Made by a program: the position numbers and the translations under genes
Shown here: positions 1 to 64,000 of the stretch, in pieces
Layout: each line of letters starts with the position of its first letter
Numbering within the stretch: the first letter of the stretch is position 1
Assembly: GCA_902596985.1 (NCBI GenBank)
Contig: CACJWR010000002.1
Span: 1 to 64,000 of the forward strand
DNA from: an uncultured Alphaproteobacteria bacterium
Lineage (GTDB): Bacteria; Pseudomonadota; Alphaproteobacteria; Rhodobacterales; Rhodobacteraceae
Reading direction: 5' to 3'
Length of the DNA stretch: 64,000 bases
Notes under the pieces: model-generated
What the model saw: the letters and a program-made list of their open reading frames with translations, nothing else
Told to the model about the DNA's origin: nothing
Databases searched by the model: none

Positions 1-17
1 TATCTCAGGAAGACTTA

Positions 18-878
18 ATGAAAGTCTATAACCTTATCTTGTATAAATTCTCTACAGATTTAACTGAATTAGGTTTTGAAAAATTAGGAAATCAGGAAAT
101 TGATTTTTCGCTCAATGTAAGAAATGCTGAGCAAGTACTTGAACAAGTTCAATTACAGCAAGATATCATGGCCATCGTTTCTCTGCTCGGCTCTACTAGA
201 GGTAATCAAAGCTTGTCAAATCTTCTAATTGAACCCCAAGAAGTAGATCCCAATTCCTCAAACGCCTTATTTGAGTCGATTGAAAGTCAAAAAGTAATAG
301 ATCGAATTAAACGCTTTTCAGATGTTATTAATTCTATAAGTAGTCCTTTTACCATTAACAACGACAGTGATCAAATTCTTGATAACACTCTTCCCGTGAT
401 TGAAGTAAATGTCGGTGAAGGTGAAAATATTGCAAAAGCGTTGGAAGAAAAAATTGCAGAAGATAAGCGTCAAAACAGAAGCTTTCTGCCAAAATCTTTG
501 AGCTCTCAACTTCAAAAGTTTAATTTTGAGTTACTACCACAAGACTCAAGTATAGAACTGCCAACCACGACATCTATAATAGCAGATGTTCCAAATATTT
601 CTGATGAGGAACTTCAGTTAGTAGCTGAAACAACTGAGGCTACTAATAATATTTTGAATGACACTATTGAAAAAATGCTAAACGAGCTTGGAAATGAACC
701 GCTTGATAATGGCTCTACACAAATCGCTTCGGTTACTAACGATGTAGATTTATCGAATGAAGAAACTAGAGGTGCAACAGAAAATTTAGTACTTAATAAT
801 GCCCTATCTTCAGCTCAAAGATTGAAAGAAATAGAGGACATTAGAGCTATATTCCAAATTTTTGGAATTGGTTCTTAA
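18..878 (+). CDS. hypothetical protein, 286 aa
   Basis: Long ORF with ATG start after a purine-rich stretch (aggaag); no family recognised. Confidence 0.6.
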   Translation: MKVYNLILYKFSTDLTELGFEKLGNQEIDFSLNVRNAEQVLEQVQLQQDIMAIVSLLGSTRGNQSLSNLLIEPQEVDPNSSNALFESIESQKVIDRIKRFSDVINSISSPFTINNDSDQILDNTLPVIEVNVGEGENIAKALEEKIAEDKRQNRSFLPKSLSSQLQKFNFELLPQDSSIELPTTTSIIADVPNISDEELQLVAETTEATNNILNDTIEKMLNELGNEPLDNGSTQIASVTNDVDLSNEETRGATENLVLNNALSSAQRLKEIEDIRAIFQIFGIGS

Positions 879-2776
879 ATAGCCTCCCAAGGATAAATAA
901 ACCTGTCTAAGGTTTTCCCGATTTCCTTTGTATCATTAACGCCGTTTTTTGCAATCATAGCTGTAAGGCCTTTTTGTGGATGATCAACTACTTCCATGAC
1001 CTCTGAGGAAATACCTGCTTTTGCTAAAGCATTATCAAAACACCTCTTTATAGCTCTTTTTCTGAGTTCTGGTTTAAAGACTTTTCCTATAGGAGTCTTC
1101 GGCATCTCTTCAACTATATCAACGTCCTTGGGAATGGCTGCTTTTTCACCTATGTTATTTTTAGCATGTTCTAATAAATCTGAAACTTCTAAATGTTCTC
1201 CTTTTACTAACTCAACATAAGCACAAGGTACTTCCCCTAGCCTGGCGTCAGGTTGACCAACCACTCCCACCATCGCTACAGCTGGATGAGACGCTATTGC
1301 TTCTTCTGCCAATGCCGGATCAATGTTATGACCACCTCTAATGATTAAATCCTTTGCCCGACCTGTAATATATAGATAACCATCTTTATCAAGATATCCT
1401 AGATCACCTGTTCTAAGAAAGTCAGTTTCGTAGAAGAGGTCTTTGTTCTTTCTAACATCAGTATAGGTTTTACCAGGAATCACTCCAGGATTAGCGACAC
1501 AAACCTCTCCGATCTCATCTACCTTACATGTTTTTATCTTTTTTAAATCAGAACCCTCTTTGGCAATTTTTACTTTAGTGTAAGGAAAAGGAATTCCTAC
1601 TGATCCTATTTTCCTAATACCACCATCAACTGGGTTTCCTGATACCAAGCAAGTGGCTTCAGTCATTCCGTAACCCTCTATAATCTTAATTCCAGTGGAG
1701 GCTTCAAACTTTTTAAATAAGTCTTGCGGTAAGGGGGCAGACCCACATAAAGCGTATTTTAATGATGAAACGTCAGCATTTATGGATCTTTGCATAAGCT
1801 CAGCTGCTGCAGTGGGAACAATTGTAATAAAAGAAGCTTTCCATTTTTCTACCAGAGACCAAAAATTGTCAAATACACCTTCACCACGATAACCTTGAGG
1901 CGTTACAAAAATAATGTGTGCTCCTGATGCTACACATGCCATAACATTGGGGTATGCGGCAAAAACGTGGAACATAGGCAGCGGACATAGAACGGATTCT
2001 TTCTCACTCCATGAAGTCAATGCTCGGTTCATTCCCCATCCTTGATAGAGCATACCGGTGAATGAATGTTGCGCTAGTTTTGGGGTGCCAGTTGTACCAC
2101 CAGTATGAAACATGGCAGCCGTTCTATCTTCACCTTCATCTTTAAAAGTCAATGATGACGATGATTGAGAAGCCAACATATCTTCAAATGACAAGGTCAC
2201 AGCACCATGGTTTCCTTTAACCTTTGGTCTTAAAAGAGGGGCTATTACACTTTTTGGAAATTTTAAATACCTGACTAAATCAATCTCCACTAAATGTGTA
2301 ACAGTTGGAGCCTTTTCTAAAGCTTTAGCCACCTTCTGAGCAACGTCTGTTTTGGGCAAAGATTTTAGGGTTACAACAACTTTTACTTCAGCCAGATTTA
2401 ATATCCCTGCCATCTGGTCAGGTTCAAGCAATGGGCTCATCGGAACGACTATTCCTGCAGTTGACCCAGCTAAAAATGTGATAACCGCTTCACTACAATT
2501 GGGCAGAATGTAGGCAACTTTATCCTTTTTTCCAATTCCAAGTGATTTAAAACCGTTAGCCGCCTGTGTAACCTTCCCGAGTAATTGCCCCCAGTTGAGA
2601 GTTTCGGATCCGCTTTTTGGACTGGCGTCAATTTGAAAAGACACAGCTGGGCGACCTGAATATTTGATTGCAGTTCTGGAAAGCATGGAGTAAACACTCT
2701 TTGCTTCAAACCTTTTTTCAAAGGGCATTTCTGCTGCTATTTTATCAGCGTTCTCTGTTGAATCCCATTTTAACAT
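875..2776 (-). CDS. AMP-dependent acyl-CoA synthetase/ligase (FadD-like)
   Basis: 633 aa ORF; AMP-binding motif 'MFHTGGTTGTPKLAQHSF', 'EGYGMTEAT', 'RTGDLGYLDKDGYLYITGRAKDLIIRGGHNIDP'. Confidence 0.93.
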   Translation of the reverse strand: MLKWDSTENADKIAAEMPFEKRFEAKSVYSMLSRTAIKYSGRPAVSFQIDASPKSGSETLNWGQLLGKVTQAANGFKSLGIGKKDKVAYILPNCSEAVITFLAGSTAGIVVPMSPLLEPDQMAGILNLAEVKVVVTLKSLPKTDVAQKVAKALEKAPTVTHLVEIDLVRYLKFPKSVIAPLLRPKVKGNHGAVTLSFEDMLASQSSSSLTFKDEGEDRTAAMFHTGGTTGTPKLAQHSFTGMLYQGWGMNRALTSWSEKESVLCPLPMFHVFAAYPNVMACVASGAHIIFVTPQGYRGEGVFDNFWSLVEKWKASFITIVPTAAAELMQRSINADVSSLKYALCGSAPLPQDLFKKFEASTGIKIIEGYGMTEATCLVSGNPVDGGIRKIGSVGIPFPYTKVKIAKEGSDLKKIKTCKVDEIGEVCVANPGVIPGKTYTDVRKNKDLFYETDFLRTGDLGYLDKDGYLYITGRAKDLIIRGGHNIDPALAEEAIASHPAVAMVGVVGQPDARLGEVPCAYVELVKGEHLEVSDLLEHAKNNIGEKAAIPKDVDIVEEMPKTPIGKVFKPELRKRAIKRCFDNALAKAGISSEVMEVVDHPQKGLTAMIAKNGVNDTKEIGKTLDRFIYPWEAI

Positions 2777-2843
2777 TGTTCCCCCATGATTTTCTAAAAA
2801 CGTACCGTTGAAAGCATATTACTTTAAAAAAAAAGTTCAAGCA

Positions 2844-4604
2844 TTACAAGAATTGCAGCTCAGTCAATTTTTTGTACTTTTTATTCGTTCTAATCAATTC
2901 TCTGTGAGAACCCTCATTTTCTATCTTTCCTTTCTCAAGAAAAAGTATTCTATCTGCATTTTTTACCGTTGAGAGGCGGTGTGCAATTACAATTATTGTT
3001 TTATTACCAGAAACATTATCAATTGCCGTCTTTATTGCATTTTCTGATATCGCATCCAAAGAAGAAGTTGCTTCATCAAGAAGAAGAATTGGAGAGTCTC
3101 TTAATATCGCTCGTGCTATGGCTATTCTTTGTTTTTGCCCAACCGAAATCAACAGTCCTCTCTCACCCAAAATGGTATCGTATCCCTGTGGTAAGTCTTT
3201 TATAAATTCTTCTACACAAGCTAGTTTGGCTGATTTTTCTACCTCTTCTGATGATGCACCAACTCTTCCTATGCGAATATTATCAATTACAGATTTGGAA
3301 AAGATAACGGGCTCTTGTGGCACATAAGCTATCTGTTGCCTCAAATCCTCTTTAGATATTTTATTAATTGGGTGAGTATCAAGTAAAATAGATCCTTTTA
3401 CAGGGTCATATAATCTTTGTATTAATTGAAAAACGGTTGTCTTACCTGCCCCCGATAGACCGACCAATGCAACTTTCTCATTTTTATGTATTTTGAGGTC
3501 AGGAATATCCAAAGCGAGGGTTTCTTTCCTCATGGGATAATTAAATTTAACTTTTTTGAAAGTTATAGAGCCATTAATTGGCGTTTTCAAGGTAATGGGT
3601 TTAGGGGGATCTTCTACTGCATCCACTGTCCTTAAAATTTCTCCTATTCTATCCAAGGCGCCTAAGAATTTACTAATTTCGCCGTATGTTTCGGTTATTG
3701 CTCCAACACTTACTCCGACAACTAATGAATAAAGACAAAATTGAAGCAATTCACCAATTGAAAAATTGCCACTCTCAACGTCTTTAAGTCCCGTCCAAAC
3801 AACAAAAGAAATAGCTAAAAAAACTAACATGATAATAAGAAAAATCATAACAGATCTTGCCAAAACACGGGTTTTAGACTTGAGATAACTATCCTCAATA
3901 ATATTACTATATTCTTTTGTAGCTTTCAGTTGATAACTGTTGGTTTGAATCGTTGTTGACGCAAAAATATATTCAGATGCCACTCCCGCGCTATTGGCTA
4001 GTTTGTCTTGTGTTTGACGGGTCAGCTTTCTCAAAAATCTTCCAAAATATAGTAAAGGAAAAACTATTATTGGTATAATAAGAAGGGAAAATGACGCTAA
4101 TTTGGTCGATGTAGAAAACATTAGTGCAATTCCCCCCAAAAAGAGTAATGTATTTCTTACTGCTAGAGACAAAGTGGATCCAGCAACGCTTTGAACAAGA
4201 GTTGTATCGGCATTTATCCGAGATACTAAATCACCAGTAAGTGTTTTCTCAAAGAAATTTGGACTAAAGTTTATAATTTTATCAAATAGCGCTTGCCGTA
4301 AATCAGAGACTAATCGTTCTCCAAGTAATGTTATCAGATAAAAACGAATAGCAGTGCCAAAGGCTGCTACCGCAACCAAAGCGCAACTTAAGTATAGATA
4401 TTTTTGTCCGGTTTCAACACTAAAAACATATCCGTCGACAATGTAGCGTGCCATTATTGGAAGCGATAATGTTATGATAACTGTAAGAAGAAGAAATACT
4501 AAGGCTCCCAATGCCCAAAATAAGTGTTGCTTAAAAATTTGAAACAAGAGCTGATCCAGCTTATATTTTTTTGGGTTTTCGAAGTTTTTAAACTTATTAT
4601 CCAC
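2844..4604 (-). CDS. ABC transporter, fused permease/ATP-binding protein (MsbA/multidrug exporter type)
   Basis: N-terminal TM domain; Walker A 'GLSGAGKTT', Walker B 'ILLLDEATSSLD'. The signature region reads 'LLISVGQKQRIAIARAI' (Q-loop/signature related). Confidence 0.95.
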   Translation of the reverse strand: MDNKFKNFENPKKYKLDQLLFQIFKQHLFWALGALVFLLLTVIITLSLPIMARYIVDGYVFSVETGQKYLYLSCALVAVAAFGTAIRFYLITLLGERLVSDLRQALFDKIINFSPNFFEKTLTGDLVSRINADTTLVQSVAGSTLSLAVRNTLLFLGGIALMFSTSTKLASFSLLIIPIIVFPLLYFGRFLRKLTRQTQDKLANSAGVASEYIFASTTIQTNSYQLKATKEYSNIIEDSYLKSKTRVLARSVMIFLIIMLVFLAISFVVWTGLKDVESGNFSIGELLQFCLYSLVVGVSVGAITETYGEISKFLGALDRIGEILRTVDAVEDPPKPITLKTPINGSITFKKVKFNYPMRKETLALDIPDLKIHKNEKVALVGLSGAGKTTVFQLIQRLYDPVKGSILLDTHPINKISKEDLRQQIAYVPQEPVIFSKSVIDNIRIGRVGASSEEVEKSAKLACVEEFIKDLPQGYDTILGERGLLISVGQKQRIAIARAILRDSPILLLDEATSSLDAISENAIKTAIDNVSGNKTIIVIAHRLSTVKNADRILFLEKGKIENEGSHRELIRTNKKYKKLTELQFL

Positions 4605-4818
4605 AGAATTTTATCTCAAATTTTTACATAATATTTTGAAGATTATTAATTTACTGCCAAGTTTCTTAAAATATTTTAAGTCAGCATAAATATAACAACA
4701 TTCGTAGCCTCTTACTCTATGGAAAATAGTGAAATATTTACCAAATCCAAGATAATTTTATTAAATGATGATGATTTTCATTGTATGGAATTTAAAGTCA
4801 TGATTTTCTTGAATTAAT

Positions 4819-5976
4819 ATGGAAAATAGGCCAACCCACAACATTGATGTTTCAAAATTTAAACGAAACCCCTATCCAGACCTAAAGAAAATGCGTGCTG
4901 TTAATCCTATTTGTTTTGTTCCTCAACTATATGCGACGATGATTTGTGATAGAGAATCAATATATGAGTGTGAAAAAAATATCGAGGTGTTTTCTTCAGT
5001 TCAGCCTCAAGGACTCATGACAATCTTAATGGGGCAAAACATGATGAGGAAAGATGGGAGAGAACATTTGAGGGAGAGAAAAACAATTTTCAAGACCATA
5101 TCTCCCAAAACATCCCGAGACCATTGGAAAGATAAGTTTGAGACTATAGCAGATTCTATAATTGATAAAATAAAAGAGCTAAAATCCGGAGATCTTTTGA
5201 CATTATATGCTCGGGAGTTATCTGCTGAATGTCTAAAATTAGTTACAGGCCTTACTAACATGACAGCATCTGAGATGGATAGAGTAAGCCAGGGCATGAT
5301 TGATGGATGTTCAAATTATGCCGGAGATAGCAATATTGAGGAATATTGTAATGACTGCACAGAAAGCATAGACGCCCACATAAATGAAATAGTCGGAAAA
5401 GTGAACAGAAATGCTGACTTTTCATTAATAAGTACGATGCTGGAAGGTAATCTCAGTGCAGACCAGATTAGCGCAAATATCAAACTCGCAATTTCTGGAG
5501 GGCAAAATGAACCACGTGATGCAATAGCGGGATGTATATGGGCGGCTTTAAATTTTGGATTAAAAGAACTTTTGCTCGAAAAGAAAAACTGGGGTCAATT
5601 ATTTAATGAATATTGCCGTTGGATGTCTCCCATAGGAATGTCACCTAGAGAAATTGCGAAAGATTTTTCCTATGATAATTATCGCTTTAAGAAAGGGGAT
5701 AGAGTATTCCTGATGTTTTCATCGGCGAATAGGGATGAAAAGGTGTTTGCCGATGCTGATAAGTTCGACTTAGAAAGAGATTGTTCAAAATCAATACATT
5801 TTGGTGCAGGACCTCACTATTGCGCAGGCGCGTCAATAGCGAGCACAATGATAAGCATGGTTGCTCTGCCAAAATTATTCTCAGCATTGCCAAAACTCAG
5901 ACTTCTTCACACAGAAAAATACGATTTTGATGGTTGGGCATTTAGAGGCATAACATCTCTGGAATGCGAGTGGTGA
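4819..5976 (+). CDS. cytochrome P450
   Basis: Heme-binding motif 'FGAGPHYCAGASIA'; P450-like overall layout, 385 aa. Confidence 0.92.
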   Translation: MENRPTHNIDVSKFKRNPYPDLKKMRAVNPICFVPQLYATMICDRESIYECEKNIEVFSSVQPQGLMTILMGQNMMRKDGREHLRERKTIFKTISPKTSRDHWKDKFETIADSIIDKIKELKSGDLLTLYARELSAECLKLVTGLTNMTASEMDRVSQGMIDGCSNYAGDSNIEEYCNDCTESIDAHINEIVGKVNRNADFSLISTMLEGNLSADQISANIKLAISGGQNEPRDAIAGCIWAALNFGLKELLLEKKNWGQLFNEYCRWMSPIGMSPREIAKDFSYDNYRFKKGDRVFLMFSSANRDEKVFADADKFDLERDCSKSIHFGAGPHYCAGASIASTMISMVALPKLFSALPKLRLLHTEKYDFDGWAFRGITSLECEW

Positions 5977-5980
5977 AAAA

Positions 5981-6874
5981 TTGAAGGAGCCATTACTATC
6001 TTCAAGAGACTCTTATTTTCTAGGTGCGCTTTTTTTATTTCTAGAAATCGTCGTGGGGACTTCGATGGTTGCAATTATAAAATACTTTTCGAACGAAGTT
6101 TCTTTATCTATTGTGCTTATGTTTAGATATCTGTTCTGCATACCAATATTATTAATTACAGGTCTAAAGATTGGCGGCACAAATTACTTTAAAATAAAAA
6201 ATAAAAAAGTAATGTCTCTTCGTAGTATTGCGGGTTTATTAGGATTATCTTTTTGGTATCTGTCAGTAATTCATTTAGATATAAGTAAAGCACTCGCTTT
6301 ATCACAAGTAATGCCAATTTTTATTTGTATCCTATCAATTATGTTTCTTGGCGAAAAAGTGGGCATATTTAGATGGACTGCAATACTAATAGGCTTATTA
6401 GGTGCTGTAACAATAATTAATCCAGACGCCGAAGGCTGGTATAGTGTAGGTCTTCTCTATATTTTTCTAGGCACCCTGTTTGCCTCAATCATGTTTGTTG
6501 CACTAAGAAGGCTAGGTATGACTGAAAACCCAGTTGCTACAGCATTTTGGTATAACTTGTTTGGTTCAATCGTATTCAGCAGTTATTGTATATCAGCTCT
6601 CACGCTGGATAATATCTCACCTGAGATATGGACCATGCTGATTGTTATTGGAGTGATGGCAAGCGGCCAGCAAATATTTATGGCTCTAAGCCATACATAT
6701 GCATCAGCTTCCTCTCTTGCCCCTATACATTATACTACCATTCCAATGGGAGTATTGATTGGGTTATTAGTATTTAATGAAAAAATCGATTTGAACTTTT
6801 TGGTTGGCACTTTTTTAGTAGTTGGCTCTACTCTATTTATCCTATATAGGGAACAGAAAAAATCTCCTAGTTAG
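5981..6874 (+). CDS. DMT/EamA family transporter
   Basis: About 10 hydrophobic segments; EamA-like repeats ('LSQVMPIFICILSIMFLGEKVGIFRWTAILIGLLGA'); TTG start 5 nt after the P450 stop. Confidence 0.88.
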   Translation: MKEPLLSSRDSYFLGALFLFLEIVVGTSMVAIIKYFSNEVSLSIVLMFRYLFCIPILLITGLKIGGTNYFKIKNKKVMSLRSIAGLLGLSFWYLSVIHLDISKALALSQVMPIFICILSIMFLGEKVGIFRWTAILIGLLGAVTIINPDAEGWYSVGLLYIFLGTLFASIMFVALRRLGMTENPVATAFWYNLFGSIVFSSYCISALTLDNISPEIWTMLIVIGVMASGQQIFMALSHTYASASSLAPIHYTTIPMGVLIGLLVFNEKIDLNFLVGTFLVVGSTLFILYREQKKSPS

Positions 6875-7715
6875 ACGACCTATCTTTAGTCCAATCATAA
6901 GTTCCATTATCTCTCTCTTTGACCGCTTTTTTCCAACCATATTTCTCTGACATTTTTTTAAAATTTAATCCCTCTTGAGAATGCCTTGATATTCCATCAA
7001 AAATAGTAGCAAATTTTTGACTATTTAGTAATCCAGATGACTCTACAACCTGATTTATCAATATTTTCTGCATCGCTAACTGGTTGATTGGAACTGTGGT
7101 CATACGCATTGCAAAGTTTTCAACTTCATCATCAAGCTTTTCCTTTGACACGGCTTTTAGCACTAAACCAATTTTTTCCGCCTCCAACCCAGATATTTTA
7201 TCTCCGGTAAACAGCATTCTTTTAGCTTTTTCAGGACCAAGTCGATACATCCACATTGCGGTCGTTGGAGTGCCCCACACTCGAGCTGGCATATACCCTA
7301 TTTGAGCATCATTTGCCATAAAAATAAAATCACTGCAAAGCGCAATATCGGATCCTCCTGCAAAAGCTCCTATTCCATGAATTTTACATATTACTGGCTT
7401 CAAGCAATGAAATAATGACATAAAATGCTCATTGTTTTCCCACATAAACTTGTAATCCTTGATTGGATCCCAAGGCATTTTTTGGGTTAAAGGATTGTCT
7501 TTCTCTTCAGCAAAAGCAGTTAGATCGTATCCCGCGCAGAAGGCATCTCCCCTACCGGAAAGAATGATTACGTGAACGTCGTCATTATTACCGGCCTCTT
7601 TGACGGCTCTGGATAACAGATAAGGAAGTTCTGTATCAATTGCATTTAGTACCTTAGGCCTGTTTAGATAGATACGCGCTATCTTGCCATCTATTTCTAG
7701 TTCAACTTTGCTCAA
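6867..7715 (-). CDS. enoyl-CoA hydratase/isomerase family protein
   Basis: Crotonase fold motifs ('IYLNRPKVLNAID', 'SGRGDAFCAGYDL', 'IHGIGAFAGGSDIALCSDF'). The ORF-track start at 7763 runs into tRNA-Gly, so a TTG start at 7713-7715 is proposed. Confidence 0.9.
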   Translation of the reverse strand: MSKVELEIDGKIARIYLNRPKVLNAIDTELPYLLSRAVKEAGNNDDVHVIILSGRGDAFCAGYDLTAFAEEKDNPLTQKMPWDPIKDYKFMWENNEHFMSLFHCLKPVICKIHGIGAFAGGSDIALCSDFIFMANDAQIGYMPARVWGTPTTAMWMYRLGPEKAKRMLFTGDKISGLEAEKIGLVLKAVSKEKLDDEVENFAMRMTTVPINQLAMQKILINQVVESSGLLNSQKFATIFDGISRHSQEGLNFKKMSEKYGWKKAVKERDNGTYDWTKDRSSN

Positions 7716-7735
7716 TAATTTTCTCAGTTGAAAAT

Positions 7736-7809
7736 TGGAGCGGGTGATGGGAATCGAACCCACGTATTCAGCTTGGAAGGCTGCTGCTCTACCATTGAGC
7801 TACACCCGC
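7736..7809 (-). tRNA. tRNA-Gly (anticodon TCC)
   Basis: Reverse complement GCGGGTGTAGCTCAATGGTAGAGCAGCAGCCTTCCAAGCTGAATACGTGGGTTCGATTCCCATCACCCGCTCCA folds as a cloverleaf; encoded CCA. Confidence 0.96.
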
Positions 7810-7814
7810 ATTAG

Positions 7815-8474
7815 TTAAAACCTGTATATTACACCAGCGTACGTGGTATTACCCTTTAGAACGACAGCAGAACCAGCTGCATTTTTGGTTTCTGTGGACT
7901 TATAACCAAGATTCAAACCTAATCTTGAGTTTAAATTGTATACAAACCTTGCATCCATTGTAGTCACTTTTTGCTTTCTATCTTCCGTTTTATAGCTAAA
8001 AATTAAACTACTACCTCGCGCAATACCCAAGTTTATCTTAGTTCCATAAGTGTAAAACTTGCCGTAATTATCTGTGAAGCTTCCAACAAATGCTTTGAGC
8101 CCCAATGAGGGTGAAGCAATGTTGTATGAGAAGCCTAGAGAAGTTGTGGCATCACTAACAGTTGCAACTTTTATCTGAGATGACATGACATACACACCAA
8201 TATTTGGATAAACGCTGTATGTTATTGAACCTTCGTTATTGCTTAACACCTGATTATCAAATTTTCCATCGCTCATACTTGCACTAAAACTTATCGAAGT
8301 AGCCAATTGGCCATCAAGATGTATTACAGCTCCATCGCCATTATATTTTGTTCCTGAATTATCATAACTGAAAGAAGCATAAGATATTCCTGAGCTAATA
8401 CTAGCTTGTGAGAAGGCTGCCGCCGTACTAACTAATAATGCAACCAAAATCATTAATGGGTTTAATTTTTTCAT
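7815..8474 (-). CDS. putative outer-membrane beta-barrel (porin-like) protein
   Basis: Signal peptide 'MKKLNPLMILVALLVSTAAAFSQA', alternating beta-strand pattern and C-terminal aromatic 'YAGVIYRF'. Start refined from 8486 to 8474. Confidence 0.65.
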   Translation of the reverse strand: MKKLNPLMILVALLVSTAAAFSQASISSGISYASFSYDNSGTKYNGDGAVIHLDGQLATSISFSASMSDGKFDNQVLSNNEGSITYSVYPNIGVYVMSSQIKVATVSDATTSLGFSYNIASPSLGLKAFVGSFTDNYGKFYTYGTKINLGIARGSSLIFSYKTEDRKQKVTTMDARFVYNLNSRLGLNLGYKSTETKNAAGSAVVLKGNTTYAGVIYRF

Positions 8475-8525
8475 TCTGAGCTCCACAAATTTATTTTCAA
8501 TACATATTAAAATTACTGTCTAACA

Positions 8526-9197
8526 TCAAGATTTATCTTCATAGATATTAATTAAATCTGTAAAGGCTTCTATTTTAAAAGCAGCGCTCTCGCCCTTCGC
8601 TAATTTATACATACTGCCGTGGCCATATCTACAAAAAATAAAATCTACTTTGGCATTTTTGGCTGCGTCTGCGTCTGTATTTGTATCACCAACAAAAAAA
8701 ACGTCTTCAGGCTCTTTATTAAGTCTATATATCGCCTCCAAGAGAGGCTTAGGATCTGGTTTTGACACACCGACAGTATCTGATCCAATAAAAGAATCTC
8801 TAAAGAAATCAATCAATTCTAGTCTTTTCAAAAGTTCCCGCGCATGTTTTTCCGGTTTGTTTGTGCAAAGTCCTAGTCTTACACCCATTAAATGAAGTTT
8901 TGAAAGAGTGTCGAATACTCCATCATAACTACGCGACGCTTTGTCTAGCACTTTATTATAACTGTTAAGGTACAGCTGATAGTAGTCTTTTAATGATTTG
9001 TCGTTGAAAGTAATACCCTCTTCTTTTAATCCGTAACGCAGTATTGCTCTTCCACCTTGAATCGCAATTTGCAAGCCACTAAAACCCTTAAGCCTCGTTG
9101 ACCAGCCCTGGCTTTCAAACACTAGATTTCCAGCATCAAGCATATCGTATTTGGTATCTACTAGCGTCCCATCTAGGTCAAATACTAACGCTTTCAT
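8526..9197 (-). CDS. HAD-family hydrolase, phosphoglycolate phosphatase-like
   Basis: 'VFDLDGTLVDT', 'GLCTNKPEKH', 'FVGDTNTDADAAKNAKV'. Confidence 0.9.
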   Translation of the reverse strand: MKALVFDLDGTLVDTKYDMLDAGNLVFESQGWSTRLKGFSGLQIAIQGGRAILRYGLKEEGITFNDKSLKDYYQLYLNSYNKVLDKASRSYDGVFDTLSKLHLMGVRLGLCTNKPEKHARELLKRLELIDFFRDSFIGSDTVGVSKPDPKPLLEAIYRLNKEPEDVFFVGDTNTDADAAKNAKVDFIFCRYGHGSMYKLAKGESAAFKIEAFTDLINIYEDKS

Positions 9198-9264
9198 AAC
9201 TTTTCCTTACATAATTGGGTTAAATGAAATAAATTGAAATTGTATTTAAAACATAAAGGTGTTC

Positions 9265-10611
9265 ATGACTGTTTCAACTATAATTTTAGCGGCAGGCAAA
9301 GGTACGAGGATGAAGAGTCCTACGCCAAAGATCCTTCATAAGATCGCTGGAAAGCACCTTATAGCCTTCAGTATAGACTTGGCGAAAGATGTTAAATCCA
9401 AAGAAATCATCGTAGTTGTAAATGATGAGAACGAACAATCTACAAAAACGGCTCTCTTGGGTGAACAAGCGATGTTTTGCTCCCAGAAACGCCCATTAGG
9501 TACAGGGGATGCTGTTAAAATAGCGCTAAAATGTTTTAAAATAAAATCTAAGTATACACTTGTTTTATATGGTGATACCCCGTTCATTAAAAATAACACA
9601 ATCAAGAAAATGGTATCAAAAGCAGAAGAGGGTTTCGAGTTTATTTTCCTGGGCTTTCAAGCAGAAACAAAAAATAGTTATGGGAAATTCAAACTTGGAC
9701 CGAAAAGAACACTGATAGATATCATTGAAAAAAATGAGCCTGAGTACAACTCAGCTAAGAGTTTATCAAACTCTGGTATACTTTTAGCTAAGTCGAATAT
9801 ATTAGGTGATCTAATCCAAAAAATAAGAAACGATAATTCAAGAGGCGAGTATTATTTAACTGATATCGTTAAAATGGCAACTAAATATGGGCATTCATCA
9901 ACTTATGTTCAGTGCGAGGAAGATGAATGTATTGGAGTTAATTCTCAACTTGAATCATCGATTGCAGAAAGAAAATTTCAAGATGGTTTCAGGAAAAAGC
10001 TTATGGCCTCTGGTGTATCTATGCCATCACCTGAAACCTGTTTCTTTTCACATGATACAGTTATAGAAGGCGGATGCGTTATTGAACCTTATGTTTTTTT
10101 CGGTACAGGTGTAAAAATTCAAAGCTCCACTATCATAAAGTCATACAGCCACATAGAAGGCACTCATATAGGGAAGAATTGCCAAATCGGTCCTTTTGCA
10201 CGACTCCGACCAGGCACTAATCTTTCAGGAGAAGTTAAAGTTGGGAACTTTGTGGAGGTTAAAAATGCTTCTTTAGCCTCTAAAACTAAAGCCAATCATC
10301 TTACATACATTGGGGATGCGAAAATCGGCGCGAACACAAATATTGGTGCCGGAACTATATTTTGCAATTATGATGGAAAAAATAAAAATCGTACTGTCGT
10401 CGGTAATAATGTTTTTATTGGTTCAAATGCCTCTCTTATCGCCCCACTAAAAATTGGTGATGCGTCAATAGTAGCTGCCGGCTCAGCAATAAATAGAGAT
10501 GTGCCATCTGAAAGCTTAGCGATAGCAAGACCAATGCAACAAAATAAACTTGGCTTAGGCAAAAAAATTATGCTTAAACTACAAAAAGTAACTAATAAAA
10601 TATGGAAATGA
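9265..10611 (+). CDS. glmU: bifunctional UDP-N-acetylglucosamine pyrophosphorylase / glucosamine-1-phosphate N-acetyltransferase
   Basis: 'IILAAGKGTRMKS' and C-terminal left-handed beta-helix ('GPFARLRPGTNLSGEVKVGNFVEVKNA', 'IGAGTIFCNYDGKNK'). Confidence 0.96.
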   Translation: MTVSTIILAAGKGTRMKSPTPKILHKIAGKHLIAFSIDLAKDVKSKEIIVVVNDENEQSTKTALLGEQAMFCSQKRPLGTGDAVKIALKCFKIKSKYTLVLYGDTPFIKNNTIKKMVSKAEEGFEFIFLGFQAETKNSYGKFKLGPKRTLIDIIEKNEPEYNSAKSLSNSGILLAKSNILGDLIQKIRNDNSRGEYYLTDIVKMATKYGHSSTYVQCEEDECIGVNSQLESSIAERKFQDGFRKKLMASGVSMPSPETCFFSHDTVIEGGCVIEPYVFFGTGVKIQSSTIIKSYSHIEGTHIGKNCQIGPFARLRPGTNLSGEVKVGNFVEVKNASLASKTKANHLTYIGDAKIGANTNIGAGTIFCNYDGKNKNRTVVGNNVFIGSNASLIAPLKIGDASIVAAGSAINRDVPSESLAIARPMQQNKLGLGKKIMLKLQKVTNKIWK

Positions 10612-11645
10612 CTGATCAAGTGAATGAATTATTAGACAGTAGTAAACTTATTGATCCTTTCAGCAGACATATAACTTATTTGAGGTTATCTGTTACAGAT
10701 CGCTGTGACTTACGATGCACCTACTGCATGCCTGAAAAAATGAAATTTTTAAATAAAAAAGAAGTTCTCACTTTTGAGGAAATGTATAGGCTTTGTAGCG
10801 GATTTATAAATTTAGGTATTAAAAAAATAAGAATAACGGGGGGAGAACCCTTAGTAAGAAAAGGTATAATGGATTTCTTTGAAATGCTAAAACCTCATCT
10901 ATCTCAGGATCTTGAAGAACTTACACTCACTACAAACGGAACGCAGTTGCATAGATATGCTAACCAACTCTATGAAAATGGTGTTAGAAGGGTAAATATC
11001 TCACTCGATACTTTAGATCCTATGAAATTCAAGCAAATCACAAGGTTAGGTAAACTCCATGACGTTTTATTAGGTATTGATGCTGCGAAAGATGCAAACC
11101 TGAAGATCAAAATCAATTGTGTTGCATTAAAGAATATAAACGATGATGAAATCGATCGCTTCATAAATTGGTGTGTTACGAAAGATTTCGATCTTACATT
11201 CATCGAAACAATGCCCATGGGGGATATTGGTAATGAGAACAGGTTAAACCATTTTTTATCTCTCAATGAATTAAAGAAAAACATTTCTTCAAAATTTGAA
11301 CTAGAAGACACTTCATTTTCCACCGGAGGTCCAGCAAAATATTCTAAAATAAAAGGTTCCGAAATTAAGTTGGGATTTATTACTCCACTATCACACAACT
11401 TTTGTTCTAGTTGCAACCGAATAAGGGTTGATGCAACCGGCGTGTTGCACCAATGTCTCGGTCAAAATAATAGTTTAGATTTTCGGCAAATACTTAGAAG
11501 CCCTGAATATACTGAAAAAGACCTTATTGAAAATATAAAAAAATCGATTAAACAAAAACCTGAGAGGCACTCATTTTCTTATGACTTCTCAAGAGACCAT
11601 ATTGAAGGTAAAATTGAAAGGCACATGAGTTTGACTGGAGGGTAA
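10602..11645 (+). CDS. moaA: GTP 3',8-cyclase MoaA (molybdenum cofactor biosynthesis, radical SAM)
   Basis: 'LRLSVTDRCDLRCTYCMPE', C-terminal 'FCSSCNRIRVDATG' cluster and terminal GG. Confidence 0.96.
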   Translation: MEMTDQVNELLDSSKLIDPFSRHITYLRLSVTDRCDLRCTYCMPEKMKFLNKKEVLTFEEMYRLCSGFINLGIKKIRITGGEPLVRKGIMDFFEMLKPHLSQDLEELTLTTNGTQLHRYANQLYENGVRRVNISLDTLDPMKFKQITRLGKLHDVLLGIDAAKDANLKIKINCVALKNINDDEIDRFINWCVTKDFDLTFIETMPMGDIGNENRLNHFLSLNELKKNISSKFELEDTSFSTGGPAKYSKIKGSEIKLGFITPLSHNFCSSCNRIRVDATGVLHQCLGQNNSLDFRQILRSPEYTEKDLIENIKKSIKQKPERHSFSYDFSRDHIEGKIERHMSLTGG

Positions 11646-11736
11646 CAACAATTTTTAAAAAGTATAAGCTGAGCTTTTGACAAAAATAGCTTGCACTTTT
11701 TCGCGTTAAGTTTAAAAAAACAGTGGCAAGATTACT

Positions 11737-11813
11737 GGCGGAGTAGCTCAGGCGGTTAGAGCAGAGGAATCATAATCCTTGTGTCGGGGGTTCAAGTCCC
11801 TCCTCCGCTACCA
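11737..11813 (+). tRNA. tRNA-Met (anticodon CAT, elongator-like)
   Basis: GGCGGAGTAGCTCAGGCGGTTAGAGCAGAGGAATCATAATCCTTGTGTCGGGGGTTCAAGTCCCTCCTCCGCTACCA cloverleaf with encoded CCA. Confidence 0.96.
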
Positions 11814-11927
11814 AATATGAGAAAACAAAATTTTTATCACTAGATCCAGTATTCTCAATATCAATAGAATTGTTATGTTAACTTTTCAATAAGGATAGAA
11901 TACAACTCGCTCTTACGCAAATTTAAG

Positions 11928-12425
11928 TCATTTTAAAGATCTTAGTTGTTCTGGCGCAACCTGAACTTTAGTAGGATGTCCCATTATATCCATTAATATC
12001 CAAATTCGTTTATCGCTTTCAATGGTTTCAACAGATGCTACAAAATTTGCAAGAGCGCCAGAAGTAAGAGTTACGGTCTCACCTTTCTTTAAAGAGGGAG
12101 GAAGAAGCTTGCCAAAAGAGTCACATCGAGACATAAGTCCAATTATAATCTCTGAAGGTATCCTTTTCGGTATACCATTTTGACAGATTATCTTAGAAAC
12201 TCCTCTAGTATTGTTAATTTTATGCCATGGCTCTTGATCTAACTCAATACTTACGAACATATAACCAGGGAATAGCGGTTTCACACGTGTCAAGAACTTT
12301 GTACCATTTTTACTGGTAAAATTTTGCAATGGCAGAAAAGTTTTAAATGCCTGACGCTTTAAATTCTGTTGAGCAACTTTATGGAAGTTATTCTTGAATT
12401 GGATAAGATACCAACAATTCGTCAT
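11928..12425 (-). CDS. NusG-family transcription antiterminator, RfaH-like
   Basis: 'WYLIQFKNNFHKVAQQNLKRQAFKTFLPL', 'LFPGYMFVSIEL', KOW-like 'LKKGETVTLTSGALANFVASVE'; located at the head of a polysaccharide locus. Confidence 0.85.
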   Translation of the reverse strand: MTNCWYLIQFKNNFHKVAQQNLKRQAFKTFLPLQNFTSKNGTKFLTRVKPLFPGYMFVSIELDQEPWHKINNTRGVSKIICQNGIPKRIPSEIIIGLMSRCDSFGKLLPPSLKKGETVTLTSGALANFVASVETIESDKRIWILMDIMGHPTKVQVAPEQLRSLK

Positions 12426-12732
12426 TTAGTATGCTTAAATAAATTATTGCTCATAATTGAGCAGAATATAAAAATTATTAAGTAGAGTAAAGATTTTTTT
12501 ATATACCTTATTGTAAACCAAACATTTTGGCTCTGCTCAGATAAAGTCTAGTAGTCAATATCATAGAAGAATATATGATGTTAAAAAAATTAGAAAGCTT
12601 GGTAAGTTTTGGCTAATTTAAAATTGCAAAAAAATATTTTTATGGTATCACTCAAATTTGAACAGTTATGTTTAGACTAGATATTTTTGAAACATTTTAC
12701 TTACAGAGTTTCATAACCCGTTTAAGGCTCTG

Positions 12733-12745
12733 TGCGGTAGCCGTG
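12733..12745 (+). promoter_or_regulatory. ops-like element (tGCGGTAGCcGTG)
   Basis: Exact 8-mer GCGGTAGC core of the E. coli ops sequence GGCGGTAGCGTGC, in the leader just before the first gene of the EPS locus and next to an RfaH-like gene. Confidence 0.5.
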
Positions 12746-12758
12746 TAAAAAACGTATC

Positions 12759-13145
12759 ATGGCTAGCCGGAGATCTGAATACCAATCTGAGATAAAATTA
12801 AAAGTGCTTCGGCTTATTTCAGACATGCCAGAAATGTCTTCTAGACAGGTAGCAGATGCTGTAGGTATATCTAATGGATCAGCATATTACGTTTTAACGG
12901 CGTTGGTTGAAAAAGGACTGGTAAAGCTTGAAAACTTTAAAAAAAATCCAAAGAAAGGTCGTTATGCATATCTTTTGACACCAAAAGGAATTCGAGAAAA
13001 ATCGCTTTTGACACATAACTTTATAGAGCGTAAAAGGCAAGAATACAGAGATTTAAAGACCGAGATCGAGGCTCTAGAGGAAGAGGCTGGTCTAAATGAA
13101 AAGTTTTTTCACAAGATGGTAACAAAAAATAATAATGATGTCTGA
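12759..13145 (+). CDS. MarR-family EPS-associated transcriptional regulator
   Basis: Winged-helix pattern 'MSSRQVADAVGISNGSAYYVLTALVEKGLVKLENFKKNPKKGRYAYLLTPKGIREK' typical of EPS-associated MarR regulators. Confidence 0.85.
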   Translation: MASRRSEYQSEIKLKVLRLISDMPEMSSRQVADAVGISNGSAYYVLTALVEKGLVKLENFKKNPKKGRYAYLLTPKGIREKSLLTHNFIERKRQEYRDLKTEIEALEEEAGLNEKFFHKMVTKNNNDV

Positions 13146-13159
13146 GCTGAAGTAGCGTT

Positions 13160-14326
13160 ATGAAGGTTGTTGTTGTTGGATTAGGATACGTGGGGTTGTC
13201 TAATGCGGTACTGCTTGCACAAAATAACGAGGTAGTTGGAGTAGATGTTTCCCAAGAGCGTGTCGAACTATTAAATGCTCGAAAATCACCAATATTTGAT
13301 AAGGATATTTCGCATTATCTATCGACCCATAATTTAAACATTTTTGCTACTACAAAGCTTGAACCTGCAATCAAAGGTGCACATTATGTTATCATTTCTA
13401 CACCAACAGACTATGATAAAAAAACTAGTTTTTTTGATACAACTTCAGTTGAATCAATAATCCAAAAAGTTAAAAAATTATCACCAAAGGCTTTTATTGT
13501 AGTGAGATCTACCATACCAGTTGGATTTATTAGAAAGATGAGAGCACGGTTTAATTCAAAGTCAATTATTTTTGCTCCCGAATTTTTACGTGAAGGACAT
13601 GCCCTACATGATAATTTACACCCAAGCAGAATAATCATAGGGGGCAAAACAAAGCGAGCAAAGACATTTGCAAACATGTTAGTTCAAGGTGCCATAAAAA
13701 AACCAATTGATATAATGTTTACTGGGCCTGATGAAGCAGAAGCCATTAAATTATTTGCAAATACTTATTTAGCGATGCGAATTGCTTTTTTTAATGAATT
13801 AGACAGTTTTGCTCTTGTTGGCGGTATAGATACTAGAGAAATAATCAACGGTATATCTTTGGATCCAAGAATTGGTAATCATTATAATAACCCTTCGTTC
13901 GGATACGGCGGTTATTGTTTGCCAAAAGATACTAAACAATTGTTAGCAAACTACAATTCCATTCCTCAAAATATTATTCAAGCTATTATTGATGCAAACT
14001 CCACCCGAAAAGATTTTTTGGCTGATAAAATAATTAAAGACAGCCCAAAAACTGTAGGTATTTTTCGCCTAGTAATGAAAGTTGGTAGTGAAAATTTTCG
14101 TCATAGTTCAATACAGGGAATAATGAAGCGTATTAAAGCTAAGGGAATAGAAGTTATTGTATATGAGCCCACAATTACACAAAGTTTGTTTTTTAACTCT
14201 GTCGTAGAAAATAATTTAAATTTATTTAAGAAAAAATCAGATATTATAGTTTCCAATCGGCTTGTCTCAGAGCTTAAAGATGTTTCTAATAAAGTTTTTT
14301 CTCGCGACTTATTTGGTTCTGATTAA
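13160..14326 (+). CDS. UDP-glucose/nucleotide-sugar 6-dehydrogenase
   Basis: '[26 protein letters not shown]', '[19 protein letters not shown]'. Confidence 0.92.
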
Positions 14327-15361
14327 TTGGAAGATACTAAAGATCGAAAAGTGGCCTTAATAACCGGTTCGGCGGGATTTATAGGTTTTCATGTCTCAAA
14401 CCTTTTGCTGAATGAAGGTTGGAAGGTTATCGGAATGGATTGCCTGTCAGACTATTATGACATTTCGTTAAAGGAGGATCGTGAGGCAATTTTACTTAGA
14501 AATTCTAAATATTTTTCAGTACATGAAAAAGTTGAAAAATTAGGTGCTCTTAGAAAAATTTTTGAGGAAGAAGAACCTGATGTAGTTATTCACTTAGCGG
14601 CTCAGGCAGGGGTGCGTTATTCCATTGAAAATCCTCGTACTTATTTAGAAAGTAATATTATAGGCACGTTCGAATTATTGGAGGCAGCTAAAGAATTTCC
14701 TCCACAACACTTATTAATTGCATCAACATCATCTACCTACGGAGCGAATGATAAAGTACCATACAGAGAAATAGATAAAGCCGATCATCAAATGTCATTT
14801 TATGCAGCAACTAAAAAGTCAACTGAAAGCATGGCGCATAGTTATTCACATTTATTTGGCTTGCCTGTTACGATTTTCAGATTTTTTACAGTTTATGGGC
14901 CATGGGGAAGACCTGATATGGCACTCTTTAAATTTACACAAGCTATACTGAGCGGAGAGACTATTGATGTTTATAACTTTGGTGACATGCGTCGAGATTT
15001 CACCTACATCGATGATTTAGTTAAAAGTGTCAGAATGCTCATTAATGCTGTGCCATCCTCAAAACTCAATAGCTCAAAAGAAAAAGTTAAAGATGATGGA
15101 GTTTCGCCTGTTGCTCCATTTAGGATAGTAAATATCGGAAATTCAAAATCTGAAAAATTGACCGATGTTATATTAGCGTTAGAAAAAGCTATAGGGCGTG
15201 AAGCAAATAAAAGCTTTCTACCGATTCAACCGGGTGACTTAAAAACAACATGGGCTGATACTTCTGCTCTGCAACAATTAACGGGATACCACCCTGACAC
15301 TAATATATCTTTAGGAGTGTCAAATTTTGTAGAATGGTATCGCGACTATTATGGCCTTTAA
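14327..15361 (+). CDS. NAD-dependent epimerase, UDP-glucuronate 4-epimerase-like
   Basis: 'ITGSAGFIGFHVSNLLL', 'YAATKKSTESMAHSYSHLFGLPVTIFRFFTVYGPWGRPDMALFKFTQAI'; TTG start directly after the dehydrogenase. Confidence 0.9.
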   Translation: MEDTKDRKVALITGSAGFIGFHVSNLLLNEGWKVIGMDCLSDYYDISLKEDREAILLRNSKYFSVHEKVEKLGALRKIFEEEEPDVVIHLAAQAGVRYSIENPRTYLESNIIGTFELLEAAKEFPPQHLLIASTSSTYGANDKVPYREIDKADHQMSFYAATKKSTESMAHSYSHLFGLPVTIFRFFTVYGPWGRPDMALFKFTQAILSGETIDVYNFGDMRRDFTYIDDLVKSVRMLINAVPSSKLNSSKEKVKDDGVSPVAPFRIVNIGNSKSEKLTDVILALEKAIGREANKSFLPIQPGDLKTTWADTSALQQLTGYHPDTNISLGVSNFVEWYRDYYGL

Positions 15362-16199
15362 AGCTCGTAAAAATATTTCGAAGATTAGCAAAGCAGTGCT
15401 TCCAGTTGCTGGGTTTGGAACAAGATTTTTGCCCACAACTAAGGCTATGCCTAAAGAACTCTTACCAATTGTTGATAAGCCACTGATTCAATACGCAGCT
15501 GAAGAAGCTATTTCTGCTGGAATTGATACTCTAATTTTTGTTACGGGTCGTAACAAGCGAGCTATTGAAGATCACTTTGATTCAAACTATGAGTTAGAGG
15601 CGGCCTTGCGCTTGGCTGGGAACGACTCAAAGGCTGACATGATACGCAATATTCTTCCCGAAGGCATTCAGTGTATTTTTGTACGTCAATCTGAACAACT
15701 AGGGCTGGGTCATGCTGTTTTATGTGCTGAACGCGCCGTGGGAAAGGAAGCATTTGCTGTGTTATTAGCGGATGATTTTCTAACAGGCAGCAAAAAAGGT
15801 GTAACTGCAGACCTTGTGAAAGCGTTTGAAAATTCTGGCAAACCTCAGCTTTCTATAATGCCAGTAAACGGCCCGGATATCTCAAAATATGGCGTAGTTA
15901 GTCTATCTAAATCTGGGCCAAGTATTTCGGGTTTAGTCGAGAAACCGAAATATGCTGAGGCTCCAACAAATCTGGCATCAATTGGCCGATATGTCTTGAC
16001 TCCAGAGATTTTTGATATTTTGCGAGAATTGCCTAGAGGGTCAGGACACGAAATTCAATTGGCAGACGCTATAAATATTCTGGCCAAAAAAGGGTCCGTT
16101 GACACTGTAATGCTTGAGGGAACTCGATTTGACTGCGGTTCAATTGATGGCTTTATAGCTGCCATCAATCACGAATATGCAAATAGAATAAAAAAATAA
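15351..16199 (+). CDS. galU: UTP--glucose-1-phosphate uridylyltransferase
   Basis: 'AVLPVAGFGTRFLPTTKAMPKELLPIVDKPLIQYAAEEA', 'GLVEKPKYAEAPTNLASIGRYVLTPEIF'. Confidence 0.95.
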   Translation: MAFKARKNISKISKAVLPVAGFGTRFLPTTKAMPKELLPIVDKPLIQYAAEEAISAGIDTLIFVTGRNKRAIEDHFDSNYELEAALRLAGNDSKADMIRNILPEGIQCIFVRQSEQLGLGHAVLCAERAVGKEAFAVLLADDFLTGSKKGVTADLVKAFENSGKPQLSIMPVNGPDISKYGVVSLSKSGPSISGLVEKPKYAEAPTNLASIGRYVLTPEIFDILRELPRGSGHEIQLADAINILAKKGSVDTVMLEGTRFDCGSIDGFIAAINHEYANRIKK

Positions 16200-16200
16200 A

Positions 16201-17637
16201 ATGTCAGCAATTTATCCAATTCTCCTTGCGGGAGGTTCAGGCACAAGACTTTGGCCCGTTTCAAGAAGATCTTACCCAAAGCAGTTTTCTAATTTAATAG
16301 GTGGGAACTCGTTGTTCCAGCGTTCGGCGATGAGAGCTACTCTTAGCAGCGATTTAGAATTTGGATCTGTTATAACACTAACCAATTCTGACTTCCGGTT
16401 TATTGTTGAGGAGCAGTTAGAAAAAGTTGGGGTCACGAATGGGAAGATACTTATTGAGCCAGAGGCAAAAAACACTGGCCCTGCCATTCTAGCAGGAAGT
16501 ATATATGCATCAAAAAAAGACCAAGATGCCATTATTTTGGCAACTCCATCTGACCACATAATTCCCGACTATGATATGTTTAATCAGGCTATCAAAAGTG
16601 GGTTAAAACAACTTCATTTGGGGAAAATGGTTTCATTTGCGATTTCTCCAACACGTGCAGAAACTGGATACGGCTATATGCTTTTGAGGGGGGCTCAAGC
16701 TGACAATGATGGTGAGTGTTTTGATGTTGCAAAATTTATAGAAAAACCCGAGAAAGCCATAGCGGAAAAAATGGTAAAAAATGGGGATTATTATTGGAAC
16801 GCTGGTATATTTCTATTTAGAGCAAAAGATATGATTAAAGCATTTAAAAGTTACGAGCCAGACACTTTTAAATTAGTGAATAAGTCACTTGAAACGGCAG
16901 AGGCAGATTTAAATTTCTTAAGACTTAATCCTTTAGTCTGGCAGAAAATTAAGGGAGCAAGTATTGACTACTCTATCATGGAAAAAATAAAAGATTTAAA
17001 AGCCGTAGTGTATCAATCAAAATGGTCCGACTTAGGAGATTGGGATGCGATTTGGGAGGAGACTAAATCAGGCGCCTCGGGTATTTCTTTGTCAGGATTG
17101 GCTGATGCCATCGATTGCTCTGATAGTTTGATACGCTCAGAGTCGCCTAGCCAACGAATTGTTGGGCTTGGCCTTAATAATATAATTGCGATCGCAATGC
17201 CAGATGCGGTTCTTGTGGCACAAAAAAATAGAACGCAAGAAGTAAGAGAAGTTGTTGCTATGCTAAAATTAAAACACGTGACTCAAGCGGAAACTTTCCC
17301 AAAGCACCATAGACCCTGGGGTTGGTTTGAAAGCCTTGCATTCGGAGATGGATTTCAGGTAAAACGTATCACCGTGAAACCAAGAGGAATGCTCAGCCTT
17401 CAAAGCCATAAGTATAGGTCTGAGCACTGGGTAGTAGTCGAAGGGACAGCTAGAGTTACAATTAAAGACAAAGTTCAGTTGGTCTCTACGGGTCAATCTA
17501 TTTACATTCCGGTAGGAACAATACATAGGATGGAGAACACTGGTGACTCTCCTATGATTCTGATTGAAGTTCAAACGGGAAGCTACCTTGGTGAGGATGA
17601 TATTATTCGACACGAGGATATTTATGCCAGAAAGTGA
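16201..17637 (+). CDS. manC: mannose-1-phosphate guanylyltransferase / mannose-6-phosphate isomerase (bifunctional)
   Basis: 'ILLAGGSGTRLWPVSRRSYPKQF' and C-terminal cupin 'RPWGWFESLAFGDGFQVKRITVKPRGMLSLQSHKYRSEHWVVVEGTA'. Confidence 0.94.
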   Translation: MSAIYPILLAGGSGTRLWPVSRRSYPKQFSNLIGGNSLFQRSAMRATLSSDLEFGSVITLTNSDFRFIVEEQLEKVGVTNGKILIEPEAKNTGPAILAGSIYASKKDQDAIILATPSDHIIPDYDMFNQAIKSGLKQLHLGKMVSFAISPTRAETGYGYMLLRGAQADNDGECFDVAKFIEKPEKAIAEKMVKNGDYYWNAGIFLFRAKDMIKAFKSYEPDTFKLVNKSLETAEADLNFLRLNPLVWQKIKGASIDYSIMEKIKDLKAVVYQSKWSDLGDWDAIWEETKSGASGISLSGLADAIDCSDSLIRSESPSQRIVGLGLNNIIAIAMPDAVLVAQKNRTQEVREVVAMLKLKHVTQAETFPKHHRPWGWFESLAFGDGFQVKRITVKPRGMLSLQSHKYRSEHWVVVEGTARVTIKDKVQLVSTGQSIYIPVGTIHRMENTGDSPMILIEVQTGSYLGEDDIIRHEDIYARK

Positions 17638-17781
17638 TACTTCTAAATTATGAAGACTATAATGGAGCGACCAAATTTGTTATATGTTTAGATTTTTGAA
17701 GATGGAATATAATGAGAATATTGTTCAATTGGCAAATTTGTTGCTTTATAAGCTGAATATCTTGATGAAAGATATAGATTT

Positions 17782-19161
17782 ATGAAAGAACTTTCATGCT
17801 TCAAGGACTACGACATTCGCGGCGAGATTGGCGTAAATATTGACGAGAATATTGTTTTTTTGATTGGTCATGCAGTTGCTCAACATTTCAATGCAAAATC
17901 AATAGTTGTAGGTTTTGATGCGCGTGAGTCTAGCCCCAGGTTCGCGGCTAACGCAGCTCAAGGTATTATCGAAGCAGGAGCCGATGTACTCGACATTGGA
18001 ATGGCTGGCACTGAAGAAATGTATTGGGCGGTGACTGAATTTGGTGCCTGCGCTGGGATTGAGATCACGGCATCTCACAATCCGATCAACTATAATGGTA
18101 TAAAGATTATAAAATCTGGCTCACAACCACTAGATGATCAAAATGATTTTCAAAAAATAAAAAGACTTGCTGAAACCAAGGATTGGAAGGTCGCCAAGCG
18201 TAATGGTGAAATTTATGACTTTTCAAGTAAAGCTCGCTCAAAGTATGTAGATCGAGTTTTGAGTTTTGTTGATCCTGCGCAAATGGATCGACTTAAAATT
18301 GTGACAAACTCTGGCAACGGCTCAGCGGGTCCAACAATAGATGCGATTATGGCCCGGCTTCAAGAGCTAGGAGTTCCCATCGAGTTTATTAATGAACACC
18401 ATGAGCCTGATAGCTCGTTCCCGAACGGCATCCCTAATCCGCTCATTCCTCAAAATCGTTCAGCAACAGCAGATATCGTTTTGCGTAATGGTGCAGACAT
18501 GGGTGTTGCTTTTGACGGTGATTTTGATCGTTGTTTCCTATTTGACCATACTGGTCGGTTTGTGCCAGGTGAATATGTTGTAGGGCTATTAGCTTCCATT
18601 TTCTTAGATAAAGAACCTGGCAGCAAAATAGTCCATGATCCACGAGTTATCTGGAACACTCAAGACATTGTGACGAAAAAGGGCGGGTTTGCGATTCAAT
18701 CAAAGACTGGGCATGCATTCATAAAGCAAACGATGCGCAAACAACAAGCAATTTATGGTGGTGAAATGTCCGCTCATCATTATTTTCGTGATTTTGCATA
18801 CTGTGATAGTGGTATGATCCCTTGGCTAATGGTTGCAGAACTTGTTTCTAAATCAGGCCGCTCATTGAGCGATTGGGTAAGTGATCGATTTAACGCTTTT
18901 CCAAGTTCAGGGGAGACAAACTTTAGAGTAAATAATACAAAAGCCTCTATTGACCGTGTGTTACAGTCCTATCGCAAAAATGCTCTTTCTTTGGATGAGA
19001 CGGATGGCGTGAGCCTAACTTTTGCAGATTGGCGGTTCAACTTGCGCTGCTCAAGCACAGAAAATCTAATACGCCTCAACATTGAAGGTCGTGGTTGTTC
19101 AGAAGTACTTGCCTCAAAACTTGCCGACATATCAGAAATGCTAAACGAACCCAATGTTTGA
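17782..19161 (+). CDS. manB: phosphomannomutase
   Basis: 'FKDYDIRGEIG', active-site 'GIEITASHNPINYNGIKI', 'AFDGDFDRC', 'GGEMSAHHYFRDFAYCDSG'. Confidence 0.94.
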   Translation: MKELSCFKDYDIRGEIGVNIDENIVFLIGHAVAQHFNAKSIVVGFDARESSPRFAANAAQGIIEAGADVLDIGMAGTEEMYWAVTEFGACAGIEITASHNPINYNGIKIIKSGSQPLDDQNDFQKIKRLAETKDWKVAKRNGEIYDFSSKARSKYVDRVLSFVDPAQMDRLKIVTNSGNGSAGPTIDAIMARLQELGVPIEFINEHHEPDSSFPNGIPNPLIPQNRSATADIVLRNGADMGVAFDGDFDRCFLFDHTGRFVPGEYVVGLLASIFLDKEPGSKIVHDPRVIWNTQDIVTKKGGFAIQSKTGHAFIKQTMRKQQAIYGGEMSAHHYFRDFAYCDSGMIPWLMVAELVSKSGRSLSDWVSDRFNAFPSSGETNFRVNNTKASIDRVLQSYRKNALSLDETDGVSLTFADWRFNLRCSSTENLIRLNIEGRGCSEVLASKLADISEMLNEPNV

Positions 19162-19533
19162 TAAATCGTAAAATATTGTCTTCCCATATCATGATTAACA
19201 GGTAATTGGTTGACACAATGCCTATTCAATTAAGCTCAATACTTGTAGGTAGTATCAACCATTATTCATTATGATTAAACATTGTAATTTGCATTAAACA
19301 TTTTGTACCTAAAATTTCCATATAATGTAGAAGCTAACTAACTTTTTCTATATGAGGATACTTAAAGCGGTATTTAACCAGAATACATTAATGCAGTTCC
19401 ATCACTCAAAATGATTAAAAATATCGTATATTTATTGGTTGAATTAGTTAAAGTCTCACGACTACTTTTTAACTTAAGTTAAACAGTCTCTTAATTTGTT
19501 TGCAGCTGAATTTAGATTTAAGAAAAATAGAAA

Positions 19534-20658
19534 ATGAAAATTTTAACTATTTTAGGCACGAGGCCTGAGGCAATTAAATTAGCTTCCGTTATTAAACAAA
19601 TTGAAAATACTGAAGGTGTCAGTAGCCGCGTGTGTTCAACTGGACAGCACAGATCTATGTTGGATCAGGTAAGAGATTTTTTTGGTTTGGAATTTCATTA
19701 TGATTTAAATTTAATGAGCAATAATCAGAGATTGAGTGATTTGACCTCTAAGCTTTTTCATGAATTACCAAAAATAATAAAAAAAGAAAACCCAGATCTA
19801 GTTTTAGTTCAGGGTGATACTGCGACTACCTTCGTGGCCTCGATCACTTCTTTTCAAGCAGGAATAAGTGTTGGTCACATCGAGGCCGGTCTCCGAAGTG
19901 GAAATATTAATTCCCCTTGGCCTGAGGAGGCCAACCGTAAGCTAACTTCTGTTGTATCAAAATACCACTTTGCTCCTACAAAAAACTCTAAAAATAATCT
20001 CGTTGCCGAGGGCTTTGATGAACAATCAATTGTTGTAACCGGTAATACAGTTATCGATTCACTTTTATTTGCTGGTAAAAAAATAAACAAAGATAAAAAA
20101 TTAGAAAAAAGTTTAAAGCAAAAATTTGATTATTTATTAAATTTTCACCAGTTAGTGCTAGTTACAGTACATAGAAGAGAGAGCTTTGGAGAGCCCATAT
20201 ACAATATTGCAAGAGGGTTAAGTCGTGCCGCTAAAATAAATAAAAAAACAGCATTTGTGATCCCAGTTCACCTCAATCCAAACGTCTCAGAACCTTTAAA
20301 CAAAGTTTTAAAAGAATACCAAAATGTTTTCTTGTTACCACCACTTGATTACCCAGCATTTGTTTTTCTAATGAATCAGTGTACCTTTCTTGTCACAGAC
20401 TCTGGTGGTCTTCAAGAAGAGGCGCCTGCCTTGAACAAACCTGTGCTTGTACTGAGAGATGTAACGGAGCGAATTGAAGCAGTGGATGCTGGTTGTGTGG
20501 AGCTGATAGGGACAAATGAAGTAGTTGTTTTTAAAAAAATTCATGCACTACTAGGTGACAAAGGTAAACAAGCTAGAATGGCATTTGCAAAAAACCCCTA
20601 TGGTGACGGATCTGCTTCAAAAACTATTGTAGATCATATTCTAAAGACTGAAGTCTAA
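19534..20658 (+). CDS. wecB: UDP-N-acetylglucosamine 2-epimerase (non-hydrolysing)
   Basis: 'ILGTRPEAIKLASVI', 'VQGDTATTF', 'HIEAGLRSGN', 'VTDSGGLQEEAPALNKPVLVLRDVTERIE'. Confidence 0.94.
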   Translation: MKILTILGTRPEAIKLASVIKQIENTEGVSSRVCSTGQHRSMLDQVRDFFGLEFHYDLNLMSNNQRLSDLTSKLFHELPKIIKKENPDLVLVQGDTATTFVASITSFQAGISVGHIEAGLRSGNINSPWPEEANRKLTSVVSKYHFAPTKNSKNNLVAEGFDEQSIVVTGNTVIDSLLFAGKKINKDKKLEKSLKQKFDYLLNFHQLVLVTVHRRESFGEPIYNIARGLSRAAKINKKTAFVIPVHLNPNVSEPLNKVLKEYQNVFLLPPLDYPAFVFLMNQCTFLVTDSGGLQEEAPALNKPVLVLRDVTERIEAVDAGCVELIGTNEVVVFKKIHALLGDKGKQARMAFAKNPYGDGSASKTIVDHILKTEV

Positions 20659-20730
20659 TTTTTTGTTAAGAAGGTACCAAAATAGGGAAATAATCTCTTT
20701 GCTTAAAACAGCCAAAAAATTTATCCAATA

Positions 20731-21291
20731 ATGACTGATACCATTCATAGCAACACTGCTTTATTTTTGGACCGAGATGGTGTAATAAATGTTGATTATG
20801 GTTATGTTTGGCAAACTGAAAAATTAAAACTCAAACCTGGTATCACTAGGTTACTGAAGTATTTTACTGCTATAGTCGATTTCATAATCGTAGTTTCAAA
20901 CCAGTCTGGAATTGGTCGTGGAATGTATACAATAGACGATTGGAATTTATTCAACTCTGAAATTCAAAGAATACTAACCTTATCTGGAGTTTCTATCGAT
21001 AAATTTTACTGTTGTCCTCATTTACCATCAATTAATCCTCCATGCGATTGTAGAAAGCCCAAAAGTGGTATGATAATGCATGCAAAGCAGGAATTCAAAA
21101 TAGACTTGAAACGTTCAATTCTGATTGGTGATAGGCAAAGTGATATCCAAGCTGCTATGAAAGCAGGACTGAATAGAGCATATCTTCTATCTAGTAGTGA
21201 CGACCCACAATTTTCTGATCATGGAAAAATCGATTTTTATGCGGTTAAACAACTTAGTGAAATAGTATCTATAGAAGAAGGTCGACAGTAG
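20731..21291 (+). CDS. HAD-IIIA phosphatase, D-glycero-D-manno-heptose-1,7-bisphosphate phosphatase-like (GmhB)
   Basis: 'LFLDRDGVINVDYGYV', 'SNQSGIGRGMYT', Zn-loop 'CCPHLPSINPPCDCRKPKSGM', 'IGDRQSDIQAAMKAGL'. Confidence 0.88.
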   Translation: MTDTIHSNTALFLDRDGVINVDYGYVWQTEKLKLKPGITRLLKYFTAIVDFIIVVSNQSGIGRGMYTIDDWNLFNSEIQRILTLSGVSIDKFYCCPHLPSINPPCDCRKPKSGMIMHAKQEFKIDLKRSILIGDRQSDIQAAMKAGLNRAYLLSSSDDPQFSDHGKIDFYAVKQLSEIVSIEEGRQ

Positions 21292-21301
21292 GAAAAATAG
21301 T

Positions 21302-22825
21302 TTGTCACAAGAAAAAATATTTAAACTTGATACCCTAAAAAATCGTATTGCAAAGTCTAGAGAAAAAGGAGTGACTGTTGGGCTATGCCATGGAACCTTT
21401 GATTTGCTCCATGTAGGACACATAAAACATTTTCAGGAAGCAAAATCTAAATGTGATTTGTTGGTGGTAACAGTGACGCCCGATAGGCATATAAACAAAG
21501 GCCCCGGAAGACCTGTTTTTAGTGAAAATTTAAGGACGGAAGCTATTTCTGCTTTGGAGTGTGTAGACCTAGTTGCGATTAATAACTGGCCTACAGCAAT
21601 TGAATTGATAGGCATGTTAAAACCAAACTTTTATATTAAAGGTATAGACTATACCGATATCGAAAAAGACCACTCTGGTAATATTAAATTAGAAAAAAAT
21701 GCGATTGAGAAGCAAGGTGGTGAATTAATTATTACCTCAAGCCAAAAGTTCAGCTCTTCAAACATTATTTTGCGTACGTTGTCTAACTTAGGTGAAAAAC
21801 AGATTCAATTTATTGATAATTTAAAAGCAGAAACAAGTTTGGATGATTTTTTTGAGATGTTTCAAAATATTTCAAAAACTGAAATTTCTCTTATTGGAGA
21901 AACTATAATTGATGAATATGTTTTTTGCGAAACAATCGGAAAATCTGGAAAAGATCCCATGTTAGTAAACAGGATTATTGAGATTGAGAAATTTCTAGGT
22001 GGAATTGGTGCTATAGCTAAAATATGCTCAGATTTTGTTTCAAAAATTGATCTAATTTCATACCTGGGAGAAAATTGTGGTGAAATAGATTTTATACAGA
22101 GCCAAATGCCGAAGAATACATGCTTTTCCTATTTTAGGAAAAAATCATCACCGACAATAAAGAAGACACGCTATTTAAATGATTATACAAAACAAAAGAT
22201 GATAGGTTTTTACGATTTAAATGATGAACCAATTAGTGAAAATGACGAAAAAAAACTTAACTCTATAACTTTCGAAAAGAGTGACTTGCAAGACGTTGTG
22301 ATTGAAATCGATTATGGCCATGGACTGATATCGCCGAATTTCCAAAAGCTATTGAGAAAAAGAGCAAAGTTTTTAGCTGCAAACTCTCAAGTAAATTCTT
22401 TTAATGCAAAATTTCGAGACTTAAATATTTATAAAGACCTAGATCTTCTTTGCATGAATGAGGACGAACTACGCGCTCACTACCGCTCTCGAAAATCACC
22501 ACTCCAAAATCTAATGCAACAATTGAAAGTCGACTTAGGTTGTAAAAACTTGATAATAACGAAGGGTGCTCATGGATCAATAGGTATTAACTCAGATGGG
22601 TTGATCATCGAATGCCCTGCTTATGCTGAAAAAGTAATAGATCGTATTGGGTCCGGTGATGCATATCTAGCTGCTTCTGCAATAGCTTTAAGTTTGGGTT
22701 CTTCGCTGGCAGTTTCAATGTTTTTTGCTTCAGTTGTGGCCGGCGCTGTAGTAAGCTCTATGGGCACTGGTCAATCGGGGCTAAAGCAGTATTCATGGAA
22801 GGCCATAGAAGCGTATTTAAAGTAG
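21302..22825 (+). CDS. fused nucleotidyltransferase (N-term) - PfkB kinase (C-term), domain-permuted HldE/RfaE-like protein
   Basis: N-term 'GLCHGTFDLLHVGHIKHFQEAKSKCDLLVV' (cytidylyltransferase-like); C-term PfkB features 'FLGGIGAIAKICSDF' and 'DRIGSGDAYLAASAIAL'. Order is reversed relative to canonical HldE at 39638. Confidence 0.85.
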   Translation: MSQEKIFKLDTLKNRIAKSREKGVTVGLCHGTFDLLHVGHIKHFQEAKSKCDLLVVTVTPDRHINKGPGRPVFSENLRTEAISALECVDLVAINNWPTAIELIGMLKPNFYIKGIDYTDIEKDHSGNIKLEKNAIEKQGGELIITSSQKFSSSNIILRTLSNLGEKQIQFIDNLKAETSLDDFFEMFQNISKTEISLIGETIIDEYVFCETIGKSGKDPMLVNRIIEIEKFLGGIGAIAKICSDFVSKIDLISYLGENCGEIDFIQSQMPKNTCFSYFRKKSSPTIKKTRYLNDYTKQKMIGFYDLNDEPISENDEKKLNSITFEKSDLQDVVIEIDYGHGLISPNFQKLLRKRAKFLAANSQVNSFNAKFRDLNIYKDLDLLCMNEDELRAHYRSRKSPLQNLMQQLKVDLGCKNLIITKGAHGSIGINSDGLIIECPAYAEKVIDRIGSGDAYLAASAIALSLGSSLAVSMFFASVVAGAVVSSMGTGQSGLKQYSWKAIEAYLK

Positions 22826-22833
22826 GGGCTAAA

Positions 22834-23397
22834 ATGGAAAAACAATTTTTAAAGACGTACTTTCAAGAATTTGAAAAAGCGGTGACGCCCTCGGAGATCG
22901 TTTTAGATCAGATAATTCAAACAAAGAAAATTTTAATGGAAATGTCTCATCTAGGAAAAAAAGCAGTAGTTTTAGGAAATGGAGGTAGTGCTGCGATGGC
23001 AAGCCATATGGCCGTTGATTTAACAAAAAATGCTTCAACTCGGTCTGTCAATTTCAATGAGGCAGATTTACTAACGTGCTTTTCGAATGACTATGGTTAT
23101 GAATTAGCATATGCTCAAGCAATAAAATTTTATGGTGATGAAGGTGATGTTCTTATTGCAATATCAAGCAGTGGTACGTCAGAAAACATTCTTAAAGCTG
23201 TTAACGCGGCTCGAAAGGCAAATTTTGGATCAATAATAACTTTCTCCGGTATGGATGAAGGCAATCCACTATCAAGCATGGGCGATATAAATTTTTGGGT
23301 TAACAGTCATGCCTACAATATAATTGAAAACACACACCAAGTTTGGATGTTGAGTGTGGTTGACTTAATAATTGGCAAATCGGAATATAGCACTTGA
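22834..23397 (+). CDS. SIS-domain phosphoheptose isomerase-like (GmhA)
   Basis: 'AVVLGNGGSAAMASHMAVDLTKN', 'DVLIAISSSGTSENILKAV'. Start refined to ATG 22834 to remove overlap. Confidence 0.87.
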   Translation: MEKQFLKTYFQEFEKAVTPSEIVLDQIIQTKKILMEMSHLGKKAVVLGNGGSAAMASHMAVDLTKNASTRSVNFNEADLLTCFSNDYGYELAYAQAIKFYGDEGDVLIAISSSGTSENILKAVNAARKANFGSIITFSGMDEGNPLSSMGDINFWVNSHAYNIIENTHQVWMLSVVDLIIGKSEYST

Positions 23398-23414
23398 GGA
23401 AATTTTTAAATTAA

Positions 23415-24410
23415 ATGTCAAAGAAGGTACTAGTAATTGGTTCAAATTCGTTTTCTGGGTCTTATGTTGTCAAAAGCTATTTGGAAAATGGGTTTGACGT
23501 TTTAGGTATAAGTAGAAGCCGAGAAAATAACCCTCAGTTTCTCAAATATCGATCTGGAGAAGTTAGCTTAAATAATTTTAAATTTGAGCAAGTCGATCTT
23601 AATAACGACTTTGAACACCTGGTTATGCTAACTGATAAATTTAAGCCAAATATAGTAATAAACTTTGCAGCTCAAGGCATGGTAGCTGAGAGCTGGAACA
23701 AGCCGTTGGATTGGTTTCAGACCAATGTAATGGCACAGATAAAGATAGTAGAATTTTTAAAGAGTTCTGATTATCTTGATCGCTTTATTCATTTTACTAC
23801 TCCTGAAGTCTATGGCTCAACTACTGATTGGATTTCAGAGGATACACCATTTAACCCCTCTACACCGTATGCAACTTCGCGAGCATCATTTGATTTTCAT
23901 TTGAGAAACGTTTTTGATGCATATGAGTTTCCTGTAATGTTTACTAGAGCAGCAAATGTTTACGGAGAAGGCCAACAAATTTACCGGATAATTCCTCGCG
24001 CTATGCTTTCATGCCTCTTAGAGGAAAAATTTCCTTTACATGGTGGGGGTGGTTCGGAACGTGCTTTTGTTCACATGAAAGACGTTTCTAATGCCGTATT
24101 AAAAATTTCAAAAAATGGTTCACTTGGACATACCTACCATATTTCGACAGACGAAACTCTTACTATAATTCAATTAGTTGAAAAAATAGGCCGTTTTTAT
24201 GGGAAACAAATCGAAGAATTTGCGGATATAGTAGATGAGAGATTGGGAAAAGACCAATCATATAAATTATCATCGAAGAAGTTGAATTCTGAATTAGGAT
24301 GGTACCCATCAGTAAATTTATCGGAGGGCATCAGCGAGGTAGACGCATGGTTGCGCAAATATTTGGATATATTTAAGAAAACTGACCGAGAGTACAGGCA
24401 TAAAAAATGA
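23415..24410 (+). CDS. NAD-dependent epimerase/dehydratase (SDR, 4,6-dehydratase-like)
   Basis: 'VIGSNSFSGSYVVKSYL', 'FTTPEVYGSTTDW', 'PYATSRASFDFH', 'GGGGSERAFVHMKDV'. Confidence 0.85.
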   Translation: MSKKVLVIGSNSFSGSYVVKSYLENGFDVLGISRSRENNPQFLKYRSGEVSLNNFKFEQVDLNNDFEHLVMLTDKFKPNIVINFAAQGMVAESWNKPLDWFQTNVMAQIKIVEFLKSSDYLDRFIHFTTPEVYGSTTDWISEDTPFNPSTPYATSRASFDFHLRNVFDAYEFPVMFTRAANVYGEGQQIYRIIPRAMLSCLLEEKFPLHGGGGSERAFVHMKDVSNAVLKISKNGSLGHTYHISTDETLTIIQLVEKIGRFYGKQIEEFADIVDERLGKDQSYKLSSKKLNSELGWYPSVNLSEGISEVDAWLRKYLDIFKKTDREYRHKK

Positions 24411-25360
24411 AAATTCTTATTACAGGTGGAAGTGGCTACGTAGGCTCCCTATTGATACCTACTATTTTAGACAAGACTGAATGGGAAGTTGTCACTTATG
24501 ACGCACAATGGTTTGGTCAAAATTTAAGTGAGCATCCAAGGTTAAAGATAATAAAAGGTGATATAAGAAATATTGATGAAGGTGTTTTTAAGGAGATTGA
24601 CAAAGTTATCCATTTGGCAAATATAGCTAATGACCCTGCTGTCGAACTAGACCCAACTTTGTCATGGGAAGTAAACGTTTTGGCGTCCTACCGCATGGCA
24701 GAGCTCTCTGCAAAGGCAGGAGTGAAAGATTTTATATTTGCGAGTTCGGGCAGCGTGTATGGTATAAAAGACGATGAAAAAGTAACCGAAGATTTGGAAT
24801 TAGTTCCTATTTCAGTTTACAACAAGACCAAAATGATTGCTGAGCGTGTATTTTACAGTTATCGCGACACGTTTAGGGTCATTTCAATTAGACCTGCGAC
24901 TGTTTGTGGATTGTCAGAAAGACTGAGACTAGATGTGAGCGTAAATATGCTGACTCATCAAGCCATGAAGAATGGGGTAATTACCGTTTTTGGAGGTGAT
25001 CAGGTTAGACCAAATATCCATATCAAAGATTTAGTCTCTGTATATTTACACTTTCTTGAAAATTCTAGTATTCCAAGCGGTTTTTATAACGCTGGTTTTG
25101 AGAACCTTTCAATAAAGTCAATAGCTCAAATAATAGCGGAATTAACTGGTTCAAAAATTACCATAACGCCTTCAAATGATCCTAGATCTTATCGGCAGGA
25201 TTCTACAAAATTGATTAACACAGGGTTTAAACCGGCATTTGGTGTTAAAGATGCAATCAATGAAATTGTGGCTCAACATCAACGAGGTGAGTTAATAGAG
25301 AAAGAGACCTTCTATACAGTTAAAACAATGAAAAAACTTATTCTTAGGGGATTGATTTGA
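24407..25360 (+). CDS. NAD-dependent epimerase/dehydratase (SDR)
   Basis: 'ILITGGSGYVGSLL', 'VIHLANIANDPAVELDP', 'YNKTKMIAERVF'. Confidence 0.87.
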   Translation: MKILITGGSGYVGSLLIPTILDKTEWEVVTYDAQWFGQNLSEHPRLKIIKGDIRNIDEGVFKEIDKVIHLANIANDPAVELDPTLSWEVNVLASYRMAELSAKAGVKDFIFASSGSVYGIKDDEKVTEDLELVPISVYNKTKMIAERVFYSYRDTFRVISIRPATVCGLSERLRLDVSVNMLTHQAMKNGVITVFGGDQVRPNIHIKDLVSVYLHFLENSSIPSGFYNAGFENLSIKSIAQIIAELTGSKITITPSNDPRSYRQDSTKLINTGFKPAFGVKDAINEIVAQHQRGELIEKETFYTVKTMKKLILRGLI

Positions 25361-26148
25361 GTGATTTTAAGACAGCGAGAGATTTTGGGCGCTTCAAAAT
25401 CATCGAAATAACGCGAGCAGCAAAAGCTGCACATTTGGCTTCTGCGCTATCTTGTTACGATATGATCTACTACCTTTATAATCATTATATGAAAATAAAT
25501 GCAATTGACGACCCCAAACGTGACCGTTTTATATTGAGTAAAGGTCATGCTGCTGCCGCTCTATATGTTTCTATGTATCAAGCCTCTCTCCTTAGTGCCG
25601 AAGAATTAAATTCATTTGGTTCAATAGGCTCAATATTAGAAGAACATCCATCACCAAAACTGAACGGCATTGAGACTGCAAGTGGTTCATTGGGCCATGG
25701 GCTAGCCGTTGCTGTTGGTATGGCGCTTGCCAATAAGAATAAAAACATAAAAAACAATAATATCGTTTTAATGGGAGATGGAGAACAAAATGAAGGCTCA
25801 GTTTGGGAGGCAGCACTTTTTGCATCGGCAAATAGCCTAGATAATCTTACAGGAATAATTGATTATAACAAATGGCAGGCTACAGATCGGAGTAATGAAG
25901 TGCTAGCCTTAAACCCACTTTCATCAAAATGGGAAAGTTTTGGTTGGCAGTCTCTCGAGATCAATGGTCATGACCTTAATGCTTTTCGGGATGCTTTAAA
26001 CTTTAAGGCTACAGGAAAACCTAAAATCATTGTGTCACATACTATTAAGGGCAAGGGTATTTCATTCATGGAGGATGATAATAATTGGCACTATAGATTA
26101 CCTAATGAAGAAGAAATGTTGGTAATTGCGCGTGAGCTTAACCAATGA
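25357..26148 (+). CDS. transketolase, N-terminal (ThDP-binding) subunit
   Basis: 'FILSKGHAAAALYVSMY', 'ETASGSLGHGLAVAVGMALA', 'LMGDGEQNEGSVWEAALFASANSLDNLTGIIDYNKWQ'; TTG start overlapping the upstream stop. Confidence 0.92.
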   Translation: MSDFKTARDFGRFKIIEITRAAKAAHLASALSCYDMIYYLYNHYMKINAIDDPKRDRFILSKGHAAAALYVSMYQASLLSAEELNSFGSIGSILEEHPSPKLNGIETASGSLGHGLAVAVGMALANKNKNIKNNNIVLMGDGEQNEGSVWEAALFASANSLDNLTGIIDYNKWQATDRSNEVLALNPLSSKWESFGWQSLEINGHDLNAFRDALNFKATGKPKIIVSHTIKGKGISFMEDDNNWHYRLPNEEEMLVIARELNQ

Positions 26149-27059
26149 GAAACGCATTTGCCAAAGAAGTAACTGAATTAGCCAAGGATAATACTAAAAT
26201 TGTATTATTGGCAGGCGATATAGGTAACAGGTTATTTGATAGATTTAAAGAGCAAAGTCCACAACGATTTTATAATTGTGGGATTGCAGAGGCAGCAATG
26301 ACAGGAATTGCGGCTGGTATGGCAACTGCTGGCTACACCCCGATAACTTACACTATCACTCCGTTTAACACTCTTAGGTGTCTTGAGCAAATAAAATTGG
26401 ACATTTGCTATCCAAACCTGCCTGTGACAATAGTGGGAACTGGTGCTGGACTTTCTTACGCCGGTTTGGGAGCTACGCATCATTCATTAGATGACATAGG
26501 AGTGATGAGGACATTACCAAACCTACAAATATTGGTACCTGGCGATGCTATTGAAGTATCAGCTTGCCTCCGTGCAGCTGTTGAAAGTGGCAGGCCCACA
26601 TATATTAGGCTTGGAAAGAAAGGTGAACCCATTATTCACGATAAAGATTTCACTTATAAAATTGGGAGAGTAATTCCCATAAAAAGTGGTGCTCGACATT
26701 TAATTATCAGCGTAGGTAATATGCTGGGAGAGAGTATGGTCGCAGTTGAAAAGGCTAAAGATAAATATGGTTTGGATACTGAAATAGTTAGTATGGGATC
26801 GGTGTACCCTTTGGATAAGAAATTTCTAAAAAATGCGTTCAATAAATTTGAACGAATATTAATTGTAGAGGAACATGGTTTTGTTGGGGGTGCTGGATCT
26901 GCTGTACTAGAATATGCATATGAGGAGAAACTTGATACTAAAAAGTTAACCTCAATAGCTTGTGCAAAAAGTTTCTTAAGTGGAGTTGGTAGTCAAGAAA
27001 ATGCACGTCGAAAATTGGGCCTGGATTCAGACAGTATTTTAGCTAAGCTGACTATATAA
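26145..27059 (+). CDS. transketolase, C-terminal subunit
   Basis: 'FYNCGIAEAAMTGIAAGMATAGYTPITYTITPF', 'GLGATHHSLDDIGVMRTLPNL'; overlaps the N-subunit stop by 4 nt. Confidence 0.92.
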   Translation: MRNAFAKEVTELAKDNTKIVLLAGDIGNRLFDRFKEQSPQRFYNCGIAEAAMTGIAAGMATAGYTPITYTITPFNTLRCLEQIKLDICYPNLPVTIVGTGAGLSYAGLGATHHSLDDIGVMRTLPNLQILVPGDAIEVSACLRAAVESGRPTYIRLGKKGEPIIHDKDFTYKIGRVIPIKSGARHLIISVGNMLGESMVAVEKAKDKYGLDTEIVSMGSVYPLDKKFLKNAFNKFERILIVEEHGFVGGAGSAVLEYAYEEKLDTKKLTSIACAKSFLSGVGSQENARRKLGLDSDSILAKLTI

Positions 27060-27060
27060 A

Positions 27061-27666
27061 ATGATAATAGGTATCGACTTTGATAATACAATAATTAATT
27101 ATGACTCTGTTTTCGCCTCAGTGGCACTCGAATATGGTACGATTACTGATCCAGGCCTAAAGAGTAAAAATGATGTTAAAAAATATCTTATAACATCAGA
27201 TAGAGAAGCAGACTGGACAGAATTACAAGGCAAAGTGTACGGTACCCACATAATGAAAGCGACGCCATTTGATGATGTAATTCAGACATTTTCTTGGCTT
27301 CTTGCCCAGGGACATAAATTAAAAATAATAAGTCATAAAACTAAGTACCCTTTTATTGGAGACCGTGTGAAATTACGGGAAGCTGCGATGAGTTGGCTAA
27401 AATCGAATGATATCGTTGGGAAAAGTGGTAATAAAATTCATATTAGCGACATTTATTTTTGTGATACGGTCAATTCAAAGGTTGAACAAATAACCAAACA
27501 AAAATGTGACATTTTTATTGATGATTTAACAAGCGTACTAGACCAAATAAATAGCTCGATATTGAAAATATTATTTGATCCAAATTCGATGTCTTTTGAA
27601 AAAAATAAACAATCCTTCACTGCCTCAAGTTGGAAACAGATTGGATCATATATAAATGCACTCTAA
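27061..27666 (+). CDS. HAD-like hydrolase
   Basis: N-terminal 'IIGIDFDNTIINYDSVF' DxD motif; 'IFIDDLTSVLDQI' late motif. Confidence 0.65.
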   Translation: MIIGIDFDNTIINYDSVFASVALEYGTITDPGLKSKNDVKKYLITSDREADWTELQGKVYGTHIMKATPFDDVIQTFSWLLAQGHKLKIISHKTKYPFIGDRVKLREAAMSWLKSNDIVGKSGNKIHISDIYFCDTVNSKVEQITKQKCDIFIDDLTSVLDQINSSILKILFDPNSMSFEKNKQSFTASSWKQIGSYINAL

Positions 27667-28624
27667 AATGTACTTTGAGGTGCTTCAATCCGCCGGTTTA
27701 ATGCAAAATAGCGATCAAATATTAAAGGTAACTAAGCTATCAGGTGGAAAAAATAGTAGCGTAAAGCTAATTGAATTAAAGTCAAACAAATTTGTTCTTA
27801 AACAATATCCAGCTGAGGTAAAATCTGAGCGATTAGATGTTGAATACAAGTTCTTATCTTGGGTTAACAAAATGGGAATAAATAATGTTCCAAAGGCTAT
27901 TACAAAAAATTTTAAATACAATATTGGAGTATATTCTTACATTGAAGGAACCCAAATTCAAAGGGCAACACCAGCTGGGTTAAATGCATGTGTAAAATTT
28001 ATTAACGAACTGAATGTTTGTAATTTAAAGTCGCCACCTGAAATTGCTCACGCAGCGGATTGCTTCTTTTCCTACAACGAGTTGCTTGCAAGTATTCAAA
28101 AAAGGTTCGAAAGGCTATTTAATTTTGAAAATTCTCAATGTGAGGAATATAGGGCTGCTTTAAGATATTTTTTGCAAATCTTCGAAAAATTAACTAAAAA
28201 AAATAAAGAGTTTTTCAAAGAACTTGATAGATATATTAGAGAAATGAAAGTTATAATTTCGCCATCTGACTTTGGGATGCATAATATGCTTCAAAAGAAA
28301 AATGATTATTTTTTTTTAGATTTCGAATATGCAGGTTATGATAATGCTTTAAAACTAATTTGTGACTTTGCTTGTCAGCCTAGAATCCCTATAGATACCC
28401 AGTACTTCGAAAAATTTGTAACCGAAATAAATGAAAAAATTACAAGACATAATGAAATTTTTAAGATTGTTGGGAAATTTATGCCAATTTTTAGATTAAA
28501 ATGGTCACTAATTATTTTGGGAATTGTAAACAAGAATAGCTTTAAATTAGTGTCTGATGAAGATCTTACGAGAAAACAAATAGAAAAATCGAAAACCTAT
28601 CTGTTTAAAAATATGGGAATGTAA
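27656..28624 (+). CDS. aminoglycoside phosphotransferase (APH)-like kinase
   Basis: 'SGGKNSSVKLIEL...FVLKQYP' and catalytic region 'ISPSDFGMHNMLQKKNDYFFLDFEYAGYDN'. Confidence 0.75.
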   Translation: MHSKMYFEVLQSAGLMQNSDQILKVTKLSGGKNSSVKLIELKSNKFVLKQYPAEVKSERLDVEYKFLSWVNKMGINNVPKAITKNFKYNIGVYSYIEGTQIQRATPAGLNACVKFINELNVCNLKSPPEIAHAADCFFSYNELLASIQKRFERLFNFENSQCEEYRAALRYFLQIFEKLTKKNKEFFKELDRYIREMKVIISPSDFGMHNMLQKKNDYFFLDFEYAGYDNALKLICDFACQPRIPIDTQYFEKFVTEINEKITRHNEIFKIVGKFMPIFRLKWSLIILGIVNKNSFKLVSDEDLTRKQIEKSKTYLFKNMGM

Positions 28625-28626
28625 AA

Positions 28627-29295
28627 ATGTATGTTGATTTTATGAGTATGGTCCACAAAACTCAGAAACGTGATTACCTAGGGAGAGTAAATGATCCAGA
28701 GTTCCCTAAGGCCAAAGCAGCAGAGTTAGCGCAAAAGTTTGATTTTGACTACTGGGATGGAGACCGCCGAGTAAACTACGGTGGATATAAATATATTCCA
28801 GGTAGATGGACCCCAATTGCAAAAAAAATGATCGAACATTATAATCTTAAGGATGGGTGTAAAGTTTTGGATGTGGGATGTGGAAAAGGATTTCTTATTT
28901 ACGAATTTAAACTTTTGTTGCCAAAATCGCAGGTTTTCGGACTTGATAGATCTCATTACGCGATTAAAAACGCTAAATCCGAAGTAAGCAAGTCAATCAT
29001 ACACGGTTGTGCATCATCCCTTCCCTTCAGTAGCAATACATTTGACTTAGTCATTTCTATCAATACTCTGCACTGCTTGCAAAACTTTCGACTATATAAT
29101 GCGCTTAAAGAGATTGAACGCGTGTCAAAAGGGAGCAAATATATATGTGTAGAGTCATTCAGAAACGAAGCAGAGAAAGCAAATTTACTATACTGGCAGG
29201 TTACCTGTGAAATGTTCTGTAGCCCAGAGGCATGGGAGTGGTGGTTTACTCATACAGGTTATAACGGCGACCACAGTTTTATATTTTTTGAATAA
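28627..29295 (+). CDS. class I SAM-dependent methyltransferase
   Basis: Motif I 'KVLDVGCGKGFLIYEFK', 'FGLDRSHYAIKNAK', 'FDLVISINTLHCLQN'. Confidence 0.88.
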   Translation: MYVDFMSMVHKTQKRDYLGRVNDPEFPKAKAAELAQKFDFDYWDGDRRVNYGGYKYIPGRWTPIAKKMIEHYNLKDGCKVLDVGCGKGFLIYEFKLLLPKSQVFGLDRSHYAIKNAKSEVSKSIIHGCASSLPFSSNTFDLVISINTLHCLQNFRLYNALKEIERVSKGSKYICVESFRNEAEKANLLYWQVTCEMFCSPEAWEWWFTHTGYNGDHSFIFFE

Positions 29296-29307
29296 TGATC
29301 TAAATAA

Positions 29308-30357
29308 ATGAGTCAATACGCAAAAGCCGCAATACTTGTACGTCAAAACACGGATTTAGTGATAGACGAAATTAAGTTGCCAGATAAGCTAGGAGTAGGG
29401 CAAGTTATTGTTAAGTTAGATTATAGTGGTATATGCGGTTCCCAGATAGGTGAAATAAAAGGCGTCAAGGGACACGATCCTTACCTTCCACATCTACTAG
29501 GACATGAGGGATCAGGGTCTATAACTGCCATTGGGCCAGGCGTGACAACCGTAAGAATTGGTGACAAAGTTGTTCTGCATTGGCGCAAAGGTAACGGTAT
29601 TGAGGCTAAACCTCCCAAATATGGTTGGGGTAAAAAAATTATAAATGCAGGGTTAGTTACAACATTCAATACACACGCTGTTATATCTGAAAATAGAGTA
29701 ACCACGGTCCCAAGAGACTTGGACTCAAAAGCCGCTGCACTTTTCGGATGTGCTATCACTACTGGCTTTGGCGTTATCGTAAATGATGCGGAACTTAAGA
29801 TTGGTGACAATATCGTAGTTTTAGGCGCTGGTGGAGTTGGCTTGAATGTAATTCAAGGAGCCAAATTAGCTGGAGCAAATAAAATAGTGGCTGTTGATTT
29901 ATTCGATAACAGGTTGGAAATATCCAAGAAATTTGGTGCAAATGTAACTATTAATGCTAAAATTTGTAAAGATTTAAAGTCTTCAATCGTAGCTGCGATG
30001 GCAGATTTAAATATAGATATCATTGTTGATAATACTGGTTCACCAGAAATGATAAAGATAGCTTATGAACTAGTAAAAAGTAATGGGAAGGTAATTTTAG
30101 TAGGAGTTCCTAAAAAAGGAGCTGAAACAAGTATATACACGCTACCCTTACACTTTGGAAAAAAGCTCCATGGCAGTGAAGGAGGGTCTACGAGCCCAGA
30201 GGTGGATATACCCAAATACTCCAGTTTGCTCCAAGCAGGAAAACTTGAATATAACGCATTAATATCATCAGTGAGGCCTTTAGACGACGTCAATGATGCA
30301 ATAAGAGATATGGTTTCTGGGAAAGAGTCTGGCAGGATTTTGCTAAAATTAGATTAG
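29308..30357 (+). CDS. zinc-binding alcohol dehydrogenase (MDR superfamily)
   Basis: 'YSGICGSQIGEIKG', 'LLGHEGSGSITAIGPGVT', 'VVLGAGGVGLNVIQGAKLAGANKIVAVD'. Confidence 0.9.
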   Translation: MSQYAKAAILVRQNTDLVIDEIKLPDKLGVGQVIVKLDYSGICGSQIGEIKGVKGHDPYLPHLLGHEGSGSITAIGPGVTTVRIGDKVVLHWRKGNGIEAKPPKYGWGKKIINAGLVTTFNTHAVISENRVTTVPRDLDSKAAALFGCAITTGFGVIVNDAELKIGDNIVVLGAGGVGLNVIQGAKLAGANKIVAVDLFDNRLEISKKFGANVTINAKICKDLKSSIVAAMADLNIDIIVDNTGSPEMIKIAYELVKSNGKVILVGVPKKGAETSIYTLPLHFGKKLHGSEGGSTSPEVDIPKYSSLLQAGKLEYNALISSVRPLDDVNDAIRDMVSGKESGRILLKLD

Positions 30358-30368
30358 AAGGGAATATT

Positions 30369-31244
30369 TTGATGAGTTATAAAATTATTGTTCTTGGTGG
30401 CTCAGGTTACATCGGTCGTAATTTGACTATAAATTTATCTAGATCAGTAAGCAATTCATCCATTACTAGCTTCAATTCAAAGCAATTAAATTTATTAAAT
30501 CAAAACTCTTGCAACAGCTTGGACGATATTATCGATGAAAATACTATTATATTTTTCTGTTCTGGCATAAAAAAGCAAATAGGAGATAACTTGACGACTT
30601 ATCTTCAAAATTTGACTATGCTGACAAATTTTTTGAAACTGAATAAAATTAAACTGTGTAAGAAAATTATTTACTTAAGTTCCGCCGAAGTTTATGGAGA
30701 AAATATTAATAGATTAGACATCCGCGAAAGTCTTGCACTAAAACCTTCCTCTTTTTACGGTCTAGCAAAGAAAAATAGTGAAGAACTTTTAATAATGACT
30801 TTAGTTAAATTAAATTATAAAAATTTTATCATAGCGCGTATGCCTTTAGTATATGGCCCAAATGAAACGCAAAATATATATGGTCCCTCAGGGTTTACAA
30901 AAAACGCTCTTCTTAATCGTGTACAAACTTTGTGGGGCGATGGAACAGAAAAAAGAAACTTTCTTTTTATAGACGACCTAGTGAACGTATTGATACATTT
31001 AATGAATTCAAATTTTTCAGGTACTATCAACATTGCTAACTCAGCAAGCAATTCGTTCAAAGATATAATTAAGGCTCTTAAGGAAAATAAAATAGATCTA
31101 AAAATAGATCAAAAAACCAGAACAAAAGACAAGGTCGATCAAGGCTACGATATATCACTACTTCAAGAGATTTTTCCAGAATACACTCCGCATTCGTTGG
31201 GCCAAGGGGTAAATAAAATACTTCGTTTTCAAGAGGAGTCATAA
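30369..31244 (+). CDS. NAD-dependent epimerase/dehydratase (SDR)
   Basis: 'VLGGSGYIGRNLTINL', 'YLSSAEVYGENI', 'YGLAKKNSEELL'. Confidence 0.82.
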   Translation: MMSYKIIVLGGSGYIGRNLTINLSRSVSNSSITSFNSKQLNLLNQNSCNSLDDIIDENTIIFFCSGIKKQIGDNLTTYLQNLTMLTNFLKLNKIKLCKKIIYLSSAEVYGENINRLDIRESLALKPSSFYGLAKKNSEELLIMTLVKLNYKNFIIARMPLVYGPNETQNIYGPSGFTKNALLNRVQTLWGDGTEKRNFLFIDDLVNVLIHLMNSNFSGTINIANSASNSFKDIIKALKENKIDLKIDQKTRTKDKVDQGYDISLLQEIFPEYTPHSLGQGVNKILRFQEES

Positions 31245-31245
31245 A

Positions 31246-32457
31246 TTGACTTCCCTTCAATTTTCTGGTTGCAAATGTTGCGGTTTCCATCCCCTTAAGA
31301 AACTAATTTCTTTTGAAAATCAACCTATTTCAACACAGTATAGGGTTACACTCGATGAAGAATATAAAACTTATACATTAAGCCTAGCAACGTGTGAGCA
31401 TTGTGGGATTCTCCAGCTGTGTGACTATATCCCCGAAAATAAATTATTAACTCCACCACCTTGGATCAGCTATAATGAACCAGAGGGGCATTTGGATGAC
31501 ACTACTCGAGAATTAGCACCTTACATTGAAGATAAGAAATCTAAAATCAGAGGTTTAAGTTATAAAGATTTAAGCACGATAGAAAGGTTAAATAAAATCG
31601 GTTTTGAGATGGGTGCATTGCTGGATTTTAATTTTGCAGAAAAATTTGATGCCCCATTAAATATTGAGCTGGTACAAAATTTGGTTACTCCCAAGAATTG
31701 TGCTTTATTAAACGCCAGAGAAGAACGAGCAGATGTACTGTTAGTCCGGCACGTTCTAGAGCACACATTTGACACGAAAAATTTTCTAGCAGGCATAAAG
31801 AGTTTAGTAAAACCAAATGGCGTTGTCTTATTTGAAATTCCCGATTGCTCAAAACAAATTGAGAATTTTGACTATACCTGTTTATGGGAAGACCACACTC
31901 TTTATTTAGTGCCCGAAACTTTTAGATGGGTTTTAACAAGGCACGGGTTCACAGTAAAAAAGCTCTTAAACTTTGAATATTCAACGGAAAATGCATTAGT
32001 TGCAATCTGTAAATTAGATGAAGAAAATCCGAGTGTTAATCAAAAATACGAAGCAGTTACAGACCAATACTATTCTGCATTAATAAAAAAGTTTGTTGAT
32101 AACTTCGAAAACATAAAAACAAAAATTCAAGATTTTATTTTAAACAAACGTAAATCTGGTAAAGTCACAATTTTTGGTGCTGGGCATCTATCTGGTACTT
32201 TCATTCATATATTTGAAATTGAAAAACTAATAGACTTTGTAGTTGATGATGACCCAAATAAAGTTGGGAAATATATGCCTGGGAGCAAAATACAAATTAA
32301 GCCATCTTCTGCTCTTGCTAGAGAGAAAATAAAAACTTGTTTGTTGAGCTTAAGCCCGGAAAGTGAACAAAAACTTCTGCGCAACTCTCAAACCTTATTT
32401 CAAAACATTGAGACCATTAAATCAATTTTCCCTAAAAAAGAAAATTCTATATTCTGA
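31246..32457 (+). CDS. sugar C-methyltransferase-like protein (zinc-binding N-domain, SAM-MT core, C-terminal domain)
   Basis: N-term 'FSGCKCCGFHPLKKLISFENQPIS' plus 'CEHCGILQL' Zn-type Cys pairs; 'VLLVRHVLEHTFDTKNFLAGIKSLVKPNGVVLFEIPD'; C-term 'VTIFGAGHLSGTFIHIFEIEKLIDFVVDDDPNKVGKYMPG'. Confidence 0.78.
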   Translation: MTSLQFSGCKCCGFHPLKKLISFENQPISTQYRVTLDEEYKTYTLSLATCEHCGILQLCDYIPENKLLTPPPWISYNEPEGHLDDTTRELAPYIEDKKSKIRGLSYKDLSTIERLNKIGFEMGALLDFNFAEKFDAPLNIELVQNLVTPKNCALLNAREERADVLLVRHVLEHTFDTKNFLAGIKSLVKPNGVVLFEIPDCSKQIENFDYTCLWEDHTLYLVPETFRWVLTRHGFTVKKLLNFEYSTENALVAICKLDEENPSVNQKYEAVTDQYYSALIKKFVDNFENIKTKIQDFILNKRKSGKVTIFGAGHLSGTFIHIFEIEKLIDFVVDDDPNKVGKYMPGSKIQIKPSSALAREKIKTCLLSLSPESEQKLLRNSQTLFQNIETIKSIFPKKENSIF

Positions 32458-32466
32458 AGTATGTAG

Positions 32467-32988
32467 ATGAAAATAGAGTCTAAATCTGTTATCCGTTTCA
32501 ACGAGGGGATTTCTTGTGTCAATAAAAAAAACGTGAGTGTAATTAAGGATTTTTCTGTTAAAACAAAATACAGACGAAGTAGGATATGTTTTCATAGTGA
32601 TAATAATGATACCCTTCACGAGATGCATATCTGTGTCAAAGCTGGTTCTTACATTAGGCCTGCAAAGCACCTAAAAAAGATAGAGTCTTTACTGGTTATC
32701 GATGGACTAGCAAAATTGTTCCTATTTTCAGATTGTGGGCACGTACAAGAGATCATAGAGCTAGGGCCATATGGTTCGAATCGGATCCATTATTACCGCT
32801 TGAATGAACCAATATTTCATACTTTGTTTGTGGAAACAAATACATTCATATTCCATGAAGTAGCAGAGGGCCCTTTCATCCCTGAAGAAACAGAATTAGC
32901 TCCATGGTCCCCTTCAGGTGATAGTGAATTAGAAAATGCACACTTTAATGAATTTTTAAAAAATGCGGAATTAGGGGCAAAATTTTGA
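32467..32988 (+). CDS. WbuC-like cupin-fold metalloprotein
   Basis: 'RSRICFHSDNNDTLHEMHICVKAGSYIRPAKHLKKIESLLVIDGLAKLFLF' resembles the WbuC family; 'FHEVAEGPFIPEETELAPWSP'. Confidence 0.75.
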   Translation: MKIESKSVIRFNEGISCVNKKNVSVIKDFSVKTKYRRSRICFHSDNNDTLHEMHICVKAGSYIRPAKHLKKIESLLVIDGLAKLFLFSDCGHVQEIIELGPYGSNRIHYYRLNEPIFHTLFVETNTFIFHEVAEGPFIPEETELAPWSPSGDSELENAHFNEFLKNAELGAKF

Positions 32989-33872
32989 AATATATGAAAA
33001 AGAAGGTTGTAGTTGTCATAGGAGCGAGTGGCTTTGTAGGAAGACATGTCGTAGAAGCATTGGATAGTGAATACCAGGTTATCAAAACCTCCCGCGAAAT
33101 GCGTAAAGGATTTATAAAATTTGATGTGCTAAAAGATAGTTTTTCAAGAATGTTTTTTGCTTTAAGCATTAATCCTGAAGACGTTGTTATCGTGCTGTGC
33201 AATAAATTTGGTCCTATGGAAAAGTATCCGCTTGATGAAAAGTTTGCCAAATTATGTGAAGTATCAACAGTTCAAAAAATAGTTGAGGAATGCAAAGAAA
33301 TAGGGATTAATGTTGTGTATTTGTCAACAAGTTATGTATTTTCAGGAGATCAACTGGGATATAAAGAAAGCTCTCCCACGAGTCCTATCAGTTTGTATGG
33401 ACATCTCAAGTTAGAAGCAGAACGGCTTGTGTTGGATGCAGATAGACATAACCTAATTTTGAGGCTTGATAAAGTAATTGGGGCAAGGCGTGGAGAAAAG
33501 CACTTATTTACAGAATGGTATGAAACTGCACTTTCTGGCAATGAAATTAAATGTATAAAAGATCAAAATTTTAGCCCCACATTTGTGAGCGACATAGCAT
33601 TAGCCGTTAAACTATCTATTCAACACCGATTGTATGGATTATACCACTGTGTAAATACAGAAGTCTGGCAGAGAGTGGAACTTGCACGTTACTTTGTTGA
33701 ATTCATGGGTCTATCTTCCAAAATATCGGAATATTCGTTAGAGGATTTGGGTCTCAATGAACCACGCCCTATGTCTTCAGGTCTTAACAGCGAAAAACTA
33801 ATTAAAGCAACGAAATTAAATTTTACCAAAATAATTGATGTAATTGAAGATTTTAAATACCAAAATAAATAA
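32985..33872 (+). CDS. sugar nucleotide-binding SDR (RfbD/dTDP-4-dehydrorhamnose reductase-like)
   Basis: 'VVIGASGFVGRHVVEAL', 'VVYLSTSYVFSGDQLGYKESSPTSPISLYGHLKLEAERLV'. Confidence 0.82.
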   Translation: MKYMKKKVVVVIGASGFVGRHVVEALDSEYQVIKTSREMRKGFIKFDVLKDSFSRMFFALSINPEDVVIVLCNKFGPMEKYPLDEKFAKLCEVSTVQKIVEECKEIGINVVYLSTSYVFSGDQLGYKESSPTSPISLYGHLKLEAERLVLDADRHNLILRLDKVIGARRGEKHLFTEWYETALSGNEIKCIKDQNFSPTFVSDIALAVKLSIQHRLYGLYHCVNTEVWQRVELARYFVEFMGLSSKISEYSLEDLGLNEPRPMSSGLNSEKLIKATKLNFTKIIDVIEDFKYQNK

Positions 33873-33896
33873 CTTTAAGAAGTATAAAAAATTAAA

Positions 33897-34655
33897 ATGT
33901 TTAGCAATTTAAAAGGCAAATTATCTTTGTATAAAAGGCATCGGTTCTACCAGCGTTTAAAGAAAAAAACAATTAATTATCTATCTTATTCTACAAATGA
34001 GGATGTTATAAAAACACTTTCGCACTCTGTATCATATGTTTACGGTATGGATGTCGAGGGCGATATTGCCGAATTCGGCACAATGACTGCAAGAACGGCC
34101 GTAGTTATCGCTAGTGCTGTTGCTTATCACAATTCAATAGCGCTCAATAGTGGTAATAGGCTCAAAAAAGTGCATTATTTCGATAGCTTCGAGGGTCTTC
34201 CTGAAGCGCGTTTTAAAACTGACAAAAAATCTCCTCATGTGTTATCTGGTGTTTGGGGAAAAGGAACATGTAAGGGATTGAATGAAGTTGAGTTTTGCCA
34301 TGAAATTTCTAAATTTTTATCAAATAATTTTTTTAGCATATACAAAGGCTGGTTTAAAGATACGGTTAATACTATTCCCGATAAACAAAAATTTAGCTTG
34401 ATACACATCGATGGAGACCTTTACGAATCTGCAATTGATGTACTTGAAAATATGTTTAAAAACCAACGAATTTCAAAAGGTTGTATTATACTATTTGATG
34501 ATTGGAATTGTAATTATGCAAATCCTAAATTTGGAGAGCGAAAAGCTTTTGCAGAGGTCTGTGAAAAGTATAACATTTACTTTAGTGATGGTGGTTCTTA
34601 TGGCGTTGCCTGTCACCGATTTATAATCCACTCGTATGATAGTCTTGATAAATGA
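33897..34655 (+). CDS. TylF/MycF-type O-methyltransferase
   Basis: 'GDIAEFGTMTARTAVVIA', 'HYFDSFEGLPEA', 'FSLIHIDGDLYESAIDVLENMF...GCIILFDDWNC'. Confidence 0.83.
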   Translation: MFSNLKGKLSLYKRHRFYQRLKKKTINYLSYSTNEDVIKTLSHSVSYVYGMDVEGDIAEFGTMTARTAVVIASAVAYHNSIALNSGNRLKKVHYFDSFEGLPEARFKTDKKSPHVLSGVWGKGTCKGLNEVEFCHEISKFLSNNFFSIYKGWFKDTVNTIPDKQKFSLIHIDGDLYESAIDVLENMFKNQRISKGCIILFDDWNCNYANPKFGERKAFAEVCEKYNIYFSDGGSYGVACHRFIIHSYDSLDK

Positions 34656-34671
34656 CTAACTAGTAAAAATA

Positions 34672-35904
34672 TTGGATTCAAGAGGACTTTGCAGATTTAA
34701 TAAACGTCAAAACAATACTCCAAAGATAGGTGTTAGACCAATAGTGGCAGACTTCAAAAAAACATCGAAAATAAGCTTTTGTGTTGCAGTTTGGGGAAGA
34801 AAATTCACTGACAACTTTTTAAATTATTCGTTGAATAGCCTTCTGGAATACAACAATATTCCAAGCTTATCGAAAAAATCTAGAATAAAATTTAAGATAT
34901 ATACTACCAACTCTGATTTAAGCTATATTTCACAATCGGTAATAATATCTCAACTTTTACAATATGCTGAGATCGAATACTTTTTAATTTCTGGCGTAAA
35001 CACTTTAGGCAATTATATCAGTATGAACCACTGTCATCGTGATTTCATCTCACGGAGCAAAGGGGACATTTTATTTTTTATATGTCCCGATATAATTTTT
35101 TCTGATGGCGCAATTATGAAGATATATAAAAAGTTATCAAAGAAAATAAAGGTTGTCTGTATTTTCACTCCCCGGCTAAACTTGGAAACATTTCTTCCAA
35201 AATATAAAGCTGCGTTATTGCAAAATGACTTAAGATCGCTAGACTCTGAAGCACTTTTAAGAATGTCCTGCGACCATTTTCATTCAGAGACAAAAAGTAT
35301 GATTTTGGATGAAGAATTGGATGAAACAGTATACTCAGGAGGCTACTTTTATAAAAAAAGATCTGGGCTAATAGGAAGTCAATTTCACTATTTTCCTGTC
35401 TGTATAAAGCACAAAGGTCAACTACCTTTACCTGATATTACAGTCGATAATGATTATCTGGGTAAATTGGTTAATTCAATAGAAGAAATTTATGTTTTTG
35501 AAAATGCCAAAGATTGCTGCATCATTGACATATCTACAGAGAAAAGCAAGGGACAGTTTATAAAAGAAAAAAGATCAGTAAAAAATGTAGCTAGTTGGGC
35601 AGTTGAAAATACTAATAGGATACATTTAGATTTATTTTTAAAAACATACTTATTCTTAGAAGAAAGTCCTAAGTTGAATTCCAAAATTTACTATAAAGTC
35701 AAAAAATTTCGAAAGGCAGTATTGAAAGAAATAGAGAGTATAAGACGTAGGCCATCGAACCATAAGCCTAATAGCTTAGTAAAACGCTGGTCCGAGAGAG
35801 TTAAGAACAATACCGTTAAGTCAGCAATTTTTAAAATTAAAAGGTACATATATTTACTAATCTTCAAAAGACTTAGAATAAAAGAAAAAAGTATTCAAAA
35901 ATAG
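34672..35904 (+). CDS. putative glycosyltransferase-like protein of unassigned family
   Basis: 410 aa ORF inside the locus with a GT-A-like layout ('FCVAVWGRKFTDNFLNYSLNSLLEYNNIP', 'SKGDILFFICPDIIFSDGAI'); TTG start uncertain. Confidence 0.45.
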   Translation: MDSRGLCRFNKRQNNTPKIGVRPIVADFKKTSKISFCVAVWGRKFTDNFLNYSLNSLLEYNNIPSLSKKSRIKFKIYTTNSDLSYISQSVIISQLLQYAEIEYFLISGVNTLGNYISMNHCHRDFISRSKGDILFFICPDIIFSDGAIMKIYKKLSKKIKVVCIFTPRLNLETFLPKYKAALLQNDLRSLDSEALLRMSCDHFHSETKSMILDEELDETVYSGGYFYKKRSGLIGSQFHYFPVCIKHKGQLPLPDITVDNDYLGKLVNSIEEIYVFENAKDCCIIDISTEKSKGQFIKEKRSVKNVASWAVENTNRIHLDLFLKTYLFLEESPKLNSKIYYKVKKFRKAVLKEIESIRRRPSNHKPNSLVKRWSERVKNNTVKSAIFKIKRYIYLLIFKRLRIKEKSIQK

Positions 35905-36211
35905 TTTCATGAAAATTACTGGCGTTATCCCCTATTTTAAATGAGCTCATCAACCTCCTGAACAGTAAGTAATAATTTTAATAGTGATTTTCCAACACAT
36001 TATTACTCAGAAATAGCAGCAAAAATAACAAAATTTTGAGGGAGCATTATGACGGAATTTAGTTATTTAAATCATAATTCTAGTATTAAATACATACCTA
36101 ATATTTTGAATAAATTTCTGTAAATTAAAAAATTTTACTATTAAATCTTTAATATACGAATTCTACGTTTAATTTTTTTAATGCACCATGGAGGATTAAA
36201 CATAAATCATT

Positions 36212-37264
36212 ATGAGTAAAGAAAAAAAAATATCAATTTCGGCACTAATACCAAACTTTAATCACGGACATTATATTGGCATTCAATTAGATAGTATGAT
36301 AAACCAAACGAGACCTCCAGATGAGATTATAATTATCGATGATGCCTCAACTGATGATAGCGTTGAGATTATAGAGGGCTATATCGCTAAATATGAATAT
36401 ATTAAGTTAATTAAAAATGATTTTAATTGCGGAGTTGAATCCAACATTAACAAACTAATAGATTATTCAAATGGTGACTTTGTTTTTTTAAGTGCTGCTG
36501 ATGATAAAGTTGAGTCGATATTCTTTGAAGAAGTTGAAAAAGTAGCACGGAAATTTCCTGATGTTGGGGTGATATCAGGGTTGGTGCGTTTAATAGACTC
36601 AGATGGTACGAATAGAGGTATACGCATGATGCCCATAATTTCTGACCAACCCTTGTATTTAGATCCTGTCGCAGTAAACGAGTCCTTCAAAAAATTTGGA
36701 CGGTGGATTCAAATTTCAGCAATGGTATTAAATAGGAAATATGTCTTAGAAGAGGGTGGACAAGATACTGAAGTTGGGTCCTTTGCAGATAATTTTTTGG
36801 CCATGGTTATTGCACTAAAAAATGGTGCATACTTCATTCCAAAAGAGTTGGGTTGTTGGCGAAAAATGGATACAGGGTATGGGCATATTTTTGCCAGCGA
36901 AGTCTCCAACCTTATTAAGATTGGGAATTTGGTATCTGACCGGATGAATAACAAATATCGTTGCTTTTTTGATAAATTATTTATAGAAAGATTTTTGAGC
37001 CACTGGATTTATATGGTATTACAAAATTTAGGGGATATTAGCGTAAAAAAGAAATTTAGCATTCTAAAATCATCCAATTTTCGAGACTTATGCTATTCAG
37101 CCAATATTTCAAGAACTAAGTTTCTTTTTGCAGCTCTCAATTTTTTTCTTCCAAAAAACAAATTGCTTTATATTGTACTATTTTATCCTAAGAGCTGGTT
37201 ATTTCGTTCCCGAATAAGTGTTTTCAAGTACACATCTAAATTTCGGTTAAGTGAGTATCAGTAG
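36212..37264 (+). CDS. glycosyltransferase family 2
   Basis: 'SALIPNFNHGHYIGIQLDSMINQTRPPDEIIIIDDASTDDSVEII', 'LSAADDKVE'. Confidence 0.9.
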   Translation: MSKEKKISISALIPNFNHGHYIGIQLDSMINQTRPPDEIIIIDDASTDDSVEIIEGYIAKYEYIKLIKNDFNCGVESNINKLIDYSNGDFVFLSAADDKVESIFFEEVEKVARKFPDVGVISGLVRLIDSDGTNRGIRMMPIISDQPLYLDPVAVNESFKKFGRWIQISAMVLNRKYVLEEGGQDTEVGSFADNFLAMVIALKNGAYFIPKELGCWRKMDTGYGHIFASEVSNLIKIGNLVSDRMNNKYRCFFDKLFIERFLSHWIYMVLQNLGDISVKKKFSILKSSNFRDLCYSANISRTKFLFAALNFFLPKNKLLYIVLFYPKSWLFRSRISVFKYTSKFRLSEYQ

Positions 37265-37272
37265 AGCAGTCA

Positions 37273-38598
37273 ATGGAAATTGCCTTAGAATTGACCTTTA
37301 TAATTGCAGTGATAGTATTTTTATATGCTGTCGGATCAATGCATCTTTGTTTAATTAATACAAAAAATTTGAGTCTGAAAACAACGCTCACGATTTACAC
37401 ACTTTTTTTCACTGTGCACGTTTTTTGCACAACTCTCTTACACATTTATGCGGGTCAACTTAACCCTTTACCTTTTTGGCAGTATGGTGTTGGTCCCGGT
37501 GGAGATGAAATTAATTTTTTTAATTTCTTGAATTTTTATCATGAACGTTTTGAAACGGGCGACTTTTCGTATACTATTATAGACCGACACGCAACTGACT
37601 TTTCATTATGGGTCTACCTACTTGCGTTGCTATCCCACTTGATACCAGTTGCAGAGTTCAGTCACTTTTTTGTTCCGAAACTGTTAAGTAGTTCGTTTGT
37701 CAGTCTCGTATGTGTTTATACAATATTATTCACACGCAGCCTCTCAAAACAGTTTAACTTTAAATTGTTACTTATATTATTACTGGTTACACCAGACTTC
37801 TATCATCTAGCAGGTGGCATATTTAGAGCACCAATGATCGCATATTGTTTCATCTTAGTACTATTTCTGGCTCACGAAATGAAAGAAAGTCCCCGATGGT
37901 TACATCTAATATTGTTTGTACCGGTATTTTTATTCCTGCTAATTTGGGTTATTCCAAAGATTAAAATTTTTCTGAGTCTACTATTGGTAGGGTTGATTTT
38001 TGCATGCTTGATCTACAGAGCCAAGATTCTGTTTTTTGCTCTTGGTGCTTTGGCTGGTTTTCTTTTAATATTCAACCTAGAGTTTGTCTTTGATACCTTA
38101 GAAATATTTGGCGATGGATTTGGATTAGGCTATAGAATTTTATTGGAATTTGAAAAGGGGGCTGCAGCAGACTCGTTGGCATATTCTATTAGTCAACACT
38201 CTTTTCTTTTATTAATTTTAATAAACTTATTGCAATTTTTTATTTCGATTCCATTATGGTCTACCCTTATCGAGGGTGTCTACGGAGATGCAGAATCTTT
38301 ATTGGAGTTTTTAGTTTTTTGTAATAACCATATAATGATGGCCTTCCTTATACCTGGTATTTTAGATCTTAAATCTTATTTTAAAAAAAATTATATATGG
38401 ATTTTGTTTCCTGTCTTAATTTATTCAGTTGCAATGGCGACTTTCAGTACCGTTTTGATTAGATGGCGCTTACCCGTCATGTCTCTTATAGTGGTCGTTC
38501 TATCTATTGGTTTCAAATCTCGTTATAAAAAACTTAAAGTCCTCTATTTTATCGCGTTATCATTTTTATACTCAGCTTATTTTCTGATTAAAGGCTAA
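37273..38598 (+). CDS. polytopic membrane protein, candidate Wzy-type polymerase
   Basis: 441 aa, many hydrophobic helices, inside the polysaccharide locus between glycosyltransferases; no sequence-specific motif. Confidence 0.5.
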   Translation: MEIALELTFIIAVIVFLYAVGSMHLCLINTKNLSLKTTLTIYTLFFTVHVFCTTLLHIYAGQLNPLPFWQYGVGPGGDEINFFNFLNFYHERFETGDFSYTIIDRHATDFSLWVYLLALLSHLIPVAEFSHFFVPKLLSSSFVSLVCVYTILFTRSLSKQFNFKLLLILLLVTPDFYHLAGGIFRAPMIAYCFILVLFLAHEMKESPRWLHLILFVPVFLFLLIWVIPKIKIFLSLLLVGLIFACLIYRAKILFFALGALAGFLLIFNLEFVFDTLEIFGDGFGLGYRILLEFEKGAAADSLAYSISQHSFLLLILINLLQFFISIPLWSTLIEGVYGDAESLLEFLVFCNNHIMMAFLIPGILDLKSYFKKNYIWILFPVLIYSVAMATFSTVLIRWRLPVMSLIVVVLSIGFKSRYKKLKVLYFIALSFLYSAYFLIKG

Positions 38599-38601
38599 GC
38601 G

Positions 38602-39606
38602 TTGATAAATTGTAAGAAAATATTAATTCATGCATCGTCTGGTGGACTGGGTGACGTTTTAATGCTTCTTCCTGGACTATTGAGTTTGATGAAGGACCCA
38701 AATATACAAATAAAATTAACTATATCGTATCCTTCATTACGTAAGGTAATTAATTATTTTCTAAGCGATTATTCTGATAGGATTATTTGCGAAATAGTGC
38801 CCTTTAATTCTAAGACTTCTAGTTTACTAAAATATTTTATTAATCAAAGAACAGAACGATTTGACTTAATATATTTTCCTACCGTATCTAGTAAATTAAA
38901 AGCGCTTGTCGCTATTTTTGCTACAATTCCTAGAGAGCTTTTTAAGTCAATATTCATTCTTTTTCTTTACCCAAGGAATGGTGAACATAAAGTAAGTTAT
39001 TATTCTAGGCGAATGGCAACAAACTGGGATTTAACAAATGACAACGGCATTAAGGAAAAATTATATGAAAAATCGCGTATAATAACGAGCAAATTGAAAT
39101 TAAACATTAATCAAAACTTCATTATAATAGCGCCTGGATCAAGCACTCTGGAAAGTCACAAGCGATGGCCAAGCGGCCGATACGAAAAATTGATAATAAA
39201 GGTAAAGCATGACCTAAAATTAGATACAGTGCTACTAGGTGGACCAGAGGAATATAAATTATTGGAAGAGATTCAGTATAATTGTGCTCAAAAAGGAGTT
39301 CATTGCCATGTGCTGCAACCAGATTCGATTTTAGATTCGATTGGGTTAATGAATTCTTGTTTGGTTTTAGTTTCTGGGTGCTGTAGTGCAATACACATGG
39401 CATCTTTAACGGGGACAAGAATTGTTGGACTGTATGGACCAACTGATTATAAGTACACGGGTCCCTGGAATGATAATTTTAAAATCACTAAAATTGTTAT
39501 TCACTGCGGACCTTGCTACAGCATAACTCCTTTAGGTTGCGGTAATCCTGTATGTATGGAAAATATTGACGTTCAGAAGGTTTATACCGCAGTCGCATCA
39601 CCTTAA
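38602..39606 (+). CDS. glycosyltransferase family 9 (heptosyltransferase-like)
   Basis: 'ILIHASSGGLGDVLMLLPGLLSL', 'IIIAPGSSTLESHKRWPSGRYEKLI', 'GCCSAIHMASLTGTRIVGLYGPTD'. Confidence 0.85.
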   Translation: MINCKKILIHASSGGLGDVLMLLPGLLSLMKDPNIQIKLTISYPSLRKVINYFLSDYSDRIICEIVPFNSKTSSLLKYFINQRTERFDLIYFPTVSSKLKALVAIFATIPRELFKSIFILFLYPRNGEHKVSYYSRRMATNWDLTNDNGIKEKLYEKSRIITSKLKLNINQNFIIIAPGSSTLESHKRWPSGRYEKLIIKVKHDLKLDTVLLGGPEEYKLLEEIQYNCAQKGVHCHVLQPDSILDSIGLMNSCLVLVSGCCSAIHMASLTGTRIVGLYGPTDYKYTGPWNDNFKITKIVIHCGPCYSITPLGCGNPVCMENIDVQKVYTAVASP

Positions 39607-39637
39607 GTATGATTTCAGTTTAGAGGCTATAAAGTAA

Positions 39638-41062
39638 ATGAAACAAAAACCATATCTTTATAAGAATTTAAATATTCTCGTGGTTGGTGATATTATTTTA
39701 GATGAAACCATTTACGTCGAAGTTAACAGAATATCTCCAGAAGCCCCTGTATTGGTTGCCAACAAACTGGGAGGAAAAATTGAAGCTGGTGGGGCTGCTA
39801 ATGTAGCGCTCAACGTCGTTAATACAGGCGTAAAGTGTGGGCTTATGGGCTTTATTGGTGCAGAGAGTAAAGCATCTACTGTTATTAAACAGTTAAAAGA
39901 GTTTGGAGTAAAAGATTTGTTAATAAAGAAAAAGAATAGCTCTTCCATTCTCAAAACTAGAGTTACTGAAGCAAGTGCGCAGCTTATTAGACTTGACGAA
40001 GATACTAATTTTGATGAGTTTGCGGACGATATCATTGCACGATTGAGAAAGTATATTAAGAATTTTGATGCTGTAATCGTATCGGATTATGGGAAAGGTA
40101 CAGTTACCGAAAGTGTTTTTCGTGAAATAATTACTCTATCTAAACTTCACGGTTTCAAAATTATTGTTGACCCAAAAGGTGATCATGCAGAAAAATATAA
40201 AGGGGCAACAACTATTACACCTAACAAAAAAGAGTTTGAAATCTTCGTCGGGAAGGCAAATGGCTTTTGTGAAATGGCTAAAAAAGGTCAAAAACTAATG
40301 GAAAAACTTAATTTGGAATTTCTTCTAGTCACAATGTCCGAGGAGGGTATGCTACTGATAACTCCAAACGGCGAGTATGAGCACATTCCAACGGCTGCAA
40401 AAGAGGTTTACGATGTAACGGGAGCAGGCGATACTGTTGTTGCCATTTTTTCTGCCGTTTTTCTCGCGAGCGGTAATCTCGTATACTCCGCAAAAATTGC
40501 AAACTCTGCTGCTGGTGTAGTTGTGGCTCGGAGAGGACCTGCAAAAATTTCAAAATTAGATTTTGCAAGAATTACGGAGGTAGCTGGATCAAGTGTTCTA
40601 TCCTTATCCGACCTGGATAAGTTTAGGTCTGATTTAGGTAAGATAGTTATGACAAATGGCTGCTTTGATTTGCTTCACAGAGGACATATTGAATACTTAA
40701 ATCGTGCAAAAACTTTGGGAGACACATTAATAGTAGCTTTGAATTCAGATGAGTCGGTTAAGGCTTTAAAAGGCCATGATAGACCAGTAAATACCTTGGA
40801 AGATCGAGCTCTGGTTTTAAAAAATTTAAAGGCGGTAGACTTTGTTATAACATTTGATGAGCTTACTCCTCTTAAGTTGTATCGGAAAATAGTTCCAGAT
40901 GTTCTAGTTAAAGGTGGGGATTATGAATTAGATCAAATAGTTGGTCGAGAAATTGTTGAAGAAAATGGTGGGACAGTCGTAAGTATTAAATTTATTGATA
41001 ATTACTCTACCACTAAGATGCTTAGAAAAATCATTAATATTGATGGAGACAGTAGGCCATGA
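39638..41062 (+). CDS. hldE: bifunctional D-glycero-beta-D-manno-heptose-7-phosphate kinase / heptose-1-phosphate adenylyltransferase (canonical order)
   Basis: N-term PfkB ('VVGDIILDETIYVEVNRISPEAPVLV', 'GGAANVALNV', 'VTGAGDTVVAIF') followed by 'IVMTNGCFDLLHRGHIEYLNRAKTLGDTLIVALNSDESVK'. Confidence 0.93.
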   Translation: MKQKPYLYKNLNILVVGDIILDETIYVEVNRISPEAPVLVANKLGGKIEAGGAANVALNVVNTGVKCGLMGFIGAESKASTVIKQLKEFGVKDLLIKKKNSSSILKTRVTEASAQLIRLDEDTNFDEFADDIIARLRKYIKNFDAVIVSDYGKGTVTESVFREIITLSKLHGFKIIVDPKGDHAEKYKGATTITPNKKEFEIFVGKANGFCEMAKKGQKLMEKLNLEFLLVTMSEEGMLLITPNGEYEHIPTAAKEVYDVTGAGDTVVAIFSAVFLASGNLVYSAKIANSAAGVVVARRGPAKISKLDFARITEVAGSSVLSLSDLDKFRSDLGKIVMTNGCFDLLHRGHIEYLNRAKTLGDTLIVALNSDESVKALKGHDRPVNTLEDRALVLKNLKAVDFVITFDELTPLKLYRKIVPDVLVKGGDYELDQIVGREIVEENGGTVVSIKFIDNYSTTKMLRKIINIDGDSRP

Positions 41063-42027
41063 TTATTGTCACTGGAGGACTTGGTTTCATTGGCAGCAAT
41101 ATTATTAAAAAGCTTAATGAACTTGGATACTTCAACATTGTTATAGTAGATAGTTTTTCAAACGGAAAACTCATTGAAAATGTCAATGACACCACTGTTT
41201 CTGATTATGTTAATTCTGAAGAAGTTCTTGAGTTCTTAACAGCCAACCAGAAAAAAATTGAAGTTATTTTTCATCAGGGTGCCATATCAGATACTACTTG
41301 CTGGGATGCAAAATTAATAATGGCTAATAATTATTCATTTTCAAAGAAACTGGTAAATTTTTGTTCAAAGCGTGGTATTAAATTTATTTACGCCTCATCC
41401 GCTTCGGTATATGGCTCAGGGGATGTATTTAAAGAGAGCCCTAAGTACGAAATGCCTATTAACTTGTATGCATATTCAAAACTTCTTTTTGATCAATATG
41501 TAAGAAACTCTGGGTTGCTTGATAATACCGACTGCAATATCACAGGGCTTAGATATTTTAATGTTTATGGACCACGAGAAAAACTCAAAGGGAATATGTC
41601 CAGCCCTGTCTTTAAATTAGCAAATCAAATTATCACTGAAGGAGAGGGTACACTTTTTGGCGGTTATTTAAACTATGGTCCTGGAGAACAGAGACGAGAT
41701 TTTGTTTATGTTGACGATGTTGTAGATGTAAACCTATTTTTTTGGAAAAATAACATTAAAAGTGGGATCTTTAACGTTGGTACTGGAAGTTCTTCAACAT
41801 TCAATCAGTTAAGTCTTGCAGTGCTAAACGAATTGAGAAAGCTAGGTGTCAAAAAGGGAAAAATTAAGTATGTTGACTTCCCCGAAAACTTAAAGGGATT
41901 TTATCAGAGCTTCACCGAGGCTGATATTAATAAATTGAAAAAAGTAGGCTATAATAAAGATTTTATAGGGATTGAAGAAGGTGTACATAGGTATTTAAAA
42001 GAGAATAAATCTGGACTGAATTTATGA
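41059..42027 (+). CDS. hldD: ADP-L-glycero-D-manno-heptose 6-epimerase
   Basis: 'IIVTGGLGFIGSNIIKKLNELG', 'IFHQGAISDTTCWD', 'YAYSKLLFDQYVR', 'GLRYFNVYGPREKLKGNMSSPVFKL'. Confidence 0.93.
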   Translation: MIIVTGGLGFIGSNIIKKLNELGYFNIVIVDSFSNGKLIENVNDTTVSDYVNSEEVLEFLTANQKKIEVIFHQGAISDTTCWDAKLIMANNYSFSKKLVNFCSKRGIKFIYASSASVYGSGDVFKESPKYEMPINLYAYSKLLFDQYVRNSGLLDNTDCNITGLRYFNVYGPREKLKGNMSSPVFKLANQIITEGEGTLFGGYLNYGPGEQRRDFVYVDDVVDVNLFFWKNNIKSGIFNVGTGSSSTFNQLSLAVLNELRKLGVKKGKIKYVDFPENLKGFYQSFTEADINKLKKVGYNKDFIGIEEGVHRYLKENKSGLNL

Positions 42028-43385
42028 GTCTTTTTTTGTTAGCTTTAAAAAAAGTATTTCTTGAATTTAAAAGTTTATCAAATAGAGCACTAACTTTTAG
42101 TCTTTCTACGATAATTTTTCAGTTAATATTAACTCCAATTATAATTATATTAGTAACATCAAAAATATCACCCGAAGAGCAGGGCTATTATTATACTTTT
42201 TTGAGCCTACTTAACTTACAAAGTTTTTTTGAGTTGGGGTTATTTGCTTTTATAGTAAATAAGGCGTCTTCTTCCTTTTCTAACATTACTATTTTTGATG
42301 TTAAAAGCTTGAACAAGTCTTATACGGATATTCCTAAATTGGCTGCTCTCTATAGTATGACACGTAAGATTTACTTTCTAATAAGTCTTTTGTTTGCATT
42401 TTTTGTCGGCGGACTAGGGATAATATTTTTTAGCCATGGTTGGACTTACAATTTAAATGAAATCCAAGTGTGTTGGATTGTATTTTGCATTTTATGCAGT
42501 TTTCAAGTTTATTTCCTAGGTCTTAATGGCTTTTTAGAGGGTTGTGGTCAAATAGACGTAGTAGAGAAATGGAAACTAATTTCATTTGTAGTATCGAGTA
42601 TGGTTTTGATTGTTTGTTTGGTGCTGGGCTTTGGAATTATGTCACTTGTATTCTCTACAATTCCGAAAGTATTAAAGGATATTTATTTAATAAAGATATC
42701 TTTCAGGAAACAGTTTAAACTTTTATCAAAACAGAAACAATATGAGAAACTTAACTTTTATAAGGATGTGTGGCCAATGCAATCTAGGTTAGCAATATCT
42801 AGTTTCGCTAGTTTTTTCCAATATGGCATATTTGTGCCCCTGGTATTCAGTATCCTAGGGCCTGTACAAGCAGGGATTATTGGAGTTGGCTTACAGATCA
42901 CATCATTCTTACAACAGATAATGAGCAGGTGGACATATACTCAACAGCCTAAGATGGCTAAACTTGCGTCATTAAGAAAATTTCAAGAGTTAGATAAGTT
43001 GGTTCAGATTATCGGACGGATAAATATATTGCTATCCGTTTTTGTTTTATTTTTATATTTTATTTTTTATAAGATTCTTGAAATTTTGAATCTTTCAATT
43101 TTAGAGCGTATACCAGGTTTTTGGGTTCTTTTTATTTTATTATTAACCGCTTGTAATTACGGTTACCTATTTATGCTAGTAGGATATTTACGAGCGTTTG
43201 TAGAGGAGCGAATTCATATTTTAAGCGTAACGATTGCGGTTTTAAATGCTATTTTGTGCTACGCTTTCTTAAAACATATAGGCCTTTATTCGGTAGCGAT
43301 TTCGTACTTCGCTTGCATCACTCTGGTAGGTATACCTTGGGCTAAAAAATTGATTATGAAAAAAAGGCGTGAATTAGCATATTAG
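42024..43385 (+). CDS. polysaccharide flippase-like membrane protein (Wzx/MATE-like)
   Basis: 453 aa, about 12 TM segments; 'TSKISPEEQGYYYTFLSLLNLQSFFELGL' typical of flippase N-termini. Confidence 0.75.
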   Translation: MSLFLLALKKVFLEFKSLSNRALTFSLSTIIFQLILTPIIIILVTSKISPEEQGYYYTFLSLLNLQSFFELGLFAFIVNKASSSFSNITIFDVKSLNKSYTDIPKLAALYSMTRKIYFLISLLFAFFVGGLGIIFFSHGWTYNLNEIQVCWIVFCILCSFQVYFLGLNGFLEGCGQIDVVEKWKLISFVVSSMVLIVCLVLGFGIMSLVFSTIPKVLKDIYLIKISFRKQFKLLSKQKQYEKLNFYKDVWPMQSRLAISSFASFFQYGIFVPLVFSILGPVQAGIIGVGLQITSFLQQIMSRWTYTQQPKMAKLASLRKFQELDKLVQIIGRINILLSVFVLFLYFIFYKILEILNLSILERIPGFWVLFILLLTACNYGYLFMLVGYLRAFVEERIHILSVTIAVLNAILCYAFLKHIGLYSVAISYFACITLVGIPWAKKLIMKKRRELAY

Positions 43386-43425
43386 CTGGTATCGAAGAAT
43401 ATGATTAATTAGGGACTTATAAAAA

Positions 43426-44631
43426 ATGAATAAAGTATGCATCGTGGGGCTTGGGTATATTGGTTTACCGACTGCGGTTGTAGCAGCAAAATCGGGGTTA
43501 CAAGTAGCCGGTTTTGATACTGACAATGATTTAATCAAAGCAATTCAAAAAAACAAGCTTGACGTTTCTGAACCAGGATTGGCTGAATTGTTATCTGATC
43601 AGCTTAAAGAAAAAAATTTTACGGTCCATGATACACCTACTATTGCAGATGTCTATGTAGTCTGCGTGCCTACCCCTTTAAATTTCATAAATAATGTGGG
43701 CAAGCCAGATTTAAAATATGTTTTTGATGCGATAGAGTCTTTGCTACCACTACTTAAAGAAAAAGATTTGATAATAATTGAATCCACTTGCCCTGTCGGT
43801 ACAACAGACATCATCAGTAAGATAATCAAAAGTAAGCGTTCTGACATCAAACACACTCATTTAGCATATTGTCCTGAGCGAATCCTACCTGGAAATGCTC
43901 TGTTTGAATTAATCAACAATGGTCGAATTGTGGGAGGAATAAATAAGGCTTCCGCTAGGAATGCGAAGCTTTTTTACAAAAATTTTGTAAAAGGTAAAAT
44001 TCACCTATCAGATACAAAAACTGCTGAAATGTGTAAGCTGGTGGAAAACAGTTATCGCGACGTAAATATTGCATTTGCCAATGAAATTTCAATGATAGCT
44101 TCAGAATTTGGTGTTAATACTTCTCAATTAATTAAATTTGCAAATATGCATCCCAGAGTTTCAATTTTACAGCCAGGAGTTGGCGTAGGGGGTCACTGTT
44201 TACCCATAGATCCATGGTTTTTAATTGACCAAACTAAAACTGACGGCTTATTAATGAAGTCTGCAAGACAGGTCAACAAAAAAAAAACATATTGGACAGA
44301 AATTCAAGTTCAAGCTGTAATTGACCGAGTTAGAAAAAAACTTGGGCGTACGCCAAAAATTGCGGTTCTTGGTATAACTTACAAACCTAATACCGAAGAT
44401 TATAGAGAGTCACCTGCATTGGATATTTGCATTTCTCTGATGAAAAAAAATAAGTTTATCAAAATTGTTGATCCTCACGTGAAAAAACACCTTTTATTGG
44501 AATTAGTAGAATTAGATGATGCTATCGATACATGTGATATATTTATCATGCTTGTACCTCACAAGGCGTTTAATATGAGTAAAAAACTAATGTCAAAGAC
44601 TAATCAGTTATATGACTTTTGCGAACGATAA
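43426..44631 (+). CDS. wecC: UDP-N-acetyl-D-mannosamine dehydrogenase
   Basis: 'VCIVGLGYIGLPTAVVAAKSGLQVAGFD', 'CPERILPGNALFELINNGRIVGG', 'PGVGVGGHCLPIDPWFLI'. Confidence 0.92.
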   Translation: MNKVCIVGLGYIGLPTAVVAAKSGLQVAGFDTDNDLIKAIQKNKLDVSEPGLAELLSDQLKEKNFTVHDTPTIADVYVVCVPTPLNFINNVGKPDLKYVFDAIESLLPLLKEKDLIIIESTCPVGTTDIISKIIKSKRSDIKHTHLAYCPERILPGNALFELINNGRIVGGINKASARNAKLFYKNFVKGKIHLSDTKTAEMCKLVENSYRDVNIAFANEISMIASEFGVNTSQLIKFANMHPRVSILQPGVGVGGHCLPIDPWFLIDQTKTDGLLMKSARQVNKKKTYWTEIQVQAVIDRVRKKLGRTPKIAVLGITYKPNTEDYRESPALDICISLMKKNKFIKIVDPHVKKHLLLELVELDDAIDTCDIFIMLVPHKAFNMSKKLMSKTNQLYDFCER

Positions 44632-44635
44632 AAAT

Positions 44636-45423
44636 ATGCATAAAACCAAAAATTTTGAAAATGGCGATGACAATTTGCAAGCAACTTTACCAAAATTCTT
44701 TGCATTCAGGCAGGCAATTGATTTGGTTAGATTGGGCCAAGATTATGATGGGGGCTATTTGGTATCTTTGGAAGATTTGAAGCGCTCAGATTTGCTAATA
44801 GGGCTTGGACTTTGTGATGATTGGAGTTTTGAGAAAGATTTTACAATCATTAATGATGTGGAAGTAATGGCTTTCGACGCTTCAACAAATTATCGTTTTT
44901 GGATTAAAAGAGTTATTGTAGAATTTATTAAAAATCCATTTGGGTTTTATGGCTTAAAAAAATTTATTTCCTATAAACGTTTTTTTAACGGACCACGCAA
45001 ACATATAAAAAAATTTGTTGGATTGAATACATTTTCTAGTCAGCATATTACGCTAACAGAGGTGCTAAATGGTACCAAGAAAAAAAATATTTTTTTAAAA
45101 ATTGACGTTGAAGGATCTGAATATCTTTTTTAAACGTCTTAATTAAATATCAGGAAAAAATTTCAGGCTTGGTTATTGAAATGCATAATTGCGATTTGCA
45201 TCTCAATCAAATTAAAGATTTTATAACTAAAACTAATCTAAAATTAGTTCATGTGCACGCGAATAATAATGGCCCTATTCGATTAAGTGACGGCTTACCT
45301 CTAACCCTGGAACTTACCTTTAGCAGATACGCAAAATATGCTACTTTAAATGAGCTACCACACTCTTTAGATCTGCCAAATGATAAAAATAAACCGGAAA
45401 TCTTTCTTTCAATAGAGTCTTAG
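44636..45423 (+). pseudogene. FkbM-family methyltransferase, disrupted by a frameshift
   Basis: Two adjacent ORFs (44612-45133 '...NIFLKIDVEGSEYLF*' and 45169-45423 'MVIEMHNCDLHLNQIKDF...'). Restoring one T in the T6 run at 45126-45131 joins them as EGSEYLFLNVLIKYQEKISGLVIEMHNC. Confidence 0.8.
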
Positions 45424-45587
45424 CGTAAGTTGCGGAAACAATTAAACATATAACAGCAGTTTGGTATACTTATTGATGTAGATATATGTTATCTAATAAT
45501 GGTAGAGATACTTTGTTTTGTTAACAAATTCTTTCTCTTTGTCGCTATGATGTTTGGGAAAATGTTGGTTACGAAAGAAAAGGGAGT

Positions 45588-46745
45588 TTGATGCTTTGCG
45601 AACAAGATACTAATTCGGATTTTAAGCGGTGTTCAAATTGCGTGATGGATACGTCTGACTCAGCTATAAAATTCGATCACAATGATGTATGTGATCACTG
45701 CCATGATTTTAAAGATAAAATTGAACCTAACTGGTTTCCAAACGAGGTTGGGAAGCAAAAGCTTGAACTTTTGGTAGAGAACATCAAGAAGGCAGGTAGG
45801 AATAAAGAGTTTGACTGTATTTTAGGTATTAGTGGGGGACTGGACAGCTCTTTCATGCTCCATATTCTAGTCACAGAGTTTGGTCTTAGACCTCTTGTAT
45901 TTCATGTTGATGGTGGATGGAACTCTGAGTTGGCTGTTTCAAATATTCAAAATCTGGTGGATAATTTGGGGTTAGATTTATTCACCGAAGTTATTGACTG
46001 GGAGGACATGCGTGACTTTCAGCTCGCTTGGTTTAAGTCCGGACTGCCCCTTTTGGATGTGCCTCAAGACCACGCTTTTGTTGCAACATTGTATAAATTT
46101 GCAGCGAAATATAACATAAATTATATAATAAATGGAGGAAATATCTCTACAGAATGCGTAAGAAACCCATTAGAATGGTTTTATTATGGAACTGACATGT
46201 TTTTGATCAATGATATTATAAAACGTTACTGTACTAGGCCACTTAAAAACTATCCATTTAGCTCCATCTTTTATCATAAAATTTACTTGCCATATATTAG
46301 GAAAATTAAAGTTATTAAACCCCTCAACCTGATAGAATATAATAAAAAAATTGCAATAAAAACGCTCATTGATAAATACGGCTGGACCTCTTACTCTCAA
46401 AAGCATTTTGAGAGCCGATTTACAAAGTTCTATGAAGGTTTTTGGCTTCCCACTCGGTTTGGCTTTGATACAAGGAAGGTACAGTTTTCTTCTCTTATAT
46501 TAACTGGCCAGATGACCCGCAATGAGGCTCTCAGATTACTAGAAATTCCATCTTATGATAAAGAAACCATTCATGATGAATTTTCATATATTGCAAAAAA
46601 GCTAGATATTTCAGAAGACCAACTTTGGAAATATCATTCTATGCCAAAAAAAACATATAGGGATTTTCGTAATATTGCAGCAGTTTTTGATTTGGGCGCA
46701 AAAATTTTAAAAAAAATTGGTGTCGAGACTTCAATTAAAAGGTAG
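45588..46745 (+). CDS. N-acetyl sugar amidotransferase (WbpG-like)
   Basis: 'CSNCVMDTSDSAIKFDHNDVCDHCHDF' Cys-rich N-term; PP-loop 'ILGISGGLDSSFMLHILV'; followed by hisH/hisF-like genes. Confidence 0.88.
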   Translation: MMLCEQDTNSDFKRCSNCVMDTSDSAIKFDHNDVCDHCHDFKDKIEPNWFPNEVGKQKLELLVENIKKAGRNKEFDCILGISGGLDSSFMLHILVTEFGLRPLVFHVDGGWNSELAVSNIQNLVDNLGLDLFTEVIDWEDMRDFQLAWFKSGLPLLDVPQDHAFVATLYKFAAKYNINYIINGGNISTECVRNPLEWFYYGTDMFLINDIIKRYCTRPLKNYPFSSIFYHKIYLPYIRKIKVIKPLNLIEYNKKIAIKTLIDKYGWTSYSQKHFESRFTKFYEGFWLPTRFGFDTRKVQFSSLILTGQMTRNEALRLLEIPSYDKETIHDEFSYIAKKLDISEDQLWKYHSMPKKTYRDFRNIAAVFDLGAKILKKIGVETSIKR

Positions 46746-46750
46746 TTGTC

Positions 46751-47368
46751 GTGCTTTGTATCATTGATTACGGATCTGGAAATATCTCTGCAATTTCGAA
46801 TATTTGCCAGCGAGAGAAGATTAAATATTTTGTGTCATCAAATTACCAAGACTTCAAAAGCGCTACGAAGTTTCTTCTTCCAGGGGTCGGAGCTTTTGAC
46901 CCTACAATGAGAATACTTAATTCATCAGGAATAATGCAGGCACTGCAGGAGAATGTAATAGTTCAAAATAAACCTATACTTGGAATTTGTATAGGAATGC
47001 ATTTACTTGCAGATTATAGTGAGGAAGGTTCATCTGATGGTCTGGGATGGATATCTGGTAGTATAAAAAAAATCGGAAGAAGCTCTGAAAATCACTCAAA
47101 TATTTTACCTCATATGGGATGGAATGAAATTGAATCTGACTGTCGTGAGCCTCTGTTAAAAGATATTAATTTGAAAAAGGGTTTTTATTTTTTGCACTCT
47201 TATTATTTCGATGCACACGCAACTAATGAAGTGATTGCAAGAGTAAACTATGGTTTGACTATGCCATGTATAGTTAGAAAAAATAATATAATAGGTGCTC
47301 AGTTTCATCCTGAAAAAAGTCACTCAAACGGTGTCCAGTTTATCAAAAACTTTGTAGAATTAGCATAA
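46751..47368 (+). CDS. HisH-like glutamine amidotransferase (polysaccharide-locus paralogue)
   Basis: 'IIDYGSGNISAISNIC', 'FLLPGVGAFDPTM', nucleophile 'ILGICIGMHLLADYSEEGSSDGLGWI', 'IGAQFHPEKSHSNG'; GTG start. Confidence 0.9.
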   Translation: MLCIIDYGSGNISAISNICQREKIKYFVSSNYQDFKSATKFLLPGVGAFDPTMRILNSSGIMQALQENVIVQNKPILGICIGMHLLADYSEEGSSDGLGWISGSIKKIGRSSENHSNILPHMGWNEIESDCREPLLKDINLKKGFYFLHSYYFDAHATNEVIARVNYGLTMPCIVRKNNIIGAQFHPEKSHSNGVQFIKNFVELA

Positions 47369-48117
47369 TGCTAAGATCTAGAATTTTTCCAACTTTACTC
47401 ATAAGAGATGGTGGTTTGATAAAAACGCAAAAATTTGCCAATGAAAAATATGTTGGTGATCCGATTAATGCCATAAAAATTTTTAACGAAAAAGAAGTTG
47501 ACGAACTAGCATTATTTGACATTGATGCAACTCGGTTTGGTAAGCCTCCTGATTTAAAATTACTTGAGAAGATAGCTACAGAAAGCAGAATGCCTTTATG
47601 TTACGGAGGTGGAGTTCGAGATGCAGAAACTGCTGCGAAAATTGTATCGATTGGATATGAAAAAATTTCTATCAGCCATGCTGCTATTAAGCGACCTAAC
47701 TTAATTGAAGAAATGGCATCCCGTATCGGTAGACAGAGTGTTGTGGTCACACTAGACGTTAGGAAGACCAACTTCTTCGGAAAATATGCATTATATTCGC
47801 AGAATGCAACTCTAAAGCATTCAATTAACCCACTGCAATTTGCACAAGAATGTGTGAGATTAGGTGCGGGAGAGATTATAATTAATTCAATAGATCGAGA
47901 GGGAACAAGGCAAGGGTTTGATACCGATATTATAAGGTATTTTCGCCCTAGTATCGAATGTCCTTTTAGTATTATTGGAGGTGCCAGATCAATAACTGAC
48001 ATAGAGCAACTAGTTGCTGAGTTTTCACCAATTGGAATTGGAGTTGGGACAATTTTTGTTATGAAGGGTAAATACAGAGCAGTATTGATAAGCTATGATC
48101 GCCCATTTAATGTTTAA
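47368..48117 (+). CDS. HisF-like cyclase subunit (polysaccharide-locus paralogue)
   Basis: 'RIFPTLLIRDGGLIKTQKF', 'LCYGGGVRDAETAAKIVSIGYEKISISHAAI', 'GAGEIIINSIDREGTRQGFD'. Confidence 0.9.
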   Translation: MLRSRIFPTLLIRDGGLIKTQKFANEKYVGDPINAIKIFNEKEVDELALFDIDATRFGKPPDLKLLEKIATESRMPLCYGGGVRDAETAAKIVSIGYEKISISHAAIKRPNLIEEMASRIGRQSVVVTLDVRKTNFFGKYALYSQNATLKHSINPLQFAQECVRLGAGEIIINSIDREGTRQGFDTDIIRYFRPSIECPFSIIGGARSITDIEQLVAEFSPIGIGVGTIFVMKGKYRAVLISYDRPFNV

Positions 48118-48300
48118 AAGTGACATATTCCAATTAATTTTTTCCTTTGAATATGATTGTTTTACCCGTAGATAAAGATTATACATTTTTAAAACCAATT
48201 TCTAGTCGAGATGCCGATTATCTTGACTTAAAAACAAGGCTATGTTCGGTTTATGCCTATTATTTGATGAGTGGGTTGATATCTATAAATGAGGTTTGGA

Positions 48301-50421
48301 ATGCGGCAGTTAATACAGAATCTTAAAGACGGTAGTACAACTTTAGTGGAAGCTCCAACGCCAGGAACGGTAGACGGTCACATACTCATCGACACCTCAA
48401 TATCATTGATCTCAACTGGTACAGAACGGATGCTGGTGAATTTTGGTAAGTCTAGCCTCATTGCAAAAGCAAGATCACAGCCAGAAAAAGTCATGCAAGT
48501 TATTGAAAAGGTTAAAACCGAAGGAGTATTTACAACATTCGATGCAGTTCGTTCAAAGTTAGAGCTTCCTATCCCACTCGGCTATTGTAATGTTGGACGG
48601 GTTAGAGTTTCAAAGGCTAAAGGCTTTAGCTCAGAAGACCGGGTTGTTTCAAATGGTCCGCATGCAGACGTTGTAAGTGTGCCTAAACATCTTGCAGCAC
48701 GCATCCCTCTTAACGTCAGTGATGAAGAAGCAAGTTTTACTGTTGTCGCTAGTATAGGCTTGCAAGGACTTCGATTAGCAAAACCTACTTTAGGAGAAAT
48801 GTTTGTTGTAACTGGTGTAGGTTTAATTGGTCTTTTAACTGTTCAATTATTACGAGCGCATGGTTGCAGCGTTTTGGCTATTGACTTCGATTCAAAAAAG
48901 CTTGAATTGGCCCGCTCTTTCGGAGCTGAGATATGTAACCCCAAAGATGGACAAGATCCGATTGCTGCTAGCTTGAAATTTAGTCGCGGACGTGGTGTTG
49001 ATGGTGTTATTGTAACAGCTGCAACAAAATCAGATGAACCGATAACACATGCTGCAAAAATGTGTCGCACGCGAGGTCGAATTATTTTGGTTGGGGTGGC
49101 CGGATTAAACCTTAAAAGAAGTGATTTTTATGAAAAAGAACTTAGTTTTCAAGTATCGTGCTCATATGGGCCGGGTAGGTATGATCCTGTCTACGAATCT
49201 GGAGGTGTTGACTATCCAATAGGATATGTACGTTGGACGGAGCAACGTAATTTTGAAGCGGTTTTAGATATGATGGCGTCCAAAACAATCGATGTATCTC
49301 CCTTAATAAGTCACCGTGTTCCCTTTTTCGAAAGCCCCAAAGCTTATGATATATTATCAACGGATAATAATGCTCTTGGGATTTTATTAGAGTATCCTCA
49401 TAAAGCTGAGAAGCGGCATCAAGATCATATAGCTTTAAAGACAACAGCTATTTCTCAGTGTCGCGAGGTCACAGTTGGCATAATTGGTGCAGGAAATTAT
49501 GCCTCACGTTTTCTTATCCCAGCCTTTAAAAACTCTGGTGCCAAATTACATACCATTGCATCTACCGGTGGTTTAAGCGCAGCTCTGCACGGCAGAAAAC
49601 AAGGCTTTTCATTCGCAACGTCAAATATTGAACAAATAATCTCAAACAAAGAAATTAATGCCGTAGGCATTGCCACACGACACGACAGCCACGCTCAACT
49701 AACCATTGATGCACTGAATGGAGGCAAACATGTTTTCGTGGAGAAACCCCTTGCTTTAAATCTAGGTGAGCTTGAGCGAATCCAAAAAGCATTCGCGAAA
49801 AGTGATCGATGTTTAATGGTTGGATTCAATCGTCGTTTTTCGCCACATATAAAGATAATGAAAAAATTATTAGAAAGTAATTTGGCTCCAAAAAGTTTTA
49901 TTATGCTAATGAACTCAGGGTATATACCCAGTGAGCATTGGACGCATGATCCAAAGATTGGAGGTGGCAGGATTATTGGTGAAGCTTGCCATCACATTGA
50001 TCTAATGCGCTTTCTAGCAGGCCATCCTATATGTTCTTTACAAGCAAGACGAATGGGACATTCAGATGGCGAAAGTTTGGTAGATGACAAAGCATCCATC
50101 ACTTTGGGGTTTGAAGACGGATCATTTGGCACGATTCATTATTTTTCGAATGGCGGGCCTTCGTTTCCAAAAGAACGAATAGAGGTTTTTGCTGGTGGAG
50201 GAAACTTAATACTTAATAACTTCTTAAAATTAGAGGGTTATAATTGGCCTGGATTTAGAAAAAAAAACTTATGGCGACAAGATAAAGGGCAAAGCAATTG
50301 TGTGAAGGCTTTCCTTCATGCGATCGAAAAAGGTGACGAGACTCCTATTCCCCCGGCAGAGTTGTTTGAGGTTGCAAAAACTGCTATTGATGTAGCAGCG
50401 ATTTTACAAAATCAGAAATGA
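48301..50421 (+). CDS. bidomain zinc-binding dehydrogenase / Gfo-Idh-MocA oxidoreductase
   Basis: MDR Rossmann 'VVTGVGLIGLLTVQLLRAHGCSVLAIDFD' plus second domain 'VGIIGAGNYASRFLIPAFK', 'KHVFVEKPLALNLGELERI'. Start refined to ATG 48301. Confidence 0.9.
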   Translation: MRQLIQNLKDGSTTLVEAPTPGTVDGHILIDTSISLISTGTERMLVNFGKSSLIAKARSQPEKVMQVIEKVKTEGVFTTFDAVRSKLELPIPLGYCNVGRVRVSKAKGFSSEDRVVSNGPHADVVSVPKHLAARIPLNVSDEEASFTVVASIGLQGLRLAKPTLGEMFVVTGVGLIGLLTVQLLRAHGCSVLAIDFDSKKLELARSFGAEICNPKDGQDPIAASLKFSRGRGVDGVIVTAATKSDEPITHAAKMCRTRGRIILVGVAGLNLKRSDFYEKELSFQVSCSYGPGRYDPVYESGGVDYPIGYVRWTEQRNFEAVLDMMASKTIDVSPLISHRVPFFESPKAYDILSTDNNALGILLEYPHKAEKRHQDHIALKTTAISQCREVTVGIIGAGNYASRFLIPAFKNSGAKLHTIASTGGLSAALHGRKQGFSFATSNIEQIISNKEINAVGIATRHDSHAQLTIDALNGGKHVFVEKPLALNLGELERIQKAFAKSDRCLMVGFNRRFSPHIKIMKKLLESNLAPKSFIMLMNSGYIPSEHWTHDPKIGGGRIIGEACHHIDLMRFLAGHPICSLQARRMGHSDGESLVDDKASITLGFEDGSFGTIHYFSNGGPSFPKERIEVFAGGGNLILNNFLKLEGYNWPGFRKKNLWRQDKGQSNCVKAFLHAIEKGDETPIPPAELFEVAKTAIDVAAILQNQK

Positions 50422-52226
50422 ATTTTAAAAAGTTATTTCGTACATATAGCCGACTCGGTACCCTAAATGTTTTAAGAGTTTTTTTATACCGAGTTACTTT
50501 AAAGATGAATATGCACCCAGTGCAGCGAATAGCCGCTCCCATTGCAAAAGGACCATTTTATCGATATTTCTTAACTAAAAGCAGATCGCCTAAACCAAAC
50601 AGTGCGTGGAGAAATAACTTGGTTTTCTTTGGTAGAGTTGCCGGGCGGATTCCAGAGAAACCTGTAAATTGGTTTCTAAATTCTTTCAATAGGAAGGCAA
50701 AGCCTACCAAAACAGAAGATTGGTGGAAAATTTCAGACTTTTCATCAGGAGATATTAAAGGTGTTTGGGAAATATCTCGTTTTGATTGGGTTATTGCTTG
50801 GGCTACTGAGGGCGCAAACGGTGATTCTACGTTTATAGATAGGTTGAATATCTGGATAGATGATTGGGCAACTCAGAATGTGCCATATAAAGGCACGAAT
50901 TGGAAGTGTGGTCAAGAGGCATCGATAAGAGTAATACACCTGGTTACTGCAGCTTGGGTATTAAGGCAAGATAAAAGTCCTGAACAAGGATTAATTTGCT
51001 TAATCCAAACACATTTGCAAAGGATAATTCCAACAATATCCTATGCAATAGGGCAGCAAAATAATCATGGTACTACAGAGGCAGCTGCATTATTCATAGG
51101 AGGTATATTCCTTGAAGACTATGATGAGCGCGCTAGCTTTTGGGAACAGACAGGAAGGAAGTGGCTTGAGGACCGGGCGTCGAGTTTAATAGCTGTAGAT
51201 GGGAGTTTCAGTCAATATTCTGTAAATTATCACAGGTTTATGCTTGATACCTATTCAATAGCTGAAGCCTGGCGCAGGCACAGAAAGGCTCCTGAGTTTT
51301 CTTCATCTCTAAAAAAGCGCTTAGCCGCAGCCGCTTACTGGCTTTTTACTATTGTTGACCCGATATCAGGCGATGCACCAAATTTAGGTGCCAACGATGG
51401 TGCAAGGCTTATTCCTTTAACTGCATGCGACTATCGTGATTTTCGGCCCTCAGTACAACTTGCATTAGCCCTTTTTAATAATGCCAGTGCCTTTCCTGAT
51501 AGTAAGCATGCAAAAACACTTTTAAAGTGGCTCGGAGTGACTCAAGGTGCTTTACAGTTAAAACCTAAAAGTAAAAATTTTAGTTGTGGTGGCTACCATG
51601 TAATGAGATTAAATAATTCGATGGCCGTTATGCGCTACCCTCAGTATAAGTTCCGGCCCAGTCATGCAGATGCATTGCATGTAGATTTCTGGCTGGGAGG
51701 CATGAATATTCTGCGCGATGCTGGTACCTTTAGTTATAATGATAATTATACAGAGTGGTTTGCGGGAACATCGGCTCACAATACAATCGAATTCGATGGA
51801 CGTGATCAAATGCCTAGAATCGGACGTTTTTTGTTTGGAGATTGGTTGCAATCTTCCAATGTAAATGCTCTAAATGATGATGTTGGTTTTTTATCATCAT
51901 CAGCTGCGTATAAAGACTATTTAGGTGCTTGCCACAGTAGAGAGCTGACTTTAGAAAAAAATAGTGTTACCTGTACAGATAATTTGAATGGAAATTTCAA
52001 GGAAGCTTGTTTAAGATGGCGGTTGGCACCTATTGAATGGCGTTTTTCGGGAAATATCCTTTATAGCAACAAATGCTCAATTGAAATTCAATCAAACGGG
52101 CTATCAGTTACTCCTCAGTTAAAGCAAACGATGGAGTCCCGGTATTATTTAGAATTTAAATATATACCCGAGCTTTCGGTCATTGTAAAAGAAGCTTCGA
52201 CTATTAAAACCTTCATTAAGTTTTAA
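50418..52226 (+). CDS. heparinase II/III family (alginate-lyase-like) protein
   Basis: 602 aa; 'NHGTTEAAALFIGGIF', 'VDGSFSQYSVNYHRFMLDTYSIAEAWR', 'SHADALHVDFWLGGMNILRDAGTFSYN', 'TSAHNTIEFDGRDQMPRIGRF'. Confidence 0.88.
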   Translation: MNFKKLFRTYSRLGTLNVLRVFLYRVTLKMNMHPVQRIAAPIAKGPFYRYFLTKSRSPKPNSAWRNNLVFFGRVAGRIPEKPVNWFLNSFNRKAKPTKTEDWWKISDFSSGDIKGVWEISRFDWVIAWATEGANGDSTFIDRLNIWIDDWATQNVPYKGTNWKCGQEASIRVIHLVTAAWVLRQDKSPEQGLICLIQTHLQRIIPTISYAIGQQNNHGTTEAAALFIGGIFLEDYDERASFWEQTGRKWLEDRASSLIAVDGSFSQYSVNYHRFMLDTYSIAEAWRRHRKAPEFSSSLKKRLAAAAYWLFTIVDPISGDAPNLGANDGARLIPLTACDYRDFRPSVQLALALFNNASAFPDSKHAKTLLKWLGVTQGALQLKPKSKNFSCGGYHVMRLNNSMAVMRYPQYKFRPSHADALHVDFWLGGMNILRDAGTFSYNDNYTEWFAGTSAHNTIEFDGRDQMPRIGRFLFGDWLQSSNVNALNDDVGFLSSSAAYKDYLGACHSRELTLEKNSVTCTDNLNGNFKEACLRWRLAPIEWRFSGNILYSNKCSIEIQSNGLSVTPQLKQTMESRYYLEFKYIPELSVIVKEASTIKTFIKF

Positions 52227-52228
52227 AT

Positions 52229-53437
52229 ATGCATGTTTTATATTTTCATCAACATTTTTCCACCCCAGAGGGTTCTACTGGTACTCGGTCCTATGAGATG
52301 TCTAAAGCACTTATTGATAAAGATTGTAAAGTCACTATCGTTTGTGGCGCATTTGATAGGGGTGTAACAGGATTAACAAACCAATTTCATTTTGGAGTAC
52401 GCAGAGGAACTGTTGATGGAATTGAAGTCATTGAGCTTTCTATCCCTTATGGTAATAAAGTATCATTTGGCAATCGAATAATTTTGTTCTTAAAGTATGC
52501 CCTGTGGAGTTGTTGGTTTGCACTTACTGAGCGCTACGATGTTGTTGTGGCTACTTCAACGCCACTAACCGTCGCTATTCCAGGAATAATTGCCAAATTG
52601 TTTCGAAGAAAAAAGTTTATTTTTGAGGTAAGAGACCTTTGGCCCGAATTACCTAGGGCAATGGGAATAATTCGCAACAGACAGCTACTGTATTTATTGA
52701 AAGCATTTGAACGTACCGCTTATTTTTTTGCTGATAGAATAATAGCACTTTCTCCTGGAATGGTTGATGGGATACTTAAAGAGGGAGTCAATCAAAATAA
52801 GATAACTCAAGTACCTAATGGAAGTGATGTTGCGCTATTTTCGAAAAAGTCTAAATTTTGGCGACCAGAAAATGTTTCAGAGGAAGATCTTTTATTGATA
52901 TTCTCAGGCACTCATGGTGCTGCTAATGGATTAAATTCAGTCATAGAGGTGGCAAAAATATTAGTTGATAAGGATGTTCAATCGATTAAGTTCGTATTAG
53001 TGGGGGATGGTAGCGAAAAGCGTACGTTACAAAAAAAGACACTAGAGAGCAAACTAGATAATATCATTTTTTTGCCACCATTACCAAAAAATCAACTTGT
53101 CACTTTATTGCGTAGCGCAGACCTTGGGATGCAAATCCTTTCTAATATTCCTGAGTTTTATTATGGTACTTCACCAAATAAATTTTTTGATTACTTAGCC
53201 GCTGGGTTACCAGTTTTGGTCAATCATCCTGGGTGGGTTGCCGATATAATAACCGAACATAAATGTGGAATTTGCGTATCACCAGATGACTATTGTAGTT
53301 TTGCGGCTAACTTAATTGAAATCCATGACAAAAGAAAAAAACTCGTAAGTATGTCCAAGAATTCATTCACATTGGCTAACAGTAAATTTAATCGCAAATA
53401 CCTTGCAGAATTGTGGATTAATTGCGTTTTAGGGTAA
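52229..53437 (+). CDS. glycosyltransferase family 4 (WbuB-like)
   Basis: 'YFHQHFSTPEGSTGTRSYEMSKALIDKDCKVTIVCG', 'FEVRDLWPELPRAMGII', 'FYYGTSPNKFFDYLAAGLPVLVN'. Confidence 0.9.
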   Translation: MHVLYFHQHFSTPEGSTGTRSYEMSKALIDKDCKVTIVCGAFDRGVTGLTNQFHFGVRRGTVDGIEVIELSIPYGNKVSFGNRIILFLKYALWSCWFALTERYDVVVATSTPLTVAIPGIIAKLFRRKKFIFEVRDLWPELPRAMGIIRNRQLLYLLKAFERTAYFFADRIIALSPGMVDGILKEGVNQNKITQVPNGSDVALFSKKSKFWRPENVSEEDLLLIFSGTHGAANGLNSVIEVAKILVDKDVQSIKFVLVGDGSEKRTLQKKTLESKLDNIIFLPPLPKNQLVTLLRSADLGMQILSNIPEFYYGTSPNKFFDYLAAGLPVLVNHPGWVADIITEHKCGICVSPDDYCSFAANLIEIHDKRKKLVSMSKNSFTLANSKFNRKYLAELWINCVLG

Positions 53438-53455
53438 CATAAGTCTGAGGAGTGT

Positions 53456-54610
53456 ATGAATATGCAAATTTCTGATTTAACCGATAAATTTATTCGAGAA
53501 GTCCGAGAGTATTATGGAAATGAGTTCATACCTCTTCACCGCCCTATTTTTGATGAAATAGAAAAACAGTATTTGTTTGATTGTATTGACAGTAATTTTG
53601 TTTCAAGTGCAGGAAAGGAAGTAGACTCTTTTGAAATGCAACTATGTGATATAACGTCATCCAAATATGCTAAATCAACTGTCAGTGGGACTGCAGCGCT
53701 ACACCTAGCTTTACACGCGCTTGGAGTAGGTTCAAATGATGAAGTTTTAACTCAACGTTTAAGCTTTGTCGCAACAGCAAATGCAATAAGCTATTGTAAT
53801 GCGGCACCTATATTTCTGGATGTAGAGCCAGAAACAGGAACTTTATGCCCACACTTACTTAGAGATTTTCTCGAGAAAAATACGAAAATTGATAACGGAG
53901 GGCGAAAAAATTTATCCACCGGTAAAAACATTGCTGCATGTGTTGTGATGCATACTTTTGGGCATCCGGCACGCATGCAAGAAATAAAGTCAATTTGTGA
54001 TGAATTTACTATTCCGCTTATTGAAGATGCTGCAGAAGCACTTGGGAGTTATATTGGCGAGGAGCATGTTGGAAAAAATTCACTACTTACAACATACAGC
54101 TTTAATGGTAATAAAATAATCACTACCGGAGGTGGTGGATGTGTAACGACAGATGACAGTCTGCTTGCCGAAAGAATAAGACATTTGGCGACAACAGCCA
54201 AGACCCCTCATCAATATGAATATTTTCATGATGAAATTGGCTTTAATTATCGCATGCCAAACCTCAACGCTTGCCTTGGTCTTGCTCAGTTAAAAAAACT
54301 AGATTATTTTTTAAACAATAAAAGAAAACTAGCTCTTATATATAAAAATTTATTTGAAAATAGTGGGGCTCATTTTTGGACAGAACGTGAAGGGTGTAAG
54401 AGTAATTATTGGTTAAATGCGATTAGTTTCAATACAAGCGAACAAAAACAATATTTCTTAGAAAAAACAAACAAAAAAGGAGTCATGACGAGGCCTGTTT
54501 GGACGTTACTAGACAAGCTACCTCATTTCGCATATTGTCATGTTCTCAAAACTGGTGTTGCCGAAAAAATTTATGATACAACAGTCAATATTCCATCGAG
54601 CGCGATATGA
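53456..54610 (+). CDS. DegT/DnrJ/EryC1/StrS aminotransferase, LegC-like
   Basis: 'FIPLHRPIFDEIEKQYLFDCIDSNFVSSAGKEVDSFE', PLP-lysine region 'TTYSFNGNKIITTGGGGCVTTDD'. Confidence 0.88.
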   Translation: MNMQISDLTDKFIREVREYYGNEFIPLHRPIFDEIEKQYLFDCIDSNFVSSAGKEVDSFEMQLCDITSSKYAKSTVSGTAALHLALHALGVGSNDEVLTQRLSFVATANAISYCNAAPIFLDVEPETGTLCPHLLRDFLEKNTKIDNGGRKNLSTGKNIAACVVMHTFGHPARMQEIKSICDEFTIPLIEDAAEALGSYIGEEHVGKNSLLTTYSFNGNKIITTGGGGCVTTDDSLLAERIRHLATTAKTPHQYEYFHDEIGFNYRMPNLNACLGLAQLKKLDYFLNNKRKLALIYKNLFENSGAHFWTEREGCKSNYWLNAISFNTSEQKQYFLEKTNKKGVMTRPVWTLLDKLPHFAYCHVLKTGVAEKIYDTTVNIPSSAI

Positions 54611-55263
54611 ATAAAAACAAGAAGTCACTTGTCATCGTGGGTGCAGGCGGACAGTGTAAAGTAATATTAGATAGTCTTAATTCTAACAATTATAATGAAG
54701 TATTTATCGAGGATAAATTTATCTCCACTGAAGCAATTTACGGATTTCCAGTTATCTCTAAAGCTGAAGATCTAGCAAATGCAAATATAGAATTTGTCGT
54801 GGCTATTGGAGATAATTTTTCTCGCTCAAAACTAGTCAGTGATTTACAGTTGCGGTTCGATAATATCAAGTTTGCCACAATTGTTCATCCTAAAGCATAC
54901 GTCGCTGCTTCAGCTACTCTGGGGGAAGGAACTGTCGTATGTGCGGGTAGCGTGGTCGGTGCAAATTCAAGGATTGAAGAACACGTAATAATCAATACGA
55001 ATAGCAGTGTAGACCATGATTGCCACCTCAAGCCTTTTTGTTCAATTGGTCCAAATTCAACTCTGGGCGGCAATACTTATATCGGAAATCTATCAGTTGT
55101 GGCCATATCAGCAACAATTTCTCATGGTGTGACCATAGCGGACAATGTAATTGTTGGTGCAAGTTCTCTCGTTTTACGAGATATTGCCTCGGATTGTACT
55201 GTTTGGAGGGGAATTCCTGCAAGAAAAATACGAAAGCGCGAGATTGATGAAAAATACTTATGA
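54607..55263 (+). CDS. NeuD/PglD-family sugar O/N-acyltransferase
   Basis: 'LVIVGAGGQCKVILDSL', hexapeptide repeats 'ATIVHPKAYVAASATLGEGTVVCAGSVVGANSRIEEHVIINTNSSVDHDC'. Confidence 0.88.
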   Translation: MNKNKKSLVIVGAGGQCKVILDSLNSNNYNEVFIEDKFISTEAIYGFPVISKAEDLANANIEFVVAIGDNFSRSKLVSDLQLRFDNIKFATIVHPKAYVAASATLGEGTVVCAGSVVGANSRIEEHVIINTNSSVDHDCHLKPFCSIGPNSTLGGNTYIGNLSVVAISATISHGVTIADNVIVGASSLVLRDIASDCTVWRGIPARKIRKREIDEKYL

Positions 55264-55933
55264 TAAACTGACAAGATTTTTCGATATATTGATTTGCATA
55301 ATTGCCATAATTTTTCTCTTACCAATTTTTCTGTTAGTGAGTTTGATTTTACGTTTTACGGGTGAAAATGAGGTGTTTTATTTGCAGGAGCGTGTGGGAC
55401 GTGAAAAAAATACTTTTTTTGTATATAAATTTGCTACTATGCTGAAGAATAGTCCTAATATTGGTGCTGGAGCGATAACGTTAAGAGGCGACCCAAGAGT
55501 ACTGCCTTTTGGAAAATTTTTACGCAAAACCAAAATTAATGAATTGCCACAATTATTAAATATCTTAAAGGGTGATATGAGTTTGGTAGGACCGAGACCG
55601 CTGATGAAAAAACAATTTAACTTCTATGACAAAAAAGATCAAAACCTTATATCGCTGATGCGTCCTGGTTTGACAGGGGTAGCATCAATTGTGTTCCGAG
55701 ATGAAGAAAAGTATTTTAACAATAAGACCGATCCAGATAAAATTTACCGAAAAAAAATTGCCCCATCAAAAGCAATTTTAGAGAGTTGGTTTTATAACAA
55801 CAGAACACTATGGTTATATTTTAAGTTGATTTTTCTTACCATAATAGCCGTACTCATACCAACGAAAGACTTTTTAAAAATTCTAGATGATGAAACGAAG
55901 GAGAAATTAAGAGATGTACTGCAAAAACCTTGA
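55247..55933 (+). CDS. initiating sugar-phosphate transferase (PglC/WcaJ family)
   Basis: N-term TM; 'LQERVGREKNTFFVYKFATML', 'TKINELPQLLNILKGDMSLVGPRPLMKKQ'. Start refined to ATG 55247. Confidence 0.9.
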   Translation: MKNTYDKLTRFFDILICIIAIIFLLPIFLLVSLILRFTGENEVFYLQERVGREKNTFFVYKFATMLKNSPNIGAGAITLRGDPRVLPFGKFLRKTKINELPQLLNILKGDMSLVGPRPLMKKQFNFYDKKDQNLISLMRPGLTGVASIVFRDEEKYFNNKTDPDKIYRKKIAPSKAILESWFYNNRTLWLYFKLIFLTIIAVLIPTKDFLKILDDETKEKLRDVLQKP

Positions 55934-56612
55934 TAAATTTTTGGATGAACTGCTAGTAGCAGGGTCAGTCAAACTTCCATCAGTAAAAAAAGCGAGTTGG
56001 AGAGCTACTACTTATAACGACTGCCTATTTGAACTAGGCGATAGGTCATATGGCGAGAACTTAGCTGCTAATATGACATTTCTTAAACATACAGAAATAC
56101 TTACAGACTTGTTACCAAAGTTGTCTAATATTGCGAAGAAAAAATTTAATATAAAAGTTTTAGAAAGCAACATATATAATGTTTGTCGTTTAGTACGACC
56201 AGGCGATATTTCAGAGGGATATCGAGGACATTTTGACTCTCATTTGTTTACGTTAGTAACTCCAATAAACATTCCAGATTTTAAAAATGTTCGTAATGGT
56301 GGACAATTACACTATTTTCCGATGGCTCGGAGTCAGCCAAAAAATGAGCTTCAGAACATTATTGGGAAAGCACTATATAAACGTCATAATTCAGAAATTG
56401 GTTTTGAAAGACTGGCTGAAAGAAAAACAAGGTTAATCGACAGCTTTCAAGATTACCGCCCACTATTGTTCCTAGGTAACACTACCTTTCATGGAAATGC
56501 ACCTGTACAAGCAGACTCAAAAGAAAATCGTATGACTATTCTTACCCATTTCTTCGATCCATCACCGAAATACGGTGCTGGAGCAATCATGCGTAAGTTA
56601 AGACGTCGCTAA
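55914..56612 (+). CDS. putative 2OG-Fe(II) dioxygenase-like protein
   Basis: 'YRGHFDSHLFTLVTPIN...NGGQLHYFP' (HxD...GGxL) and 'LFLGNTTFHGNAPVQADSKENRMTILTHFFDP' (distal H and R), as in prolyl-hydroxylase-like folds. Confidence 0.6.
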   Translation: MYCKNLDKFLDELLVAGSVKLPSVKKASWRATTYNDCLFELGDRSYGENLAANMTFLKHTEILTDLLPKLSNIAKKKFNIKVLESNIYNVCRLVRPGDISEGYRGHFDSHLFTLVTPINIPDFKNVRNGGQLHYFPMARSQPKNELQNIIGKALYKRHNSEIGFERLAERKTRLIDSFQDYRPLLFLGNTTFHGNAPVQADSKENRMTILTHFFDPSPKYGAGAIMRKLRRR

Positions 56613-56920
56613 TATTTGATTTCGTTTTAATTAAAACTTCTTTAAACAAATCGGAATTGCATTTTTTTAAAACTCAAAAATTATCTAGGAAATGCAATCA
56701 AAAACAACTTAGAGTTTATACCAAAACTAGTGGAAATATTGTCAAAAGATGAAGACGAGAGAAATAAGCTATACTTATTTCACAGAACTTAGATCAATTT
56801 TTTGAGATTAGTGAAAGAATGATAGGCGAAGTTAAGAGTATAAAAGATAGGTATTTGGGAAACTGGAAAGAAATTGTGGCAATGACGGAATTTTCGTTTC
56901 TTTAGTTAAAAGGTCAATAG

Positions 56921-57304
56921 ATGAAAGAAGAAAAAATTGTTGTTTCCCATCTAAGAGACCAGGCTTGGAATAAAAACAAGGATGAGGGTAAATATAGATG
57001 GAAGTATATGACAGATAGTACCGAAATGAAAAGCCACGGGCTCTCTTGTGGAGTATTAGTTTTGCCTCCGGGAGAAGAACTGCCTCTTCATTACCATTCA
57101 CCTCAAGAAATCTATATTATTCGACGAGGTGAAGGTCTTTTCCTTTCCCCGTCATACACTAAAAAGGTTTGTAAAGATAGTTTTGTATATATTCCTCAAA
57201 ATTCTGAACATGGTTTGAAAAATACTGGCTTGGAAGATTTAGAAATATTATGGATTTTCCCAACTGATTGTTGGGATGAGGTAGAATATATTTTTAAAAA
57301 ATAG
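56921..57304 (+). CDS. cupin-domain protein
   Basis: 'LSCGVLVLPPGEELPLHYHSPQEIYIIRRGEGLFL', 'VYIPQNSEHGLKNTGLEDLEILWIF'. Confidence 0.85.
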   Translation: MKEEKIVVSHLRDQAWNKNKDEGKYRWKYMTDSTEMKSHGLSCGVLVLPPGEELPLHYHSPQEIYIIRRGEGLFLSPSYTKKVCKDSFVYIPQNSEHGLKNTGLEDLEILWIFPTDCWDEVEYIFKK

Positions 57305-57354
57305 TAACTTTAATTATTTATCTTGGAGTCACCAGAAATAGAAAGAGTGTAGCT

Positions 57355-57642
57355 ATGGTCCGTCTAATCCTTTTTATAATAATAGCTATATTTGTAGTAT
57401 GGATACTACGACCATTTTTAGTAACCAAAGACAAAAACAAGAATAAAGATATGGTAGATAGGATCCTTGATTCTGACCAAAGCAACTTTAGGCAGAAAAA
57501 TAGCTTTCTGATAATAATTATTACTGTTTTTTTATTTGCCCTAGTGTTTTGGCTTTTACCAAAATTTGGAATTAATTTCTTCGCTATATTACAAAAGATA
57601 ATCCCCATAATATCTTCTCTGCGCGGTATCTTGCCATTTTAA
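57355..57642 (+). CDS. small membrane protein, unknown function
   Basis: 95 aa with two hydrophobic segments flanking a charged middle. Confidence 0.55.
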   Translation: MVRLILFIIIAIFVVWILRPFLVTKDKNKNKDMVDRILDSDQSNFRQKNSFLIIIITVFLFALVFWLLPKFGINFFAILQKIIPIISSLRGILPF

Positions 57643-57660
57643 ACTTTGTACTTGAATTGG

Positions 57661-57843
57661 TTACTTTTTGGGTTTTTTATCCTCAGCTTCGACTTGATCG
57701 AATATTTTTTCAATAGCTAAAAAGTCTGGTATCTTTTCTGATAGAAGCAAAATAATCTTAGCGTTTAACTGATGAATTTGTTGGTCATTGAGATCTTGAT
57801 AGAGGTTCACAAGTCTTGAGTAAAGTTCATCATTTAGTGGCAT
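57661..57843 (-). CDS. DUF2783-like small protein
   Basis: 60 aa; 'LYQDLNDQQIHQLNAKIILLLSEKI' resembles DUF2783 proteins found beside aromatic monooxygenases. Confidence 0.6.
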   Translation of the reverse strand: MPLNDELYSRLVNLYQDLNDQQIHQLNAKIILLLSEKIPDFLAIEKIFDQVEAEDKKPKK

Positions 57844-57871
57844 TTAATTTCTTGTTTCCCAAAAACTTAAT

Positions 57872-59500
57872 CTAGAGCATACATTTTTCTAATGTCTTTA
57901 TATTAATTTGTTTAAATATTCCTACAATATAGCCGTCCGGTCTAATAAGGTAATTCAGGTCACTTCTATATCTTTCCAAACCTTTACCTTGGAAGTCTGA
58001 AAAATTTACATCTTGATTAGTTTTTTCCCCTACACTTATAACGTTTAAATCAAAGGGAAACTCCATTTTAATTTCAGAAAATGATAGCAAATTATAGCTT
58101 TCAGAAATCAGATCTGTAAGAAATAATATATTTCCTTTTTTATCAAGAATGGGAAAATCTATATAAATAGACCCAAGCAAGGGATCATCTTTATACTCAT
58201 TAGTGAGCTTCAAGCCATGTAACTTATATGGAACAGAGAGCCTTCCTGAATTTATCAAATTTCGAGAAATTTGGTTACTTGTTGCTAGATCAAGAATCTG
58301 CTCACGAAAAACTTTAGCCATCTTATTTTTTGGAGTCATAAAATTAGTAGCTCTAGAGGAATTTGATATATTCTCCTTTGCAGCCTCAATTCGCTCATCG
58401 TTGTAAGTATTTAATATTTTAACTGATGAGTTGTTTTTTAAGATCGAAGCCAGTTTCCATCCTAGATTATCCACATCATGCATACCACCATTACCCCCCC
58501 TCGCCCCAAAAGGGCTTACCACGTGTGCACTGTCTCCAACAAAAATAATTCTATCAAAAACCATTTTTTCTAAACAAGCGCACTTAAATTTGTAAATACT
58601 CATCCAGTCAATCTCAAAATTATCAGACCTCACAACTTTTTTTATTCTTTTCCTCACTCTTTCAGGATCAAGCTCCTTTCTTTTATCAATATTTTCTTCA
58701 AGCTGTAAGTCTATTCGATAAATGTTTTCTGCCTGTTTATGTAATAAAGCCGATTGGCCTTCATGAAATGAAGGTGCAAACCAAAACCAACGTTCAGGCC
58801 GATCACTCTCAAAAGGTGGGGTGTCCATAAAAATATCTACAATTAAGAAATGCTCATCAAAGACCTCACCATCAAAAGAAAGATTCATTCGTTTTCTGGT
58901 TGGAGACTCTGCACCATCGCAAGCTACCATATAGAGTGATCTCAGATTATAATTGCCTTTGGGACAACTGACAGTGACATCAACATTTTCTCCATTTTGC
59001 TTATGATCAATAACTTCGCTACTAAACCTCAGATCAATATAGTCTTTTAGCTCAAAACATCTTTCAATTAAATATTCTTCTACGTAGTACTGTTGCAAAT
59101 TTATGAACGCCGGAAACTTTTGACCTTTATCTGGAAGCAAGTTGAATGAGAAAACTTCTTTATTTCCATTGAAAAGCCTACCCGTTTCCCAAGTAATTCC
59201 CTTTGCCATCATTTTCGAGGCGACCCCTAGTCGATCAAAAATTTCTAAAGTTCTCTTAGCCCAACAAATTGCTCTTGAACCAGTCGAAACAATATTATTG
59301 TCGTCCAAAAGGACGCTTTTTATACCTCTTTGAGCTAAATCAATCGCTAAGGACAAACCAATCGGTCCAGCACCCACAATGGCTACAGGATATACTTCCT
59401 GACTTCCCTCCAAAATCTCAGGTGGAATTTTAAATGGGAATTCCTTATAGTTATAATTTTTTGAAAAGTTTGCTGCACGATTCACTGTAATAAGTTCCAC
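57872..59500 (-). CDS. FAD-dependent aromatic monooxygenase (MhpA/PheA-type)
   Basis: 'VAIVGAGPIGLSLAIDLAQRGIKSVLLDDN' and 'RIIFVGDSAHVVSPFGARGGNGGMHDVDNLGWKLA'. Confidence 0.92.
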   Translation of the reverse strand: MELITVNRAANFSKNYNYKEFPFKIPPEILEGSQEVYPVAIVGAGPIGLSLAIDLAQRGIKSVLLDDNNIVSTGSRAICWAKRTLEIFDRLGVASKMMAKGITWETGRLFNGNKEVFSFNLLPDKGQKFPAFINLQQYYVEEYLIERCFELKDYIDLRFSSEVIDHKQNGENVDVTVSCPKGNYNLRSLYMVACDGAESPTRKRMNLSFDGEVFDEHFLIVDIFMDTPPFESDRPERWFWFAPSFHEGQSALLHKQAENIYRIDLQLEENIDKRKELDPERVRKRIKKVVRSDNFEIDWMSIYKFKCACLEKMVFDRIIFVGDSAHVVSPFGARGGNGGMHDVDNLGWKLASILKNNSSVKILNTYNDERIEAAKENISNSSRATNFMTPKNKMAKVFREQILDLATSNQISRNLINSGRLSVPYKLHGLKLTNEYKDDPLLGSIYIDFPILDKKGNILFLTDLISESYNLLSFSEIKMEFPFDLNVISVGEKTNQDVNFSDFQGKGLERYRSDLNYLIRPDGYIVGIFKQINIKTLEKCML

Positions 59501-60426
59501 ATTTCTTTATCTCGCTCAGCTGTCCAAATTCTAGGATTATCAATACCTTTTGCTTCATCAAAAGCCCTTGAGACATTAAACGGTAAACAATGCTCATAAA
59601 TAGCATAATCAGAAAACTTTTTATCACACTCATGTCTACAAGATGACATAGCTTCTTTTAAATCGCCACCTGCGTGAGCAATTTTTGAGACGGATCTAAA
59701 CGTTGACGTAACAAAGTCTTCTGTCAGTTCAATTGCATCATCTATTTGTCTTGGATCTGTTAGAGCATCACCCCTTCCAGGAACTAAAGAAACAGCCTGA
59801 AATCTTGCTATGTTTTTTAATGTAATGGGCCAATCTTGTAAATGCGCATCACCACAATAACAAGCCGACTTATATTCAACAATATCACCGGTAAATAATA
59901 CATTTGAGTCTGGCACATGAATAACAATATCTCCTGCAGTATGCGCTCTACCTAGAAAATATAAATCAACCTTTCGTTTGCCTAAAAATAATGACATTTT
60001 TTTATCAAATGTTGACGTTGGCCAAGTAAGCCCTGGGATCTCTTCATGTCCCTTAAATAGTCGGGGAAATCTGTCAAACTCACTATCCCAATCTTCTTGT
60101 CCTCTTTCTACAACCATTGCTCTTGCTTTGCTACTCATGATTATATTATTTGCCTTATACTCAGATGCACCTAGTACCCTAACAGCATGATAGTGCGACA
60201 AAACTAAGTGCGATATGGGTTTATCAGTAACAGACCTGACTTTTTGGATTACCTGTCTTGCTAAAGTTGGTGTTGCCTGCGCATCAATAACCATCACACT
60301 ATCATCACCAACTATTATGCCTGAATTTGGATCACCTTCAGCAGTAAAAGCAAAAAGATTATTACCTATTTCTTCAAATGAAATTTTTTTCTCATCTAAA
60401 TCATTTTGTGACGCAAATTTCTTCAT
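59482..60426 (-). CDS. MBL-fold metallo-hydrolase-like protein
   Basis: 'VMVIDAQATPTLARQVIQKVRSVTDKPISHLVLSHYHAVRVLGASEY', 'LGRAHTAGDIVIHVPDSNVLFTGDIVEY'. Confidence 0.87.
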   Translation of the reverse strand: MKKFASQNDLDEKKISFEEIGNNLFAFTAEGDPNSGIIVGDDSVMVIDAQATPTLARQVIQKVRSVTDKPISHLVLSHYHAVRVLGASEYKANNIIMSSKARAMVVERGQEDWDSEFDRFPRLFKGHEEIPGLTWPTSTFDKKMSLFLGKRKVDLYFLGRAHTAGDIVIHVPDSNVLFTGDIVEYKSACYCGDAHLQDWPITLKNIARFQAVSLVPGRGDALTDPRQIDDAIELTEDFVTSTFRSVSKIAHAGGDLKEAMSSCRHECDKKFSDYAIYEHCLPFNVSRAFDEAKGIDNPRIWTAERDKEMWNLLQ

Positions 60427-60436
60427 TTTTTTCCTA

Positions 60437-61675
60437 TTAATTGATAATTCTTCCAGAACATGAACTAAATCCTATTTTAAACTTTTCTTCTGTTGCAGTT
60501 CCATTCAATACAACGGTATCGTTATCTTGTAGGAAATCACGTTTTTTCCCAGAGCTCAAAGCTATTTTTTCTCTTCCACCCCACGACAACTCTAACATGC
60601 AACCAAAACTTCCTTTTTCTATTCCAGAAATTGTTCCTGAACCCATCAAGTCTCCTATCGAGATACCACAACCAGTTGATGCGTGGTGTATAAGCTGTTG
60701 AACTGGAGAGTAATAGAGCTCTTTTGCATTGGTTTCCACTATATCGGTTTTCTTACCACCATGCTCGATTAAGGTTGCTTTTAGGTCTATATCGAAGACA
60801 AACGCTTTATCATCTTCAAAATATGGAAGCAATTGAAAGTCCCTTTTGGGAGGAGTTGTTTTAAATGGCTCAAGAGCTTCTGGAGTAACTATCCAGGGAC
60901 TAATACTCGTTCCAAATGACTTTGAAAGGAATGGGCCTAACGGTTGGTATTCCCAAGACTGTATGTCCCTGGCAGACCAATCGTTGAGCAAGACATACCC
61001 AAAAATTAAATTTTCTGCTCCTTCAAAATCTAATGTTTCACCAATTGGCAAACTACCACCTATCACTGTGCCCATCTCAAGTTCAAAATCAAGCTTCTTT
61101 GTTGGCTCAAATTTTACAATACCATTATTTTGGTCATAAATTTGTCCAGTTGGTCTTCGAATATCACTACCGGTTATCACTATAGATGAAGCGCGTCCAT
61201 TGTAAGCAACTGGTAAGTTATACCAATTTTTGGATAGCTCAGCATTCTCACCTCTAATAATTTTACTTGCATTGAGTGCATGATTTTTACAAGAGTAAAA
61301 GTCAGTATATTCTGAAACATTAAACGCTTTACTATTTGTACAGCTGTTTAGAGGTAAAAGACATCTTCTAACTTCGTTCATTTTTTTTGAGTTTTCTGCT
61401 AATAACTCCTGCAAAATTTTACGAATTTCCTTTCGAGTGCTTGAACCCTTCGACATAAAGGTGTTCAATAAAACGTTTTTAAATCCAAGGTCGGGTATAA
61501 GATCTAATTCCTCAGCGTAACTGAGGTTAAGAACCTGATCGCCAATTGCAGTAGCAGAAAAGCACTTCTGTTTACTTTTTTCGAAACAAACACCAAAAGG
61601 AAGATTATTTAGAGGGAAATCACAATCTCTATTATTTGCTGTCTTGACGAATGACTTAATTAAATCAAGCGACAC
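60437..61675 (-). CDS. fahA: fumarylacetoacetase
   Basis: 'DFYSCKNHALNASKIIRG', 'LPVAYNGRASSIVITGSDIRRPTGQ', 'LNDWSARDIQSWEYQPLGPFLSKSFGTSISPWIVT', 'GDLMGSGTISG'. Confidence 0.96.
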   Translation of the reverse strand: MSLDLIKSFVKTANNRDCDFPLNNLPFGVCFEKSKQKCFSATAIGDQVLNLSYAEELDLIPDLGFKNVLLNTFMSKGSSTRKEIRKILQELLAENSKKMNEVRRCLLPLNSCTNSKAFNVSEYTDFYSCKNHALNASKIIRGENAELSKNWYNLPVAYNGRASSIVITGSDIRRPTGQIYDQNNGIVKFEPTKKLDFELEMGTVIGGSLPIGETLDFEGAENLIFGYVLLNDWSARDIQSWEYQPLGPFLSKSFGTSISPWIVTPEALEPFKTTPPKRDFQLLPYFEDDKAFVFDIDLKATLIEHGGKKTDIVETNAKELYYSPVQQLIHHASTGCGISIGDLMGSGTISGIEKGSFGCMLELSWGGREKIALSSGKKRDFLQDNDTVVLNGTATEEKFKIGFSSCSGRIIN

Positions 61676-63033
61676 TACCAGTTGCCTTCTGGGGTTCCAT
61701 TAAATTTTTTCTCAAGTCCAGTCCAACATCCCGCATAGTCATCCTGCAGTGGTGCTTCTTTTGCTGCAAATTCGGTAAGATGTTGAGGAAACCGTGACTC
61801 GAACATGAAAGTCATAGTATTTTCTAATTTTTGAGGCTCTAAATCACCGTTTGATGCCGATTCAAATGCATCTTTATCTGGGCCATGTGGTAGCATCATA
61901 TTGTGAAGACTTATCCCCCCAGGCATAAACCCAGTAGGTTTCGCATCGTATTTTCCTACAATATTTCCCATTAATTCGGACATAACATTTTTATGGTACC
62001 AAGGTGGTCTAAAAGTATTTTCAGCAACATTCCATCTATCTCTAAATAGAATAAAGTCGATATTTGCTGTTCCTTCAACTCCTGAAGGCGATGTTAGAAC
62101 TGTATAAATAGATGGATCGGGATGGTCGAATAATACGGCACTTACAGGGGAAAAATTCCTAAGATCATATTTCCATGGCGTATAATTTCCGTGCCAGGCA
62201 ACAATATCCAAAGGTGACCTCTCTATACGACACGAGTGAAATGACCCGCACCATTTTACCATAAGATTGCCCTCCTCTTCATTATCTTCATAATAAGCAT
62301 GTGGAACCTTAAAATCTCTAGAATTTGCAAGACAGTTAGCCCCTATAGGGCCTCTGTTCGGAAGAATAAATTTTTGACCATAGTTTTCGCAAACAAAACC
62401 ACGGCATATCTCATCTTGAAGTAATACTGAGAACACAAGCCCGCGTGGGATTAGCGCTATTTCACCTGGTACAATTTCAATTAACCCAAGCTCTGTTTTA
62501 AATACTAAACCGCCTAATTGTGGAACAACTAATAACTCACTATCAGCTGAATAAAAATAGTCTTTATCCATTGATTTATCAGCAACATAGACATGTGATG
62601 CCATTCCCGTCTGCATTCCGACATCCCCTGTAGTTGTAATAGTACGCATCCCCGCAATAAAAGTGCTTCCCGTTTTAGTAATAGGAATTGGATCCCATCT
62701 ATATTGACCGAGGCTTATAACATCGTCATTTATACTAGGTGCACTTTTCCAATATGGGAGACTAATTTTTTCTAACTTATTAAGATGCTTTACCGAAGGG
62801 TGTATCCTATAACACCATGTTCTCTCATTTCGTGCACGGGGTGCAGTAAAAGGAGTTCCTGATAATTGTTCAGCATACAAACCGTAAGCACACTTTTGTG
62901 GACTATTCATGCCCTGTGGTAGTGCTCCAGCGAGAGCCTCAGTTTCAAAGTCATTTCCAAAACCTGGCATATATTTAAATCTTAAATTAGTTTTTAATAC
63001 TTTAGTTCTAGATTTTACACTACCGTCTGGCAT
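61675..63033 (-). CDS. hmgA: homogentisate 1,2-dioxygenase
   Basis: '[46 protein letters not shown]', '[15 protein letters not shown]...[31 protein letters not shown]'. Confidence 0.97.
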
Positions 63034-63111
63034 TATTGATCTCGATCTGATATTTTAAATGAATGATCTACTGCTTAATCATAACATAACTCGTTAAAAA
63101 TATAAAATATT

Positions 63112-63537
63112 ATGCATCCGCACCACCCAACAATCGAAAGTTTTTTTATCGCTATAAAATCAAATAATGTGGATGAACTTGAATCTATTTTTGATAAAAA
63201 TATACTCTTCAAGCCTCCAACATACTGGAAGGAATGGCAAGGAAAAGAAGTTGTGGCAAGAATATTGAGCCACGTAGGTTCAATATTTAAAGATTTAGAA
63301 TATAAGCGCGTATTATGTAATGACTTAGACTATTTTCTAGAGTTTAGTTGCAAAATTGGTCAACTCGATGCAACTGGGGTGGACATGATTACGCTAAATA
63401 AACGAGGCTTAATTGAAAAATTTGAGGTTGTAATGAGACCGTATAAGTCGGTAGGAGAATTGAGAAGATTTATGAATCATCTTACTTCCAATGATCCTTT
63501 TTTCAAAAGCTTTCAAGTAAAAAATAGTAAGTTTTAG
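63112..63537 (+). CDS. NTF2/SnoaL-like protein
   Basis: 141 aa; 'FFIAIKSNNVDELESIFDKNILFKPPTYWKEWQGKEVVARILSHV' pattern typical of NTF2-like proteins; divergent from hmgA. Confidence 0.65.
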   Translation: MHPHHPTIESFFIAIKSNNVDELESIFDKNILFKPPTYWKEWQGKEVVARILSHVGSIFKDLEYKRVLCNDLDYFLEFSCKIGQLDATGVDMITLNKRGLIEKFEVVMRPYKSVGELRRFMNHLTSNDPFFKSFQVKNSKF

Positions 63538-63776
63538 ATTACTTTTTTCTTTGTATCTAATTGCATTTTCTGTGCGAGGTGACTTACCAAAACTGAACGC
63601 ATGGAAACAGCTCTGTCTCTATTGGTAAAGGAATATTCTCTGACATCATCTCCTGCCACTCTCAAAGAGAATATATAAAAAGCGCCTGCTTTAGTAATTG
63701 GCGATGCAGATCCCTCTGAAATTCTTTGGAGATCAACTTTTTTACCAAGGTTCGTCTCAATAATATTATTGCTCAT
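63534..63776 (-). CDS. small hypothetical protein
   Basis: 80 aa from ATG 63776 (MSNNIIETNLGKKVDLQ...); stop overlaps the convergent upstream gene. Confidence 0.5.
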   Translation of the reverse strand: MSNNIIETNLGKKVDLQRISEGSASPITKAGAFYIFSLRVAGDDVREYSFTNRDRAVSMRSVLVSHLAQKMQLDTKKKVI

Positions 63777-63893
63777 GTCATATGCTCCATAATTTAAGTT
63801 AGATAGTAACAAATTACGTTACGTAAAGCAAATTGTTATATAAAATGAACAAACCATCAAATTTCAGAAATGTAAGATTGATGGGGAATTAAA

Positions 63894-63930
63894 CCGCGCC
63901 CGCAGTCCCCCCACGGACGCAGCCGACCTA
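63894..63930 (-). other. GC-rich hairpin, possible structured RNA
   Basis: Minus strand GCGTCCG-TGGGGGGACTG-CGGGCGC: 7-bp stem with one G-U and an 11-nt loop, in an otherwise AT-rich intergenic region. Confidence 0.3.
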
Positions 63931-64000
63931 TCCAGAGGATGTAATCTGAATAAAGGTAATTAGAGTATATAGTGGATAAAGTGAAAAACAATCTTTAATT

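Follow-up and report, generated by a model that had tools for sequence, protein, structure and literature searches.

The window, the whole 64,000-nt stretch of DNA analysed here, carries a run of forward-strand genes that combines relatives of heptose-activating enzymes with two SDRs and a transketolase split into two halves. The seven open reading frames from gmhB to TK-C, listed below with the genes that follow them, were all found where the first-pass annotation had placed them, including the 4-nt overlaps at SDR1/SDR2, SDR2/TK-N and TK-N/TK-C. Family searches upheld the gene names, among them the permuted domain order of HldE.

20731..21291, + strand: gmhB-like HAD-IIIA phosphatase of the heptose-1,7-bisphosphate 7-phosphatase family (NCBIfam PRK08942, GmhB_yaeD)
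21302..22825, + strand: permuted HldE, N-terminal nucleotidyltransferase (HxGH) and C-terminal PfkB sugar kinase (GxGD) (Pfam/NCBIfam)
22834..23397, + strand: GmhA-like SIS-domain isomerase; the ORF spans 22795-23397 and ATG 22834 is the likelier start (NCBIfam, alignment to E. coli GmhA)
23415..24410, + strand: SDR1, RmlB/GMD-like, orthologue of Bradyrhizobium gdh (family search and homology)
24407..25360, + strand: SDR2, GalE-like extended SDR (closest solved chain 6vo6)
25357..26148, + strand: TK-N, ThDP-binding half of the split transketolase (PF00456, E 2e-32)
26145..27059, + strand: TK-C, pyrimidine-binding and C-terminal half of the split transketolase (family search, alignment)
27061..27666, + strand: HAD-family phosphatase (catalytic motifs)
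27656..28624, + strand: APH/choline-kinase-fold small-molecule kinase (PF01636)
28627..29295, + strand: MT1, class I SAM methyltransferase (family search, homologues in loci)
29308..30357, + strand: Zn-dependent alcohol dehydrogenase, Zn-ADH (PF08240/PF00107)
31246..32457, + strand: NovU/TylCIII-type C-methyltransferase, possible accessory (PF08421/PF13489/PF08484)
32467..32988, + strand: cupin-like protein, possible accessory (tblastn match to locus L103)

The block had been taken to end at TK-C, and this limit has to be moved, since HAD, APH, MT1 and Zn-ADH continue the unit. HAD starts 1 nt past the end of TK-C, the next three genes are spaced by -11 to +12 nt, and all four are part of the conserved unit. 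A scan for promoters and terminators gave counts not above those in shuffled sequence.

Enzymes of the cassette

The cassette holds homologs of the isomerase, kinase/nucleotidyltransferase and phosphatase of the canonical ADP-heptose pathway (GmhA, HldE, GmhB, HldD), but its HldE is permuted and the metal site of its GmhA is altered. The gmhB product matches PRK08942 (E 3e-42) and GmhB_yaeD (E 1.5e-41), both under the curated NCBIfam cut-off. In the permuted HldE the domain order is reversed, with CTP_transf_like at residues 29-155 and PfkB at 193-492; scores fall short of the curated cut-offs, and the HxGH and GxGD motifs are present and conserved across loci. Alignment of GmhA with the E. 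coli enzyme shows that H61 is kept while E65 is replaced by D, Q172 by E and H180 by L. The protein thus departs from the metal site of a GmhA sedoheptulose-7-phosphate isomerase and scores 85 bits against a cut-off of 209. The altered site, with H180 lost in the window copy, counts against the heptose route proposed below. Canonical HldE and HldD are encoded by separate genes in the window (39638-42027), and the cassette gmhA and gmhB are the sole copies found in this 75%-complete genome.

SDR1 carries TPE and YxxxR motifs. SDR2 is 38-60% identical across cassette loci, and its closest solved chain, 6vo6, is one that we take to be Campylobacter Cj1427, a GDP-heptose 4-dehydrogenase. The catalytic motifs of HAD are all invariant among 24 homologs; a fold search returned generic HAD phosphatases only and gave no substrate hint. 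The APH kinase has invariant SxSDxGxHN and DFEY motifs, and its fold search matched LicA and an N-acetylhexosamine kinase, choline and N-acetylhexosamine kinases being among many. The joint presence of HAD and APH is not explained by the route proposed below. MT1 shows 46-65% identity in most of the clade-A loci where it is present and cannot be called for either C- or O-methylation; Zn-ADH is 38-56% identical in cassette loci.

The split transketolase and its partner genes

As evidenced by alignment, the ThDP/Mg and proton-relay residues of E. coli transketolase (H26, H66, H100, D155, N185, H261, E411, H473) are all conserved, the first six in TK-N, and TK-C retains the catalytic E49 and H112. 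The residues of pentose-phosphate acceptor recognition are not: S385, H461, D469 and R520 correspond to R29, G100, L108 and K158 of TK-C. The window and Bradyrhizobium transketolases form a single clade (UFBoot 100), in which H461 is G and D469 is L in 21/21 members. The solved split transketolase from Carboxydothermus retains the original H and D; both replacements also occur in clade B and some other split transketolases and are not unique to the pathway. Judged from these substrate-binding residues, the enzyme may serve not ordinary metabolism but the two-carbon branching of a sugar.

The first-pass annotation had offered two readings of the block, one of which was a local heptose supply: the split transketolase would make extra sedoheptulose-7-phosphate for GmhA, HldE and GmhB, and the SDRs would then yield a modified, unbranched heptose. 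Relatives of all three heptose enzymes are indeed present, with GmhA and GmhB as the only copies found. Nevertheless, this supply is improbable because the genome also encodes a full-length housekeeping transketolase (46.5% identity to E. coli TktA) and because the split enzyme has lost the residues that recognize an ordinary phospho-aldose acceptor. Moreover, HAD, APH, MT1 and ADH are retained at some clade loci where neither gmhA nor hldE was detected within the stretch examined.

Conservation of the neighborhood separates this clade from other split transketolases. HAD lies nearby in 20/21 clade members versus 0/27 of the others (p = 1e-12), and in loci of several phyla the clade transketolases are accompanied by much the same partner genes, which is not the case for other split transketolases. 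Among 385 genomes of the class, 39 contain both the permuted HldE and this type of TK-C, 311 contain neither, and 21 and 14 have one without the other (odds ratio 41, p = 2e-26); 31 of 58 HldE-like copies lie at most 12 kb from TK-C. The association is not due to chance. Genomes of Prochlorococcus and Pelagibacteraceae are among those that carry the module well beyond Bradyrhizobium. SDR1 and ADH are absent from a second set of cassettes, so products vary. Searches of plasmid and phage collections found remote split transketolases only, the best plasmid match having 36% identity.

The two halves could also be passengers of a polysaccharide locus, with an unrelated role next to enzymes for an ordinary 6-deoxy- or epimerised heptose. 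Sugar genes do accumulate in such loci, and split transketolases occur in many loci without these partner genes. We regard this as very improbable given that, within the clade, TK-N and TK-C are retained together with their catalytic residues across phyla, and given the strong co-occurrence with the HldE-like gene.

Homology to a Bradyrhizobium O-antigen-precursor cluster

The counterpart in photosynthetic, nitrogen-fixing Bradyrhizobium was recognized via published ORS285 primers for gdh and rfaL. Genome G805 contains the sites of both primer pairs with 0 mismatches, gdh and rfaL lying about 45 kb from each other; the distance in ORS285 is about 44 kb (PMC4743980). Around gdh, this genome encodes an HldE-like protein, a nucleotidyltransferase, SDR2, GmhA, SDR1 (gdh), TK-N, TK-C, ADH, HAD, APH and MT1. 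The BRADO locus-tag annotations agree with this eleven-gene list, the ORS278 counterpart being BRADO5164-5174 by inferred numbering. Of these 11 genes, 10 are present in the window, and comparison of gene content and proteins shows that the operon and this O-antigen-precursor cluster are homologous.

Identities between window and cluster are 49% for SDR1, 50% for TK-C, 52% for TK-N and SDR2 and 52-53% for MT1, and both share the transketolase signature and the YxxxR of SDR1. The gene order differs. The earlier remark that the exact order was not recognized from a described pathway has to be qualified, since nearly the same gene set is already on record in Bradyrhizobium. The window has gmhB in addition and is missing the separate nucleotidyltransferase. 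In Bradyrhizobium, the nucleotidyltransferase domain of the HldE-like protein is without the GPxRP motif, while the corresponding domain of the window protein appears intact; together with the separate nucleotidyltransferase, this suggests that the type of NDP, and perhaps the substrate, differ between the two.

Mutants in gdh are without bradyrhizose O-antigen (Busset 2016, PMC4743980), a mutation that its authors consider possibly polar. The role of the cluster is thus known by mutant phenotype only and its chemistry is unsolved; the same paper calls the synthesis genes unknown, and its main text does not mention a transketolase (PMC4743980). Literature on transketolases, heptose and O-antigen gene clusters yielded nothing relevant beyond the Bradyrhizobium gene list.

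Proposed route to a branched sugar

The block is a conserved cassette for a sugar nucleotide. Of the two readings in the first-pass annotation, the second, a ThDP-dependent two-carbon branching, is the better one. We consider it somewhat probable that the module builds a sugar nucleotide in which the split transketolase branches a keto sugar derived from an NDP-heptose. GmhA, the HldE kinase domain, GmhB and/or HAD and the nucleotidyltransferase domain would convert sedoheptulose-7-phosphate to NDP-heptose, from which SDR2, possibly with SDR1, would form a keto sugar, probably at C4. With a ketose phosphate or hydroxypyruvate as donor, the split transketolase, its ThDP residues intact and its acceptor pocket changed, would pass a two-carbon hydroxyacetyl group to the ketone, leaving a tertiary alcohol that bears the C2 branch. 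Zn-ADH and SDR1 may adjust the oxidation state, a methyltransferase may add one carbon, and in bradyrhizose-type products an aldol joining C7 to the branch would close the six-membered carbocycle C4-C9; later enzymes would complete a higher sugar, branched or carbocyclic.

Bradyrhizose, a bicyclic sugar of ten carbons, forms its hemiacetals via O4, O5 or O9, and therefore C9 is presumably attached to C4, making C4 a tertiary alcohol. The sum C7 + C2 + C1 equals its ten carbons, a fit and not proof. For its O-antigen, the organism behind the window probably produces bradyrhizose or a related sugar. More tentatively, at slightly less than even chance, the cassette may be a widespread surface-polysaccharide module of several phyla that turns heptose into C9-C10 sugars with a carbocycle or a branch via a ketone-accepting transketolase.

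Alternatively, the chain could be extended linearly before activation, as in lincosamide octose biosynthesis. An aldehyde that is unphosphorylated or unusual would receive C2 from the transketolase, giving an octulose or higher ketose that APH phosphorylates and GmhA, HldE and HAD carry on to an NDP-octose. This would account for APH beside HAD and the transketolase as well as for the altered acceptor pocket and GmhA metal site, and C8 + C2 could also give C10. However, SDR2 resembles NDP-sugar 4-oxidases/epimerases and the tertiary alcohol proposed at C4 of bradyrhizose calls for a branching step, which leaves linear extension rather unlikely.

The branching reading had been drawn by analogy with avilamycin. 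This analogy is inexact: the avilamycin-type enzyme is pyruvate-dehydrogenase-like and the one here is a transketolase. YerE and ErwE (yersiniose, erwiniose) act in LPS biosynthesis, where they use ThDP to branch a nucleotide 4-keto sugar at C4, as proposed for the cassette, but belong to another ThDP superfamily (decarboxylases) and use 2-oxo acids such as pyruvate as donors. In a 2025 review, the branching of LPS sugars is attributed to YerE-like enzymes, and ketone-accepting transketolases are listed as proposed from Streptomyces only, none tested in vitro (PMC12247030). Among these, the split transketolases proposed for miharamycin and amipurimycin would transfer hydroxyacetyl onto a keto sugar to give a tertiary alcohol and by description resemble the cassette proposal, but unlike the window all candidates come from Streptomyces natural-product clusters (PMC12247030).

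In Coxiella burnetii, the LPS genes CBU0674-CBU0678 include a reversed-domain HldE (CBU0678, function stated as unknown) and two SDRs in an operon with a phosphoheptose isomerase near, and full-length LPS needs them (PMC5843353). Judged by descriptions, this virenose cluster shares reversed HldE, two SDRs and GmhA with the cassette; it was rejected as a direct counterpart, the literature examined mentioning no transketolase there.

The cassette joins two open questions, the genes for bradyrhizose synthesis and ketone-accepting transketolases, and offers a specific route, open to testing, to a sugar that is unusual and plant-silent. If the proposal is true, the module would be the bradyrhizose route and hold the first transketolase-type sugar-branching enzyme in cell-surface polysaccharide; the many TK-N/TK-C pairs are candidate ketone-accepting biocatalysts for assay. 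Downstream, the cupin-like protein has no Pfam match and is named by general likeness only. Its homolog (38% identity) and that of the C-methyltransferase (29% identity) also adjoin the ORS278-like cluster at locus L103.

Gene content of the transketolase operon

Inspection of the sequence bore out the positions of the seven open reading frames in the first-pass annotation (gmhB, a permuted HldE, GmhA, SDR1, SDR2 and the split transketolase (TK) halves TK-N and TK-C) together with their 4-nt overlaps, and family searches concur with the gene names. The unit holds for these seven genes but does not end at TK-C, as four further genes continue downstream, with spacings from HAD through Zn-ADH between -11 and +12 nt:

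Start 27061, HAD, after TK-C
Start 27656, APH kinase, after HAD
Start 28627, methyltransferase MT1, after the APH kinase
Start 29308, Zn-ADH, after MT1

Downstream of TK-C, at a distance of ~11-15 kb, the window has a canonical HldE, an HldD that passes its curated cut-off and a heptosyltransferase-like gene, and the permuted HldE is therefore a second, different copy. The organism's metagenome-assembled genome (MAG, 75% complete) also encodes a full-length transketolase elsewhere (46.5% to E. coli TktA), while no further GmhA or GmhB turned up in this 75%-complete MAG.

Correspondence with the Bradyrhizobium gdh cluster

In Bradyrhizobium ORS285, gdh mutants are devoid of bradyrhizose O-antigen; gdh lies within an eleven-gene, mostly sugar-modifying cluster ~44 kb from rfaL, and apart from the gdh result the bradyrhizose synthesis genes are stated as unknown (PMC4743980). 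Using the gdh and rfaL primers printed there as probes, we obtained exact matches to both gdh primers in one genome, with both rfaL primers also exact and ~45 kb off. SDR1 of the window is an orthologue of this gdh. In an ORS278-like genome the cluster reads HldE-like, nucleotidyltransferase, SDR2, GmhA, SDR1/gdh, TK-N, TK-C, ADH, HAD, APH, MT1, and ten of these 11 genes are common to the window. The order agrees with the BRADO numbers, among which BRADO5164 (sugar kinase/cytidylyltransferase), BRADO5165 (nucleotidyltransferase), BRADO5167 (phosphoheptose isomerase), BRADO5168 (dTDP-glucose dehydratase) and BRADO5173 (aminoglycoside phosphotransferase family) are listed as specific to photosynthetic Bradyrhizobium (PMC3899966). 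Window-type TK-C occurs in 16 of 271 Bradyrhizobium-genus genomes, including all eight with a gdh primer site. The genus falls in the window's class, which makes the window organism an alphaproteobacterium.

As judged by homology, the window block groups with the gdh cluster of Bradyrhizobium, and a textbook heptose pathway was rejected as its identity. The existence of the cluster in Bradyrhizobium is already published; its make-up as a module that contains a TK and spans phyla was not found in the literature searched.

The HldE-like nucleotidyltransferase domain of the ORS278-like locus (L103:5972-8218) lacks the GPxRP motif, and a separate sugar-1-phosphate nucleotidyltransferase follows. 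The motif is likewise absent from the HldE-like copy of a Prochlorococcus locus (L016).

Distribution and active site of the split transketolase

A scan of genome contigs with the window's own TK as query gave 33 loci matched by TK-C. The TK pair recurs across genomes with its block partners, the co-occurrence that the first-pass annotation had proposed to search for. By score thresholds that we chose, and with some contigs stopping within the cluster, labelled loci carry the pair with most of HldE-like, GmhA-like, SDR1, SDR2, HAD, APH, MT1 and ADH in varying order; record labels include Omnitrophota, Planctomycetota, Elusimicrobia, Chthoniobacterales, Akkermansia, Desulfobacter, Azospirillum, Alphaproteobacteria, Pelagibacteraceae and Prochlorococcus. 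Of 385 genomes from the window's class, 39 hold both permuted HldE and window-type TK-C, and 21 and 14 hold only one of the two (odds ratio 41, p = 2e-26). A TK-C is found within 12 kb of 31 of the 58 HldE-like copies.

In the TK tree the window sequence falls in a clade of 21 (clade A; SH-like support 1.0, UFBoot 100), six of which are close Bradyrhizobium relatives. By the same kind of score threshold, HAD is present in 20 of the 21 clade-A loci versus none of the 27 split TKs that fall in neither clade A nor clade B, clade B being a second, separate lineage of 10 loci, mostly with HldE-GmhA-SDR2-HAD-APH. The set HldE-GmhA-SDR2-HAD-APH-TK-N-TK-C of the other TK lineage is conserved in many of the genomes from that class (L080, L081, L083-L085, L089, L090, L093; GmhA is placed differently in L089). 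Two clade-A loci in which SDR2 was not detected, L005 and L007, carry related genes directly 5' of TK-N (L005:7333-8469, matching radical SAM families, and L007 about 8108-9178).

Alignment with E. coli TktA shows that the TKs of clade A retain H26, H66, D155, E160, N185, H261, E411 and H473, and H100 in 20 of 23 aligned sequences. All have Gly for H461, Leu for D469 and Lys for R520; S385 is replaced by Arg or Lys, or by Asn or Met in two. In TktA, H461, S385 and R520 bind the substrate phosphate and D469 reads the acceptor C2 hydroxyl. A split TK of solved structure, from Carboxydothermus, retains the original His and Asp, so splitting alone does not account for the change. The Gly/Leu signature also occurs in the TKs of clade B and in several further split TKs and is thus not unique to the cassette. 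This altered pocket was not found in the literature searched. A housekeeping TK was rejected as the identity of the cassette enzyme.

Among the other enzymes, GmhA retains H61 but has E65D and Q172E in 20 of 20 aligned cassette sequences, and the window copy additionally lacks H180. Window SDR1 and gdh both carry TPE where T-D/S-E is usual, together with YxxxR. The best solved match of SDR2 is 6vo6, and HAD and APH retain every catalytic motif.

A candidate route and the surrounding region

The enzyme set suggests a route in which an NDP-heptose would be formed and oxidised to a 4-keto sugar, onto whose ketone a two-carbon ketol unit would be transferred. For YerE-type enzymes, ThDP-dependent branching of nucleotide keto sugars at C4 is established, while TK-type branching is a proposal only, for Streptomyces antibiotics (PMC12247030). 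Bradyrhizose has ten carbons, with hemiacetals closed through O4, O5 or O9 (PMC9912281); if it contains a fused six-membered carbocycle, the ring is therefore C4-C9 and bears a tertiary alcohol at C4. A C2 unit on C4 of the heptose (C1-C7), closed onto C7, would give exactly this ring, and one further carbon from a methyltransferase would bring the total to ten. The route gives HAD and APH no step. The main rival is that TK extends the chain before activation, which would supply a task for APH. The sum for ketol transfer onto the nucleotide sugar, C7 + C2 + C1, matches the carbon count of bradyrhizose, a fit rather than a proof, and was not found as a proposal in the literature searched. The cassette is of high interest because it brings two open questions in biochemistry within reach of direct tests.

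Other features of the window are:

7736-7809 and 11737-11813, tRNA-Gly and tRNA-Met genes a short way upstream of the polysaccharide locus that may mark an island boundary
34672-35904, 37273-38598 and 42024-43385, three long open reading frames (410, 441 and 453 aa) within the polysaccharide region, lacking any Pfam match at E 0.001
45588-48117, an amidino-sugar module of the same polysaccharide region, formed by a WbuX-type N-acetyl sugar amidotransferase and its HisH-like and HisF-like partners
48289-50421, Zn-alcohol dehydrogenase and GFO/IDH/MocA oxidoreductase fusion, 710 aa
50418-52226, heparinase II/III-like gene, overlapping the fusion gene by 4 nt
57872-63033, minus strand, genes for the degradation of homogentisate (HgmA, fumarylacetoacetase, metallo-beta-lactamase fold, FAD monooxygenase) flanking the polysaccharide region
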